A stretch of DNA of 64,000 nt from Sordariomycetes sp. S80-01Y (Eukaryota > Ascomycota > Sordariomycetes): NCBI GenBank assembly GCA_037042185.1, contig JAXQJY010000028.1, positions 1,302,001-1,366,000 on the forward strand. The letters run 5' to 3'. The notes under the pieces are model-generated. The model worked only from the letters and a program-made list of their open reading frames with translations. It did not search any database and was not told the origin of the DNA. This document shows, one piece after another, positions 1 to 64,000 of this stretch; the first letter of the stretch is position 1, and each line of letters begins with the position of its first letter. Both the position numbers and the translations under genes were made by a program.

Positions 1-2398
1 CTGCTGTGCAGCGCTGAATGCTGCGCCAGGCGCAAGGGCGAGAAGTGCAGTGAAGCGAGTCCCGAGGACTGCTACTAAGTACTAATCTAGGTAGGTAACT
101 TACCTGAGGTACGTAGACCAGAGCGAAAGGTGATGCCGGGATCGGACGAATGACGAGACGAGCTCGACGGTGATGGAGCGGGCCGTTGGGGATTGAGCAC
201 CGGCCCTGAACTCGAAGGGCCCGGGTCGAGGGTGTCGGAGCCTGAGGACTCGAGGAGAGACTCGAGGAGAGACTCGGACGTCCAGAGTGGGCCAGAACTT
301 GCCAGGGGACTCACCAACGGTGGAGCCAAGACGGCCGGGAAAAAATAGGGGCCGTAGGCGGGGCGATGAGATCCCTGTGAGTAAGCGTGATGAGCGCCTC
401 GATTGGCTGGTTCCTGGCACATCCTCGCATGAGCCGCAGCCAATCAAGCGCGGTTGTAGACGTCGGCGCTTCGACAGGCGCTTCCATTCGAACGTCGCCC
501 CTCTGCCGCTCCACCTCCACTCAACCTCGAAGCCCAACCACGTCCCCCGAATCCATATCTCTTTTCTCGCAAGCGACTCCAGGAGGTCCCTCGAGGATGA
601 CTCGGGTACCTCGAGCACGACTCGTCCGACTGAGCCGCCTGGATTTGCGGGCTTTTGTGGCCTCTCTGGACCGCGTGAGTGTCAATCACTACAGGGTTGA
701 GGGGGCTGTCCGTTGCAAGCGTCAACGCCAAAGCTCCAAGCTCGTGAATCGTCGACCGCCATGCTCTGCATCACGGTCGTCAGGCACCGGCTCAGGCCTT
801 TTGGTCCTCGGGCCTGGTCTCGCATCCGCGGCCATGCCGTGCGACCGCAACCCCGCGCACGCGAGCCAAGGCCACGCAAGATGCTGCCACGGTAACAGCT
901 TCCCAGGCATGGTCTCGGGCTGCGGTCGTCCACGAGCCGGACAGAACGTACGCATAGAGCAAACGGGCGTTGCCATGATGGCATGCCGTGCATTTCGGAG
1001 GAGCCAGTGGCAGCCAGCCTGCCGGGGTCCTGGAACGAGAAAAGGAACAGAAATCCCATGCGTGCATGGAGCCACGCTGCTGGCTTTCCGAACCAGAAAC
1101 ATTACAGGTCGACAATGACGCACGGGGTCAAACCCGTGATGCGTCTAATTCAGGAGTTGAAGCATCGTCAAGCCGTTGACGGCACTGCCTCATGATTTAA
1201 CGAGAAGGCAGCATCCAAAGATATCGATCCACCTCCGTGTCTGCGATAGTGCATGTACGATGGGTGATTCGTGAGGGGGGACCCTGGGCCATGCACCAAC
1301 CTTGGCTGCTAAGCTTGGCTGCCGGTCCGTATCCGCCCACAAAGTCGTTGGCAGGACGCCGCAGGACGACAGAGACAGGGCTCTAATTTTATGTGCCCCA
1401 GACCGTCGTCCACTGACAGGCCGCTCCTCGACCTTTTAGGCGCCATGCTCTGACTCCAGCCCATGGCCCAGGTCCAGGTCCACTGCCATCACACGCAACC
1501 ACACTGAACTGGCACCCGCATCCACCCACACCTCACACCTCAACCTTCCCAGCGCAGACAGATATTCGTCCTGGACCCCCATTCTCCTTCTTCCTCGTCG
1601 GGTTTTGTTTCTTTTCTGCTGTTACATATCCCGTCCATCGCGGCATCTTGGGCATCAGTACGGTGTTGCGCTTCGGTTCAGCCCTGCTCCCACAAGCCCA
1701 GCAGAGCACTTACACCCCGACCTCGATCCCAACCATCACGACAGCGTCGCCCTATCCTTGCCGCGGGATACCCCAAACCGCTGCATCTACAAGCGCCCGC
1801 CCCACCCATCCCTCTTTCGGGCAATCGCAGCTCCCTGTGTCCATCCACCTGCAAAACCGCCCCGGAGCCCACACCTCCTCTGGCCGCTTCTCCTTACCCT
1901 TCTATTCTGCCGTGTTGCTTTACAGTACGACCTGTCCATGAGATAGCATATCCACCTGCGACCTTTCGAATCACGACGGAAACGCTCGAGTCGATTCGGC
2001 GGTACAGCGGTCGAGAACCGGCCAGCACAGGGCACAGGGCACACACATCGAGCCCACCGTCCGTCCCGCGACAGCTCACCCAGTGACCCGGCCGCATTGA
2101 AACTTGTACGAGCTCAGAAGTGCTTGCAAACGGACGGCACTGCGTATTCATGTGATGGTGGACGGTTGAAAGAAAGCGCAGGTTCCCGACAGAGGTCCCG
2201 GATCGATAGGGATTTTCGTCGACTCCCTTGTAAGAGCCGTGCGACGGCCTTGTGTCGCGTATCACGGGAACCCACCATCGACCGTCGGTGAGCACTGAGA
2301 TCACGAGGGTTTCCCGAAGAGCTGCCTTGCTCTGTCGCTTTCCGATCTAGCAGTACACTTGCCTTCGAGTTGCCACCCCGGGGCCATATCAAGACACC
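1..2398. other. Intergenic / upstream region without a recognised gene
   Basis: No reading frame here resembles a known family. The open frames (for example 387-1118 and 1605-1946 on the plus strand) have low-complexity, arginine/serine-rich translations typical of GC-rich noncoding DNA. A 12-bp unit GACTCGAGGAGA is repeated 2.6 times from 247 to about 277. Pyrimidine-rich tracts around 1480-1620 and 1790-1900 fit a fungal promoter or long 5' leader for the gene starting at 2399. Confidence 0.6.
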
Positions 2399-5300
2399 AT
2401 GTCCGCCTCAGCAGCCTCGTCAAGGAACCGAGCCATCTCAATGGGCTCGGGAAGGTCTGCCGGGTCGCGACCCATGCAAGCACAAGATACTTACACCATG
2501 CCATCCACCGACGACCTCCGCTTCTTCGATCCTTGCGCGGCGACTGGATCCATGTTCCTGTACGCTCAGGGAACATCGATCGTCTGCTGCCACCACGACA
2601 CATTGACTATTGAGCGAAGATTCTCAAGGCACCAGGAAGAAGTCCAATTACTAGCGGTGGATAACCAGAGCGAACGTGGCAGCGGGAGGAATGTCGTCAG
2701 CTACGACGCTGGCCAAACGGCCATTGTGTGGGATCTGATGACAGGCGATGAGCTCACGCGATTTGCCTCCTACGACAACCTTTCTGCAGCCACTTGGATG
2801 CGCAACGGAAACATCGCGTTCGGTATGTACCCGGTTCATCTGCGCCCAGGGCCTCATTTCACTCACTAACCGTCACAGGTAACACTCAAGGCGGCATCAT
2901 GCTCTTCGAGCCGCACACGTCTGAACACATCTCATCGAGAACCCTAGATCAAATAGCAGTCACGGCGCTGTCGCCATCAGCTGACTGTAGAACTTTTGCA
3001 ATTGGGTGAGTCTCAAAGATCGTTGATACCCACATCCCACTGACAGCCAAAGGTATCAAAATGGCACACTTCTCATCGCAACTTTACAGCCTCGCTTCAC
3101 CATTTTACACAATCTTTCAACCTCGCGAGTGCCATCGCCGATTGTTACACTCGCCTGGCATGCCTCGTCTTCGCGGCAAAAATCTGACATGTTGGCCACA
3201 CAGACTCACAGTGGCGACTTGAGGGTTTACAGTGTGGCCAAGTCGTACAACTCAGATGATCCGGCCAAGGTCGTGCGAATCCTCAAGAGGGCTGAAGGGC
3301 AATCAGAAAGTCCCAACTGGATGGGCTGGTCAAAGAACGGACGCGTTATCCAGTTCTCTGACGCGTAAGTTGCCACCGCTACGCGCGCGCTTAGATGGGG
3401 GGGAGTCGTAACTCGCTGACACTCTATGCAGACAAACACTCTCATGGGATGTGAGGACAAAGCATGTCACATCTGACAACATCCCAACATTGGAGCATGT
3501 GAAGGGTCTAGCCGTTTGGGGTCCTGGCGCCAGCCTGTTCACCCTTGGTCCCAACAACACGGTCCAGCAATTCGACCTCAACTCGCCTTCCATCATGGTC
3601 GCAAATGTGCAGCACCCCGCAAACCTCTTACCTCCGTCGCCCCCCAACTCTATCGAGGAGCCAGCCCTCAAGTCTGCTCACTCGACCACCACTATCCAAA
3701 CATCTGAGTCTGAAACCAGCTCCGTCCCAATGGACATGAACGTATCGGAAAGTGACGAAGACCACCTCCCGGCCATCGCTCGCTTCCAACGCCGGCCCTT
3801 GCATCAAGACTCTGGCAACGAGTACGAGTCCGCGAGTCCAGTGTCCAGCCGCAGCGGCATGTCGGCACAGTCACTGTCCTCTGCTGGCTCTGGAACACCA
3901 AGGCACTATCCTGGATCGCTGAGATCCCGTGGATTGAGTGATGGTACCTACATTTCTGCGGGCACCTCCGTCCAAACCTCCACTGTGGGCCGCAACCGTC
4001 AAATGCGTGACCCCCGCGAGCAAGATATCGACAACTACTCCATGGGTTATTCTGTGGGCTCGACAAGCATCGTCTCTGGTTCATCCGCCTCGCGGCCTAG
4101 CCGACACAAGCCCTCTCGCCTGCGCAATGAGGTTCCTCGGAGTCCTGAATCCGATAACAAGGTTCACGATTTGTTCAAGTTCACTCGCACCCGGCTGAGC
4201 GACATTCCCTACAAACACCCCGTCCAAGCCGACAACTCGCGACTGACAAATGACGACCTACGTCGGCAGATGCTGAGCACTATTTTCGGATGGCACAACG
4301 AGGTCGAAGACCTAATCAAGGACGAAATGTCCCGACATCCAAACGGGTCGGCTAATCGCATTCTGCTCGCGAAGTGGTTAGGAGATATGGAGACCGATAT
4401 TATGGCTGCTGCCAGCTCGGAAAACATGACTTCTAGCGACTGGATGTTCCTGGCCTTGAGTGGTTTTGGTGGTCAATCTTCACAAGCCAAACTTGCACGG
4501 ACATACACCCAGCGACTTCTCGAGACCGGCGATGTCCACGTTGCTGTTACGATCATGCTCGGCATGGGGGATCACAATGACGCTATCGAGGTGTACATAT
4601 CTCACAAGCGCTACATGGAGGCTCTTATCCTGACATGCTTGTGCATGCCCAGCGTTTGGGAGCGACAGGCTGCCATCATCCGCAAATGGGGCGAATGGGC
4701 AGTCCAGCACGGCCAACAACAGCTCGCCATCAGATGCTTCGCCTGCACCGACCAGGAGCCCACTGAGATGTGGACATCGCCGTCAGCGACGCAACTCAAC
4801 TTCCAAAGTGTGAACCCTAGCATTCCCGAGGTGTTAAGCCCCCCTCTGTCACCTCCCGGTGTTCAACGTGGACCTCAGCGGAGCATCGCAAAGACGTCTG
4901 CTTTGAAGCTCATCACTTCTTTCGGTGACCAGAGCCAGAAGGCCAAGTTCTACTCTCAGAACGATGACACTCAGACCCCAATTGCCGCGCGCGCAACTCC
5001 AATCGCTGAGTCTGCAGTCTCACCGGGCGGTTCCTACGAAGCCGCGACTGCGTTCCTCCGCCCCTCTAACAACAGCAGATTCAACACGCCGACATCTGCC
5101 AGGGGAAGAGGTCGTTTGCCTTCCATTGGCGAGATTCCGAGCGATCTCAACCGCGATGCGCTCCGAATGCCCCCTCCTCCCACACCCCCTGTCGACAATG
5201 GCCACAGGCGGAGGGTTTCAACGGACTACGATAACATGGCTGCCGGAAAGGCTTTGCAGCGCGCTGCGACCGCAAGCCCCATGATGATGCGTGACCAACA

Positions 5301-7404
5301 AAAGGACCAACCGCCGCCCACGCACAATTTCATGGCCAAGGTTCAGAAAATACAAGCGAACCGCCGCAATGGGTCTCGCGATCGCATTCCCACAGGTCTC
5401 AACTTGGAGCTGCAGCCGCAGCCGATGGCTCAGGCCGAGCCCGATCTCACATCGCCAGACCAGTCCGTTGCTTCATCAACGCGCTACCACTGGCCTTCCA
5501 GGCGACGTGGAGCCGGTTCGGTGGCGAGCTCAGTCACTTCTAACTCCAGCGCTGGACGTAGTTACCGGAGCACGCGTCGCCGCCAGGATGATTACATTCA
5601 TAGCCTGGAGGCAGCCCAGCGTTATCCCAAGAAGAAGAGTGGACGAAGCAGGGAGAGAGGCGCCTCTCGCGGCCGCGGCACCAGCCATAGCCGTGAGAGG
5701 AGGACAAAGTCTCAGGATGCGTCGGAAGACCGTGGAAGAGGTAGCTCTCGAGGGTGGCACAAGCCCAAGCGATCTCCGACCTCGCCCATCCCCATGTCGC
5801 CTGAAGATATTGCCAACCTGAGCACGCCCCGACTCTCCGAGCTGGGTGACCCAACAACTGTTCGTAAGGCGAGCAGCTACAGGACTAAGCCCAAGAGCCG
5901 CAACTCCAGCCGCGGGGGAAGCCACAGCCGACGCCAAAGCCCTGAGGGCAGGTCCCGTCCAACTCTAGCCATCGACACGAGAGGCCGAAGCAAGGGGCGC
6001 GAGGGTGCCTTGCAACGGTCGCCTTCGTCACCTGTTCCGCTTTCCGCAACGGCGCCTCACTACCAAGGATCTGAGGACGAGGAAGACTACCAAAAGGCCG
6101 TCAGGGCTCAGGAGGAATTCCGGGCGAAGCACAATGGGAGCCGTGGGCCTAATTCGCCCATCGTATCCCGCCGTGAGCGCTCAGAGAGTCGCGCAAAAGA
6201 CCTGACCGAGGCCCGCGATATTCTTCCACCTCTGTCCTCGAATTTGCGAGCCACTTCTACCGAGCACGCTGGTGACTTGAGACGGATGAAAGAGGAGAGG
6301 CAGCGCAAGAAAGAACAGGCTGCAAGGGAATTGGAAGAGCGTCGCAAGTCTTTGGCGCAGAGGTCACGTACTCCTTCCATCCCGCAGCCTCAGCAGTCGC
6401 CCGCCTTCCAACGGATTGGCGTTGAGACTTCACAGCTGAACGAGGATCATTTGCCTCCTCGAAGCGCAACCGAGCCTCCAAGGGAGCAGAAGAGCATGTA
6501 CGCTAGGAATGGGCCGCACGTAGGCTTGCCAGCGACACCCAAGGCGATGCGACTTATTCTCGAAACCGACAACCAAGGAGATTACGCAGCACAGGGATCT
6601 GAACAGCCAGCTGTGCCAGCCATTCCGGCGAGTTTTGCTCAGAGGCACTCACCCCCTTCGTCCACCAACAACTCTCCGGATAAGGGCAACGACGAACCGG
6701 CCTCTTTGACACTACTCCCCTCAACTGTGTACCAGCCGCCACCGCGCCCATTCATCCCTCGCAGCATGTCTGCTCCCATCCCCGATGACCCTCCGAACCA
6801 ATACTCCCGCAAGGGTAGCATGGGAGGCATCGACGAAATAATCGGGGCTCCCAAGCGACGCTCTCAGGAGGAACCACCCATGCCGCCACCTCCTCCCCCA
6901 GTGCCAGCTGTCCCGATGCTGAAGGAGCTGCAGCACCTAGCCAAACCACCGCCGCCTCCTCCAGCCCCCATGCCTCATGCCAAACACAACCAGACGTCCG
7001 CTGCCATTGCTTCTGGCATGATTGAGATCGTCATGGACGAAGACGACAACGCCCCTACTGCGGCTCCCAATGACGGCATGGTCCCCGTGATTCCACCCCC
7101 AGCTCCCCCATCCAACAAGGGCAGCCACAGCCGCGGCCGCAGCGGTGGCGAGACTTCCGCCAGCCTCTCTGGCCGTTTCTCCAAGGCCACCGAGCGCCTT
7201 CGCTCCGCTAGTCGCGGACGCAAGGAGGGCTTGCGCGGCAACAGGGGCGCCGAAGCCCCTTACGAAAGCGTGCCGAACCCGCACTACGTCAAGACACCAG
7301 GCCTGCCGCCGGTTTCCTACGATCCGGATGCGATCAGGTCGCCCATTGAGGGTCAGAGATTCTCGCACCTTTCCACGGGCATGCACAAGAGCGAGATGAT
7401 CTGA
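2399..7404 (+). CDS. WD40-repeat protein with Gemin5-like helical domain and long disordered tail
   Basis: I read four exons: 2399-2822, 2879-3005, 3053-3364 and 3432-7404, giving 1611 residues. The splices are GTATGT/CACAG, GTGAGT/AAAG and GTAAGT/GCAG and keep the frame. The start CACCATGTC has a good context. Residues 1 to about 345 are WD40-like (for example TAIVWDLMTGDE, then LSWDVRTKH). Residues about 550-740 form an alpha-helical repeat like the TPR-like region of Gem-associated protein 5, with FGWHNEVEDLIKDEM and LLAKWLGDMETDIM. The rest is disordered: it is RS/RG-rich near 5500-6010, has a short charged coiled coil near residues 1239-1266, and has proline runs near 6880-6970. Fungal members are uncharacterised. 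A scaffold role in RNP assembly or trafficking is inference from architecture alone. Gemin5 itself binds snRNA through WD40 repeats, and that function is not shown here. Confidence 0.85.
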
Positions 7405-8613
7405 TCAAATTTTTGTTGATGCTTTGCATACCACTCCCTTCTCCCTTCCTGGGGTAGCATTGTCGGGCGTTCATGATACCACTTCTCCACCCTCATTGCT
7501 CAAAAATAATATCTTTCATCATACCACTTGGTATTCAGCATCGTCGAGAACTTTTACGTCGGCCCTCTGTGAGGAGGGCGATGGACCTATGATTTCAGAG
7601 GCTTCGCATATATAAGCCAGTGCGCTGGCACTTGTTACCTGCATCTTGCTTTACTTGCTTTTCACATATTTTTGCTCTTGGCAGACTTGCATTCCACCTT
7701 ACGATTCATGACCTGGAAAAGAACTTGGCAGCGAGGAAGCCCTTTTAGCGGCGGCTTGGGGAACTGGGAACCGGGGAGGGAGGGGCATCTGATGGGTTTT
7801 ATTCTACTACAATGCTGCCTCGCGGCAACTTGTTAATTGGTTTTTGTGAACAGCGGAACCAATGAATAGTATATAGTGTGATGAAATGTATCGTCTTCTC
7901 TAAGTACTCTCAAATCTTGTGTCTGTGACCGTAAGCACGAGGCTTGGCTGGTGAGTGGTGAGTGGTGATGGCTTCACATCCGGGGCCATAACAGAGTGGG
8001 CTCCGGAGGGTTCGAATCGCCAACAAACCAACATTGCCACATTTTTTCGCAATCAAAAATAACGCGTGAGCACTGTATCAACACTCACGGATATGCCCAG
8101 CCAAGGACGAACAATATTATCGTCCGTGAAGAGCAAAAAAAAGTCGACAACCCCATCCAACCACTCCACCCCAAATCCCCCCAACGTGCGCCATCCAACC
8201 CGCCACGCGACGGGGGAGAAGTCTCTGCAGAGTGAAACCTCCCTGAAGGGTGAACTCCGCACTGAGGGCGCGCACCAAACATCGCAGGTTACCCATGCGA
8301 GTGGGCGGCCACCGCGGCGTTCGGGCTGGACGCCGTCGGGGGGGATCTGAATGTGTTTGGGTGTGGTCGAGGTTGGAAGTTGTGGGTGTCTTCTACCGTT
8401 GGACCATGACAGTCAAAGTAAAATTCTCAAAATTGGGGCCTATATACCTAGCCACCTGCCATGGCAGGTGGGGCTGGGGACGTCACCGCGACTTGGAGCG
8501 CGCTGAGACACCTCCGACGATGCTGCTCCAACTTCAACTTTCACCAAATTGGCTTTCAAAGCTGCGACTGACGGCCTAGACTTCTACGATGATAATGCGA
8601 TAGCCGCCTCAAC
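7405..8613. other. Intergenic: 3' end of the WD40 gene and promoter of GPI15
   Basis: No supported gene. AT-richer sequence with TATATAAG near 7610 and TGAATAGTATATAG near 7863 fits a 3' UTR and polyadenylation region. The stretch 8030-8600 is the likely promoter of the PIG-H gene. The open frames within it have no family resemblance. Confidence 0.55.
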
Positions 8614-9294
8614 ATGCTCACGACAGCTCCGCGGCTGCGCATACGGCGTCCCTCGCCCACGACGGCCGAATTCACCGTCACGACCCTTCCACCCTCGACC
8701 CTCCGCCTCCGCGTTCTACGTCTGCTCCTCCTCGCGACGCGCATCTCCCTCGCGCTCGCCGCGGTAGTAGCCCTCCATGCGCACTGGGTGAGAAGCTCGT
8801 TCAGCGGAGGTCTGCCCTCTGCTCCCCCGCCGACTTGGTTGTGCGAGGATATGCTCTGGTACGGCCTGGGCACGGTGCACAACTCGAGGCCGGGGCGCCT
8901 GCTGGCCGGGCTGGTGGAAGATGTGCCCATCTCGGTGCTGCTGCCGGGCGCCCTGGCGCTGGCCTACGTCCTGAGCTGGAGGGTTCATTCGTCCGAGTCC
9001 CTTCTCGTCATGAGGGGCCTAGGCGTGCAGACGAGCGAGTCGCCAGGCACGTACCTCGCCAGCTACGCCACGCGCTTCATCCCCACGGAGAAGATTCAGG
9101 ATATCTTTGTCAATGAAGCTTTCCGCGGCTTCGAAGTGCGGTACTATCTCGTCGTTGTGGTGGAAGGTGAGGAGGATGTGGTTGTGGTCTTCCCCGGGCT
9201 GCTGCCCAGGCGGGATATCGTTGAGACTGTTTGGAGGGGAGCCAGGGAATGTTTGTACGAAACGGGCAGGGGAAGCTTTGAGGAAAAGGGATGA
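8614..9294 (+). CDS. GPI15: PIG-H / GPI15 subunit of GPI-GlcNAc transferase
   Basis: This is an intronless 226-residue protein. It is a non-catalytic subunit of the ER GPI-N-acetylglucosaminyltransferase complex, which adds GlcNAc to phosphatidylinositol as the first step of GPI-anchor synthesis. Two hydrophobic segments form the membrane hairpin, at about residues 32-56 (LRLLLLATRISLALAAVVAL) and 104-122 (PISVLLPGALALAYVLSW). They are followed by the conserved PIG-H domain at about 125-210, with SLLVMRGLGVQTS, FIPTEKIQDIFVNEAF and a VVVVFPGLLPRRDI segment. The length matches the family. The gene converges on DEG1, with only 53 bp between the stop codons, so the two transcripts probably overlap at their 3' ends. 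Confidence 0.9.
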   Translation: MLTTAPRLRIRRPSPTTAEFTVTTLPPSTLRLRVLRLLLLATRISLALAAVVALHAHWVRSSFSGGLPSAPPPTWLCEDMLWYGLGTVHNSRPGRLLAGLVEDVPISVLLPGALALAYVLSWRVHSSESLLVMRGLGVQTSESPGTYLASYATRFIPTEKIQDIFVNEAFRGFEVRYYLVVVVEGEEDVVVVFPGLLPRRDIVETVWRGARECLYETGRGSFEEKG

Positions 9295-9347
9295 CACGTT
9301 TCGGCGCAGCATTTGTGTATTTGTCCACCGTCTTCGTCTATTCTGCA

Positions 9348-11090
9348 TCACTCGTCCACGTCATCCTCGGTCGCCTTTCCAAACTTGGCCATCTTGACAT
9401 CCTGCATAGCCTTAAAGTTCTCGAAGCCCTTCTTCTGCGCAAACCGATCCTGCTGCACCGTCACCGGCGCCATCTGCTCCATGTTCATCACACTCACGAA
9501 CCTGCCCGCCGGCCTGGCGCCGTTCCCGCCCTCGAAGCGCTTGACCGAGTACTCGCCCTTCTTTGTCGTGGCTGGCCCTTCTGATTCCTGGCCAGACACG
9601 TCGCGGGCCATGGTGCGCAGGAAGCCGTTCGCCAGGATCTCGTCCATCTTGACCTCCCGCCACAGACGCCAGACCTCGTCCGTTGCGCTCGCCATCGCCG
9701 TCTTCTCCTTGGTGGTATCGTCGTCGACGTGGATCCATTCGAGGTTCTGGGTTGAGCCGTCAAAGGCTACGTGATCGTGATCGACCTCGTTGCCGAACTT
9801 GCAATCCCATAGCACGAGCGGGATCTCATCGGCCATGGTGTACGTCGGTCGTCCTGGCGTCAGTTCTGGGTCGAGGAGCTTGTCAATGATGTCTGGCATT
9901 TCAAGACCCTGTCCGACGTGGAATAGCATGGCTACCATGTGGCGAATCTGGTGCCACAGGAAGGCGTTGCCCCTGACGCGAAAGTAGTACACCTTCGGAT
10001 AGGGCCTTTTCTCGGCGCCCAGCTTTGCTGCTGAGCCTTGGAGATGGGGCAGGACCGTGTCCAAGCCGTCGGCTTCGTAGATGTCCGCCTCCATGATTCG
10101 CCGGACCCAAGACGTGATGTTCTTCTGAGGGTCGACTTTGCAGAAGTTCCGGAAATCCTTGGATCCCTCAAACCTCTTGGCTGCGTCCCGCATCTTCTCG
10201 ATGTCGAGCCATCCTGCATGAGGTTGACCTGTCCCTTGGCTGGCACTCGGGGGGTTGAAGCATGGATTCGTGAAGAAATACCGGTACTCGCGCTCACGGC
10301 AGGAGAAGCGCGCCGAGAAGTCTGGTGGCGGGTGTGGACACCAAGCCAGTATCCGGATGTCCTTTGGCAGGACCCTATTCAGAAGCTTTGTGTAGGCGAG
10401 CTCGTCCTTGATGTCGTCGAAAGGGGGCGGCTCCTGTGGTTCAGCGGGTTCCTCCTCTGCGGCTGGCTTGGGTGGCTCGTTGGGATCGAAAGCCGATGCA
10501 ACGGGCTGCTCTTCACCCTCGGCGGCTTTCTTACCCTTCTTCTTCCTCTTCTGCCGTCCGGGAACTGGCCTCGCGCTCCTCACTGTTATCCCGATGACTT
10601 GGCCAAACGCGCTGACCCCCCTGTCCGTCCTGCCACATTTTGAATAGTCGCAGCTTCCAAAGTCCACAATCTTCTCATCCTTAGGGAATATCAGACACGT
10701 CCTCACAAGGGCCTTGTAAAGCTCCTCCTCCACGCTCGGCAGGCTGCCGCAGGAGGTAAACTCGAAGCCGGAGTAGTTCTTGCCCAGATATGCGAGTTTG
10801 AGAGCGATGAAGCGCGTGTGGTAGTTTGCAGGGTCGATCTTTGCTGATCTCTTGCGGTTGTCGACGTCCCGCGGGAGGGGCTTGGGATGAGGTTTGCGGA
10901 GTTCAATGTCGGCGAGACGCAGGCGTTCGATGAGTTTGTCCTTTGTCCAGCGCTGGTAGTCGTCTGGGGCTGGGGCTTCCATTTTGGTGTTGAGGGCTGG
11001 ATGGCGGGTGGACCGAATTTGAGTGGTGAGGTATGTAACAGGCGTGGGCTTAAAGGGGCAGCGGGGTATGCCGGCCCTGAGTGACCGCAT
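9348..11090 (-). CDS. DEG1: tRNA pseudouridine(38/39) synthase DEG1/PUS3
   Basis: This is an intronless TruA-family enzyme that isomerises U38 and U39 in the anticodon stem of tRNAs. The catalytic aspartate is visible in KCGRTDRGVSAFGQV (about residue 156 from the first ATG). Other family blocks are SCREREYRYFF, FEGSKDFRNFCKVD and GNAFLWHQIRHMVAML. The lysine-rich insert near KRKKKGKK is normal for fungal DEG1. Two starts are possible: the ATG at 11090 (580 residues) or the ATG at 10982 (544 residues, beginning MEAPAPDDYQ). The extra 36 residues are basic with almost no acidic residues and look like a mitochondrial presequence, so both forms may be made. The upstream neighbour is the divergent GTPase gene. 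Confidence 0.92.
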   Translation of the reverse strand: MRSLRAGIPRCPFKPTPVTYLTTQIRSTRHPALNTKMEAPAPDDYQRWTKDKLIERLRLADIELRKPHPKPLPRDVDNRKRSAKIDPANYHTRFIALKLAYLGKNYSGFEFTSCGSLPSVEEELYKALVRTCLIFPKDEKIVDFGSCDYSKCGRTDRGVSAFGQVIGITVRSARPVPGRQKRKKKGKKAAEGEEQPVASAFDPNEPPKPAAEEEPAEPQEPPPFDDIKDELAYTKLLNRVLPKDIRILAWCPHPPPDFSARFSCREREYRYFFTNPCFNPPSASQGTGQPHAGWLDIEKMRDAAKRFEGSKDFRNFCKVDPQKNITSWVRRIMEADIYEADGLDTVLPHLQGSAAKLGAEKRPYPKVYYFRVRGNAFLWHQIRHMVAMLFHVGQGLEMPDIIDKLLDPELTPGRPTYTMADEIPLVLWDCKFGNEVDHDHVAFDGSTQNLEWIHVDDDTTKEKTAMASATDEVWRLWREVKMDEILANGFLRTMARDVSGQESEGPATTKKGEYSVKRFEGGNGARPAGRFVSVMNMEQMAPVTVQQDRFAQKKGFENFKAMQDVKMAKFGKATEDDVDE

Positions 11091-11515
11091 ATATGTATGT
11101 GAGGGTGGTGGAGATCTTGAAGATACTTCTCATGCAGACTTTCAGTGAGTATCCAGCGGACGTTGGAGGTGAAATGTTGGAGATGTGGCGGTGCTGCGGA
11201 CCCGTGGTGGATCAGCCACACTTAGATCGCTTCTGCTTAACCTAGGCAGCTCCTCAGCTGCGGACGGCCCTGGCGTAAAACAATCATCGCAGTAGTTGAA
11301 CAGCTCCAGGCCCTTCTGGAAGAAATTCAAGCTTGTCGAAAGGCTTCTGCGACTTAGAGTGAGCGTGGTGGCGCCCACGCCGGTAAGATAGGCCCTGACA
11401 GCATAGAATTACGGCACGATTGACAGCCACAAGTGAACGGGAGACCCTAAGGTATATAGCGCCAATCTCGCCCGGCTGTCTCTGATACTTGAACTGGTTC
11501 ATACAACATGACACG
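11091..11515. promoter_or_regulatory. Shared upstream region of DEG1 and the Rho-like GTPase
   Basis: This 425-bp gap separates two divergent start codons and must hold both promoters. I see no further gene. An ATG at 11508 lies 8 bp before the GTPase start in another frame and could act as a short upstream start. Confidence 0.5.
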
Positions 11516-12194
11516 ATGGAGGCTCAAGTCATCAAGATACTATTAGTAGGAGACGAAAAGTGTGGAAAGACGACATTTTTATCGTTCGTATCGCCTGTCT
11601 ATCCTCTGCTGTCGTGATTCCTGCTGACAGATTCGCTTCCAGTCGACTGAGCGCGGGCGAAGGAACCAACCCGATAACACTGCTGAGAGATATCGACCAG
11701 CCTTTCATTTTCGAGGTCAAGTTAGGAGAGAAGGACTACCGCCTCGAGTTCTTCGACACATCTTCACCCGACAACTGGCGGACGCTGCAGCCAGATGTCG
11801 TCACGATATGTTTCGACATCAGTCAACGGCTCACCCTCATCCAGATGAAGAGATATGTCCGTATTGCCTTCCCCGAGTTATCCGTGTTCGGACTGACTTT
11901 TAACTTCAGTGGAGCGACGAGATCAAGAGGGCCTTTCCTGAGCGCATCGACGTCCTGCCGATTGTCGTTCTGGGGCTGAAGCGAGATCTGAGGTCTGAAG
12001 ACGATCCAAACGGCATCATATACCCGCACGAGGCATACGCAGCGGCGCAGCAGTTGCGGGCGGATCGGTATATCGAGTGCTCGGCAGTGACGGGAGAGCT
12101 CGTGAAGCTGGCTTTTGAGGATCTCTGCAAGACCGCCATCCAAACCACGACAGCGAGCGGCGGGCAGAGCGAGGCAGGATGCTCGATATTGTGA
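11516..12194 (+). CDS. Atypical Rho-like small GTPase with CAAX tail
   Basis: I read three exons (11516-11583, 11643-11856, 11910-12194) giving 188 residues. The P-loop is GDEKCGKTT. The G3 site is FFDTSSPDN, so the DxxG glycine and the glutamine normally after it are missing. G4 reads VLGLKRDLR and G5 ECSAVTGE, both closest to the Rho family. The C terminus is GCSIL; its last four residues, CSIL, form a CAAX box ending in leucine, which predicts geranylgeranylation and membrane attachment. Both introns have weak donors (GTTCGT and GTCCGT) but good acceptors, and the frame and motifs join across them. Loss of the G3 glycine suggests little GTP hydrolysis, as in Rnd/RhoH-like proteins; that is inference. 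The gene is convergent with RPC9, 42 bp away. Confidence 0.82.
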
Positions 12195-12236
12195 AAAGTT
12201 GATCAGACAGAAGCCGTTGAATATCGAAAAGACGGC

Positions 12237-12793
12237 TCAAGCTGCGGGTTGCTCGGCATCGTTCATGCTCACGTCGCCCCCTTCCCCATCAGCACCATTT
12301 GCCTCTTCCTCAGGAGGCGGCGGGAAATCGCCCAAGACCTCAGTGATAATACCAACGAGCTCTTCCTGCTGCTCCTCAGTGAACCGCTCGCTCATCTCCT
12401 CGATGATAGCATTGAGGAGGACCACGTTGTTTGGGCGAAGGTTCAATATCATGACGACCTCTCCTTTTGAGAGATCGTATGGTTGAAGACGCTTCATCAG
12501 GGTTGGGATGCTGTTTGCGTCGTACGTAGGAGGCTTCTGGCTCAAAGGGTTTGGAGGCTGCTCAAGCCATGTTCTGAGCTGTGCTGGTGTCAGAAGCTTT
12601 TCGAGTTGTTGGAACAGGAGCTTTTGTTTACCTCTTTCATCACCGTTTCATAGTTTGGTGGCCCTCGACGACGCCCAGGCTTGCCATGTTTACCAGCGTT
12701 GGGCTTGTTCTTGTAGCGCTTGTGCTGTTCGAGCACGTGCTGATGTACCTCGAAATTCGAGAGGACAGCGGACTGTGACTCGATGACCTTCAT
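12237..12793 (-). CDS. RPC17: DNA-directed RNA polymerase III subunit RPC9 (C17)
   Basis: This is an Rpb4/RPC9-fold subunit of the polymerase III stalk, which partners with C25 and helps recruit TFIIIB. Exon 1 (12793-12632) begins MKVIESQSAVLSNFEVHQH, typical of RPC9 N termini. Exon 2 (12596-12237) carries the HRDC-like half, LMKRLQPYDLSKGEVVMILN and NVVLLNAIIEEMSERFTEEQ, then an acidic tail. The total is 173 residues. The intron joining ...YETVMKE to LLTPAQLRTWLEQ runs from GTAAAC to AAAAG and would be only 35 bp, below the usual fungal minimum. The reading frames demand a splice here, but the exact sites are uncertain. Confidence 0.85.
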
Positions 12794-13973
12794 GGTGTTG
12801 CACGCTTCCCTCTTCGAAAAAGCAGCAGCCTGTCAGTGGGCTTTTCTGGGGTTGGGTGACTCTCTTCGTCTCCAATTCGTGAGTCAATGAGACGCAGTAC
12901 GCGTTGAAGTTCGTGACAGCTGAAATCTGCAGGTTCGGGCACGAGGCACAGAGTAAGCTCCCAACTTGTGCCCCGCTGATCCGGAAGACCAATCAGAGAT
13001 CGGCCGATGGCATCATGCTGCAGGGACCTCCAGCGAGTTGTCGGCGCTGCAGCCAATGTCGTACAGGCGACCGAAGCGCTGTGAGGCTCTGGTGAGCCAC
13101 TGTGAGCAACCTTGAGCCCCCTGTAGCACCACCCCAACCTGGAACCTGACGATTGAGCCGCCCAAGCTGCCAGTGGTTGGGAGGCGCGCGGCGGGTGGCT
13201 CCCTGCAGCAATTTTTTTCTGCCGGCCATTGACGAGCCGAGCGACCGACGACATTTTTGAGGAGCAGACTTGACTCAGGAAACTCGAACCTTACTCTCCG
13301 TCCTGGCTTCGGGCCACGCCGCTGTTCGCTTTTCATTCACCTCTGACTCTACCGTACCGTCCGACACGATGCAGTTACTTTAGCACCAACTTACCATCTT
13401 GCTGCCGCGCCGCTTCCGTCCATCTCGCCGTCTTCTGTCTCACCGAGCGAGGCTACGGCTTCACCCATCGCCGGCATCGGTCGCATCACGCCTGACATCA
13501 ACTCCCCCACCATTGGTTACGTGGTGAGCTCTTTTGCTGCCGAGCCCGTCCGCTGCCCACAATTGACGGGGCGCACCAAAAGCTAAGGCCGCTCTACCGG
13601 TATGAATGAGACCGCAGCTTCAATTCCATCTTTTTTTTGTCAAACTTTACTGACGACCATCCTGCAGTGGTTCTGCATCTGCGCCTCCCTTGCGTGCGAA
13701 CGCCGTCTTCCCCAAATCCACCCGTTTGGATCCATTGTGGGGTGGAAGCGAAAGAAAAAGAATCGGCGTCTCGACCACTCCAGGCACTCGCCCACGAGAC
13801 CACCGTTGCTCCCTTCCAGCCTTCGCGCTCAAGTTTTGCTCGGCCGCCTCTCGATATCCTCGGATTCCTTGCGCAAAGACATTGTCACCTTGACAACGAT
13901 AGCCACGAGTCGCGGCTCCTCCAAATCACCCTGACGCCATAGCCGAAATCTCGAACCGCAACCGGCTTTTACA
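12794..13973. promoter_or_regulatory. Divergent promoter region of RPC9 and PRS1
   Basis: Nearly 1.2 kb lies between two divergent start codons. It contains no recognisable gene. The 600 bp before PRS1 are pyrimidine-rich and probably include its leader. A GTGGTT-like GC-rich stretch at 12990-13200 has short open frames on both strands but no family signature. Confidence 0.5.
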
Positions 13974-15344
13974 ATGGTGCGCAACATCTGTTTGCTGGGC
14001 GGCAATTCCCACCCGCAGCTCACAAACAGCGTCTGCAACTTCCTCGGAATCCCTCCGTGTGATCGCATCCTGAGCAAGTTCTCTGGCGGTGAGAGTCGCT
14101 GCGAGATCAAGGATTCGGTCCGCGGCAAGGATGTCTACATTATCCAATCCGGTTCCGGTTCCGTCAACGACAACCTCATGGAGCTCTGCATCATGATCTC
14201 GGCGTGCAAAACCGGCTCGGCTAAGCGTGTCACCGCCGTTGTCCCGTTGTTCCCTTATTCTCGCCAACCCGACTTTCCGTACAACAAGTCGGGTGCGCCG
14301 CTGTCGAGCTCCCACGAGCCTGCTCCCAAGAAAGACTACACATTCGAGAGTGTCCCAGCTACGCCTCGGCCCGGCGGCCCACGCAGTAGTGGGCTTCTCA
14401 ATGGCGTAAACGGGCTTGCTGAGAAGCTGTCTAAGAGCACCATCTCTGGCAGGCAACAAAACGGCAATGGCGATGAGTACTTCCTTCCCAAGCGCTCAGA
14501 CACCATGTCTAGCATGGCGTCCAACACTAGCCGTCACCACCCCGACGGATCTCTTTCCTCGCAACCCAGCTTTACAACCCATGACTACGAGAAGCCCGCC
14601 CCTGGGCAGGTTTTCCAGTCAAAACCGGGCTACAAGCAATGGGTTGCGCTGGCTGGCACTTTGGTTGCGGACTTACTGACTTGCGCCGGAGCGGACCACA
14701 TCATCACAATGGACCTCCACGACCCGCAATACCAGGGTTTCTTCGACATCCCCGTCGACAACCTGTACGGGAAGCCGCTCATCCAAAATTACATCCAGCA
14801 GCACATTCCCGACTACAAAAATGCGGTCGTGGTCTCGCCTGATGCTGGCGGCGCAAAACGTGCCTCTTTGATCAGGGACAGCCTGGACATTGACTTTGCT
14901 CTTATTCACAAGGTATGCAAACCCATGACTGAGAGCTCGGGACTTTCGGACTCACAAACCTAGGAACGACGACCAATCAAGTTCAGCGAGCAGCGCAACG
15001 CCAGCATGATGCTTGTCGGTGACGTGGCGAACCGCGTCTGTATCCTCGTGGACGATTTGGTGGACACCGCCAACACCATCACCCGCGCAGCAAAGTTGCT
15101 GAAACGCGAGGGCGCTCTCAAGGTTTATGCTCTGGTCACGCACGGCGTCTTCAGTGGCGACTCAATCCCCCGCCTCAACGCGTCGGAGATCGATAAGATC
15201 GTCGTCACCAACTCAGTCCCTCAAGACGAGCACAAGCGGGCGTGCCCCAAATTGGAGATCCTAGATATCTCCCCAGTGTTTGCTGAAGCGATCCGCCGTG
15301 TGCATCACGGCGAGTCTATCAGCGTGCTTTTCCAGTACAGCTAG
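13974..15344 (+). CDS. PRS1: Ribose-phosphate pyrophosphokinase, Prs1 type
   Basis: The enzyme makes PRPP from ribose 5-phosphate and ATP for nucleotide, histidine and tryptophan synthesis. There are two exons (13974-14912, 14964-15344; GTATGC/CCTAG) and 439 residues. The N-terminal block is [20 protein letters not shown]. The Mg/ATP region is [17 protein letters not shown], the pyrophosphate loop area is [11 protein letters not shown], and the PRPP-binding loop is [17 protein letters not shown]. Between about residues 103 and 222 there is a non-homologous serine-rich insertion (KKDYTFES...GQVFQSKPG). It makes the protein longer than the usual ~318 residues. An insertion at this place is known for yeast Prs1, which has been linked to cell-wall integrity signalling. 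Confidence 0.93.
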
Positions 15345-16561
15345 ATGCATTCTTGCTCTTTCTTTTTCACTCAGTGTCCTCCGAACGAAGTCTCTACAGC
15401 CGCAACGGGGGGTTCGCTCATATTTGGGAGTTTAAGGGGATTTCTGGTCTGCTCTTTTTGCGATCTTTGGCCATGGGTCGCTATACCTGGGCCGCTATAT
15501 GTCAGGGTGCGCAGAAAGCGTGGGTTCGATGGAACGTGTTTGGGTCCTGCTCTGTGTGCTATCGCGCATTTAGCCATATAGAAAGACGCGTACCCTCAAG
15601 TTTCCAACGTAGAAGTGTGGTGTTTTGCATCTGACTTGTGTTTCTCAGCTGGGTAAGGAATAGATGGTTTCCATAGCGCTGGCTACTCATACAAGGGTTG
15701 GGGTATATATGGCGTCGTGCTTTTAACAAATCTGACATGATTCTGACACTTGTTTGTATTGTGATACTTGTGGTATTGACCTCAATCTTTGTTTGATTTA
15801 TTCACAGCTGCCCTTAGTAGACACTGATTCTTTGAAACTATTTCACATTGCAGTAATCGGTAGGACTTTTGCAGGCCTCCGAGTGAGTGGCAATCCCTAC
15901 GGCGAAAAAAGGGGTGAGCCCCTTGGTGCTACCCTAAGCATGGTTTCCCTTCAGCCTACCGCCTCAAGGGGGCTACATGATTATTTTCAACAAACAGAAA
16001 ATAGGAACGAATTAATAGATGTTCATGATATCTATACCTTCTTCTTCTAAATGGTGCTGGATGGTCGTCGTGTGTCGCAGCGCCAAGATTCGGTCCCGTG
16101 AGAGTGCTATCGCACTGCACTCACTTCGACTCACACCCCAAACGTTGTGGCACGAGAAATGCCTACCGTCAGCATCGGCGAGTAATTGCTCCGTCATGGA
16201 AAAAGAACCCGCCCAAAGCCTCTCAATCCGGGATTTCCTCCTCCCAAAACCAGCACATGCGGATTCAGTTCTCACTGTCTTGTGCCGCGTGAAAGTCCTC
16301 ACTGGGCGAGATTTGGTGGCTTGCTACCACCCCGCTACAGACCATCGTGCTCAGCTTCACGGCCGAGCTGTCCAATCGCGTCGTCATCCGACATGTGACC
16401 AGCCAGGAGTAAGCTTATAATTAACGTTATTCGACCATGTGCAGACGGGAAATCCGGGGGGGGGGGGGGGATAAAGGGAAGCTATCTTGCGTTTCCGCTT
16501 GACTTGCCAAATCTTTGAACCCCTTTTCAAACATTGCCTTGCGTCGACTCACACCAATGCG
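15345..16561. other. Intergenic: PRS1 3' region and promoter of the GFA gene
   Basis: No supported gene in 1.2 kb. The first 700 bp are AT-richer, with TATATAT-like segments near 15706, and are probably the PRS1 3' UTR plus spacer. The open frames at 15754-16050 and 16019-16420 have no family resemblance. A run of 15 guanines lies 91 bp before the next start codon. Confidence 0.5.
16456..16470 (+). repeat. Homopolymer of 15 G
   Basis: An uninterrupted run of 15 G residues lies in the proximal promoter or leader of the GFA-domain gene. Such runs vary in length and can form G-quadruplex-like structures. The count may also carry sequencing error. Confidence 0.9.
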
Positions 16562-17311
16562 ATGCCTCTCCCGTCTGAATCCACCATTTTAACAGGAGGA
16601 TGCTCCTGTGGTGCCGTTCGCTATCGCCTCGCCGTTCCAGAGGCAGCTCAGCGTCCCAGCATCCCTTTCTGCCCGCCTGATTACGGCATGACCATGCCTT
16701 ACACGATAACCTGCCATTGCAACGACTGTCGTCGAGCTTCAGCCTCTGTGCTGCCTCTTGTCATCATCCAGGCGTCCTCGCCCATGGTGACAGCCTCAGT
16801 GCTCTCGCAGGATGACAACTCTCCCGTCCAGTTCGGTCGCTCCCTGGACGCCTGTTCCGGGGACTTCGACCTGGCAAAAGCCGACGCGAACAGACCGCCT
16901 TACAAGCCCTCAATGGAGCTCTTCCGTCCCTCTAGCACAGGCAGCAAGTCGTGGTTGCGCTGGTTCCACAGCGCAGACTGCAGCCCCTCGAAACACTCAC
17001 GGTCCTTCTGCGGTCGTTGCGGCACGCAGATCTGTTTCCACTTTGCCCTTCAGCCGGAGCATTGTCACGACGGGAAGATGCCAGACGGTTGGGCGGATTT
17101 CATGGATGTCAACGTCGGGACCCTGGACAGGGAGTGGCTGGAAAAGGGGTGGTTTGAGCCCGACAGCGAGGTCAATTGGATGCACGGGACAGTGCTGGGG
17201 AAGCAGGTCAGTGCAACAGCGAAGGGGCTGAAGGGGGCAATGAAGGCGAATGGGTTTGGAGGGGACGAGGGATACGCCGATGAGCAGGAGTTGAAACGGC
17301 TGGCTGCGTGA
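16562..17311 (+). CDS. GFA-domain (CENP-V/glutathione-dependent formaldehyde-activating type) protein
   Basis: This intronless gene encodes 249 residues. The GFA fold binds zinc through paired cysteines. Visible here are GGCSCGAVRY near residue 14, CHCNDCRRAS near 50, and FCGRCGTQICF near 160, with a long insertion between the last two. The C-terminal half keeps MDVNVGTLD, a usual family block. The start is the ATG followed by CCT CTC CCG; the frame stays open upstream but has no other ATG. Fungal genomes hold many paralogues of unknown substrate, so formaldehyde chemistry should not be assumed. The gene converges on the YAG7-like gene. Confidence 0.85.
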   Translation: MPLPSESTILTGGCSCGAVRYRLAVPEAAQRPSIPFCPPDYGMTMPYTITCHCNDCRRASASVLPLVIIQASSPMVTASVLSQDDNSPVQFGRSLDACSGDFDLAKADANRPPYKPSMELFRPSSTGSKSWLRWFHSADCSPSKHSRSFCGRCGTQICFHFALQPEHCHDGKMPDGWADFMDVNVGTLDREWLEKGWFEPDSEVNWMHGTVLGKQVSATAKGLKGAMKANGFGGDEGYADEQELKRLAA

Positions 17312-17787
17312 AGATGGTATCTGCCGCTTGTCAGAGTGTTTGGAGCGAGGTTTTTGAGCGCTTGCGAGTACGGCGGACTTGCGTGGCTCGTTCGGCGTTG
17401 AGGGCTGTTGGGCGTCAGTTCCTGACACTGCGAGGGTTCTTAAAATCAACGAGAAGAGAGTCCCTTTGGCGTTGCCGTTCCATTATGCATCCTGTTTACT
17501 ATGTCCCTTGAGAATTGTGTCCCCTGAAACAACAGATGGGGGAGCTCCAAAGCCCGACAAACAGTCATGCACAAGAGATGCCAAAGCCATTCCGTTCCAA
17601 TTCCAAAGCCAGCCGAATGCCCCTTTCATGCTAATGCCACATAAAGTCACCTCGCCTCAATTCGCCAATGCCGCATATGAAAGTGGTAGAACGCCGCAAT
17701 GAAGTGGTGTACAAGCGTCTGTAGACGCATTATCGCAAGCTAGTGCTGTGGTAGGCCTGCTTGCGGAGAGAGACGTGACGAGTCTCA
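17312..17787. other. Intergenic between convergent genes
   Basis: These 476 bp lie between two stop codons and hold the 3' ends of both transcripts. I see no gene in them. Confidence 0.6.
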
Positions 17788-19306
17788 CTACGACTCTTCG
17801 TTGCGACGGCCGCCACGAGGAGCACCGCCGGCGTTACGGGGACCTCCGCCGCGACCGCGATCACCTCGTCCTCGACCACGTCCACCGCGCCACTCACCAC
17901 GGCCACGGCCTCGGTTGCCGTGGGCAGGAGCCTTGCGCTGGACTTGGTGGAAGCCGTCGTCAGCGTTTGTCGGAGGCTGAGCAGCAGCCTTAGAGAGTCA
18001 GTTAGTAAGGGTGTCGTGAATCATGCAATGAATATCGTACCTGGGTCTGCTCAGGGTGGTCATCTGCCCATGACTGCGTGTTGGCGTTGGCTGCTGGTGT
18101 AGCGTTCAACCCAGTGTCGGTCTCGGCGGGATCGCGAGGGATCTCGACCCAGTCCGAGTCTTGAGAGGCGCCAACGTCCTTGGCGCTGTTCCAGTTGCTT
18201 CCTGCAACAGAATTCGCGGCCTCGTCGGTCACCTGCACGTTGTCAATGCCATGAATGGGCGCGGCTGTCGAGGTGCCGTTGATCTGGGTGGCCGAGCCGG
18301 ACTCGATCTCGGCGGTTGTAGCATGCGCAACAGTCGGGTCGGTGCCAATCTCGGTTGAGGCGGGTTCTCCAGCCTCGGTAGGAGCCGCGATACCCTCGAT
18401 GGCCGCCTTGTACTCCTCGGTCAGCTGCTTGACGCGACGGTCTGGCGAATCGCGTTAGCTCAAGCTCCTTCAGACGAGGCATCGAGACTTACAGTTCGTC
18501 TGCAGCTGCTCCCCGGGCACACTCATGATGGTGTCTTCAGAACCTTCAGCCAGCTTCAAAGCAGCATCCACGGCACTGTCGTCTCCGGCGTACATCAGAA
18601 GCAGAACACCCTCTATGGCCTGGCTCTCGTCCGACTCAGGATCAACTTGCTCCTCGCGCCTAGACGCGGCGAGCCGGAGGAATTGGGAGACAAGCAAAAG
18701 ATTCGCCCGTTGTGTCTTCTCGAATTCGGACTTGGCCTCGGCAACTGCGTCGGCCTTGGCCTTCTCCAACCTCTTCTCCCATTCTGCCTTGTCGGCGGCG
18801 GCCTGGGTGCGGTACTGCTTGTCGAGCTTGAGGTACTGGTCCAGCTGCCCCTCAAGTTGCGCGAGTTGCTCTTGCAGCTGGGGCTTCTTGAGGATTTGGG
18901 CCTTCTGATCGGCGTTGATGATGCGGGCGGCGACGAGCTCATCGACGGACTTGCCCTTGTGTTCGGCGAGGAGGGAGTCGGTTTTCGATGCATTGGTCTG
19001 GCAGGCGTTAGCGAAGCGGGACTAACTATAGTGATCGCGCCCGCGCAAGATCAGGCAGAGCTCACAATTTTCTTGTTCACGTTACGGATGTTCCTGAAAT
19101 GGGTCGTCAGTCTCTTCTCGTGCGCAAACTAGTGGACAAGCTTACTTCTGGAGCTCTCTGATGTAAGGGCTCTCGGAGCCATCTTCGCCGTTCTTCTCGG
19201 GTTGGCCGGAGATGTTGCTAGGCGCGGGCGAGGCAGTGCGCTCAAGAGCCTTTGCAGCCTTCTTCTTCGCGGTCTTTGACACGGGCTGAGCTGCGGAAGA
19301 AGCCAT
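17788..19306 (-). CDS. YAG7-like coiled-coil protein with RGG tail
   Basis: I read five exons (19306-19146, 19093-19066, 18997-18493, 18441-18041, 17988-17788) giving 431 residues. The N terminus is lysine/alanine-rich (KTAKKKAAKALERT), followed by ESPYIRELQKNIRNVNKKI. A long charged coiled coil follows at about 65-170 (LKKPQLQEQLAQLEGQLDQY, EKRLEKAKADAVAEAKSEFE), then a helical segment (FLRLAASRREEQ... EGVLLLMYAGDD) and a variable acidic linker. The tail is glycine/arginine-rich with repeated RGRGRG and GGRR. From memory it matches the uncharacterised fungal family named after fission yeast YAG7 (SPAC12G12.07c). The RGG tail suggests RNA or ribosome contact, which is inference. The 28-bp second exon is notable but joins in frame. 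Confidence 0.8.
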
Positions 19307-20165
19307 GGCGAGAGAGGTAGATGGTGGAATGCGGGATGGTAGATCGTCGTCCAAGAGTCTGGGGTAGAAGTCGTGCGAGCTCGAGAGCTGGTGCTGGGGA
19401 GGTGGTCGTAGATGCGCCGAGAATTGGGGTGGTAGTAGTCTGGCCGTCAAAGGAAGATGGCAATTGATGCTGTAAGGTGTCCGTCGAGGTCAGAGGTTTG
19501 TTCCAGAGTTTGTCGCAAAGCCGGGGGTGCAAGGGAAGTGAGGTCAGGCCGTAATTTTTCTGGCAGGGACAGCAACAGCTGCAACGGCCCCCTGCACGCG
19601 ACTCCCCGGGCAGCCTCACGCTAGCGGGTAGAGGGGCAGGCGATTCTAGAATCGCATAGAAAAGGCAACGAAGCCGAACCACCGATCGCCCTGCTTCCTA
19701 CTCTCATCCGAGACCTCCTTAAAATTAGTAGGCTTCTACAACTGTACAATCAAGAAAGGGCGCGGTGAAGACATTGGCAGGCTTTATCTCCTGGGATTTG
19801 TTTACTTTTCTTAAACTTTCTCAGTCTCGCGGGTACCAGCTTGATGCAACAGTCTGCTTGTGGAATCATAAAGTACACCCAACACGCCGCTACACCATCG
19901 GTCTTTCGAATAGTTCTTGGCCATGCGTTGCTTCTCCGCGAATGCCAATTTCTCCTCAGCCTCCCCACGCGTCGGCCCTTACCGTCCTTAGTCGAGCAAG
20001 AAGCGAACGTTGTAGTCACAGGCCCTTTCCGGGACCGACTCATAGCACATGAGTACCGTCCAGTCGTTCTTGCTCGCCTGCCAGCGAGTTGCGCGATCTT
20101 GATTGATTCATGGCTGCGGCATCATAGCCCTCTATTGTTGGTATGGAAGACCTCGTATGGGGCTT
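19307..20165. other. Intergenic: promoter of the YAG7-like gene and CENP-W 3' region
   Basis: No intact gene is supported. On the minus strand one reading frame from about 20107 to 19811 has protein-like composition but two internal stops. I treat it as doubtful and discuss it separately. Confidence 0.45.
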
Positions 20166-20575
20166 TCAACCCTTGAACTTTGAAAGAGTATCCTGCAGCA
20201 GAATGAGTCCCTGGAAAACATGAGATTGTAATTATTGAGGGGCTGCATACTCTTGTGACCTTCTTTACGCTCCTGGCTGCGAGACCTCGCTCGCCTGATT
20301 GCTTCGAGTGGATGGCAGCCTCTTTGACAAGTCTAAGAGCACGAGATTGTCAGCCGGGGAAAGTAAACGAGTCAAGCTAAGGTGCCTTACGTCTCCATGA
20401 AGAGCACATAGTTCAGGTATATCTGCAGTTCTGGTCAGCGGGTGTTGCTCCTTGCTGGGACGCGTCTCGTGCGGACCGTGACATCGGCGTTCTTCTTGAT
20501 GTTGAGGTTCGAATGCGCCTTAATGATCTTCTTGAGAGTCGCCTTCGGATACGGTTTCTTGCCGACAAGCGCCAT
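20166..20575 (-). CDS. WIP1: CENP-W-like histone-fold kinetochore protein
   Basis: I assembled four small exons (20575-20477, 20422-20391, 20332-20251, 20192-20166) into 79 residues. The protein begins MALVGKKPYPKATLKKIIKA and continues HSNLNIKKNADVT / IYLNYVLFMETLVKEAA / SKQSGERGLAARSVKKVT / RDTLSKFKG. This is the short histone fold of CENP-W (Wip1), which pairs with CENP-T in the constitutive centromere network and binds centromeric DNA. The length agrees with the family (about 80-90 residues). The first donor, GTCCGC, is weak. The other donors are GTAAGG and GTATGC, and the acceptors are CTGCAG, TCTTAG and CTGCAG. The start is the ATG just before GCG CTT GTC; an in-frame TTG further upstream is ignored. 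Confidence 0.85.
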
Positions 20576-20853
20576 CTTCGTCTCGAGCGTCGATGATAAG
20601 GAGCTTGGGTCGACGATGAATGACAACAACGCGTCGTGAGCTCAGTGACGATCGTGTGGGGCCCAATCGGCAGTGAGCCTCCAATGCCAACAGTGCAGAC
20701 AGCGTTTCCGCACTATCTCAGCACACCGTGACAGCACCCCCCACCATCCCACTCGCCTGGACTGTCAACGCTCGCGAGTGGAAGCTTTCGAGCTGTTTCG
20801 AGTTTGAGCATCCCACCATTCACCACACGACTCACCACCGCGAATTGCCCACC
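20576..20853. promoter_or_regulatory. Bidirectional promoter of CENP-W and prefoldin 4
   Basis: Only 278 bp separate two divergent start codons, so both small housekeeping genes must share this control region. No clear TATA box is visible. Confidence 0.6.
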
Positions 20854-21432
20854 ATGGCCGGAATTATGGGACGCCGCATGGTACATCTACAGCCCATATC
20901 AACTGAGGCAACGCTAACATCTTTCTGCAGCTTTCCAAGGCGGAGGAAGAGGGCAGTGATGAGGTCGAGGTCCGTCGCGAGGACCAGGACAAGATCAACA
21001 GATTCAGTCGCCTGCACCAGCGCGAGCTGGCTCTGCAAGAAGAGCTGGCGGGCAAGTCGGTACGATAGACTCCAACTCCCTCCTTAGAATGTGTGGCTGA
21101 CGTCTCGTGCGCAGAAAGAGAAAGAAGAGCTCGACGATCTCTCGACCGAACTCGAACTAGCCGACGAAGATGAGAAGACCCAGTACGTGCATTCAACTGT
21201 CGGAAGCGTACCCGACAGCGAAGGCTAATATCTGTGCAGGTACAAGATCGGCGACTCCTTCTTCCACCTCGAACTCGAGAAAGCCCAGGAGATGCTCGAA
21301 GCGGCCACAACAAGAACGGACGAGGAGACGAACGAGCTGGAGGAAAAGCTAGGAGCGGTGCGAGACGAGATGAAGCAGCTCAAGGTCGACCTATACGCCA
21401 GATTCGGGAAGCAAATCAACCTCGAGACTTAA
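20854..21432 (+). CDS. GIM3: Prefoldin subunit 4 (GIM3)
   Basis: This is a beta-type subunit of the hexameric prefoldin chaperone, which delivers nascent actin and tubulin to the CCT chaperonin. The four exons are 20854-20880, 20931-21059, 21115-21182 and 21240-21432, giving 138 residues. The first helix of the coiled coil carries REDQDKINRFSRLHQRELAL. The hairpin region is KIGDSFFHLELEKAQEML, and the second helix ends EMKQLKVDLYARFGKQINLE, a typical PFD4 C terminus. The splices are GTACAT/CTGCAG, GTACGA/GCGCAG and GTACGT/GTGCAG. The first exon encodes only nine residues. Confidence 0.93.
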
Positions 21433-22185
21433 ATCCGTACTGTTTTCGCGCAGGCCGTCGTCCGCTCTTTGCCCACACAACGTACAGTGACATCCAAATT
21501 TCACGCACAATCGGTCGCTCCGCCGATTTCGAATCCGAGAGGAAGGAATACCGCTTGCCTGGTCGCGAATGGAAGCATTATAACACAATTTCGTGAAGCG
21601 AGACCGGTCCGTGGAGAACAAGGTCGGCAAAGACGCCTTTAGTCGTGTTTAGTACCACAGCGTCACCACCGACGACTGTGCCCGGATATTGTCATCCCAC
21701 CGACTCAGGCCGAGCACAGGAACCTCCGGGATAAATGGGCCCGGCCGCGCTTTCAGTCCAATCACCCCCCCTCGCGTCCCTCATTCACCGGGCCGCTGTC
21801 CCACCCAACTCGCAGCTTATCCCCGGCTTTCAACGAGAGCTTATGGCCGAAATACGGAGCGAGCACAGCAACAAGGACGGCCCCACGAACCAACCCCGTT
21901 GCGACTCTACCCTGCCATTGGGAGTCGAGGGTTGGTTCCTGTGACCTTTTGTACTTTTTGTGCCCCCAAATTCAAGCGGTGCCGCAATCGTTCGTCTACC
22001 TTTGCTGACCACTACGTGATGCTTTGGCCTATAGCTGCATGAGCTAGGTTGTCAACGTTGACACTGTTGGTAAGCCGAGCCTGAGCGTCCAAGCAGATGC
22101 CGAGGGCGGTCCGCCGAGATTCCTCGTCTCCAACCTCCGTTCTTCGCCCCCGGACCTTGACCTGGGCTCCTGGGCACCTCCAACG
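21433..22185. other. Intergenic between GIM3 and the DHA1 transporter
   Basis: These 753 bp hold the GIM3 3' end and the promoter of the transporter. No gene is recognised. Confidence 0.5.
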
Positions 22186-24060
22186 ATGGCAGCGTCTAGC
22201 GAGACCAGTGACACCATGACTGACGCCACCCACAAGGAACATGACCGTGAGCTTGCAGACCCCAGACCCCCTGCACTTCTAGCCCATATTGACTCTTTCC
22301 CAAGGTGGCAGGCAAAGAAGTCTCTCTGCTCAAGAGGAGCCCTATCGCCATGACCGTCTATCGGACATTGAGTCCCAGTACGGCGCGGAGGAGACCGCAG
22401 ACCGTGGGATGGGGGCTCTTCACCACATCCGGTCCCGCACGAGGAGCAGGACGAACGAGACTGTCATAGGATGGGCGTTCCAGGACCCTGACAACCCATA
22501 TAATTGGACGAGTGTGAGTCTCGTCATAAATCCATAGCGCACCCATACAGTTGGCTCACGACGGTACAGGGCAAGAAGTCAAGAGTTGTGTTCTTTTCAG
22601 GAATGATGGTCGTCAACTCGACAATGGGCTCTGCCCTTCCGTCCAATGCCGTCCCCGTCATCGCAGACCAGTACGGCATCACCTCGAGCGAGCAGCGTGT
22701 CCTACCCATCTCGGTCTATCTCATCGGTTACGTCTTTGGCCCTATGATCTGGGGCCCGCTATCGGAGCAGATCGGTCGAAGATACCTGTCCCTGGGGTCC
22801 TTCACAGTCTTCTGTCTGTTCACAATGGCTTGCGGCCTGGCCCCAAGCTGGGAGGCCCTCCTGGTCTTCCGCTTTTTCTGCGGCATCACGGGCAGCTCGC
22901 CTATTGCCATTGTGGCGGGCATCATGGCGGATGTCTACGGCGATCCAAAGACTAGAGGCCGCGCCTTCGCCGTGTTCATGGCCGTGAGTCCCAACCTCTA
23001 CAAGCACAGCTCGGACAGCGTACACTAACTCAGCCATCAGACCACCGTCTTCGGTCCTCTCTTCGCTCCCATAATCTCTGGCTACTGCTCCACCACCATC
23101 GGCTGGCGCTGGACCTTTTACATCGGCGTCATGATCGCCGGCGCCACCCTCCTTCTCATTATCTTCCTCCCCGAAACCTACGGACCCATTCTTCTATCCC
23201 GCCGCGCAGCCGCCATGCGCAAGGAGGATCCCTCCAGGCGGGTCATCGCCCCGCGGGATCTCGAGTCAACCGACCTAGGGCAGCTCCTGACCGTCGTGCT
23301 CACGCGCCCTTTGCGGATGCTGTTCAGCGAGCCCATCGTCAGCACAACCTGTGCTTACCTCGCTCTGTGCTACGCGATATTCTACATGTCCTTCCAAGCC
23401 TTCCCCATCATCTTCGGCAACCTGTACGGGTTGAGCCCCGGGGTTACGGGGCTGTGCTACCTCCCCATCGGGGTGGGAGCCCTGCTCTCCCTCCCCATTT
23501 TCTGGTACTGGGACCACATTCTCGCCACGGCTACTTCCAAGAACCGATCCTGGACCAGACGCGAGGAGTCCCGCAGGTTGCCGCTGGCGTGCGTTGGCGG
23601 ACCCATCTTCGTCGTCGCCCTCTTCTGGCTCGGCTGGACCGCGCGCTCCTCGGTTCACTTCGTCGTACCCATGCTTGCAGGCGTGCCCTTTGGTCTGGGG
23701 TTCATGCTCATTTTCATGGCTCTACTCAATTACTTGACCGATGCATACGACATCTTCGCCGCCAGCGCCAACGCAGTGGCGTCCATGTGCAGGAGTTTGT
23801 TGGCTGTGGTGTTGCCGTTGGCTACCAGTCATATGTTCGCGGATCTGGGCATCTCGGGCGCTTGCTCTGTTCTTGGAGGATTAAGCGCTGGGATGTGCAT
23901 CATCCCGTTTGTGTTTATGTGGAAGGGGCCGAGCATCCGGGCAAGGTCGAAATTCTGCATTGCGTTAAAGGAGAGGAGGGAGGAGATTGCACGCAAACAG
24001 GAAGAAGACAGACAACGTATTGAGAGGGCCGGAGACATCGAGAAGACAGAAGCAGAATGA
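22186..24060 (+). CDS. MFS transporter, DHA1 (drug:H+ antiporter-1 / polyamine-like) type
   Basis: I read four exons (22186-22246, 22305-22513, 22570-22983, 23041-24060) giving 567 residues and about 12 membrane segments in the plasma membrane. The cytosolic N terminus is hydrophilic and ends DPDNPYNWTS, the usual lead into helix 1 of this family. Motif A reads WGPLSEQIGRR after helix 2. Helix 4 carries FRFFCGITGSSPIAIVAGI. A PETYGPILL block begins the central loop, as in FLR1/TPO-type carriers. The C-terminal tail is highly charged. The substrate cannot be read from sequence. It is not part of the metabolic cluster at the right end, which lies 22 kb away. Splices are GTGAGC/CCAAG, GTGAGT/TACAG and GTGAGT/ATCAG. 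Confidence 0.9.
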
Positions 24061-24310
24061 AGACGCGATCGTTAGGATAGTTCATTGCGGCAGCTTCGGC
24101 ATACGGTATTTGATATGGCACGACCTTCTTCCACTAGGCAGCTCGGCGCATTACTGCTGTCAAAAGTTATGATCCTACTAGTTTATATCCCAATAAACCT
24201 CCCTGACACAAGAATAACCCCACTTTATCAACAGACTATGAGCTAGAATGCATGCGTGCTAGTCCACTAAGTAAGTACAGTCTCCTGGGTTGGAGAGCAT
24301 TGAGCTTCTA

Positions 24311-27300
24311 TCATCCTGCGGCGGTCGCGAAGGACGCTCTAGTCGCAAAACTTTCCTCGCTAGCGTTTAAGTGTCCCGTCCCATGCAAGAACTGAAGCTC
24401 ATGGCGGCCATATTGTGCGCCCTTGTCCGCCGAGTCAGGAGCTGCGAGGGAACCGGACCAAGTAAAAGACCTCATCCAGCTAGCTGAGCTGACATCTTTG
24501 GGGGGAGCCTCATAATTCCTAAGTGCCTGATCGCTTTTTGCGACTGGAAGTCGAGATTGTTGGCACTTTTTGTCATGTAGGGTTTCCGTCTTGAGGTTGC
24601 TGCTCAAAGGTGTCATAAAAACCTCGGTTCCAGGGGTCGATTGTTTGTCATCGTGACCAAGAACTCCGAGTGGTGTTCTGGGCAGAACATCCATACTCTT
24701 TGTTACCAAAGGGGCTCTGCAGGCTTTAGAACCGTCTTCTGTTCCATTGAGCTGCTTCGGACGGTTGATGGAAGTACGATTGGCAAGGCTCATTGTAGTC
24801 GAACGCCAACCAAAGCTGAGATTCGACGAAGCTCGAGACCTTTTGCGGGATGACAAGGCATCTTCGATCTGCTCTGGTTCAAGTATGTGGCCGATCCCCG
24901 AAGGAAGAACCTCTAGCTCGGGATACTCAACCTCCCCTGCAAGCTGGAAGCTCCCTCGACGACGGCCGAGTGAATTGCTCCTTGGCTCTCGGATGTTCTC
25001 TGCAAAGGGTAACAGCTTGATAATGCCGGATTTGACGGCCTTGCCTAGCTTGTCTTGCACTAAGACCGTTCGGTGCGTTACACTGTCCCCAAATCCGACT
25101 TTTCCCCCGTCTGTAGTCCAACCTATTTGGCCGTCCGAGGACACAGTCCGGGCGGCAAAGTCTTGGGATATAACGTTGTCCTGGCCTTGTGCATGGGCAT
25201 TCCTCTCAGTCCGGTTGTGGGATGGATACCTCGCCCATGATTCTGGAGCCATAGCCAGGTCCATCGGAAGCTTCGGCCATCCCTCGTACAAATTCTTATA
25301 CATCTTGTTGCCATGTGACGGTCGACGAGACTTATTCAATTTGGTCTCATTTGTTGCCCTGGTCGTTTTGGGCACTTCGAGATATTTTCCTCTAACTGAC
25401 TGACCCTGAATATGGTCACGTACGTTATCGCTGCCGTTGGGGTTCAGTGAACTCTTGGAGTGACTCGGCGACGTTCGCCTCGACAGCCCGGATTTCGAAG
25501 ATGTGCCCCTCCGTTGTTCTGCCTCTTGTCGGATTGCACGCTGCCAGAGATCAGTTGCGCTCTCCTTGAGGCTAGGCCTAGGGATACGGTCATCCCTGGA
25601 AGCAGGTGACATGGAATCGTCAAGATGAGAAGACCGCTCCTTCAAAGATGTACGTGTCTTTGTCTTTTTGACAGCACCAGTCTGTGGTACGTTGGAGAGC
25701 TGAGGCTCTGAGTTGGCAGGAATATTGTTCCTCGATCTGTACCTGACCCTTCCAGGTACCCTCAGGTTTATCATGGTTTGTATAAGCGATGTCCTTCTCT
25801 TGACTGGTTCCCAAGTATTGCCAAAATCCTCCTTGAAACGACTGATGAAAGGTGTTTGATTACGGCGAGGAGGAACATCTGCAAATCGTCGCTCGATGGT
25901 CTGTAGCTCAGCTTCACGGACGTGAAAGCTTGCTGTCTCGAAATAGCTGAGGGATACAGCTTCGTTCATTTCATGTTCTCTGTAAGTGTCTTTTGGGACG
26001 CTATTCACAGCGAGGTTGGTGGAAGACACATGCTCCTGAGCTGTGGCATAGGAGCTCTGTGCTTCGGACTTAACCAGCTGCCTAGGTTGAGAGACGTTTC
26101 CGTGCACTGTCATTTATCAGTGTCTGTGACAGTGAGTCCGAGGACTTTGCTTACGCTGCTTACGCTGCATGGGACAAAGCTGCAAATCTCTCAAATCCCG
26201 AGCATTGAGCTGGCAACGGATTGGCTGGGATCGGGACGGATCCAGGTGGAAACGCTGAGTTACGGAAGGATTTTGCAACGATGGGTTGTCGTTCGGTGAG
26301 GTGAAAGCCAGTGCTGCGGCGTAGTCCAATGCGAAATCCTCTGAAGGAGACTTGCTCAATCTTTGGGGCCCATCGTCAGTAGTGCTGATCGGTGCAGACA
26401 CATGGCCATCTTGAGCGGGACTGGATGAGTTATTCAAAGTTCCTCGCACTGGAGACGCTTGCTTCGACAGCTGGACACCAGATTCTGAAGAGTGACTTTG
26501 GCAAGAACTTTCAGTCGCCGCAGAGATGTTGTCCACGCCAATAATGCGATCCAACCATGAGGGGCTACTCGAGAGTCGGAATGTGCTCCGTGTCTCTGAG
26601 TGCGGCAGAGCTTGACTGGGGTGCTTCGAAGGGTCAGTGCTATCGTGAGGAAATGGCGTGCCCACCTTGCCGTCCTGCACATCTCTTCGGTCAACGTTGA
26701 GCTGAAAGTCAATGACAGAGGTTGGAAGGGAGATTTGGTCCTTCTCGATGAATGGGCTTTTACTATCCCGACTGGGAGCAGGGGACCGGTCTATCGGGGA
26801 AATTTGGTGACGTTCGAGAACGGCAAACTCAATGGTGTCTCTCGGCCCGCCCCCAGGTTGCGACTGCAAAGGACTGGTAGGAGAACCATGACGAACAGAT
26901 GCAATAGATGCATCACTGGCCTGCTGAGAGATTCGCTTTCCTTGAAATTCGTTCTGAAGCTCTTCTCGGATCCTCTTTTGACGAAGTCGTCTGAGCTCGG
27001 CTCTACGTGCGATTTCCTCCTGGCTCTTACCGATGGATGCAGTTGACTGGCGTTTGACGTCACTCTCACTGGACAGATGCCTAATGAAGCGGGATCTGAC
27101 AGCTCCAAGAGCTGCACTGGCTCGTCTTGTGAGGTGTGGCTGCGGGTTATGGACTGTATCCATATCATCATCATCCACTATGAGCTCATCCAGCTGAGTT
27201 GGCGTGCCAAATGGGATCTCCCTGGACCGGACTATCCTGTCGATAACATGTCCAAATTTTGCTTCATCGGGCTTCGGAACCGGTGCCACTCCTAAGGTGG

Positions 27301-27403
27301 AACGATGTGGTTCTTCTTGGTGTTCGGCGTGCTTATCTCGAGTTCGACACTCGGCGTCTCGGCTGTCTTTCTGACCGAAGAAACAGCAGCAGATGGCGGA
27401 CAT
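24311..27403 (-). CDS. Large disordered protein of unknown function with N-terminal cysteine cluster
   Basis: I do not recognise this gene. Two long open frames join by one intron into about 1014 residues (exon 1 27403-26155, exon 2 26106-24311). The donor CAGCGTAAGC occurs twice, 9 bp apart (exon end at 26164 or 26155), so two forms differing by three residues are possible. The N terminus MSAICCCFFGQKD suggests palmitoylation and membrane tethering (inference). A basic coiled coil lies near residues 145-175 (EEIARRAELRRLRQKRIREE). The rest is rich in serine, proline and arginine. Short conserved-looking islands in the C-terminal half are KMYKNLYEGWPKLPMD, TPFISRFKEDFGNTWEP and VQDKLGKAVKSGIIKLLPF. 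No enzyme motif is seen. The start at 27403 is the first ATG; an upstream TTG in frame is ignored. Confidence 0.7.
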
Positions 27404-27924
27404 GGTGCGTGGGCGGAACCAAGAAACGGATTGCTTCGAGAGCGCGGTATATTTTTCCAAGAAGGATGGAGGACGGAGTATGCCCGTCGCAAGCCCAACT
27501 GGCCTGGCTTCTGTGTTTGAGACGGCTAGTCGTCTTGAGGCTAGACGTCAATCTAGAAGAAGAGAAAGACGGCGAATGGAAAGGGTAGATGGCGCCAGAT
27601 TCTACTTGAAGGGTAGGAGGGCCACGACATCTGCGCCTGACTTGCTTCGAGCGTTACTCCATCCCGTACTTGCCTGGGTCTCTCAGTGGGCAGTGAAAGG
27701 TTCCCGGATGCCACAGGCTAAGCCCGCGCAACTTCCATACACCGGTACGCCCTTTCTAAGGACCAGCTCATCTGAGGAACACATCTGATTTTCTATTTGC
27801 AGGAGCTGTGCTTTCCCATCCCTTCCAGATGCGCTGGGTCGATTTGCGAGGGTAAGTCGCTGACTTTGAGTCCCCGAGGTAACCGGCATCCCTCTAGGCG
27901 AGGCGCGTTCAGCGGTGTAGCATA

Positions 27925-27956
27925 CATGCGTGCTTAACAACATGCGTGCTTAACAA
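27925..27956 (+). repeat. 16-bp perfect tandem duplication
   Basis: The unit CATGCGTGCTTAACAA occurs twice without a gap. It looks like a simple local duplication. No flanking element ends are visible. Confidence 0.85.
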
Positions 27957-29160
27957 CAATCAACAAAGAGCGATTCTTTTCTGGGCATGAAAGAGCACCA
28001 CCGTCTGTCAGACACGACGTGGTACAAGGAATACGCGGTAAGCTCTTTAACTCAAAATTTAAGAAGTAGGATTGAGATCTCCAGCAGAGCTTGAGGTTGT
28101 GGGTCGCTTCCCAGAAGGCGTGCATTGCCGCGAACATCATAGCCATCGCTCAGTGTCAAGGACATACCACGATCCGAATGGCCAAGCACAACGGTCTGCT
28201 GTTCGCTATAGCAAAAGCCTACACCGCACGCGCGGGAGCCCCCAGCTTGGGACAAGTAAGAGGCTTTCTTCGGACCTCACGACTGCCCATAGCAAAGCCT
28301 GGTTGTGTTGGGCTGCACCCGGCCGACACTTCGCAGCGCTGCCGCTGACCATATTTCGTAGTACCGCCCCGAAGCGCAGGCATTCGAGACTAGAAAGTGT
28401 CCAAAATGACAGGGTGAGTCTCATGGAGATCCTGTGCAATATTGACCGCCGGTGCTCGGGCGACTGCCGAGACCGTCGAAGAAGGCTTACGAAGGCAAAA
28501 TAGGATCAGGATCCCGCATGTAGAGTAACGTGGGCGCAATTGGCCGGGAGTACCTACCCAAGGAAGGTACTCGAGAGCACCTTATCTCAGGTCAAGTACA
28601 CATACTGCACTTCAACGTCTTCATGTTCTTATTGATTCCCTCGGCTCCAACTTTGACGCACGTGGGTGGCTCTTGCCTGATGAGATGGGCAGATGCTGTT
28701 CGGTGTAAGACCCTTTAACCCCACCATTCTCCGACCACGGCGGGACGGCGCCGCCCTGGAGGCATTAGCACAGGGTCCTGGCCCACCGAGGAAAAGGGAT
28801 GGCGCAATTGAGGTGAAGCCGGCCGAGCAGGGCCAAGTTTACCGCCAGATGCTCGTGGCTCCCCCCAAGCCAAGTGCCAATGCCCTGTTGGGAGGCAGTG
28901 ACAACAGTTCGTGATGCTCCTTGATCCTTGCGATAGTAGCCGACCAGAGACGTCAGCCCACCTACGCCCCAATCAGCGACTGACTCGGTTCCCACCCAGG
29001 GACCGAAGATGCATGATAACTGCATCTGCTTCGAGGAAGGAGCCAGTGGTTTGCGCGTACGAGGCGGCGGCAACCGTAGCAACGCACTGCACTGGCCAGT
29101 GCCAGTGCCACTGGGCTGGCAGTGGTGACAGACAGCCCGCGCCAGCCCGTGCCAGCTGTT

Positions 29161-29184
29161 AGAGGCAGAGGCAGAGGCAGAGGC
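29161..29184 (+). repeat. Hexanucleotide array AGAGGC x4
   Basis: Four perfect AGAGGC units lie about 445 bp before the MET6 start codon. A nearly identical array is found at 39934-39957. Confidence 0.85.
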
Positions 29185-29449
29185 AAAATTACCCCTCCCC
29201 CGCTTCCATTGGCAGTGCGTCTTTTCTTGCACCATTGGCACCTAGCAACTGTTAGCAGCCCACTCACGACTCGCCTCTCCTCCTCTTAAGTTAATTTCAC
29301 CCCGCCGCTGTCTGCCCAAACCTTTTTTCTTCTCTTTTCATTCTCTCCTCCTCACCCCTTCCCTACCCTTTCCTTTGATTTAAGGGTGTTATCTTCTGCG
29401 AATACCCCCAAGGCTCTTGTGTGTCATTACCAAGACCTCATCACATCTT

Positions 29450-29591
29450 GTAAGTGCCATCAGCTCCGAGCCAACTACCCCTCCATCCGTGCCCCGCCAT
29501 CGGCGCTTCGTCGACCAGCTCGAACCATGACCGAGAAAAAATTTCTGACCGCTAGCCACAGCTTCCCCCATCCTCACGTTCGACTTCACAG
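29450..29591 (+). other. Putative 5' UTR intron of MET6
   Basis: A consensus donor GTAAGT at 29450, a CTGAC branch site near 29546 and an acceptor TTCACAG ending at 29591 suggest a 142-bp leader intron ending 14 bp before the MET6 start. Removal would also delete an upstream ATG at 29527 whose frame overlaps the true start out of frame. Confidence 0.6.
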
Positions 29592-29605
29592 ACCAAGCCG
29601 GCAAG

Positions 29606-31906
29606 ATGGTGCAGTCCGCCGTTCTCGGTTTCCCTCGCATGGGCGAGCTGCGTGACCTCAAGAAGGCCACCGAGGCCTACTGGGGCGGCAAGCTCTCCAA
29701 GGAGGACCTCCTCGCCGAGGCCAAGCGTCTGCGTCTCGCCCACTGGAAGATCCAGCAGGCTGCCGGTGTCGACAGCATTCCCAGTGGTGACTTCGCCCTC
29801 TACGACCACATCCTGAACCACATCCAGGACTTCGGCGCCGTTCCTGAGCGCTACACCAAGGATGGCCTCGACACTGTCGACCAGTACTTCGCCATGGGCC
29901 GTGGCCACCAGAAGGACGGCATTGACGTCCCCTCGCTGGAGATGGTCAAGTGGTTTGACTCCAACTACCACTACGTTAAGCCCACCCTCCAGAACAACCA
30001 GACCTTCAAGCTCGCCGAGACCCCCAAGGTCGTCTCCGACTTCAACGAGGCCAAGGAGGCTGGCATCAAGACCCGCCCCGTCGTTGTTGGTCCCGTCTCT
30101 TTCCTCCACCTCGGAAAGGCCGACCGTGACCAGACCGTCGACCCGATCGACCTGCTCGACAACCTGCTGCCTATCTACGAGCAGCTCCTCACCAAGCTGA
30201 AGGCTGCTGGTGCCGAGACCGTCCAGATCGACGAGCCTGTCCTCGTCTTCGATCTGCCCGCCAAGAGCAAGGCTGCCTTCAAGCCCGCCTACGAGAAGTT
30301 CGCTGCCCTCGGCGACAAGATCCCCAACCTGGTCTTCACCACTTACTTCGGTGACATCGTCCACAACCTCGATGCCATCCCCAAGGACATCTACGGAGTC
30401 CACGTCGACCTCGTCCGCAACCCTGAGCAGCTTGACACCGTTATCGGTGCTCTTGGCTCCAAGACCATCCTCTCTGCCGGTGTCGTCGACGGCCGCAACA
30501 TCTGGAAGACCAACTTCAAGCGCGCAATCGAGACTGTCGAGGCCGCTGTCCAGAAGCTTGGCAAGGACCGTGTCATCACCGCCACCTCCTCCTCTCTCAT
30601 CCACACCCCTCACACCCTTGCTTCCGAGAAGAAGCTCGACCCTGAGATCAAGGACTGGTTCTCCTTCGCCTCCGAGAAGGTCGTTGAGGTCGCCATCATT
30701 GCCAAGGCTGTCACCGAGGGCCCTGCCGCCGTCCGTGAGCAGCTCGAGGCCAACGCCAAGTCCATGCAGGCTCGTGCCACTTCCAGCCGCACCAACGACC
30801 CCAAGGTCAAGGAGCGCCAGTCCAAGATCACCAAGGACGACTACAACCGCAAGTCCGAGTTCTCCAACCGTATTGCTCAGCAGCAGAAGAAGCTCAACCT
30901 CCCTCTCTTCCCCACTACCACCATTGGTTCCTTCCCTCAGACCAAAGACATCCGTCTCCAGCGCAACAAGTTCACCAAGGGTGAGATCACTGCTGAGGAG
31001 TACGAGAAGTTCATTGAGAAGGAGATCTCCGACAACGTCAAGATCCAGGAGGAGCTTGGCCTCGATGTCTTCGTCCACGGTGAGCCTGAGCGTAACGACA
31101 TGGTCCAGTACTTCGGTGAGCGCCTTGACGGCTATGCCTTCACCACCCACGCCTGGGTCCAGTCTTACGGTTCCCGTTGCGTGCGCCCTCCCATCATTGT
31201 CGGTGACATCTCTCGCCCCGCTCCCATGACCGTCAAGGAGTCCAAGTACGCCGTCTCCGTCTCCAGCAAGCCCATGAAGGGTATGCTTACTGGCCCCGTC
31301 ACTTGCCTGCGGTGGTCTTTCCCCCGTGACGACGTTCACCAGTCGGTTCAGGCTGAGCAGCTTGGTCTCGCTCTCCGCGATGAGGTCGTCGACCTCGAGA
31401 AGGCCGGTGTCGATGTCATCCAGATCGATGAGCCCGCTCTGCGTGAGGGTCTCCCTCTCCGTGCCGGCGAGGAGCGCACCAAGTACCTGAAGTGGGCTGT
31501 CGAGGCTTTCCGCCTCTCCGCCGCTGGTGTCGAGGACTCTACCCAGATCCACTCTCACTTCTGTTACTCCGAGTTCCAGGACTTCTTCTACGCCATCGCT
31601 GCCCTCGATGCCGATGTTCTGTCCATCGAGAACTCCAAGTCTGACGCCAAGCTCCTCCGCGTCTTCGTCGACGAGGCTTACCCCCGCCACATCGGACCTG
31701 GTGTCTACGACATCCACTCCCCTCGTGTCCCCTCCGAGCAGGAGATCAAGGACCGCATCGCTGAGATGCTTCAGCACCTCAAGCCCGAGCAGCTCTGGAT
31801 CGACCCCGACTGCGGTCTCAAGACCCGTGGCTGGAAGGAGACCAAGGAGGCCCTCACCAACATGGTTAACGCCGCCAAGGCTTTCCGTGCCCAGTACGCC
31901 AAGTAA
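29606..31906 (+). CDS. MET6: Cobalamin-independent methionine synthase
   Basis: This intronless gene encodes 766 residues. The enzyme transfers the methyl group of 5-methyltetrahydropteroyl-polyglutamate to homocysteine. It starts MVQSAVLGFPRMGELRDLKK, a usual fungal MetE N terminus. The zinc and homocysteine site is in the C-terminal half: IHSHFCYSEF (His and Cys), the glutamate of SIENSKSD, and the last cysteine in DPDCGLKTRGW. The TTTIGSFPQT block opens the C-terminal barrel. Codon use is extremely biased to C-ending codons, a sign of high expression. As a by-product the opposite strand stays open for 741 codons; that antisense frame is not a gene. The start is the ATG after AGCCGGCAAG. 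Confidence 0.97.
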   Translation: MVQSAVLGFPRMGELRDLKKATEAYWGGKLSKEDLLAEAKRLRLAHWKIQQAAGVDSIPSGDFALYDHILNHIQDFGAVPERYTKDGLDTVDQYFAMGRGHQKDGIDVPSLEMVKWFDSNYHYVKPTLQNNQTFKLAETPKVVSDFNEAKEAGIKTRPVVVGPVSFLHLGKADRDQTVDPIDLLDNLLPIYEQLLTKLKAAGAETVQIDEPVLVFDLPAKSKAAFKPAYEKFAALGDKIPNLVFTTYFGDIVHNLDAIPKDIYGVHVDLVRNPEQLDTVIGALGSKTILSAGVVDGRNIWKTNFKRAIETVEAAVQKLGKDRVITATSSSLIHTPHTLASEKKLDPEIKDWFSFASEKVVEVAIIAKAVTEGPAAVREQLEANAKSMQARATSSRTNDPKVKERQSKITKDDYNRKSEFSNRIAQQQKKLNLPLFPTTTIGSFPQTKDIRLQRNKFTKGEITAEEYEKFIEKEISDNVKIQEELGLDVFVHGEPERNDMVQYFGERLDGYAFTTHAWVQSYGSRCVRPPIIVGDISRPAPMTVKESKYAVSVSSKPMKGMLTGPVTCLRWSFPRDDVHQSVQAEQLGLALRDEVVDLEKAGVDVIQIDEPALREGLPLRAGEERTKYLKWAVEAFRLSAAGVEDSTQIHSHFCYSEFQDFFYAIAALDADVLSIENSKSDAKLLRVFVDEAYPRHIGPGVYDIHSPRVPSEQEIKDRIAEMLQHLKPEQLWIDPDCGLKTRGWKETKEALTNMVNAAKAFRAQYAK

Positions 31907-32380
31907 ATGTCTTAACGCATCTACTTAAGTCAGGCGATATGTGACAACTAGTGTGCTATTTCGACAGCGGCTGCCTTCATGATTGATGATGCAGCACGAT
32001 TTCAACATCGGCGTTTGGGCCAGGTAGGGGATTGAATATTTGCTGCATGACAAAAAGTTTAGCCCGAAGGTCGGGGATATGGTGACGACTGGGCTAGCAT
32101 TCAACATAGATGAATAATGAACGAAACTTTGAAAGTTGATAAATACTAGTGTCCCATCAGTGTGAGGTTGCCCTGTCCATTGAGTTGCTTAAGGTACCGT
32201 GACCGCGGAGCATTAAAGGCATCACGTGGAGTCGCGTCGCACCTTGGCCGTGCTCCACCGAACCGCGTTCAAGTCGCAACTTCCAGAATCAAGATAGACA
32301 TCCGGAGAGCTTATTTATAATACACGGGACACTTGCTTGGCTATACTCTCGGTTGAATCGACGGATGTTACGATTTCAAG
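31907..32380. other. Intergenic: MET6 3' region and promoter of the AT-hook gene
   Basis: No gene is seen in these 474 bp. An AT-rich segment TTATTTATAATAC at about 32310 may serve as a core promoter element for the following gene, and it contains no recognised coding sequence. Confidence 0.5.
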
Positions 32381-34039
32381 ATGGCACCCGCCATCATAGC
32401 CGACTCAGACGACGACGAAGCTTCAGACTACTCGCCGCCACCCAAGACCCCCGCGACGCGCTCCCACGATGAGACGAACATTTCCACATCCACAGACTCT
32501 GCTTTCTTTCGTAGTGTTCTTGAGGAGCAGAGCGAAGCCGCAAGGAATGCCAGTCGAACGAACACCACAAAAGGGTCTAAGTCGGCGGTCGAGACTTTCG
32601 GCTCGGGTGGGATGATGTCTACAGATCCGCTCCAGGGAGACGAGGAAGGGCCATTATACGTCGATCCTTGGGAGATACCGAGCAGTCCCGGGGGTAAACA
32701 AACCCCACCAAAACACTCAGCGAAGAAGGGCCCAAGAAAGATGTCCAAGGAGAAGCAATCAGCGCAGTTCTCCTTCGAAACAACGTCCGCTTCCTATGAC
32801 AAAGACGGTCGAAGGGTTAGCAAAAGGAGAAAAACGCAGCCATCACAGTCACATACTGAAGATGACGAGATCGATCTTGTGCAACTTCCGCCAACCGTTG
32901 GTGTTGACTATGGGCCGTTAACGATGCCACCGCCTGCAGCACCGTCGCAACGAACGCCTCGTGTTGGGAAGACTTTCACAGAAAGCCAGAAGCTCGAGTA
33001 TCAGAGCTTTCCAGTGACTGAACAAACGGAATTTAGTCAAGACCAGGGTATCATGAAGCCAGAGGACGGGATGCCCATCGCTCGATCAAGCAGTAGTGCG
33101 ACCAACGTCAACACGCCGAGAAGCGAGGAGAAGTCATGGAGGAACATGGACGCAATCATGGAAGAGGAGCCTAAATCAGTGAGGAGGAAGAAGGTGGCCT
33201 TAGACCGGCAATGGGGTTCGAGTCCTGATGAGATATCGGCCGTTGAACCAACGCCCCGTCCTCCCAGAGCTACGAAACGAAAAAGTCCCCAAACCGCAGA
33301 TGGTGAGGACGATGATAAGGGAGCCGACACCAACTACGAAGACCAAGACCCAGGCCACCATGGCGATAGCAATGACAGGAACCCGGATTATACGGAGGAA
33401 GAGCCTGCACCACAGCCGAAGAAGCAACGGGGTCGACCAAAGAAGAAAGCCGAGGCCTCTGAACACGGTAGTGGTGCAGCTGAGGCAGCATGCCCCACAA
33501 GTCCGACAGCATCCTACGCTCGCGCTGCAGAGGGACGATCCATGACGAAAGGGAAGCAGGCGACGCAAGGCAAGAGAAAACGTGGACGGCCGAAGAAGGC
33601 TCAGCAGCCAGCTGCCGAGGAGGCTACCGAGGAGGCTGCCGAGGAGGCTACCGAGGAGGCTGCCGAGGAGCGTGCCCAGGAAACGGTTGCGTCGCTTGAT
33701 GCGGCCACTTTCGAAATAGCCAAGGCTGCTAGCGACAACGATCTTCACGAAGCACATGACGAGGGAAAGGTTGGCCAGAATGAGGCGACGGAGCCAGGAT
33801 TGGAGAACACATCCCAGCATGCAGCAAGCGCCGAGACAAAGGAGCGACCAACGACACCATCCGCCCAAGCATCGACCGAAGAAGCAAGTGAGGTCAAGCA
33901 AGCAAAGCAAGCAAAGACTGCGGGGTCAGCGTTCAAACCACCTAGCCTCGCGGGCAGTTCCAGCGCGAGCAAGCCCCTCTACCGAGTCGGGCTGAGTAAG
34001 AAGTCAAGGATTGCTCCTCTGCTGAAGATTCGCAAATGA
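32381..34039 (+). CDS. AT-hook nuclear protein with RAD51AP1-like C-terminal motif
   Basis: This intronless gene encodes 552 residues that are almost entirely disordered and charged. Two AT-hooks are clear: KKQRGRPKKKAE (about residues 348-359) and KRKRGRPKKAQQ (about 399-410). Both grip the minor groove of AT-rich DNA. A stretch of glutamate/alanine repeats follows (EEATEEAAEEATEEAAEE), encoded by imperfect 24-bp repeats at 33616-33669. The start has the acidic block IIADSDDDEASDY. The last 22 residues, KPLYRVGLSKKSRIAPLL then KIRK, are basic and look conserved. They resemble the RAD51-binding tail of vertebrate RAD51AP1 (GLSRLARVKPLH). A nuclear chromatin or recombination role is therefore proposed, not shown. 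Confidence 0.8.
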   Translation: MAPAIIADSDDDEASDYSPPPKTPATRSHDETNISTSTDSAFFRSVLEEQSEAARNASRTNTTKGSKSAVETFGSGGMMSTDPLQGDEEGPLYVDPWEIPSSPGGKQTPPKHSAKKGPRKMSKEKQSAQFSFETTSASYDKDGRRVSKRRKTQPSQSHTEDDEIDLVQLPPTVGVDYGPLTMPPPAAPSQRTPRVGKTFTESQKLEYQSFPVTEQTEFSQDQGIMKPEDGMPIARSSSSATNVNTPRSEEKSWRNMDAIMEEEPKSVRRKKVALDRQWGSSPDEISAVEPTPRPPRATKRKSPQTADGEDDDKGADTNYEDQDPGHHGDSNDRNPDYTEEEPAPQPKKQRGRPKKKAEASEHGSGAAEAACPTSPTASYARAAEGRSMTKGKQATQGKRKRGRPKKAQQPAAEEATEEAAEEATEEAAEERAQETVASLDAATFEIAKAASDNDLHEAHDEGKVGQNEATEPGLENTSQHAASAETKERPTTPSAQASTEEASEVKQAKQAKTAGSAFKPPSLAGSSSASKPLYRVGLSKKSRIAPLLKIRK

Positions 34040-35473
34040 GGATTGCAACGACCAGCCGAAGAGTTACGAATCAAACCCGCATGACACAGCTTCGGTAACG
34101 GATGCGAACCAGGGCTGGATCACCACGCGAAGTATTCCTGAACGTCGTCTCACCTCGTCTGCTCATGACACGTTGTATGATCTACCACAACGCATCTACG
34201 CCCAAAGTCACCTCAGAGCACCACGATAGCTAAGGCTGAGAACATGCCGCGGAACGACACGCCGTCATCCCCGCCCTTGCTCTGCGACTGCAGCCGGAGA
34301 GGATCAGGTAGTTTAGCTTACGTGCCAAGAGGAGGGGACGGGACGCAGTTAGGGCGGCTTGGTTGCCAACATGGCCGAAACCTGTCAAGAAGATGATGGG
34401 AAGAAGAGATGCAATGTAATCTGCCCTTGCCGAGGGAATACAGAACATGTGACGGCTCGATGTTATGAGAAAGCAGTACGAAGGGCTTCGTCAGGATATG
34501 GACATGCTGTTTGATATCTAGTTCCTCTTATGTGATGACATTGAGGGCTATTACTCTACCGCACATTACTGTCGGTGGCCTCGAGCTGCGTTCCGGTATG
34601 GTGGGCCTGCGATGCGATGGCAGCGCAGGGGTGAGGTTGCACAGGGAGCAGTTGGTTGGCCGTTGGGACGGTAGCGTGCCATGGCGTCAACTCGCACGCC
34701 CCGCCCTGCGGTGTCCATGGAAGTGAGTTGGGGGCACCGGGTTGAGAGTCAGGTACCATTGGTAATTGAACTCTACGGTGCACTACAGTAAGTACGGAGT
34801 AAAGTAGTAAAGTAGTAATCTGTACTACCAACGACGAAGCAGAACATGACCCCGCTCCAGGTGGTTGTCGAGAGCAGGGCAAACGAGATGACTACTTGTG
34901 GGAGTAAAGAATCGGTTAGGTGATCATGGTGAGAAAGTCGCCCACGGCAATCCCTGGAAAGCTTCGCCTTTTCCTCATCAAGCGCGCGAGTCTCTCTCGG
35001 CTCATGCTCAGGCTCAGGCTCAGGCTCAGTCTCAAGCTGGTGGGCTGGTGGGTTGGTGGGTTGGGTTGCAGACGCGGGCCCCGCACTAGGCTATTTCGGG
35101 AAGAGGGGCAGCGGTCGTCGGTCACCGATGGTCGGCAAGAAGAAGTCATCACCACCACCGAAAAAAGAGCGCCCTCCACGACAGGCCGTCCGAGTCCGCC
35201 ACTGCACTGCTGCCCCAGTCCGCCTCATCTGCCTGCAGAACATTCCTCGGGAGGCGTCACATCTCGGCCATTGTCTGTCTCAGGTCAGTAACAATTCGAA
35301 CCTCCCCATCTGGACGTGGAGCCGTCGACCTTGGTTGTTGTCGCATCGTCTGGCTTCCGTTACTACGCGGTCCTCTGGTTGCTGACCTATGCAAACTGCC
35401 GAACAGATCGCATCAATCCCCTTCGCGCTTACCAGAGCACCGGAGCGCCTGCAAAAAGCCCAAAGCACAAGTT
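34040..35473. other. Intergenic: promoter and leader of THR4
   Basis: No supported gene. The sequence includes short AGTA repeats at 34790-34825 and a GGCTCA array followed by GGTGGGTT repeats before the threonine synthase start. Confidence 0.5.
34999..35028 (+). repeat. Hexanucleotide array GGCTCA x5 (one unit TGCTCA)
   Basis: Five GGCTCA-type units, the second with one change, are followed at about 35036-35068 by CTGGTGGG/TTGGTGGG repeats. Both lie in the upstream region of THR4. Confidence 0.8.
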
Positions 35474-37223
35474 ATGGCTGCCAACGGCGATCAAGACAAT
35501 GGCGCGGCTAGGACGCATACTCAGTCTCAGCGCTACCTGAGCACTCGGGGCGAGGACATGGACGTACGTCTCCAAGTCCATGCAAAACGTCTCTGCACCA
35601 TCTAACGCACCATTCTCCGCAGTTCTCCTTCGAAGAAGTCGTCCTCAAGGGCCTTGCATCCGACGGAGGTCTCTATATCCCCGAAGCCATTCCCCAGGCC
35701 GATGATTGGGCGTCGTGGAAAGACCTCTCGTTCCCAGACCTCGCGCATAAGATTCTATCGCTGTACATCTCGCCGGCCGAGATTCCTTCTCAGGATTTGA
35801 AGGGCATTATTGACAGAAGTTACTCGACATTCCGACACCCCGAAACGACCCCTCTGGTACATTTGCACGATGACTTGTGGCTGTTGGAGTTGTTCCACGG
35901 CCCTACATTCGCGTTTAAAGACGTGGCCCTGCAGTTCTTGGGGAATCTATTCGAGTACTTCTTGGTGCGCAAGAACGAGGGCAAGACGGGAAAAGGTAGG
36001 CTTAGACAATACCAGGCCGAGATAGTCGACGTGCTGACTTAACAGACCGACACCACTTGACTGTCGTTGGAGCCACGAGCGGTGACACCGGTTCCGCCGC
36101 CATCTACGGCCTGCGCGGCAAGAAGGACGTCTCCGTCTTCATCCTCCACCCCAAGGGTCGCGTCTCCCCCATCCAAGAAGCCCAGATGACCACTGTTCTC
36201 GACAAGAACGTCCACAACCTCGCTGTGTCCGGAACCTTCGACGACTGCCAAGATATCGTCAAAGCCCTCTTCGCCGACCCCGACGCCAACAAGGATCTGA
36301 ACCTCGGTGCCGTCAACTCCATCAACTGGGCTCGCATTCTCGCACAGATTGTGTACTACTTCTACTCGTACTTCTCGCTTGTGAAACAGGACTCGAGCTT
36401 CAAGCTGGGCGACAAGGTGAGGTTTGCGGTGCCTACGGGCAACTTTGGCGATGTCCTTGCTGGTTACTTCGCGATGAGGATGGGTTTGCCAGTTGAGAAG
36501 TTGGTTGTTTCAACGAACGAGAACGATATCCTTGACAGGTTCTGGAAGTCGGGCAAGTATGAGAAGAAGACTGCTCACGGTGCCGCAGCGGTTGGCGGAT
36601 TGGCGGTTGACGGAGCCATGGCTCACCCCGACGGCGTCAAGGAAACTCTGAGCCCGGCGATGGACATCTTGGTGAGCAGCAACTTTGAGCGTCTCCTCTG
36701 GTTCCTCGCCTACAAGTTCGCCGAAAGCGCCGGGATGGACGACATCTGGAACAAGAAGCAAGCCAGTCAAGAAGTCAGCAAGTGGCTCAAGGAGCTCAAG
36801 GCTACCGGCGCCTTCGGACCCGTCTACCAGGACGTTCTCAACGAGGCCAAGAAGGGCTTCGACAGCGAGCGCGTCACCGACCCCGAGACCATTGAGACGA
36901 TCCAGTCCACCTACCACGAGATTGGCTACGTCCTCGACCCGCACTCTTCAGTCGGTGTCACGGCCGCAAGCAGGTCCATTGCCAAGAACCCTGGCAGCAA
37001 ACACATTTCCCTGTCTACGGCCCACCCGGCCAAGTTCTCCGGCGCGGTGGACATGGCGCTTCGCGGGGTGGAGGGCTTCGACTTTGAAACAAAGGTCCTG
37101 CCGAAGGAGTTGGCGGGTATTGAGCAGAAGGAGAAGAGAGTCTCGAGCGTGGAGAACAAGTGGGAGACCGTCAGGGAGTTGGTGAAGAAGCAGGTGGCCG
37201 AGGAGCTCAAACAGAGCGCTTAG
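35474..37223 (+). CDS. THR4: Threonine synthase
   Basis: This PLP enzyme converts O-phosphohomoserine to threonine, the last step of threonine synthesis. The three exons are 35474-35563, 35623-35995 and 36046-37223 (GTACGT/CCGCAG and GTAGGC/TAACAG), giving 546 residues. The PLP lysine lies in HGPTFAFKDVALQF. The cofactor phosphate loop is ATSGDTGSAA, and the fungal/plant-type blocks FAVPTGNFGDVLAGY and STNENDILDRFW are present. The N-terminal STRGEDMDFSFEEVVLKGLA with GGLYIPE is typical. The first intron lies just after the short first exon. The length is close to yeast Thr4 (514 residues), with a slightly longer start. Confidence 0.95.
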
Positions 37224-38144
37224 GAGCCACGATAGTAGACGATCATCCGGATTTTGAAGAGTGAGGGAAAAGCATGGAACATCAGGATCACATCACTTCG
37301 TAGTACGTATTTGGGTTTGATTCCACTGCACCAAATGGTTGGCGAGCCAGATCTAGAGAGGAGGATAAATAGGACAGAGAATCTGCAGCTTACAGAGCTT
37401 GGCAGGAAATACCTCTTTTGTATGCTTTCATCAGTGCTCTTCACTCTGAGCCCTTGGCTTCGTTGCGCGAATCTGCGATCCAAAGTCGCTATCGTTCCAC
37501 CGCCCCTTTTCCACGCCTCACTACCCTACGGCTGGCATGTATCACAAAATCTTTGGCATCGCTCACAAACTCCTGATGCTATGCCAAAGATGAAAAGGTG
37601 TAACTTCACTTCTCTTGTTGAGGCTCGCACCGTTAAACAACACATGAGTGCTCTCAGAAGCGGCCGTGCACTGTGCTCAATGAAGAACAGCAATGTCTGT
37701 ACCAAGATGTGTTCCTGACCCTTGGCGCTCTATGTCAACTGTTCCGTGCTGGGCGGCGTCTTTCTGTCACCGCAAAGATACCAAGTCAATGGGAATTTGT
37801 TCTTTCATTCAGGGCACACTCGTGTGCCTCCCCTTACTGGGGTAACCTAAGCCTTGTGTTCGTCTCGAAATCCTCACAATGCGTGATAATGTGCAGCTCC
37901 TGCCATGCACGGGCGGGAAACGAAGCTTCCAAGCGAGTCCTACGCAAATGAACCAAAAAAACAAACGCCAACATGTATGCATGCCAAACGACCGCGCCGG
38001 GTCGGGGGGGCCTATGTGTCAAAAAAGTGTCGCGCAGAAGGGACGAGTTGGGAGTAACTCGGGGTATGTAACTCTAGTTGTGTGGACCACGCTGCGTGGG
38101 TGGTCATTCCGAGTACGAGTTACTGCAGGAATGCGGCGGGTTGG
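37224..38144. other. Intergenic between convergent THR4 and the mitochondrial carrier gene
   Basis: These 921 bp separate two stop codons. The frame at 37254-37718 has no family resemblance. A 7-G run lies at about 38004. Nothing else can be supported. Confidence 0.5.
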
Positions 38145-39397
38145 TCAGACCTTGAGGGCGTCGTCGTCCATGGTCTTGATGTGTTTCTTGATGAATTCGA
38201 AGGAGGAGAAGAAGATGGCGTTGACGACGCAGGAGCGGCTCATAGAAACGCCTAGGCCGCGGTACATGTGGCCTTTGAAGAATTCGATCTTTGGGGCGGG
38301 GACATTCTCGCCTTTCGAGTGGAGGAGGGCATTGCGCTGGTAGATACTTTTGGCGGAATCGATGGGATCTGAAGGAGTCAGTGGGTCGAAGGTGAAAGGG
38401 ACGGACAACCACTTACAGATTAACGCCCACGACACCAAGCCGCATAAGCCACCCGCTGATACCACCGCCAATTTGTTACTATTGGGGTTGTCGCCTCCAA
38501 ACGTGGTAATGAGCTGTTTCGAGCTTTCGTAAACCATAAAGTAGATGGAGGTCCCCAGAGTGTCACGCACTATGACCTTTGAGTTAGCGCAACGCTCGGT
38601 CGAAACGCAAGTGAGACGTACATAGATGCAAACGTAGGCCGGTATACAGCCCCAAGGGCCCACGATGTCGGATGATGTTCCTCATGGTCTTTAGAGTGCC
38701 CTTGTTCTGATAGCTTGCCGCCACAGCCCGACTGCGCTCACAGTTGCCCGCTTTCTCCTGCAGCAAAACAGATACCTGCGCACTGAGCTTCGTGAGCTCG
38801 AAAGGGCAGGCGAGAAACGTAATGCAGGATCCAGCCGTGGCGCCGGCCGCGCCGAAGCAGCTTATCGAGTACAGAGTCGGGTATGTGCCAGGCTTGTTGA
38901 CGTGTTTGAGGATATCATAGCCAAGATTTCTCTTGACCCAGTCGGAGTAGACATGTTTCGCGCGTTGGTACAAGGAGAAGGACACGGTTCGAACGAGGGT
39001 CACGCTGGCCATGGGGGCCGTTACGCCTGTTCAGTCAGCCATTGCTCACATCCGAAGGAATCCACGACGCACCTCGAAAGAAACCTCCAAACTTCTCTGT
39101 TCGGTATGTGTGCCTCACACAGTCCAAGAAGCCTCGATACTGATACGTCTGCATCCGGGTCTTGACGCTGTCCAGCGGGAACGCGGCCAAGGTCGAAAAG
39201 ACACTCGAGGTGCTGGCAGCGAACTCAATGCGATATTTCTTGACGAAGGCGGTAGTAGCGTCAATCTGCTTCACCTTCTGCTGACGACGGTCTTGCTGGC
39301 CCCCTCCGGCTCCGGAGTCGGGACGAGGCATGACGGCTGGGGCGACGAGGCCTGGTGGGACATCTTGGTGACCAGCAACCTTGGCCTCAGCGGTCAT
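38145..39397 (-). CDS. Mitochondrial carrier family (SLC25) protein
   Basis: I read four exons (39397-39073, 39026-38622, 38569-38417, 38368-38145) giving 368 residues. It is a six-helix inner-membrane carrier with three repeats. Signature motifs are FPLDSVKTRMQTYQYRG in repeat 1, a relaxed CPFELTKLSAQV in repeat 2, and YPIDSAKSIYQRNAL in repeat 3. The second-repeat loop reads GPLGLYTGLRLHLLRDTLG. The N terminus has a ~45-residue hydrophilic extension. The substrate cannot be assigned; the repeat-2 signature is degenerate, which is seen in several orphan fungal carriers. The start is the ATG before ACC GCT GAG; the frame is open further upstream but no other ATG improves the model. Confidence 0.88.
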
Positions 39398-40870
39398 GCT
39401 GCAATTAGGACGCGACGGCGTGGCCGGGTCAGATAGAGGATACGCAATGATCCTCCTTCTGGCGAGGCACGGGCGCCGGTCGGCGGGAGAGCAGAAGCCT
39501 TGAGCGTTGGTCGCAGGGCAGGACCACACTCAAGGGTGAAGTCGTGGGAGGCTTGGAACCAGAAGCCGAAGGTCCATCAAGGACCCTGGCCGGGGCTGGC
39601 TGGAGATGGCTCGATAAGGTCCGCCCAGGGAGGATTTCGAGATTTGATGAGGCCGGGACGGACGGTAATGATTGAGGGAGGATCGAGGCACCGAAGCGGG
39701 AGAGGCGAGGTTGTATTATGGCGTGCACTCAGTCGGCGGGCGTCGAAGGGTGACGGGGTCTGGTCTGGACTGGAACGGCTCGATATGGGCGCATGCAGAG
39801 GTGGTGTTGCAGCGTGAGGAGCGCAGTTGAAGGCAGTGAGTCCGGGGCCCCCTTTTCGGTCTGCAGTCAAGCTCCAGGTCAACAAAGCTGGAGGGGTTCG
39901 AGATCCTGGGGTGTGCGCCAGGTCAAGCGTGGCAGAGGTAGAGGCAGAGGCAGAGGCATCACCAAGTTGGAGTCGTTGGGTCCTCGCTGAGGCCCAGAGA
40001 CCCGATGGAGCTCACAGTGCTCAATCTCGGCCGTCAGTGGCTGATGCCCGTCTCTAGTGGCAGCTGTCCCACCCGACGGCTCACCATCCACCAATGACCG
40101 CCCACTGCCGCTCGATGGCTGCATTGCGGGGTCTCACTGCGCGCTCCTCGCGGCTGCCACCTCCAAATCGATTTGAGAGGACAAGATCGTCAACATGGGG
40201 CACTGACATGTGCTTCTGGCTGGTCGCTGGTTGCAGTGAGCTCATCTGTGCGATGTGCAGTTGCCCCAACATGACGAAAGTGCTTCTGTGGTGCTATAGT
40301 ACAGTGCAACAGGTACCTTAGTTGGCTGTATGGGTGCAGTGATAGCCACAGACTGCCCGTCATGACGACGTTGGGTAATCTATCCGGAGCATACCCCGCG
40401 GAAAACGACACTAGCACCGCTGTTGGGGCATCTTACACTTCGCATCGAACTGCTCGCGTCATGCGCCTGCATTAACGGCGGCTTTTAGAGAGTCATGGAG
40501 AATTCCTCACAGCAAAGGAAATGACCCGAGACTTGCGGCCGCTGTAACACATCGCCATCGCTGCCTACAACGTAGGGTAGGCCGGGCTTCATGTTAGGGC
40601 TCGACGTAGTACGGCACGGATGTTTGGTGTAAATCGTGGGTCCAGGTGCTGGGCTTCGATTTTGTGAGTTACAATCTCGGTGTATGTAAGACGTTAAATG
40701 TCACAAGTCTTGCAGTGGATGGCGCAGGCGAGACCTGCCAGCATGAACTAGCCAGGACTCTCATGTTGCCATGGTCTCTGGCAGTGCTCGGGATTGCCTC
40801 TGGGTCTGCCATTAGCCTCAACCGCAGCCGGCGTCGCAGTGGTGTTTGGGAAAGGCATCACTCATGTCAC
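39398..40870. other. Intergenic: promoter of the carrier gene and 3' side of TMA46
   Basis: No gene is supported in 1.47 kb. The open frames on both strands look like GC-rich noncoding sequence. It contains an AGAGGC array at 39934-39957 that matches one upstream of MET6. Confidence 0.5.
39934..39957 (+). repeat. Hexanucleotide array AGAGG(T/C) x4
   Basis: One AGAGGT and three AGAGGC units occur in a row, about 540 bp upstream of the mitochondrial carrier start codon. Confidence 0.85.
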
Positions 40871-41961
40871 TCATGCCGCTGATGCCTGCCCTTCCTGCTG
40901 ATAGCTCGCCATCAACCGTTCCTCCTCCTTGGCGCTTTGGATCGCCTCCGTCTCCTTGCGCATCTTCTCCAGGTTCCAAGTGCCGTCATCTTCATCGTCA
41001 GATGAGTCTTCTTCGTCAGCCCACTTGCCACTCTCAAACAGATCACGACCAGTCGTCTCCTTGGCCTTGCGAGCTTGCTCCTCAGCAGCTTTCTTGTCCT
41101 GGCGTTCTGCTTTCCACTTGGCGAAACTCTCTGGGGTGACGGGTGTGAGTGTGCCCGTGAGCTTGTGGCGCTCCGTCTCCAGGAAGTCCTCGAGTGTGAG
41201 CGTCTTGAGTGGTGATTTATCCAATAGCGCCTTCTCGGCAGCTCGTTGCTCTTTCGTCTTCAGTATGAATCTAGGTAGAGGTTAGCTTCAGACTTGATGC
41301 GCAGTGGTCGTGTGATGGCTTACCCAGGCGGTAACGCGTGCCTGTACATGCACTTGTCGCCCCCGTTCGGACAGATCCAAAACCACCCGTACTTGCCATC
41401 CTCAATGGCAGCAATGAAGTATTTGCAAACCTTTTCTGTCGTCGTACGTTGGTTGCCCTTCTTTGACAGTACAACCTTCCGCAACTGCTCCTCGTCCCAG
41501 TCAGCCGAAGTCTCGGCCTTCTTCTTCTCCTCCTCGTCCTCTCGCTTGTCGGTGTATAGGCCCTTCTTGTCCGTCTTTCGATCGAGCGATGTGTCGTGCG
41601 AGAATTTGCACTTTCTCCCCTTCTCACAGTTACCCTTCTTGTAGAAGATGCAAACCACCGTCTTCGGATCGACTCCGAATGGAACCTTTTGGACCTGTGT
41701 TGGCTTGTTGAGCAGCGCGTCTGTCTCTCTCTTCGCGTCCTCGGCTGCCTTCTTCTCCTTCTCACGCTGCGCCTTCTCGGCGGCCTTTTTCTTTTCCTCG
41801 GGAGAACCACCAGCGCTCAAATTCTTCTGCATCTGCTGGATCTGTTTCTGAGCCTGTGCACCCTTCTTGTTCTTCATTCCAAAGGTGCGATCCTCCACCA
41901 GTTTGGCGGAGGACTGCTTGTTTTTGGCGGCACCGGCATTCTTGTCCTTCTTCGGCGGCAT
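40871..41961 (-). CDS. TMA46: TMA46 / DFRP1-type CCCH zinc-finger protein
   Basis: This is a ribosome-associated partner of the GTPase Rbg1 (DRG1 family). There are two exons (41961-41324, 41270-40871; GTAAGC/ACCTAG) and 345 residues. The basic N terminus MPPKKDKNAGAAKNKQSS and a lysine/alanine coiled coil precede two CCCH fingers. The first is C-x7-C-x5-C-x3-H in CIFYKKGNCEKGRKCKFSH. The second is C-x17-C-x6-C-x3-H, ending CPNGGDKCMYRH. After the intron comes the DFRP domain, with LTLEDFLETERHKL and LTPVTPESFAKWKAER, which binds and stabilises the GTPase, and then an acidic patch (EDSSDDEDDG). The length agrees with yeast Tma46 (345). It is divergent from OST4. Confidence 0.93.
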
Positions 41962-42459
41962 TGTGGCGATGGCGGGGTGGGAGGCTAACGGGCAGTACTA
42001 AATGAGTGTATGAATTGCAGACGCAAAATGAGAAAGACCCTTTTGTCTTCTATTGATCGCTTTTCGGAGTCGTGGGGTCTGGCGTGGCTGTTCTGTTCGA
42101 GGATCGTCTGGAAGGCGGGCAAAAGTTGAAGGTCTGTTCCTGTCGTGGTGGGCTGTCAGGCTCTGAGCGTGTGGTGCAATGAGGTCACTGGACGTCACGT
42201 GCACATTTTCTTCGCGGCCAATCCGATTTGTGGAGTCGAGACGGCGGGCGGCGTTACGGCGGCCTGGGGTCCCCGAGCTGCGAGCTGTCCAGTTCATCGT
42301 CGAGATCCCCCAAACGGACAGCTCCAGCGAATACACCTGACAATTGCAACCGGTAAGGAAATTCTTACTGCCATCTAGCTCAGAATGGCCTCGAGCTAAC
42401 AATCCACGTAGGCTACCCGCGTTTCACGAGCTCCTACGACGTCGATTCCATCGCCCACC
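41962..42459. promoter_or_regulatory. Divergent promoter of TMA46 and OST4
   Basis: These 498 bp separate two divergent start codons. A putative leader intron for OST4 lies at its right end. A CACGTG-like core (CGTCACGTGCAC) occurs near 42195. Confidence 0.5.
42353..42411 (+). other. Putative 5' UTR intron of OST4
   Basis: GTAAGG at 42353, a perfect GCTAAC branch site at 42395-42400 and an acceptor CACGTAG ending at 42411 define a 59-bp intron before OST4. Splicing would remove an upstream ATG at about 42384. Confidence 0.65.
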
Positions 42460-42594
42460 ATGATCTCAGACAATGACCTCTACAGCCTGGCCGTCTTTCT
42501 AGGCTCGGCGTCCATGGTTCTGATCGTAGTTTACCATTATTTCGAGGTAAATGCGGCGGACAAGCTTCCTGAGGCGGCGAAGAAGGCGCAATGA
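42460..42594 (+). CDS. OST4: OST4 subunit of oligosaccharyltransferase
   Basis: This 44-residue gene is easy to miss. It begins MISDNDLYSLAVFLGSASMV, continues LIVVYHYFEVNAADKL and ends PEAAKKAQ. It is a single membrane-span mini-protein of the ER oligosaccharyltransferase, where it joins the Stt3 and Ost3/6 subunits for N-glycosylation. The MISD start and the LIVxYHxxE end of the helix are family marks. Fungal members are 35-50 residues long. The coding part has no intron. It is divergent from TMA46. Confidence 0.88.
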   Translation: MISDNDLYSLAVFLGSASMVLIVVYHYFEVNAADKLPEAAKKAQ

Positions 42595-43914
42595 TGCTTG
42601 TCGGCGCGGCAAGGAGGAGAGCTGTCCCTATGCAGAGCTCCATGTACAACAATCACACTTCCAAGACGAAACGAACGCTGGACCGTGCAGGCTCGCGCGA
42701 AATGGTGTTTGATCCCGACGGCAAGCAGCGGGCATGTAGACAGTCGATGCCGCACACGATGTGGTTAGGAAAAGCTATTGGATTCCCTGGTGGCAGAGGG
42801 CCGTTCATCCGCATTCAACAATCAAGGCATCTTTAGAAGGAAGGAAGGAAGAAGGGAACTGCCCTAGAAATGGCTAGCAAGGCGCAAATGGATCGATTCA
42901 TGGGCCGGCTGTTCCTTCCGCAACTATCACAAAAGCTATACAAGCAGCAGGTGCATCCTCGTGAGATTTCCTAACTTGCGGCGCTGAGTAGGATGGGCAG
43001 CGTTCAGCGCATCACACAAATGTGCGTACTTCGACCGTTGCTACCTTCCTTGGCCTTATCACGACAATGGGGCACGCAGACTGATACAACTCATTGAGGT
43101 AGCTTTGTGCTACGCGGAGGAATAGCTGCCTGAGACCGCCTGCCCAATGATAAGAGCAGGTCTTGAGCTGCACTGATGCAAACACTAATACAGGCAGTCG
43201 AGACAGAGCGTGAAAAGTCTATATGCTAATCTTACCGACCAATGGCGCTTTTCGGCTGGTCGAGACGGGTATGGTCATGGCAAAGTGTGATGCCGATGTG
43301 GTCAGCGAGCATGGGAAGGATCGAAATGCGTTTCTGCCATAATAATAATAATAATTATAGCGCGCCCCCTTTGTTTCCTGCGCCTCCATCGCGATCCTTT
43401 GAGCAGCAACTGAGGCTGAGGGGTGGGAAGAACGCGATCTGATTGGTTGAAGCTCTAGCCACATGCAGTCCCGCGTGGTCCATTCAGTCCATTCCAGCTG
43501 TGAGCCTGAGGCAGGCGCGTTCCCTTCAAGTTCCACTGGGCAGCAAGTTCGGCGAGCGGATGACCCCCTCGCCTTTATCACCCGCGCCCTGCCTCACTCT
43601 CTCCTTCTTTTGTTCACATCGTCAACCACTTCACCCAACAACCAACAAAGAACAACCTTTCTCTTCTCTCTTCGCACATCCTCTCGTGCCTCTTTCAAGA
43701 CCACAGCTCGCGCAATTTTACGCGACCCATCACTTACTTCTCTCACTCCGATCAAATCGTTAGCCTTCGGCTCTGCACACCACCGCGATCGCATTTTGAT
43801 CGTCGCATATTCTCTCTTTCGCTTCTTGCCACTCTGATCAAGCGACCCCCGCGCGATCAGTATTCCTCCACTACGACATTTCCATCCAGAAATAATACGA
43901 CTACAACAAACAAA
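42595..43914. other. Intergenic: upstream region of YRA1
   Basis: No gene is supported in 1.3 kb. The last 350 bp are very pyrimidine-rich (43560-43914), which fits a strong promoter and leader. An AAT microsatellite lies at 43340-43357. Confidence 0.55.
43340..43357 (+). repeat. Trinucleotide microsatellite (TAA)n
   Basis: About five and a half TAA units with an imperfect end, in noncoding DNA. Confidence 0.85.
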
Positions 43915-45534
43915 ATGTCTGGCAAGCTCGACCAGTCCCTCGAGGAGATCACCTCTTCTACCCGCCGCGCCTCTGCCGGTCGTCGCAAGACCCCGCGCCG
44001 CTCTGCCGCCCGCGCCAACGCGGTTATTGCGCCCTCTGCTGGTGTGAAGAAGACCACCAAGCCCGCGCGCAAGGCCGGTGCTAAGGCTGGCCCTGTCCCT
44101 ACCGGCCCAGCTAAGGGTGATAGCAAGGTCATCGTCAGCAACCTGGTAAGACTAGTCGCCCTCCCCTATAGACTGTTAACTAATGAAAAGTAGCCCAAGG
44201 ATGTGACGGAGCAACAGATTAAGGTATGTTTCCGCTGAGGCATCCCCCGCCTGCGGATTTCTTCGACCTATCTTTTCACTCGAGACCCCTCTGCGAATCC
44301 ACACAGCGACTGCAAGCAAAGAATACTGCCACGCCTGCGGCTGAGGCCGAACCACCCACTTCTCTGAGAACACAGCGGTACCTGAGACGGATCACCGCTT
44401 GAGAAGCTGAGCCATCCTGTCGCGCAAGGAGCTCGTGGAGTCGTCTGGTCAACGTTCCACAAGAGCTCGCCGACTTAAAAACGGATGTGGTTTACAGGCA
44501 CCTTCTTCGGTACAAACAAGGTGGCTATTCAGCAAGCATCGTAGCTGTTCTTGGAAAGCGAGGACGAGTGAGCGAAACAGCGAGCGATATGCGGAGATGC
44601 ACACTTAAGGCCACTGCCACGGACACTTCGGTATCGCAACGATACCCGGCTCACTGGGTTTGAGGTCTTGGGAGTGGAATCCCGGCAACTGCCCTATGCC
44701 AGCGCATCAGAACGTGAGGGTGTGCGTCATGCGCAAGAGAGAAGAGAATCACCGTACGGTGTGGTCGAAGAGGTTGTTGGAGCATGCCGGAAGCGGCGGT
44801 CAACGCTGCTATATCTGGGAGGATGTCTAGCGCATCTTTCGCATCTCGCTGTTTCGCTCGCTGCCGCCTAGCTCTGTCGAGCTCGTATTTCGACGATTTG
44901 GGACGAACCGGACTCATCGAGAACGATATCGAATCCGCCGCGAATGTAATCAACTCAACTCGGTTAACTAACCTTGTTCCCCATAGGAATACTTTGTTCA
45001 ATCTGTCGGCTCTATCAAGCGGGTTGAGCTGGTCTACGGCCCCAACTCCCAGAGCAGGGGAATCGCCAACGTCACTTTCCGCGACGCTGCCGGTGCTAGC
45101 AAGGCTTTCCAGAAGCTCAACGGCCTCCTGGTTGACAACCGACCAATCAAGATTGAGATTGTTGTCGGCGCTGCCCAGGCCGACAAAATCATGCCTGCCG
45201 CCTCCAAGACTTTGGCCGAACGCACTACGTATGTACTTTACCGAACCAGCCATGAGATTCCCGCTAATATCCTCGCAGTCAGCCCAAGTCTCAACCCAAG
45301 TCGCAGCCCAAGTCTGCTGCTACCGACAAGAAGGGCGCTGCCGCTAAGACTGCTGGCAAGCCCGCCAAGAAGGGCCGCGCCCGCAGTGCCCGTCCGGCCA
45401 AGAAGACTGCGGCTGAGCTCGACTCCGAGATGGCCGATTATTTCGTCAGCTCCGGTAACAACGAGAACGCCAACGCGGCGGCTCCTGCTGCCGCTCCTGC
45501 TGCTGCTGGTGAGGCAATGGACGAGATCATGTAA
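43915..45534 (+). CDS. YRA1: mRNA export adaptor Yra1 (Aly/REF family)
   Basis: This RNA-annealing protein of the TREX complex bridges the helicase Sub2 and the export receptor Mex67. The four exons are 43915-44145, 44194-44223, 44987-45228 and 45279-45534, giving 252 residues. The N-terminal SGKLDQSLEEITSSTRR and the C-terminal LDSEMADYF are the two helicase-binding (UBM-like) motifs. The single RRM has RNP2 KVIVSNLP and RNP1 SRGIANVTF. Basic, alanine-rich arms flank it, including three QPKS repeats. The second intron is 763 bp, ten times longer than any other in the window. Yeast YRA1 also has one exceptionally long intron used for autoregulation. The stop is followed directly by the 3' region; the metabolic cluster begins about 500 bp later. 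Confidence 0.93.
44224..44986 (+). other. Unusually long intron of YRA1
   Basis: The intron has a perfect GTATGT donor, a TTAACTAACC branch region at about 44963-44972 and a CCCCATAG acceptor. Exons ending ...QQIK and starting EYFVQSVG join in frame across it. It contains a short hairpin at 44630-44646 (GGTATCG / CGATACC) and open frames without family resemblance. No C/D or H/ACA snoRNA signature was evident by eye. Confidence 0.8.
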
Positions 45535-46038
45535 GCCTCCTGAGAAGTCCGCCTCAGCTATCGTCATTTCAAGTAGTACACGCGGGTTGCACTGGAGTTA
45601 GGGACAGGGAAGGGGTTGATCATGCTTTCGATAATATGTACGTTGATAGTTGAGGGAGCCGCATTCGTTGATGCTTGTCATGAGGCTCTAGTCGCTCAAG
45701 AATGCTCTCCATTAGTCTGGGACAGGCCGGTCAAATTGAAACGAGATCAGTGTCTATTCATGTATAAAGAATGCACAGTATCCTCAGACTCGTCTCGTGA
45801 AAAACTCACAGCGCCGTCTCCAAAGCTGCTCTCGGTTGCCACCTTCCGCCGTTTCGGCTTAAATGCATAAGCTATGAGCCCAGGAACTACATACCTAGGA
45901 AGACAACATATTTAGTGGCTGTCGCCCGGCTTCCTTAGCGTGGACGGGGTCCCCGACTTTCACACGGAACGTCTACGCTTTCCTGGACATCATAGTCGCA
46001 GTGGAGGCTCTGCCGGGCCTTCCCAAGGAAAGAAAACA
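45535..46038. promoter_or_regulatory. Intergenic boundary: YRA1 3' end and promoter of the Zn2Cys6 gene
   Basis: These 504 bp mark the junction between the housekeeping block and the cluster. The right part is the promoter of the regulator and holds the palindrome at 45945-45955. Confidence 0.55.
45945..45955. promoter_or_regulatory. Candidate Zn2Cys6 operator CGGGGTCCCCG
   Basis: An inverted pair of CGG triplets spaced by five bases, CGG-N5-CCG, forms an 11-bp palindrome 84 bp before the regulator's start codon. The same 11-mer occurs at 51165-51175 between the dehydrogenase and the transporter. Zn2Cys6 dimers commonly bind such inverted CGG pairs. Binding is inferred. Confidence 0.45.
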
Positions 46039-48431
46039 ATGTCTCAACGACAGCAGGCTCATCGTCTTGGTAAAAGCATAACCGAGGCTGCTCGTACGTC
46101 TACAGCGTGAGTTCATAACCTGGACTTCCTTGAGTCGCCCGTATGAGTGCTCTCTGACAAGTATAGCTGCATCACCTGTCGTGATCGCAAGATTAAATGC
46201 TCTGGCACTCGTCCCTGTCGGTTCTGTGCCAAGCGGCGGCAAGACTGTGTCTTTCCGGAGTCGACCAAAGGGAAGAAAAGGCTATATGCTGTTGCGTAAG
46301 TCTACCCAAATCCATTTACTGAGCCACTAGCTTCACTACCCTCAGCCACCTTCAACATTTAACATTGAATGCAATGTTGATGCGCAGGTGCTCAGTGAAA
46401 TTGAGAACTTAATTTTGGTGGCCGCAGATCCTACATTACCAGGGCTGATCATTCTGCAGTTACGTCGAAGAATTAGAAAGACAAAATGCTTTAACAAAAT
46501 CACCGCTGCCGTCGATTCAAGCAGTGGTCTCCCCAGAACACTCCCCAGGGAGCGTTGGTGCGACTCCAGAGACACAGTCAGACAGACGGTCGAGTAAGCG
46601 TTCACCCCGGACCTGGTATGGGAAATAAGCCTGATTGAATGTCTCAAGTTCTCGTACCCGAGCCTGTTATGACATCTAGTCTGCGTTTTGGCACTAGGAT
46701 CAAGGACTTGTCTGTAGGCTCGGCTCAGCCTACTCCAGAACGTCAGCTCTATTCTTCAAGAGGCAACGTTGGGTCCCCTGATGATGCGTACAACCTCCAG
46801 GGGTTATCGGAAAAGTCTTTTGGAAATTACTCTGGTGTGCAATGGCCAACGGAGGATAGAGCTTTTGCTCTGTTGGAGACCTTCCTTGGCGCATTGAGCA
46901 CAGTCCAGCAGTTGCTTGATGCTCGAGCTTTCACCGACCAATTGAGCTCCCATTTCCGCAGCGGAGACTTCAATGGGCCTGTTCGAAGCTTATGGGACAT
47001 CGAATATCTTCTGGTCATGGCAATTGGGGAGCTACTCCAAGGGTCAACGAGCACCAACGGTCCTTTGCCGGGTGTTTATTTCTACAAGCACGCCATGGCT
47101 CATCTGCCGCAGCTTGGCACTCTCCGCTCGGCTGGAGTGATAGCCGTGGAGATCGTAAGTCTCTCAGCTTTCTACTTGCAATGTGCGGATTGCAAAGAGG
47201 ATGCCTACGTTTACGTAAGTTAATGAACCAGTACATCATCGTACATGACAAGCTTACTCATAACAGGCTGGTCTGGGATTGCGTTTGGCCGTGTCTAACG
47301 GTATGGCTGGGCAAGAAGATAACAAACGAACATCGGAGGCTATACACAGGAGCAGACTATGGTGGACGATCTACATGCAAGAGAGGCGTCTAGCCGCAGC
47401 AACTGGCAATCCGGTGGGCATCAGCGACGACTCGATTACAACGCCAATCCCCAGCGAAACATCACTGTTCCCCTCTGCATGCGCACTAAATATGAACATC
47501 AAGCTTGCGAAGATCACAGGCTCGATCAGTCAGAACATATACGGACGGAGGCATCAGTCGGATAAGGACTTTATCTTGATGACTCAGAGTATACTGACAT
47601 CTTTGCTCGAAGTGCAGCAGTCAATGCCGCCAGAGTACGCAGTTGAGCTGCGCTCGGAACCTCAATCGTTTTCTAGGACAGGAGCCACGCTGTATCTGAT
47701 GCTATTCCAGGCCATAATGCTGGTCACTCGACCCATCCTGCTACACACAGCACGGACTCACCTCAAAAAAGATTACACGCGAGAGGATGCCCCCGCAGCG
47801 GACTCTGCGCTTCTATTGAAGTTCTCAAACGTTTGTGTTGATGCTGCAAAACACACTTTGACCATCGTCGAGAGTGTCAAGACTCAGGGGATCCTCGGTA
47901 AGCTCATTTAACTTACAAGCTAAGGGAAAAATTGCTCACTCGCAATGTCCAGCAAAATTTGGATTCTTTGACCTCGACGCCATCTTCTCTGCAGCGTTCG
48001 TTTTTGTCATGGCAGCCAAGTTAGGCGAAAGTAATACCGAACGCGTTGCCGAAATCTTGAGAGCCTTGAAGCTCTTGAAGTATCTATCAGACTGCGGAAA
48101 TAAAGCGGCCTGCTTTCGGCTGGCGGACATCCGCCAGATGTGCTTCCGCCTAGCGATAGATATCAGCGTTCAGCCCACACGGCACTCATCGGTACAGCCT
48201 GGATGGAGTACGGCAGGGGGGAATGCTGAAATGGGTCGAAATGCCGAGGGCTCTTTATCTAGAGCCCCTTGGGATGGTATCGAAGGCTTGCTGAGCGGAG
48301 AGCTGGATATGTTCGCGGAAGAAGGGAGCTGGGACTTTGCCCCCTTCTGGCAGGATAGGGATTTCGCCCTGGACGGAACGGTCGAGACTGACTGGGGCGA
48401 GTTAGAAAAGCTGGCTTCAAATTTTGAATAG
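46039..48431 (+). CDS. Zn2Cys6 transcription factor of the metabolic cluster
   Basis: I read six exons (46039-46106, 46167-46295, 46460-46593, 46649-47214, 47267-47897, 47953-48431) giving 668 residues. The binuclear zinc cluster is complete: CITCRDRKIKCSGTRPC then RFCAKRRQDC (C-x2-C-x6-C-x5-C-x2-C-x6-C), followed by a linker and the dimerising helix YVEELERQNAL. The middle homology region of fungal_trans type includes DAYVYAGLGLRLAVSNGM and RLWWTIYMQERRLAAATGNP. The acidic, tryptophan-containing C terminus may be the activation domain. It is the leftmost gene of the cluster and ends 13 bp from the convergent aldolase stop codon, so it is the probable pathway-specific activator. The 164-bp second intron is the least certain splice. 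Confidence 0.85.
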
Positions 48432-48444
48432 TAGTGTATTTAGA

Positions 48445-49449
48445 TCATGATGACTGCAGGCCTCGCAGCATGTTCGAGTTCGCCCTGCCGGATGAGGAGA
48501 GCAATCCAACATCATTAGCACCAACAATCCACTTCGCTCCTAGCTCGTTGATAACCCTCCCCAGGATGTCCGGGCGATGATAAAGCCCAGCGATACCCAT
48601 AAACTTCCCATGTTTCTTGGCCGCATTTCCCACCCTTTGTAGGGCGTCCCAAAACTTAGGATGATCCCAGTCCGGCAGCGTACCTATCTCAGTCGCGAGG
48701 TCCTGTGATCCTACCAGCAGGACATCACAGCCGGGCAGGGCGGCAATCTCGTCGACTGCCTCGAGAGCACCGGACGTCTCGATCATGATGAAGCATTGTG
48801 AGCCAAAATCGTTCATCTCCTGCATGATAATGGCAGGGGAGGGCGATGCGTATTCAAAGTGAGGGAAGCCGCCGCTGAGGGAGCGTTTCCCCAGCGGAGG
48901 ATACTTTGTGACCGAAATGGCCTTCTTTGCGTCATCTAGTTGCCGTCAGTCTCTGACTTGACGTCTACGAACTAGCTTATACATACCAACGCCGTGGATA
49001 TGAGGAATGATGACGCCCATAGCCCCAACGTCCAGGGCCTTTTGGATGAATCCAGCGCCGCACTCGTGCGGAACCCTCACAAAAGGCGTAACCCCCGCTG
49101 AGATTGCTGTGATGCATATTTGCGATGCATCCTTGAGTGTCATGCAGGTGTGCTCAAGATCGATGAACAGGGAATCGTAGCCCGAAGCTTTGGCGACATG
49201 GACAATCTCGACTCCACGACAAATCTTGAGACCGAAGGCGGTGCAGATCTTGCCTTGGCTGGCCAGGGAGACCAAGTTGTTGGTCGTGATGGCCGTTGGA
49301 GCGGGCATTGCGGCAATCGTTCGGACTGGGCTACAATGGCTTTGTTTGGGAAAGGGGCGAGGTATTGTTGGCGAGTAACCGGCGAAAGGTAGCTTATCTA
49401 CGCCGTAGAGGCCATTCCGGCATCGGCGAAGCACTCCGGCAACCCTCAT
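48445..49449 (-). CDS. HpcH/HpaI-family aldolase
   Basis: There are two exons (49449-48987, 48935-48445; GTATGT/ACTAG) and 317 residues. It is a class II, metal-dependent pyruvate aldolase barrel. The family marks are SLFIDLEHTCMTL, VTPFVRVPH, GAMGVIIPHIHGVDDAKKA, the metal glutamate in CFIMIETSGALE, and the metal aspartate in VGSQDLATEIG. Such enzymes join or split pyruvate (or 2-oxobutyrate) and an aldehyde or keto acid. The first 47 residues are arginine-rich with one acidic residue and could be a mitochondrial presequence; a second ATG at 49308 would give a cytosolic form. It sits downstream of the dehydrogenase on the same strand. In a PKS-NRPS cluster it may make a gamma-hydroxy amino-acid precursor (inference). 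The alternative is sugar-acid catabolism. Confidence 0.88.
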
Positions 49450-49920
49450 CGTGAGATATCAGCTGTCCGCACGCGAGCAAGACTCGGCTCAAGGGCCCCG
49501 AACGCTAGCACGGCCGACAACCGGGGAGAACGGCCTGTTTCAATGGAGCTCGGATCTGGAACGCCGCGAATTTGCTGTAGGATATGCAACTGTCGCGACT
49601 ATGCGCCCACTTACAGGGGCGCGCGGGGCGAGGTGGAGTTTAAAAAGGGGCCAATTGTCAATGACCCACGGATGTCGCTTCCGTCGCTTGGAAATAGGCA
49701 GATGACTCTTTCTGACCTCTGTCCCCCAAGACTCAATAAGTCTGTCACAGAGACTGTGAGGATATGATGAACTACTGGGCATTGGATGTCCTGCAGAGGC
49801 CTCCGATTTATGTTTCACCAGACACCGAGGGAGACCTTATCGTGAAAGAGCTCTGCCACATGCTGTTTTGGATGTTTCAACAGGAGGAATACAATTCAGC
49901 ACATGCGTTTATTCGATCTT
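49450..49920. promoter_or_regulatory. Upstream region of the aldolase gene
   Basis: These 471 bp lie between the aldolase start and the dehydrogenase stop. The part near the aldolase carries several CGG/CCG triplets (for example GGGCCCCG near 49494 and ACCGGGGAG near 49519) but not the exact palindrome found elsewhere in the cluster. Confidence 0.45.
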
Positions 49921-50886
49921 CTAGGCCATCATCAGATGTTTGTACACGTTATCCAAAGCCGCTGCTGCGGTCCTCACTTGCGTCTCCGCCGTAGTCGCAC
50001 CAATATGCGGTGTGCTGATAACCTTTCCCGTAGCCCACAACCGTTCGTATCGTCCTAGAACAGGGGGCTCTGCCTCATGACAGTCAAGACCAGCACCCGC
50101 GATTGTATTGTTCTCCAAGGCCCGGATCAGAGCTTCCTCGTCAACGATACCTCCCCTGGCAACGTTGATCAGGACAGCAGTCTTGCGCATCTGGCCGAGC
50201 TGCTTGGCGCCAATCAGTCCTCTCGTCTTGCCGTCGAGAGGGACATGAAGAGTCAGGATCTCGACATGGGGGAGCATCTCCTCGAAATCAGATACACGAG
50301 TGTGCTCAATGTCTTTCCAAGTGTCCGCTGGTGCGAAAGGATCGTAAGCCCACACCGAACATCCGAAGGCCCCTTGGAACATCCTTGCCACTGCGGTGCC
50401 GATGGCACCCATCCCCAGGATGCCGATTGATTTTCCAGTCATCATGGTACCTAAGCAGTGTTCTTTGCGCACCTCGATGCCGGCTGCTTGCTTGACAGAG
50501 ATGCTCTGCAGTTGACGCTTAACTCCCATTGTCAAGGCCATCACGAGCTCAGCCACGGATTGAGCGTTGACGCCTGGCGTGTTGCAAATTGCGATTCCAT
50601 GCCTCTCGCAAGCATCCTGGTCGATGATGTCTATTCCAGTTCCCTGTTTACCGATTGCTCGGAGTTTCTTGGCAGAGGATATGTCCAGCGCTGAGATGAC
50701 ATTCTCGCGGACGAGAATGGCTTCAGCATTATCACGCCAGTTCCTGACCTCGGGATCTGTCGGCAAGACCACATTGTACAAGGACTGAGCGTGCTTAATG
50801 GCGGCCGGAGGAAACGTTTCGAGGAGATAGATGTTGGGGTTGCGGGGAGTGCCGTTGGGCTCAGGGGCAGTGGCGGAGGGCGCCAT
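49921..50886 (-). CDS. D-isomer-specific 2-hydroxyacid dehydrogenase
   Basis: This intronless gene encodes 321 residues. The NAD-binding loop is GKSIGILGMGAIGTAVARMF. The catalytic set is complete: arginine in INVARGGIVDEEAL, glutamate in GLDCHEAEPP, and histidine in STPHIGATTAET. The substrate-binding N-terminal domain carries GKQGTGIDIIDQDAC and GVNAQSVAEL, closest to 3-phosphoglycerate dehydrogenase-like members that lack regulatory domains. The enzyme interconverts a 2-oxo acid and a D-2-hydroxy acid. It is divergent from the transporter, with 413 bp between the starts. With the aldolase it could reduce the aldol product or oxidise a hydroxy-acid substrate. The true substrate is unknown. 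Confidence 0.88.
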   Translation of the reverse strand: MAPSATAPEPNGTPRNPNIYLLETFPPAAIKHAQSLYNVVLPTDPEVRNWRDNAEAILVRENVISALDISSAKKLRAIGKQGTGIDIIDQDACERHGIAICNTPGVNAQSVAELVMALTMGVKRQLQSISVKQAAGIEVRKEHCLGTMMTGKSIGILGMGAIGTAVARMFQGAFGCSVWAYDPFAPADTWKDIEHTRVSDFEEMLPHVEILTLHVPLDGKTRGLIGAKQLGQMRKTAVLINVARGGIVDEEALIRALENNTIAGAGLDCHEAEPPVLGRYERLWATGKVISTPHIGATTAETQVRTAAAALDNVYKHLMMA

Positions 50887-51299
50887 GGTGTCAAAGATGG
50901 TTTACGGTTGATGCAAATACTATTACTCTAGGTAGTAAATTACAACTCTTTTATCCCATTTCCGTTCCATTGTGATCATGCCTCGATCAAATACCACTTC
51001 TGGTGGACTAGCGGCGAAGGCAGGATGTGGGAAGCCGGAAGAAGGATCCGTTTCAACGGCTTCGCAGATCCGTGGTCGTCCTAGACGGCTTCTCATACCC
51101 GTTCACTCAGAACGAGAATTCGGGTCCCTCCTTCACCCCACATACCCCGGACTGAACAGAATTACGGGGTCCCCGTGGGCTCAGTATAGGAGACCTGGAC
51201 TTGTACTTAAACCTCTGACCATCCTCAGGCCAGAGTGCTTCTCTCAACAACACCCTATGCCAGTTCTTGATCCTCAACCCGACCTTCCCAGCTGCAATT
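50887..51299. promoter_or_regulatory. Divergent promoter of the dehydrogenase and the transporter
   Basis: A 413-bp shared control region. It contains the palindrome CGGGGTCCCCG at 51165-51175, a nearby CCCCGG at about 51146, and a CCGTGG...GACGG pair near 51070-51090, all of which could bind a Zn2Cys6 dimer. Confidence 0.55.
51165..51175. promoter_or_regulatory. Candidate Zn2Cys6 operator CGGGGTCCCCG (second copy)
   Basis: The 11-mer is identical to the one before the regulator gene, and its left flanking base is A in both cases. It lies 125 bp before the transporter start and 279 bp before the dehydrogenase start. Confidence 0.45.
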
Positions 51300-52968
51300 A
51301 TGGCTGTCGAGACTAAACCTGCGTCAACCCACGAGGTCGATATGCCCGACAAGAGTGAACTCGTCGACACCGCCCAGGTCATTCACTATGCCATCGATCC
51401 CGATGAGGAGAAGCAAGTCGTCAGAAAGCTCGACCGCGTGATCATGCCCTTGATGGCACTTGTGTATTTCTTTCAATACCTAGACAAGCAAAGTATCAAT
51501 TATGCCTCAGTCTTTGGTCTGTCTGAATCACTTCACCTGTCCAACGGAGAATACTCGTGGGCTGTGTCTCTGTTCTACTTCGGTCAGCTTGTATCGGAGT
51601 ATCCGGCTGCGTACCTTATGAGTCGATACAACGTCGTACGGTTTGTAGGTATCTGTATGTAAGTGTTAATCCACCGTCAAGACTTTGCCGCAAGAGCTTG
51701 ATTTCTCCATGAGACTGGCTAACAGCAGACCAGCGTTCTCTGGGGTGCCGTTGCTGGCTGTCTTGGAGCGTCACAAGACTTTGCAAGCCTTGGAGCCATC
51801 CGATTTCTCCTCGGTGTCACAGAAGGTGCAGTGGCGCCTTCGTTTATGATCATCACCAGTACCTGGTACAAGCGCAGAGAGAATCCGATTCGTGTCGCGT
51901 GAGTCACCCCCAATGAAACAGTCAGAGTTCTAAGGCTAACATGGCCTTTAAAGCACTTGGGTATCAATGTTCGGCGTCTCACAAGTCGCCGGTGGCTTGA
52001 TGATGTACGGTATCGGCCTTGCAGACATGAAGCTCCATAACTGGCGCGTAATGTTCATCCTTTGCGGTGGGCTCACGGTTGTGTCAGGTATTCTCTTCAT
52101 CGTGTTCATGCCGACGGATCCGTCCAAGGCCTGGTTTCTCAAGGAACATGAGAGAAGGGTTGCTGTTGAGCGTCTGGCCCAAGACCGTCAGACAAGGGAT
52201 CGGTCTGACTTCAACATGGCCCAAGCGAAGGAGGCATTCCTGGACCCACGCACATGGCTTCTGTGCTCGATGGCTCTGTTCATCTGCATTCCAACTCCTA
52301 TTGTCAAGGTGAGATCTAGCCCCCTATGTGAGTTTCCAATGAACTGACATTTCTCGAAGTTCTCTTCCAAGGTCATCCATGGCTTCGGCTACTCATCTCT
52401 CGTCACCATGCTTGTCGGTCTTCCTGGCGGCGCCATAGCGTTCACACTCATCTGGATTGGTGCTCTAGGCCCAGTGTACTACCCGAACACGCGTTGCCTG
52501 TTCGGCGTGTTCCTGGCTTTGATGCCAATGATGGGATCCCTGCTACTCCTCTTCCTCCCCAGCGGTCGACCGTGGGGTATCGTTGTTGGTACTTGGTTTG
52601 CCGGATCGACTGCTCCACCCGTCGGACAAGCAATCGCTCTGATGGGCGCCAATATCAAGGGAAACACCAAGAAGTCTGTAGTCGGAGCACTGTTCTTCAT
52701 CTTCTACTGTATCGGATGCATTGTAGGGCCGCAGCTATGGCAGGAGCCCGAGGCGCCCCGTTATCAAAAGGGATGCATCGCCAGCGTGGTGAGCTGGGCT
52801 TTGCTAATATGCTCATTCTTGACATTCTACATCACTGGAAAGCGGAGCAACAAGAAGAGAGATGACATGTTTGGGGCAGTCGGTTCGGAATCGAGCGAAG
52901 GGGTCGGGCAGGATATCGATGACGATCGTACCGAGAGGCAGGACAAGCTTTTCCGATACACCTTGTAA
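51300..52968 (+). CDS. MFS transporter, anion:cation symporter (Dal5/Tna1-like) family
   Basis: I read four exons (51300-51658, 51734-51898, 51954-52308, 52360-52968) giving 495 residues with about 12 membrane segments. Family blocks are LDRVIMPLMALVYFFQYLDK in helix 1, SLFYFGQLVSEYPAAYLMSR, IRFLLGVTEGAVAPSFMII, and STWYKRRENPIRVATW. The loop after helix 6 has DPSKAWFLKEHERRVAVERL. Family members take up carboxylates such as allantoate, nicotinate and vitamins, so import of an organic acid or export of an acidic product are both possible. It shares its promoter with the dehydrogenase. The acceptor of intron 1 is CAGACCAG (ends 51733); an earlier AG would shift the frame. Confidence 0.9.
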
Positions 52969-53202
52969 ACATTAGACTGTGCTAGACGAGAAGATCGAGC
53001 TCAGAATGGGGTCTAACGTTTTGAGATGTGGATTCTAGACACTCGCAAGGATACACGAAGGCTTTTGATGGCGGCTTTGAATTCCGTGGGGAGAACAAAG
53101 TGCCTTGTGAGAGGAATAGAACTATCTTTGTTACACTATTCTGGTAGATGATAATCGAAAGTTGCGAAGAACAAGACAGAAATACAGACGATCCCCACCC
53201 AT

Positions 53203-56200
53203 TTACTTCACGAGTCTTGGAAAGACGATGCTCCCATGCTCCCCAAAAGTCTTCAAAAACTCCACAAGCGTCTGATGCATGCCCGCTTCCCCGGCGCGAG
53301 TGGCCCATTCATCCACTGGTATCTCCCTTCCGGCAAACTCCTGTACGCCATCGCTGTGTGTATCATGTAAACCAGACTTGCTGCCCAAATCCCTGACAGT
53401 GAAACGAACGCCGCCAATCTCATGATGATAGTGAACTCCCGGGGAGTGGTCTGATACCACAGCGGTCAAAATCTCGGAAACAACAGCCTCCAAAGTGACG
53501 GAGTCCATCTGGCCGTGCATAGAGCTCTGCATCGATGGTACAGCACCCAAGAGCCTTGAGTACTGTTGAAGGTTCTGTACAAGATCCATATCTGTTTCGC
53601 CTTTCCGCTCGATATTGGAAGGGCGATGGATCCAGACAGGCCAGTCTGGATGGACCGTGTGCAGGTTCTCCAAGAAGACCTCGCTCGCCCACTTTGAAGA
53701 TGCGTACCCGGCAGTGCCATTAGTTGGCGGTGGATACTGTTGAACAGAGACTGGTGCGATTTCATTCTCTCCAGCGGCAGCTGCAAAGCTACAAGTGCCG
53801 GCCGTGGAAACGAAGTGGAAGGGGACCATGCGAGGAAGACACATCTCCACCAACTGCTTCGTGGATTCCAAATTCGGGCGACGGAGAGACTCATACGTCT
53901 TCATGTATGAGACGTCAGCGCCGTTGTGTAGGATTCTTGTCGCTTGGCCGAATATGCGCTCAGCATTTTCGACAGACAACCCAAGCCGAGGCTGTGAGAG
54001 GTTGCCTTCATAAGCAAAGACTCTGTCCAATTTCTGTAGCTCTTCCCTCTTGGCGCCATTCCGGACGGCAACGCAATGGACTTCGGAAACATTCGGATCA
54101 TTGATAAGGGATTCCAAAAGACCTGAGCCAAGGTAGCCGGTTGCACCGGTCAGAATAACCACCTGTTTCTCACTAGGGCCGATAGCAGCTAGTGACTTGA
54201 CGTCTAGTAACTGCGACGGCAAGCGTGTCTCATCATCCCAGCGGATGGTGGAAACAGATTGCTGCTGTTCTTGCCCTTCGATTCGTCGGGCCATGGCGCT
54301 GAGCGTGCTCAAGTCAAACATTTCAGGTAAAGGGAACTCGATGCCGAAGGCCTGTCGAATTTGAGCCTGCAGTCCTAGCAGGAGGAGTGACGTGCCACCG
54401 ACGTGGAAGAAGTCCGTGTCAGGCCCAATGTTATGGGCACTGGTCACGCTGCCGTCGATAGCTGACGACCAGAGCCCCTTCAATTTCGACTCCGTTTCAG
54501 TAAGAGAGTGCTCCTCATTCTCATTCTCTCCAGTCTCAGGCAGTGGAAGCTCAGCCGTTGCTCTGCGGTCGATCTTGCCACTGTTCGTGGTCGGGAGCGC
54601 TTCAACGGGGATCACCAGAGAAGGTAACATATATTGTGGAATATCGAGGTCCGAGGAGAGTTTCTGCAACAATTGCGCTCGGACGTGATGCTGGCAGCTG
54701 TTTGCGAACACGACGTGAGCGGTCAACATGTCGTGGCCTTGGGGATGGAGTCGCCGAACAGAGACAACTGCTTCGGAAACATCCCTGCCTCCATAGGCTC
54801 TGATAGCGTGTTCTACTTCGCGTAAGTCGATGCGTAAACCTCGAAGCTTGATCTGCGTGTCTCCCGAGACGCGACCCTCTATCTGAAGCGCACCATCTTT
54901 TCTCCATCGGCCTAGGTCGCCAGTTCGATGGAGGATGCTTGAGCTGGGCGTAACAGTATCGGGCACAAATTTTTTCTTAGACATCTCTTCGTTCTCAAGG
55001 TAGCCTGGAACGACGCCTGGACCTCCGATGAGGATTTCGCCTTGCACTCCGAGTGGGACGGCTCGCATCTGATCGTCCACGACATAGACCTTGTAGTGGG
55101 GCAAGGGGTAGCCCACAGCTATATTCCCGTAAGAGTTCGTCTCCAGGGAAGGGTCGTAGACCAGTGGCATAGCTGTAGCAGCGAAGGTGGCCTCAGTTGG
55201 CCCATAGAAATTATTGAGTTGTAGGTCAGGTTTGTGAAGGGATGCAAACTTTTCAAGAAGTGTGTCGGTAATCGGCTCTCCTCCAACAAATGCCGTCTTC
55301 CACGAAGAACTCGAAAGTGCTTCCGAAGATCCGTAGCTCATCCATGAAGAACATTCTGAGGAGCAGGCGTAGGTCCACGTGATGCGCTCTGAGAGAATGA
55401 AGTTGCTGATCCCGCGTGCGTCACCTCGAAGACGTCTGGGTACGAGACAGGCACAGCCACCAGAGCAGAGTGCGGTGAAGAGCTGCAGCAAAGACATGTC
55501 AAATGCCGATGAGCTCTGCTGCATCACCCTCTCCTGACCAACGCCGAAAAGCTTGGCAGTTGATTCGAACCAGTTTCGTAGGCCTCCATGAGTCAAGGGG
55601 ACACCTTTCGGTCTACCCGTCGAGCCGCTGGTGTAGAGGTAGGTCGCCACGCCACTCTCCGTAGCGGCGATCTCTATAGGCGTTCTTGTGCAGGTTATGG
55701 CCGTTATATTCAAGCACCTTAAGTTAGGCAGCTTCAGGTTGGGTACAAGTTCTTCCGTACTCGAGTCGATGAGCATCAAGTCCGGCCCGCAGTCTTGCGC
55801 AATGGTGGATAGACGAGCAAAAGGCTGACTCAAGTCGAGCGGTAAGTAACTCGCCCCGACGAACATAATTGCCAAAACGCTAGCGACCCAGTCAATACTA
55901 GGCTCTTCTAAGACGGCAACTCGTTTTCCATTCGTTATTCCGCAAAACTCGAGATTCCCGGCGATCGTCTTGACGCGTTCCAAGAGCTCACCATAGGTGG
56001 TACTCAGCCCATCGCAAGACACAGCGCTGAGGTCAGGGGAAGTTCTCGCGATTTCTTCGAACCTGTGAAGAGTAGTCTTGGGCCACTCTGAAGCGGGCTC
56101 GGGGCCTGTTGAGGAATTAGCTGAGTTGAAAACGTTTCAAGACTTCTAGGGATCTCACCCTTCGACAAGGCGAGAGCTTGATTGACCTCTTCTCGTTCGT

Positions 56201-57600
56201 ACAGTTCCGGATTACTCAGACTCTGGTCTGAGTTTTTGCAGAATTGCTTCACAAGCAGCTCATAGCTTTGAGCAAGACGCTCAGCCTGCTCGTGCGTGTA
56301 CAGGTCGTTGCGAACTATGAGCATTACAACGCACTCGCCATCTGGATCATCAATGATGTCAAGTGCAATATCGTAGGCCAGCTTCGATGCTTGAAACTCA
56401 AGTAGTTCAAGTTGACAGTCATCAGCCCAACGCTGCTTCTGGCGTTGGCCTTGGCGATAATCAACGAAAGCCTGAAAGACTGGGGTGTGAGTTGCTGATC
56501 GCGGGAGGTCTAGTCTGTGGTTGACGGTTAGCTGCTGCCGGGTCGAAGAGGCAGTGATAGGTCATTTGGAAGAGTATCCGGACTACATACTGGTTCAGGA
56601 GAACCTGGAAAGGTATCTTGGAGTGCGAGAGCGCAGAGTAAGCTTTCTTGCGCGTGTCCTTGAGAATATTCTGGAAAACATCTTCCGCTTGAGTGTGAAA
56701 ATTGAGAGGCAGGAGGTTGACGAAAGATCCGATGCTGTCCATCAGTCCATCATCACGATTAGCATCCCCGATGCCGATGGCGAAATCTTCTGTGACCGCG
56801 TGCCTCATTAGGAAAGCTCTGAAGGTAGCTAGGTAGAAGTGGAATGGCGTGACACGGCACTGCCGGCACACGTTTTGGATCTGAGCCTTGGTCGTAGCAT
56901 CAACCCTAATATCGACGCGCTCATTCTCCAGCGTCGCAAGCATGGGACGAGCCACCGCTTTTGCCAAGCGGAAAGTTGGCAACGGAGGAGGTACATCGGC
57001 AAGCTCGCTCCTCCAGAACTTTAGGTCATCGTCGAAGCCGCCCGAAGCAAGCTCGAGCCTCTGCTTCTCGGAGTAGTCAAGATATTGTTGAGGCTTTGAG
57101 GCCGGAGACCCCTTGGCATAATGCTGGGCCAAGTCCCTAAGTAGAACCTGTAGAGATTGGCCATCTGCCACCATGCCGTGAGCACCGACCACAAGGAAGT
57201 GAACGGTGGGTGAGAGAGCGAGCAGATGCATTCTGAGAGTGTCTCCTCTCTCCAAGTCATATGAATGATGCTTCAGATCGTTGAATCTGTGAGTTGCTTC
57301 CTCCTCTTCAGCGATGTCATGGTGCTCCAGATTGACGGCGGGGAAGTCGATAACACCTTGCATAGCTTGGCCATTTTGTTCTGCGAAACAGGTTCTAAGA
57401 GACTCGTGACGCTGAATTACCGAGAAGACTGCTTGGCGGAAATCTGGATAGCTTATTTGCCCAGTCAAGCGAAATAACGCTGTATGGTTCATGCTGGTCT
57501 TATCTTCCTCGAACATGGAAACGAACCAGAACATTTCCTGGCTGAAGGACAATTTGCGGGTCTTGCGTGGCGTGATAGGGGTCATTGGTGTAAAGGGAAC
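53203..57600 (-). other. NRPS module of the hybrid: C-A-T-R
   Basis: The condensation domain (about 57570-56160) opens LSFSQEMFWFVSMF. Its HHxxxDG site reads HGMVADG (57160-57180), so the second histidine is glycine. The adenylation domain (about 56090-54560) has YTSGSTGRPKGVPLTH, HRTGDLGRWRKDG and NSGKIDRRA. The carrier serine is in VGGTSLLLLGLQ (about 54370-54405). The reductase (about 54160-53250) has the NADPH loop LTGATGYLGSG, the serine in FVSTAGTC, and the tyrosine-lysine pair in GYASSKWASE. The tripartite catalytic set Ser/Tyr/Lys is therefore present. Confidence 0.88.
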
Positions 57601-60600
57601 TGCCGGCGATGATATCGTCCAGTTCCCTTTGGAAGCTGCCGTCGCAGGGGGCGACGAGACTTCGGTGTCTCCGGCATCGCTTGCGCCGCTGGCGGGGAGG
57701 CTAGGGTGGCCTTCTGAGGTAGAGCCTGATCTCGTTTCCTTTGAATCCAGTTCTTCGGTCTTAACAGCCCTGGTGGCGACTTTGCACTCGTCCACAGTCG
57801 GGATTCTGATAGGCTCCGGTCTAGGAGCCGATGGCTGCTCCATGGGCGTGGGTGCTGGGGTCAGATCGTCAAGGGGACCCGGGGCTGGCGCCAACGACTC
57901 CATGGCTGTCTCAATAAGCTCGCCAATGGAAGCTCCATTGAGAATTTTGAGTACGGGCACATTGACTTGTAATGTCTTCATGAACCAAGTACGGATCTCG
58001 ACGGCGAGCAAGGAGTCGGTGCCTAGACCATCAAGCTGGAGGCTGTCGAGATCCTCACCGTGAAGCTTCTCGGCATCCAGCTGATACAAAGAGGCTATTT
58101 TCTGAATGAAAGCTGCTCTGATAATTTCAGCCACCTGTTCTCGAGTATCAGCTTTTGCTAGCTGTGCCTTGACGGGCACATTCGCGGAGATGGCGGTGCC
58201 GTTGGAATTACTGAGCTCCTTGTTGCGTACAAAGTGGCTCATGAATGGATTCGAGGCCCAAGGTGGTAAGCTATCTGCTTGAGAGCTGACAGTGGTTAAT
58301 CCGGTCGTGATTTCGATTGAGTCAGCAGATCCCGGTCTTCCTAGAACAACTGCCTCGGCGAAGAGCTGGTGGAAGTCGGTTTCGGAAATGAAGTTATAGC
58401 CCCCAAGCTGGACCACACTGCGAATGTTGATGTTTTCTTTGGCGATGTAGCCAGTCCCCAGAACCGGACCAATGTTGATAACGGATGCTGCAAGACCGGA
58501 CTGACGTCTTTGCTCTGCAAGACTTGACATGAACAAATTGGCCGACGCATAGTTTGCTTGACCAACATTTCCGATCACGGCGGAGAGGGATGAGAAAAAG
58601 ACGAAGAAGTCGAGTTCTACGTCTTGCAGCAGATCGTTGAGATAGATACTGCCGTTGACCTTGGGCTTCACCACTTTCTCAAAAGCATCGAGGCCCATGT
58701 CGCTGAAAGAAACGTCCTGCAGGACCACTTTGAATTGGTCAGCATTGAGATGTCGTATCACAGCCATGATCACTTACTAGCACCTTGTGCCACGCCTCCA
58801 ATGGGCGGCAATGTAGAGCTTATGCTGTGGTAAGCTTGGGAGACAGCATCGCGGTCGGTGATGTCGCTGTCATGGTGTTAGTCATTATCTATAGGAGGGA
58901 TGAGATAACTCACCAGCTTATGGTTGTTACGTTCCCACCTAGACCTTCCATTTTCTCCAGCCACTCATCCCGGATATCCGGTCGTCTGCTGGTAAGAGCA
59001 ATGTGCTTTGCGCCGTGGCGAATCATCCACTCGCAAAGCGATAACCCGAGGCCACCAGATAACCCGGCAAGCCAATATGTCTTATTGGGCGAGAAAGAAA
59101 TCTTGTTCTCGATCGGCTGCACTTTAATCGGGACGTCAGAATCGACAGCCCAGTCCACAATAGTCATCAACGGGAGGTCATCTTCAGCGCTCGTGAGGTC
59201 TCCTGCTGCAAGAACACTTTGGCCAAACAAGGCATTCTCTTGCTTTGAGAGCCACGAAGTCGCTTTGCGAGAAGCATTCTCGAGCCGAAGCTGTATGTCA
59301 TAGACGTGAGAGTCGTTCGGCGTGTACGCGTTTGTCCCGAAGAGGGTGTCTCGGGTCTCCACGCGACAGTACACGGATAATTGGGCGCGGATTCGATCAA
59401 CGATGGGGGACCCGCCCTTATTAGGGCTGAAGTCGACAAATATGGAGGCCTTCTTGGGGACAGAGGTTGCAATATATCGCTCCGGTGCACTGGGGTGCAC
59501 ATGAAGCCAACCTTGAGGCGTAGACTTCCTGTTGCTGGATACGAAGGTAACCTCGACTCCAATTAACTCGGCTTCTGCTCGAAGAACTGCGGCGAACTCT
59601 TCATCCGGCTCGTATGCTATTAGTATGTCATCTTCGGCCAAATCTTTGAGGATGATAGAAGCCAGTATGAAGTGCGAGATCGAGGTAAGGACGTGGCCCT
59701 CTGAAATCTCTGTTGTGTCGACCGGAGAACAAATGTCATGCCACGCGGTAACTGAAGACCCGTTGGTATCTGACAAACCTACAACGGTCTGTGATGTCGC
59801 CGAATTTCTTCCGAGAACTGCGAACAGGCAGCCCGTTATGGAGACTCGCACCGGGCGTAGTAAGGACTTTGAGACAAGCAGGCGCTCCTGGTTGTGCTCG
59901 AGACCGCGGTGACTCAAGGCGTACCCCGAATCCGTAGTCTCAATGGCAAGCTTGTCGGACTTTAGCTGCGCACTAGCCTTTATCTCCCTCCTCGAGGAGT
60001 TATAGCGGTCGTTCATTGTCTTGTCCATGATCAGGCGTGGAATCATAGCCTGTCCGCTCAGATCTACCACAATCTCCGGCTCGAGGGACAGCAGCATGTC
60101 GAGTGGCTCATCGGCGGTCTGCCAGTCCAGCACAAGTTCAAAGCGAAGCACTGCTTCAGCTAGGACTCGACCCTCAATCCTTGAGCTGTCTTCCAAGTCG
60201 AAAAGCTGGACATTTAGTGTAGGCTGCTCTCGGACCAAAGTCCTCAGCAGCCCAAGCACCATGTTTGCATGTGGCTGGCTGGCTCGACGGCCGCTGGTCA
60301 CCCAGAAAACGCGTTGGCAAGTCAGCAGACATTTCTGTAGACCTTCCCATTCAGTGGACGTGACGTTCTCGAAGAGCGGTTGATCGAGTTCCGTTAGACT
60401 GATGAGAGTGGTAGATGGCGAGACTGGCGCGTGCGAGATATCGCGTAGTGACTTGAAAACCCTGATGGATGCATAATGACGACCCAAAAGTGACTTCAAC
60501 TGATTTACCAGACGAGAAATGGGTAGCCTTTGGCCACCAATCAAGATGACATCTCGTGTCGTCGAGGTAGTCTCAGTCGTCGCCAGAGGGGATGATAACG

Positions 60601-63600
60601 GCTCGCGCAGGCAGTTAACTCTATCATCAACGGCCTGGGATACAAAGACGGTGAATGGCTTGATCAAGGACTCGATGTGAGGTGTAGCAGTATCGCATCC
60701 AGAGAAGCCGGTGGTCCGGAGTAGCTCATCCCAACCGACGAGGTCGATGAAAGGAGAAAGCTCCCGTCCCTCTCCAGCTCCCGTCCACCAGTCTGGGAAA
60801 CACCCAAACACTGTGCCAAGACGAGCCACTTCTAAAGTTTGCCCCTCGAGAGCGACAAGATAGCCGCCTGGCTTGAGAAGCCGACGAACGTTGCGCATAG
60901 TGGTTTCGAGGGGTGCTGTCGCATGTAGAACCATTGATGCTACAACCAAGTCGTAAGAGCCCTCCTTGAACCCTTGGTCAACGGGATCTTTGCTGAGGTC
61001 TAGGACCTTGAATGTTGTCCGATCGGCTTGGTCATGAAGGGCGTCCCGCGCAGCTTCGAAAAACCCAGATGATATATCGGTGAAGGTATAAGAAGCGAAA
61101 GACGACCCGACTTCGCGATATATAGTCTTTGTGGCGCCGCCTGTCCCGGCTCCAACTTCGAGTATATCCATATGAGGGTATCGGTGAACGATTTGTTTCA
61201 CGGTACGGGCCAGATATTTAGTGCAGTCTGGCCAGCCTAGACCTTGTTCGTAAACCTGCGCCAGAAGGTCGTCTTCCATCCCGAGCTCGATCCCGCTCTT
61301 GGATCCCATCGCAATGTCTGCAAGGTTCTGCCCCATGGTGTTGAGAAGCTTGAAGTCGATGTCTTCAGCTAGCGGTCCCTGCACCTCGAGAAGTTTTGCC
61401 TGAGTGTCGGCGCTCCAAGCTGATTGCCAGAACTCCAAATCGCCCGAGGCTGCCAAGCCAAGCATATGCGACGCAAAACTGAATAGTCGGACATACGGGC
61501 CAGTGTACCTCGAAGGGTGATCGGCGGATACAGCCTCTTGAAGCTGACGGAGGTAGAAAATAGCGGTTCTCTCAAGCAGATGGGCCTTCTTCCAGTCATC
61601 GGCTGGGGCAAGCTGGTCGTTCGCCACAATTTCTGCATTTGGACCCAAAACGTCCCATATTGTCTTAGAAAAGATCTGCTTGTCGTCATCGGATGTTGCA
61701 TCGGAAAATGGAACACAAGTGAGACCTTCAACTTGGATCATGGCGTGGTCGTCGCGGCTAGAAAAGATATCAATGTCTCCACCAATGTTTGATGTCCCTT
61801 CAGGCAGAACGGTATCGAAAGGCAACGCAGCAGTAGAGTCGAGCTCGGACGAGCAGATATCGGGGTTTACACGGACCGCTTTGATAGTCCGAGGTACGTG
61901 CATCGTCCATAAAGACCCGTCGTACGGGGCGGCGTATGCGAGGAAGACTGTTTGGAAGGCAGCATCCAGTACAGCAGGGTGTACCAGGTAATCCGAAGCC
62001 TCGACCGCCTTTATCGAGCCGGTTGAGTTACCTAGTTTCCTCTTCATGCCTGTCAACGCATCGAAAGGATGCGAATAATGGTAATCAAGGTCGCTCAGCG
62101 ATTTGTAGAAGTCATCTGTGCTTACTGGTAGAGCATCTGAGCATGGGGTTCGTCTCGAGGGTAGGCGACCAGGCGTGCTAGGTCCTAGGGAGACCCTAAT
62201 GGTACCCCTGGCAAAGACGTCCAAAGATGATTTGTTGGTACTACTTTGTGCAGGGGCTGCGTGGTACTTGAATGTCGCCTCGATATACAGACCCGCAGTG
62301 TCCGCTATGTCCGACATCGAGAAGAGCGTCTCGACACAAGATTCGTCATTATCAAATGTCAGGGCTCTTCCGATGTCTAGATCGAGTACCTCCAGCAGAG
62401 ACACCGGCTTGCCATGTACCATGGCCATGGCAGCTTCCAGAGCCAAGACGACATAACCGGCAGCTGGAAAGACAGTCTGACCTTGCAATTGATGTCCGTT
62501 GAGCCAAGGGAGCTCTTTAGGGCGAATTAGATGGCGCCATCTCATTTCCTGGTCGGTGCTGTCTGGTGTAAGATGGCCCAGTAGCGAATGTACTGGGTCT
62601 GATCTTGTCCGCATGGCTTGAGCATACCTGGACTCGTGCCAGTAGTCTATCTCATGGTTCCAAGAGTAAGATGGAAGGCCCTTCACAATCTCAGTTGTAC
62701 GATCGCCACCAGAAAGGAATTGATGCAACGCCTCGAAATCAACAGAAGCTGGCCCAAAGCGGCTCTCGACAGCACCGAGACTACTGACAAGAGTTTCTAT
62801 AGCATCCGTGCCCCTCTTTGATAAGCCAAAGTAGGGTATCGAGCCGCCGGAGATGTGCTGAATCGTCTGCGTTGCTGGATTCCTCAGTGCTGGGTGAGGT
62901 CCAAGCTCGATAGCGCCTTCGAACGGACCATGGGTGGCCCATGCCGCATTGATAGCTTGTGTGAAAAAGACTGAGTGTGTCATGTTGTCGTTCCAATATG
63001 TGCCGGACAGTATTTGAGAGTCGGCTGTCGGATCGCGGTTGGGGACGCTCGAGAACCACTGGCAAGAGTTACCAGGCAAGATTTGAATGTTCAGATCGGC
63101 AAGCGAGTTGAGATAGGATGTGGCGCAGGCGTGCATGTGATGGGAGTGGTAGGCCTTTGTGACCTTCAATGGTCTCGCGAAGCTTCCTTCAGTTTCGAAG
63201 ATGGTTTTCAGCTCCATCACGGCATCACTGTCTCCCGAAACCGTCTGGCTAGAGGGAGCATTCGAGGCTGCAACGCAAAGACGTCCTTTGAATTGGTTGG
63301 AGTCACAAAGCTCCTGCATGCGCTCCAAGCTTGCCTCGACGGCCATCATTGATCCCTCTTTCCCGTTGACGCCTTGGGCAAATTGGGTACATATGCCACG
63401 ATAGTATGCTATGCAAATGGCATCCTCAGCGCTTAGGTACCCAGCGGCGAAAGCTGCTGCAATTTCGCCAGAAGAATGTCCAACAACCGCAGAAAGCTCA
63501 ACGCCAGCCTTCCTGAGCAACTCGACCTGAACGATCTGGATGGCGGTACATAAAGGTTGAGAGAACTCTGCTTCTGCAATGCGTGACGAAGCATCATCTT

Positions 63601-64000
63601 TCTCCAGCTCATCCAACAGCGACCAAGCAGGACGATCAGAAAGTGGCAGCTGGTCAAGGCGGTTCTGAAGACGCTCAAGAATGTCGCGTGCTGCTGATGA
63701 TGATTCGAAAAGTTCAACTCCCTGCCGCGCCCATTGGGCACCTTGGCCGGTGAAAACGCCAAGCAATCGCGGTTTGCGCCCGTTTCGACTCGTTGTTGTC
63801 GCTCGAACGCCGCATTCCTTTCCGCCAGTCGTAGTAAGTTGCAGCTTCTCCTCGATTTGTGCGCAAAGACTATCCGCATCGGACGCGGCAAACACCGTAG
63901 AGATAGGGAATCTTGACCGTCGCGAGTACAAAGTTTGCGCAATCTGTTCAAGACGCAAGTCCTCATGGTGGTCGCGGAGATATTGACAAAACTCCCTCAG
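53203..64000 (-). CDS. PKS-NRPS hybrid megasynthase (5' end outside the window)
   Basis: A highly reducing polyketide synthase is fused to one NRPS module, with 3523 residues visible. The exons are 64000-58914, 58866-58778, 58727-56591, 56514-56159 and 56105-53203, with introns of 47-76 bp that keep the frame. The order is AT, DH, MT, degenerate ER-like linker, KR, ACP, C, A, T and a terminal reductase (R). The sequence is open at the right edge, so the ketosynthase and start codon lie beyond 64000. In known relatives the product is an acyl amino acid released as an aldehyde, or as a tetramic acid after cyclisation. No ER motif is present, so a separate trans enoyl reductase is expected; none is in the window. 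It converges on the symporter gene with 234 bp between stops. Confidence 0.95.
57870..64000 (-). other. PKS module of the hybrid: AT-DH-MT-(ER remnant)-KR-ACP
   Basis: The acyltransferase (about 63770-62830) has GVFTGQGAQW and the active serine in VVGHSSGEIAAA. The dehydratase (about 62600-61690) has the catalytic histidine in LNGHQLQGQTVFPAAGY and the aspartate in HPAVLDAAFQ. The C-methyltransferase (about 61560-60640) has the SAM loop LEVGAGTGGATK. The stretch about 60600-59110 occupies the place of ER and structural KR but lacks an NADPH loop. The KR (about 59100-58270) has LAGLSGGLGLSL and the active block SSLSAVIGNVGQANYASAN. The ACP serine is in LGTDSLLAVEIR near 58010. All catalytic motifs listed except ER look intact. 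Confidence 0.88.

Follow-up and report, generated by a model that had tools for sequence, protein, structure and literature searches.

The occurrence of an aldolase gene beside a fungal PKS-NRPS raises the question of whether the small genes at this locus make the monomer that the synthetase loads or belong to a separate metabolic unit. In the window, that is, the whole stretch of 64,000 nucleotides that was analyzed, positions 46,039 to 64,000 carry closely spaced genes for a Zn2Cys6 activator, an HpcH/HpaI aldolase, a PGDH-like 2-hydroxyacid dehydrogenase, an MFS symporter, and a PKS-NRPS (Table 1). Family searches and gene models confirmed this five-gene group of the original prediction, down to its predicted starts. 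The gaps between the five gene models (13, 612, 413, and 234 bp) are so short that they leave hardly any space for a further gene of usual size on the strands of the models. The PKS-NRPS extends past the window end at 64,000, with its start codon and KS outside; the visible part of the cluster has no room for a transaminase, a trans-ER, or a Diels-Alderase gene, and a gene for any of these or for a Knoevenagelase would, if present, sit to the right of 64,000. The upstream neighbor is a putative YRA1 (RRM_1 match of 34 bits). We propose that the locus is the left edge of an aldolase-bearing, Sch210972-like fungal PKS-NRPS cluster that supplies its own monomer, a tentative reading to which we assign a probability of about 0.45.

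Table 1. Positions in the window of the cluster genes, their exons, and the motifs discussed in the text
Feature	Position	Strand	Remarks
Zn2Cys6 activator gene	46039..48431	+	Zn_clus + Fungal_trans; 679 aa model
Activator exons	46039-46106, 46167-46295, 46460-46593, 46649-47214, 47267-47897, 47920-48431	+	
HpcH/HpaI aldolase gene	48445..49308	-	270 aa, one intron; exons 49308-48987, 48935-48445
PGDH-like D-2-hydroxyacid dehydrogenase gene	49921..50886	-	321 aa, single exon
MFS symporter gene, weakly SLC17-like	51300..52968	+	491 aa; exons 51300-51658, 51734-51898, 51954-52308, 52372-52968
PKS-NRPS gene, 5' part beyond window	53203..64000	-	Five exons in window, 3,523 aa
PKS-NRPS exons	64000-58914, 58866-58778, 58727-56591, 56514-56159, 56105-53203	-	
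Condensation-domain core motif	57160..57180	-	HGMVADG (vs HHxxxDG)
Palindrome CGGGGTCCCCG, candidate Zn2Cys6 site	45945..45955	.	83 bp ahead of activator ATG
CGGGGTCCCCG, second copy	51165..51175	.	413-bp divergent promoter of dehydrogenase/symporter
Everted CCCCG-N21-CGGGG half-sites, weak candidate only	49496..49526	.	Upstream of aldolase

According to excerpts of PMC7421883, the Sch210972 clade of fungal PKS-NRPS clusters (clade Ib-B, 20 hybrids) has an aldolase as its key marker; for this clade, a trans-ER is given as +/- and a Diels-Alderase as present sometimes. The window likewise has an aldolase beside its PKS-NRPS. Compared by gene content with the Sch210972 cluster of Chaetomium globosum (CghA-CghG), it shares this pair and, in its visible part, the lack of an adjoining transaminase, an enzyme proposed to be encoded outside the Sch210972 cluster (PMC8902786, excerpt); it differs by an additional dehydrogenase and symporter, and trans-ER and Diels-Alderase are not in its visible part. 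The locus is a variation on a known theme, the aldolase-bearing PKS-NRPS, with a dehydrogenase and a symporter added, and involves no new principle; it is probably an aldolase-supplied PKS-NRPS cluster.

Gene content, domain order, the catalytic motifs examined save the second His of the C domain, Asp235 of the A domain, and a common promoter palindrome are observed in the window. Our current working model is that the aldolase would condense pyruvate with a second pyruvate, another oxo acid, or an aldehyde to give a 4-hydroxy-2-oxo acid, which a transaminase encoded elsewhere would turn into an amino acid. Once loaded by the A domain, this amino acid would be coupled by the C domain to a polyketide that is reduced and methylated, and release by the R domain would give an amino-aldehyde or a tetramate. 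The dehydrogenase is probably an NAD-linked enzyme and would most likely act on the oxo-acid side, where it would either form the aldolase substrate by oxidizing a 2-hydroxy acid after its import or reduce excess oxo acid; it probably makes no monomer itself. We infer all substrates, the order of the steps, and the service of the four small genes to the PKS-NRPS.

In a hand-made gene model, the PKS-NRPS has the domain order AT-DH-MT-KR-ACP-C-A-T-R in one chain, the C domain being assigned through its likeness to several C domains, that of PsoA among them, and the remaining domains by family matches. Among solved structures, the first PKS exon, which runs from the AT into the KR, comes closest to the lovastatin nonaketide synthase LovB (PDB 7cpx; 923 bits, versus 806 bits for PsoA), these two being the only long PKS chains that match it at an E value of ≤1e-40, and the likeness to LovB may point to a decalin-type chain. 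For the C domain and A-T-R, the closest solved relative is PsoA, itself a PKS-NRPS (PDB 9x29/9x2c). Unexpectedly, the C domain does not have the intact HHxxxDG motif and lacks its second His, whereas PsoA reads HHIIMDG; LovB, from which the window differs by its full A-T-R module, likewise lacks this His (HRLVGDG). Among five listed alignments (36 sequences matched), the position is occupied by His in three (PsoA twice, 5u89) and by Arg in two (LovB, MokA). A C domain without the second His in an otherwise complete-looking module offers a naturally occurring case in which the debated function of this His could be tested. The SDR triad Ser-Tyr-Lys of the R domain is intact (GYASSK), as in PsoA; the replacement of the triad Tyr by Leu described for the R* (Dieckmann) domain of CpaS (PMC3202784, excerpt) was not found in the window R domain. 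Since PMC7421883 found no residue by which Dieckmann domains can be told apart, the intact triad does not fix the mode of release.

Aligned against PsoA, the A domain keeps Asp235, and it also retains the Pro of GPTE, which would correspond to the proline that StsA, a keto-acid domain, replaces by Met. Asp235 is lost in the α-hydroxy- and α-keto-acid A domains treated in excerpts of PMC11253843, a criterion that rests there on an engineered TycA and EnSynA1 and whose converse is unproven, McyG activating Phe despite Val at position 235. The replacement of Asp235 expected of a hydroxy-acid synthetase was not found in the window A domain, which suggests an amino-acid type and speaks against the part of the original prediction that led through a hydroxy acid to an ester or a tetronate. 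The pocket code, read by eye as DMLYFGFFAK, is without a basic residue for a side-chain carboxylate and has D, M, G, F, and K in common with the codes of CcsA (DMSEVGCFCK, Phe) and Syn2 (DMSSVGGFCK, Trp); fungal A codes predict poorly and code switches failed (PMC4994942, excerpts, also for both codes). The predicted building-block function gained partial support insofar as an aldolase marks the Sch210972 clade and the aldolase of the window keeps its key residues, but the pocket offers no basic partner for a diacid, namely, for the γ-carboxylate of 4-hydroxy-4-methylglutamate. The excerpted texts of PMC9495618, PMC9701702, PMC9685919, PMC10212144, PMC8362661, PMC8159843, and PMC11101550 contain no reference code for this amino acid and no cluster of the same gene set.

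The aldolase belongs to the HpcH/HpaI family (PF03328) both by its score (83.1 bits) and by the expected residues, D50, E52, H53, R78, E160, and D186 being invariant in all five aligned sequences. These residues include those that we take to be catalytic in HpcH/HpaI aldolases, and CghB is presumably a member of the same Pfam family. An in-frame ATG at 49449, upstream of the aldolase start, would lengthen the protein by 47 residues. Macrophomate synthase (PDB 1izc), which is also fungal and falls into the same aldolase superfamily, gave a weak match of 52.9 bits. The aldolase fails the curated NCBIfam cut-offs for GarL, HpaI, and 2-keto-3-deoxy-L-rhamnonate aldolase in all four models matched (score/cut-off: TIGR03239, 101.6/406.75; PRK10558, 98.3/393; HpaI, 92.0/368.8; PRK10128, 76.9/441). 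Being far under these values, it shows none of the firm grouping with sugar-acid enzymes that the original prediction had named as evidence against itself. The aldolase tree (41 rows, 39 different) leaves the placement undecided, since the window sequence lies on a very long branch (3.87) and its join to two bacterial rows, at 93/74, is not starred. Viral contigs scanned with the aldolase (three pattern matches) and with A-T-R (six) yielded no confirmed relatives.

In the dehydrogenase, both Pfam domains typical of the family are present (PF02826, 168.4 bits; PF00389, 72 bits). Its best NCBIfam match is phosphoglycerate dehydrogenase (TIGR01327), at 233.4 bits against a cut-off of 454; it covers only positions 39-301 of 525 and is without the C-terminal part of PGDH. 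We take McyI to belong to the microcystin cluster and to act there in building-block supply. McyI (PDB 8wpo, 9jnq) is likewise a PGDH-like dehydrogenase with a PKS/NRPS cluster, but it is bacterial and distant (best 133.9 bits). The symporter matches MFS_1 with 138.6 bits. At an E value of ≤0.1 it has three PDB matches, all of them weak (20-24 bits), one to vesicular glutamate transporter 2 and two to sequences of the D-galactonate transporter, which would fit a carboxylate symporter.

The activator matches Zn_clus (35.0 bits) and Fungal_trans (46.9 bits); the first three exons of its model are fixed, and of 24 open splice combinations, all of which fit equally, the longest was chosen. The perfect palindrome CGGGGTCCCCG has exactly two copies in the 64 kb, one before the activator and one in the dehydrogenase/symporter promoter. 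CGGGGNCCCCG also occurs exactly twice, both times in cluster promoters, with 0.10 copies expected and at least two in none of 100 shuffles; the palindrome was chosen after inspection rather than set beforehand, and a shared 12-mer arises in 2.3% of random segment pairs. Copies with one mismatch are in no clear excess (5 versus 2.46 expected, a number reached in 11 of 100 shuffles). CGGGG/CCCCG half-sites are common (51 and 70 in the window), further everted pairs lie at 51145 within the cluster and at 23436 away from it, and only the exact N1 palindrome stands out as unusual among the half-site arrangements. Spacing-free CGGGG/CCCCG pairs were dropped as a cluster signature (2 observed, whereas 300 block shuffles gave 5.2 on average). 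The aldolase promoter lacks the exact palindrome, and the promoter of the PKS-NRPS lies outside the window. As a candidate regulatory site, it would tie the activator to the dehydrogenase and symporter genes and not to the PKS-NRPS.

This reach of the palindrome is one of the points that favor a serious rival, which we nevertheless regard as rather unlikely: two neighboring units, namely, a catabolic module made up of the four small genes (activator, aldolase, dehydrogenase, and symporter) and, starting 234 bp further on, a PKS-NRPS cluster unrelated to it. The module would import a sugar acid or another 2-hydroxy acid, oxidize it, and cleave it by the aldolase to pyruvate; with an activator, a permease, and the enzymes, the catabolic set is complete, and the D-galactonate transporter is among the weak solved relatives of the symporter. 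A scan of genome contigs with the aldolase reduced 130 pattern matches to 26 bacterial loci, which at 23-35% identity serve for family-level linkage only. A 2-hydroxyacid dehydrogenase lies in the flank at seven of these 26 loci (expected, 0.75-1.44). Two of these neighborhoods were examined: at L002, the two genes are adjacent, beside genes for a KDPG aldolase, a PfkB kinase, a zinc alcohol dehydrogenase, and a short-chain dehydrogenase; at L008, they are about 1.2 kb apart, with an IclR regulator and an ABC transporter of the oligopeptide type nearby. The surroundings of both agree with catabolism, but at the remaining five linked loci the distance is some 3-8 kb, and six of the seven fall outside the clade of the fungal aldolase with its very long branch. 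The catabolic reading is further weakened by the absence of a dehydrogenase beside the aldolase in all 10 further short loci (L027-L036, 2.5-3.7 kb, some with closer relatives) and of a symporter relative in all 36 bacterial loci. The original prediction had held that the aldolase-dehydrogenase-symporter set, if found elsewhere without a PKS-NRPS, would speak against it; at family level the pair of enzymes was found, but in none of the 36 loci together with a relative of the symporter. The distance from the curated sugar-acid aldolases and the published status of an aldolase with a PKS-NRPS as a clade marker (PMC7421883, excerpt) also argue against two unrelated units.

It is improbable that the dehydrogenase instead converts the aldolase product by reduction into a 2,4-dihydroxy acid that the NRPS loads to form an ester and then a tetronate. 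The model for such hydroxy-acid use is CaaA, the carlosic acid/agglomerin synthetase of acyltetronic acids, which is proposed to activate malic acid (PMC5381763, excerpt), so that a fungal PKS-NRPS may accept a hydroxy diacid. The complete pair of Pfam domains in the dehydrogenase and the atypical C domain agree with this route, but the A domain in the window keeps the Asp235 of the amino-acid type, which speaks indirectly against a CaaA-like use, and its GPTE Pro, if equivalent to the StsA position, points the same way. Slightly more doubtful still is the extension in which the C domain would have dropped its second His for such a non-standard acceptor, giving an ester or tetronate counterpart of Sch210972. 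Least probable is that one small enzyme is a bystander or a self-resistance copy, for which the PGDH-like dehydrogenase could serve as a tolerant form of the product's target given its best NCBIfam match and the resistant target copies that clusters now and then encode (PMC12616698, excerpt), but its score and coverage fall short of PGDH and the aldolase and symporter would be left unexplained.

For the Sch210972-like reading we counted the domain order, the aldolase residues, the clade marker, the LovB-likeness, the amino-acid-type A domain, the palindrome pair, and a lower mean GC3; against it, the non-basic A pocket, the missing C-domain His, the intact R triad, the lack of a visible transaminase, trans-ER, or Diels-Alderase, the reach of the palindrome, and the bacterial linkage at seven of 26 loci. 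Provided that the four small genes act for the PKS-NRPS, the locus would represent another self-supplied monomer route, in which the known aldolase is joined by a redox enzyme and an importer, and such a supply would help product prediction from sequence; if they do not, it cautions against naming every PKS-NRPS-adjacent aldolase a building-block enzyme.

GC3 ranges from 0.57 to 0.64 in the four cluster genes other than the activator and from 0.64 to 0.81 in four upstream frames, which run from stop to stop and may therefore include untranslated bases; the cluster genes average lower, and the two ranges touch at 0.64.

Five hand-built gene models, each with Pfam support and separated by intergenic gaps of 13, 612, 413, and 234 bp, confirm that the claimed set of activator, aldolase, dehydrogenase, symporter, and PKS-NRPS is present. 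The activator and aldolase genes stand tail to tail, 13 bp apart (48,431-48,445). Our preferred reading, to which we assign a probability of roughly 0.45, is a PKS-NRPS cluster that the aldolase would supply and whose monomer would be an amino acid. According to passages of PMC7421883, an aldolase marks the Sch210972 clade (20 hybrids), and the 4-hydroxy-4-methylglutamate monomer requires both an aldolase and a transaminase, the latter being proposed in a passage of PMC8902786 to lie outside the cluster; part of PMC5381763 describes CaaA in connection with malic acid. In the open-access library searched, 83 papers contained at least two of the terms 2-hydroxyacid dehydrogenase, PKS-NRPS, and aldolase, and none contained all three.

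Gene models, built from open frames and GT-AG introns from 46,039 onward, and other located features
Feature	Position	Strand	Remark
Palindrome CGGGGTCCCCG, copy 1	45,945-45,955		Exact; 83 bp ahead of activator ATG
Palindrome CGGGGTCCCCG, copy 2	51,165-51,175		Exact; dehydrogenase/symporter divergent promoter
Activator	from 46,039	+	Pfam
Aldolase		-	PF03328
Dehydrogenase		-	Pfam, PGDH-like
Symporter		+	MFS_1
PKS-NRPS	cut at 64,000, ahead of KS	-	Pfam
Fungal SRP RNA gene	8,136-8,415	-	132.9 bits

The exact palindrome found in both of their promoters provides moderate evidence that the activator, dehydrogenase, and symporter may be under common control. It was noticed by looking. In the 64 kb, CGGGGNCCCCG has two exact matches, those two copies only (0.10 expected; none of 100 shuffles had two). 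Allowing one mismatch raises the count to five, against an expectation of 2.46, a count that 11 of 100 shuffles also reached; a shared word of at least 12 occurred in 2.3% of random segment pairs, and half-site pairs at any spacing up to 30 were not enriched (2 versus a mean of 5.2 expected). The search was confined to the window, and the PKS-NRPS promoter lies beyond it. The aldolase promoter is without the palindrome and holds everted half-sites only (49,496-49,526), of which further pairs occur at 51,145 in the cluster and at 23,436 outside it.

The aldolase retains D50, E52, H53, R78, E160, and D186, residues with catalytic roles that are invariant in all five aligned sequences. We regard it as a predicted pyruvate-type aldolase that looks functional and to which no specificity can be assigned, because it falls far below the curated cut-off of each of the four NCBIfam models matched (GarL, 101.6 bits versus 406.75 and 98.3 versus 393; HpaI, 92.0 versus 368.8; 2-keto-3-deoxy-L-rhamnonate aldolase, 76.9 versus 441) and because its position in a 41-row tree, at the end of a very long branch, lacks firm support. 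The nearest solved structure, 3qz6 (107 bits), is annotated just as an HpcH/HpaI aldolase. An upstream in-frame ATG (49,309-49,449) would add 47 residues, eight of them Arg or Lys and one acidic; this extension could resemble a mitochondrial targeting sequence or, alternatively, be 5' UTR.

The dehydrogenase (321 residues, intronless) is PGDH-like, although its alignment is limited to the initial portion of the PGDH model (TIGR01327, 233.4 bits versus a cut-off of 454). Its top PDB match is 1wwk (174 bits), and McyI is a further relative (best 133.9 bits). Inspection by eye of the sequence and the PDB alignments shows the Arg, Glu, and His that are catalytic in 2-hydroxyacid dehydrogenases, as well as an Asp following the Rossmann motif, which would point to NAD as the cofactor. 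The symporter had three PDB matches at E≤0.1, all weak, and since these are vesicular glutamate transporter 2 and a D-galactonate transporter (two sequences), the protein fits a candidate anion/carboxylate symporter.

A catabolic module adjoining the PKS-NRPS is a less likely though serious alternative, on which bacterial relatives bear. Scanning bacterial and archaeal genomes for aldolase relatives produced 26 loci, many of them short; seven of these had a 2-hydroxyacid dehydrogenase in the flank (tblastn, E≤1e-5). Averaging the dehydrogenase density over ten genomes gives an expectation of 0.75 loci, and taking the highest density among them gives 1.44. These densities count PF02826 matches of at least 100 bits, a criterion different from tblastn, and seven of the ten genomes were chosen for having the pair, which if anything raised the expectation. 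At locus L002 (7990-13530) the two genes adjoin, beside genes for a KDPG aldolase, a PfkB kinase, and two dehydrogenases; at L008 (5751-11569) ∼1.2 kb separates them, and the neighborhood includes genes for an oligopeptide ABC transporter and an IclR regulator. These neighbors, named by Pfam, look catabolic; at the other five linked loci the distance is ∼3 to 8 kb. A further ten loci drawn from those ten genomes, each 2.5 to 3.7 kb long and two of them duplicating a gene already present at an earlier locus, had no dehydrogenase. The catabolic-looking neighbors and the ten loci lacking a dehydrogenase point in opposite directions, and the odds of the readings are unchanged. Of the aldolase-dehydrogenase-symporter set, whose occurrence elsewhere without a PKS-NRPS was to count against a dedicated pathway, the pair thus recurs in bacteria, whereas a symporter relative was found at none of the 36 loci, and the whole set was not found there. 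The pairing is a bacterial theme with little bearing on orthology; six of the seven linked loci fall in an aldolase clade distant from that of the window aldolase.

In the synthetase, motifs matching the consensus were found by eye in the AT (GHSSGE), MT (VGAGTGG), KR (NYASAN), ACP (GTDSL), T (GGTSL), and A (NSGK) domains. Among four PDB sequences at E≤1e-40, LovB (923 bits) scores higher than PsoA (806 bits) against the first PKS exon, which runs from AT into KR; for both C and A-T-R, PsoA is the nearest match. The A-domain pocket, inspected by eye in the PsoA alignment at the ten positions that part of PMC11253843 gives for GrsA, reads D M L Y F G F F A K; Asp235, in GrsA numbering, is kept. 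Passages of that paper give Ala and Gly at 235 in hydroxy-acid domains (engineered TycA, EnSynA1) and Ile in the keto-acid domain StsA; McyG activates Phe despite Val there, and the rule is therefore one-directional. Because Asp235 is present, we read the domain as predicted to activate an amino acid. This goes against the hydroxy-acid option of the original prediction, in which the dehydrogenase could make the monomer of an ester or tetronate-type product, and we consider that version of the cluster improbable. Apart from the invariant Lys, the pocket as read has no basic residue, which mildly disfavors a diacid such as 4-hydroxy-4-methylglutamate; such codes are unreliable in fungal hybrids, according to part of PMC4994942. 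That a resistance copy or a bystander is involved seems very improbable.

In the C domain, HGMVADG (57,180-57,160) has Gly for the second His of HHxxxDG, at the place of HHIIMDG in PsoA; the rest of the module looks complete. Among the five alignments listed, of 36 sequences matched, His occupies this place in three (5u89 and both PsoA rows) and Arg in the remaining ones, MokA and LovB. The module need not be dead, since mutants of the second His, whose role is debated, are sometimes active (PMC11546977, in part). The R domain retains Ser, Tyr, and Lys, as does PsoA and unlike CpaS, where Leu replaces Tyr (a passage of PMC3202784). According to PMC7421883, no residue distinguishes Dieckmann domains; the product may be released as either a tetramate or an aldehyde.

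Judged by its spliced genes and the fungal SRP RNA, the window is fungal. Frames tested in its left 46 kb include matches to cobalamin-independent methionine synthase, threonine synthase, tRNA pseudouridine synthase, and ribose-phosphate pyrophosphokinase.
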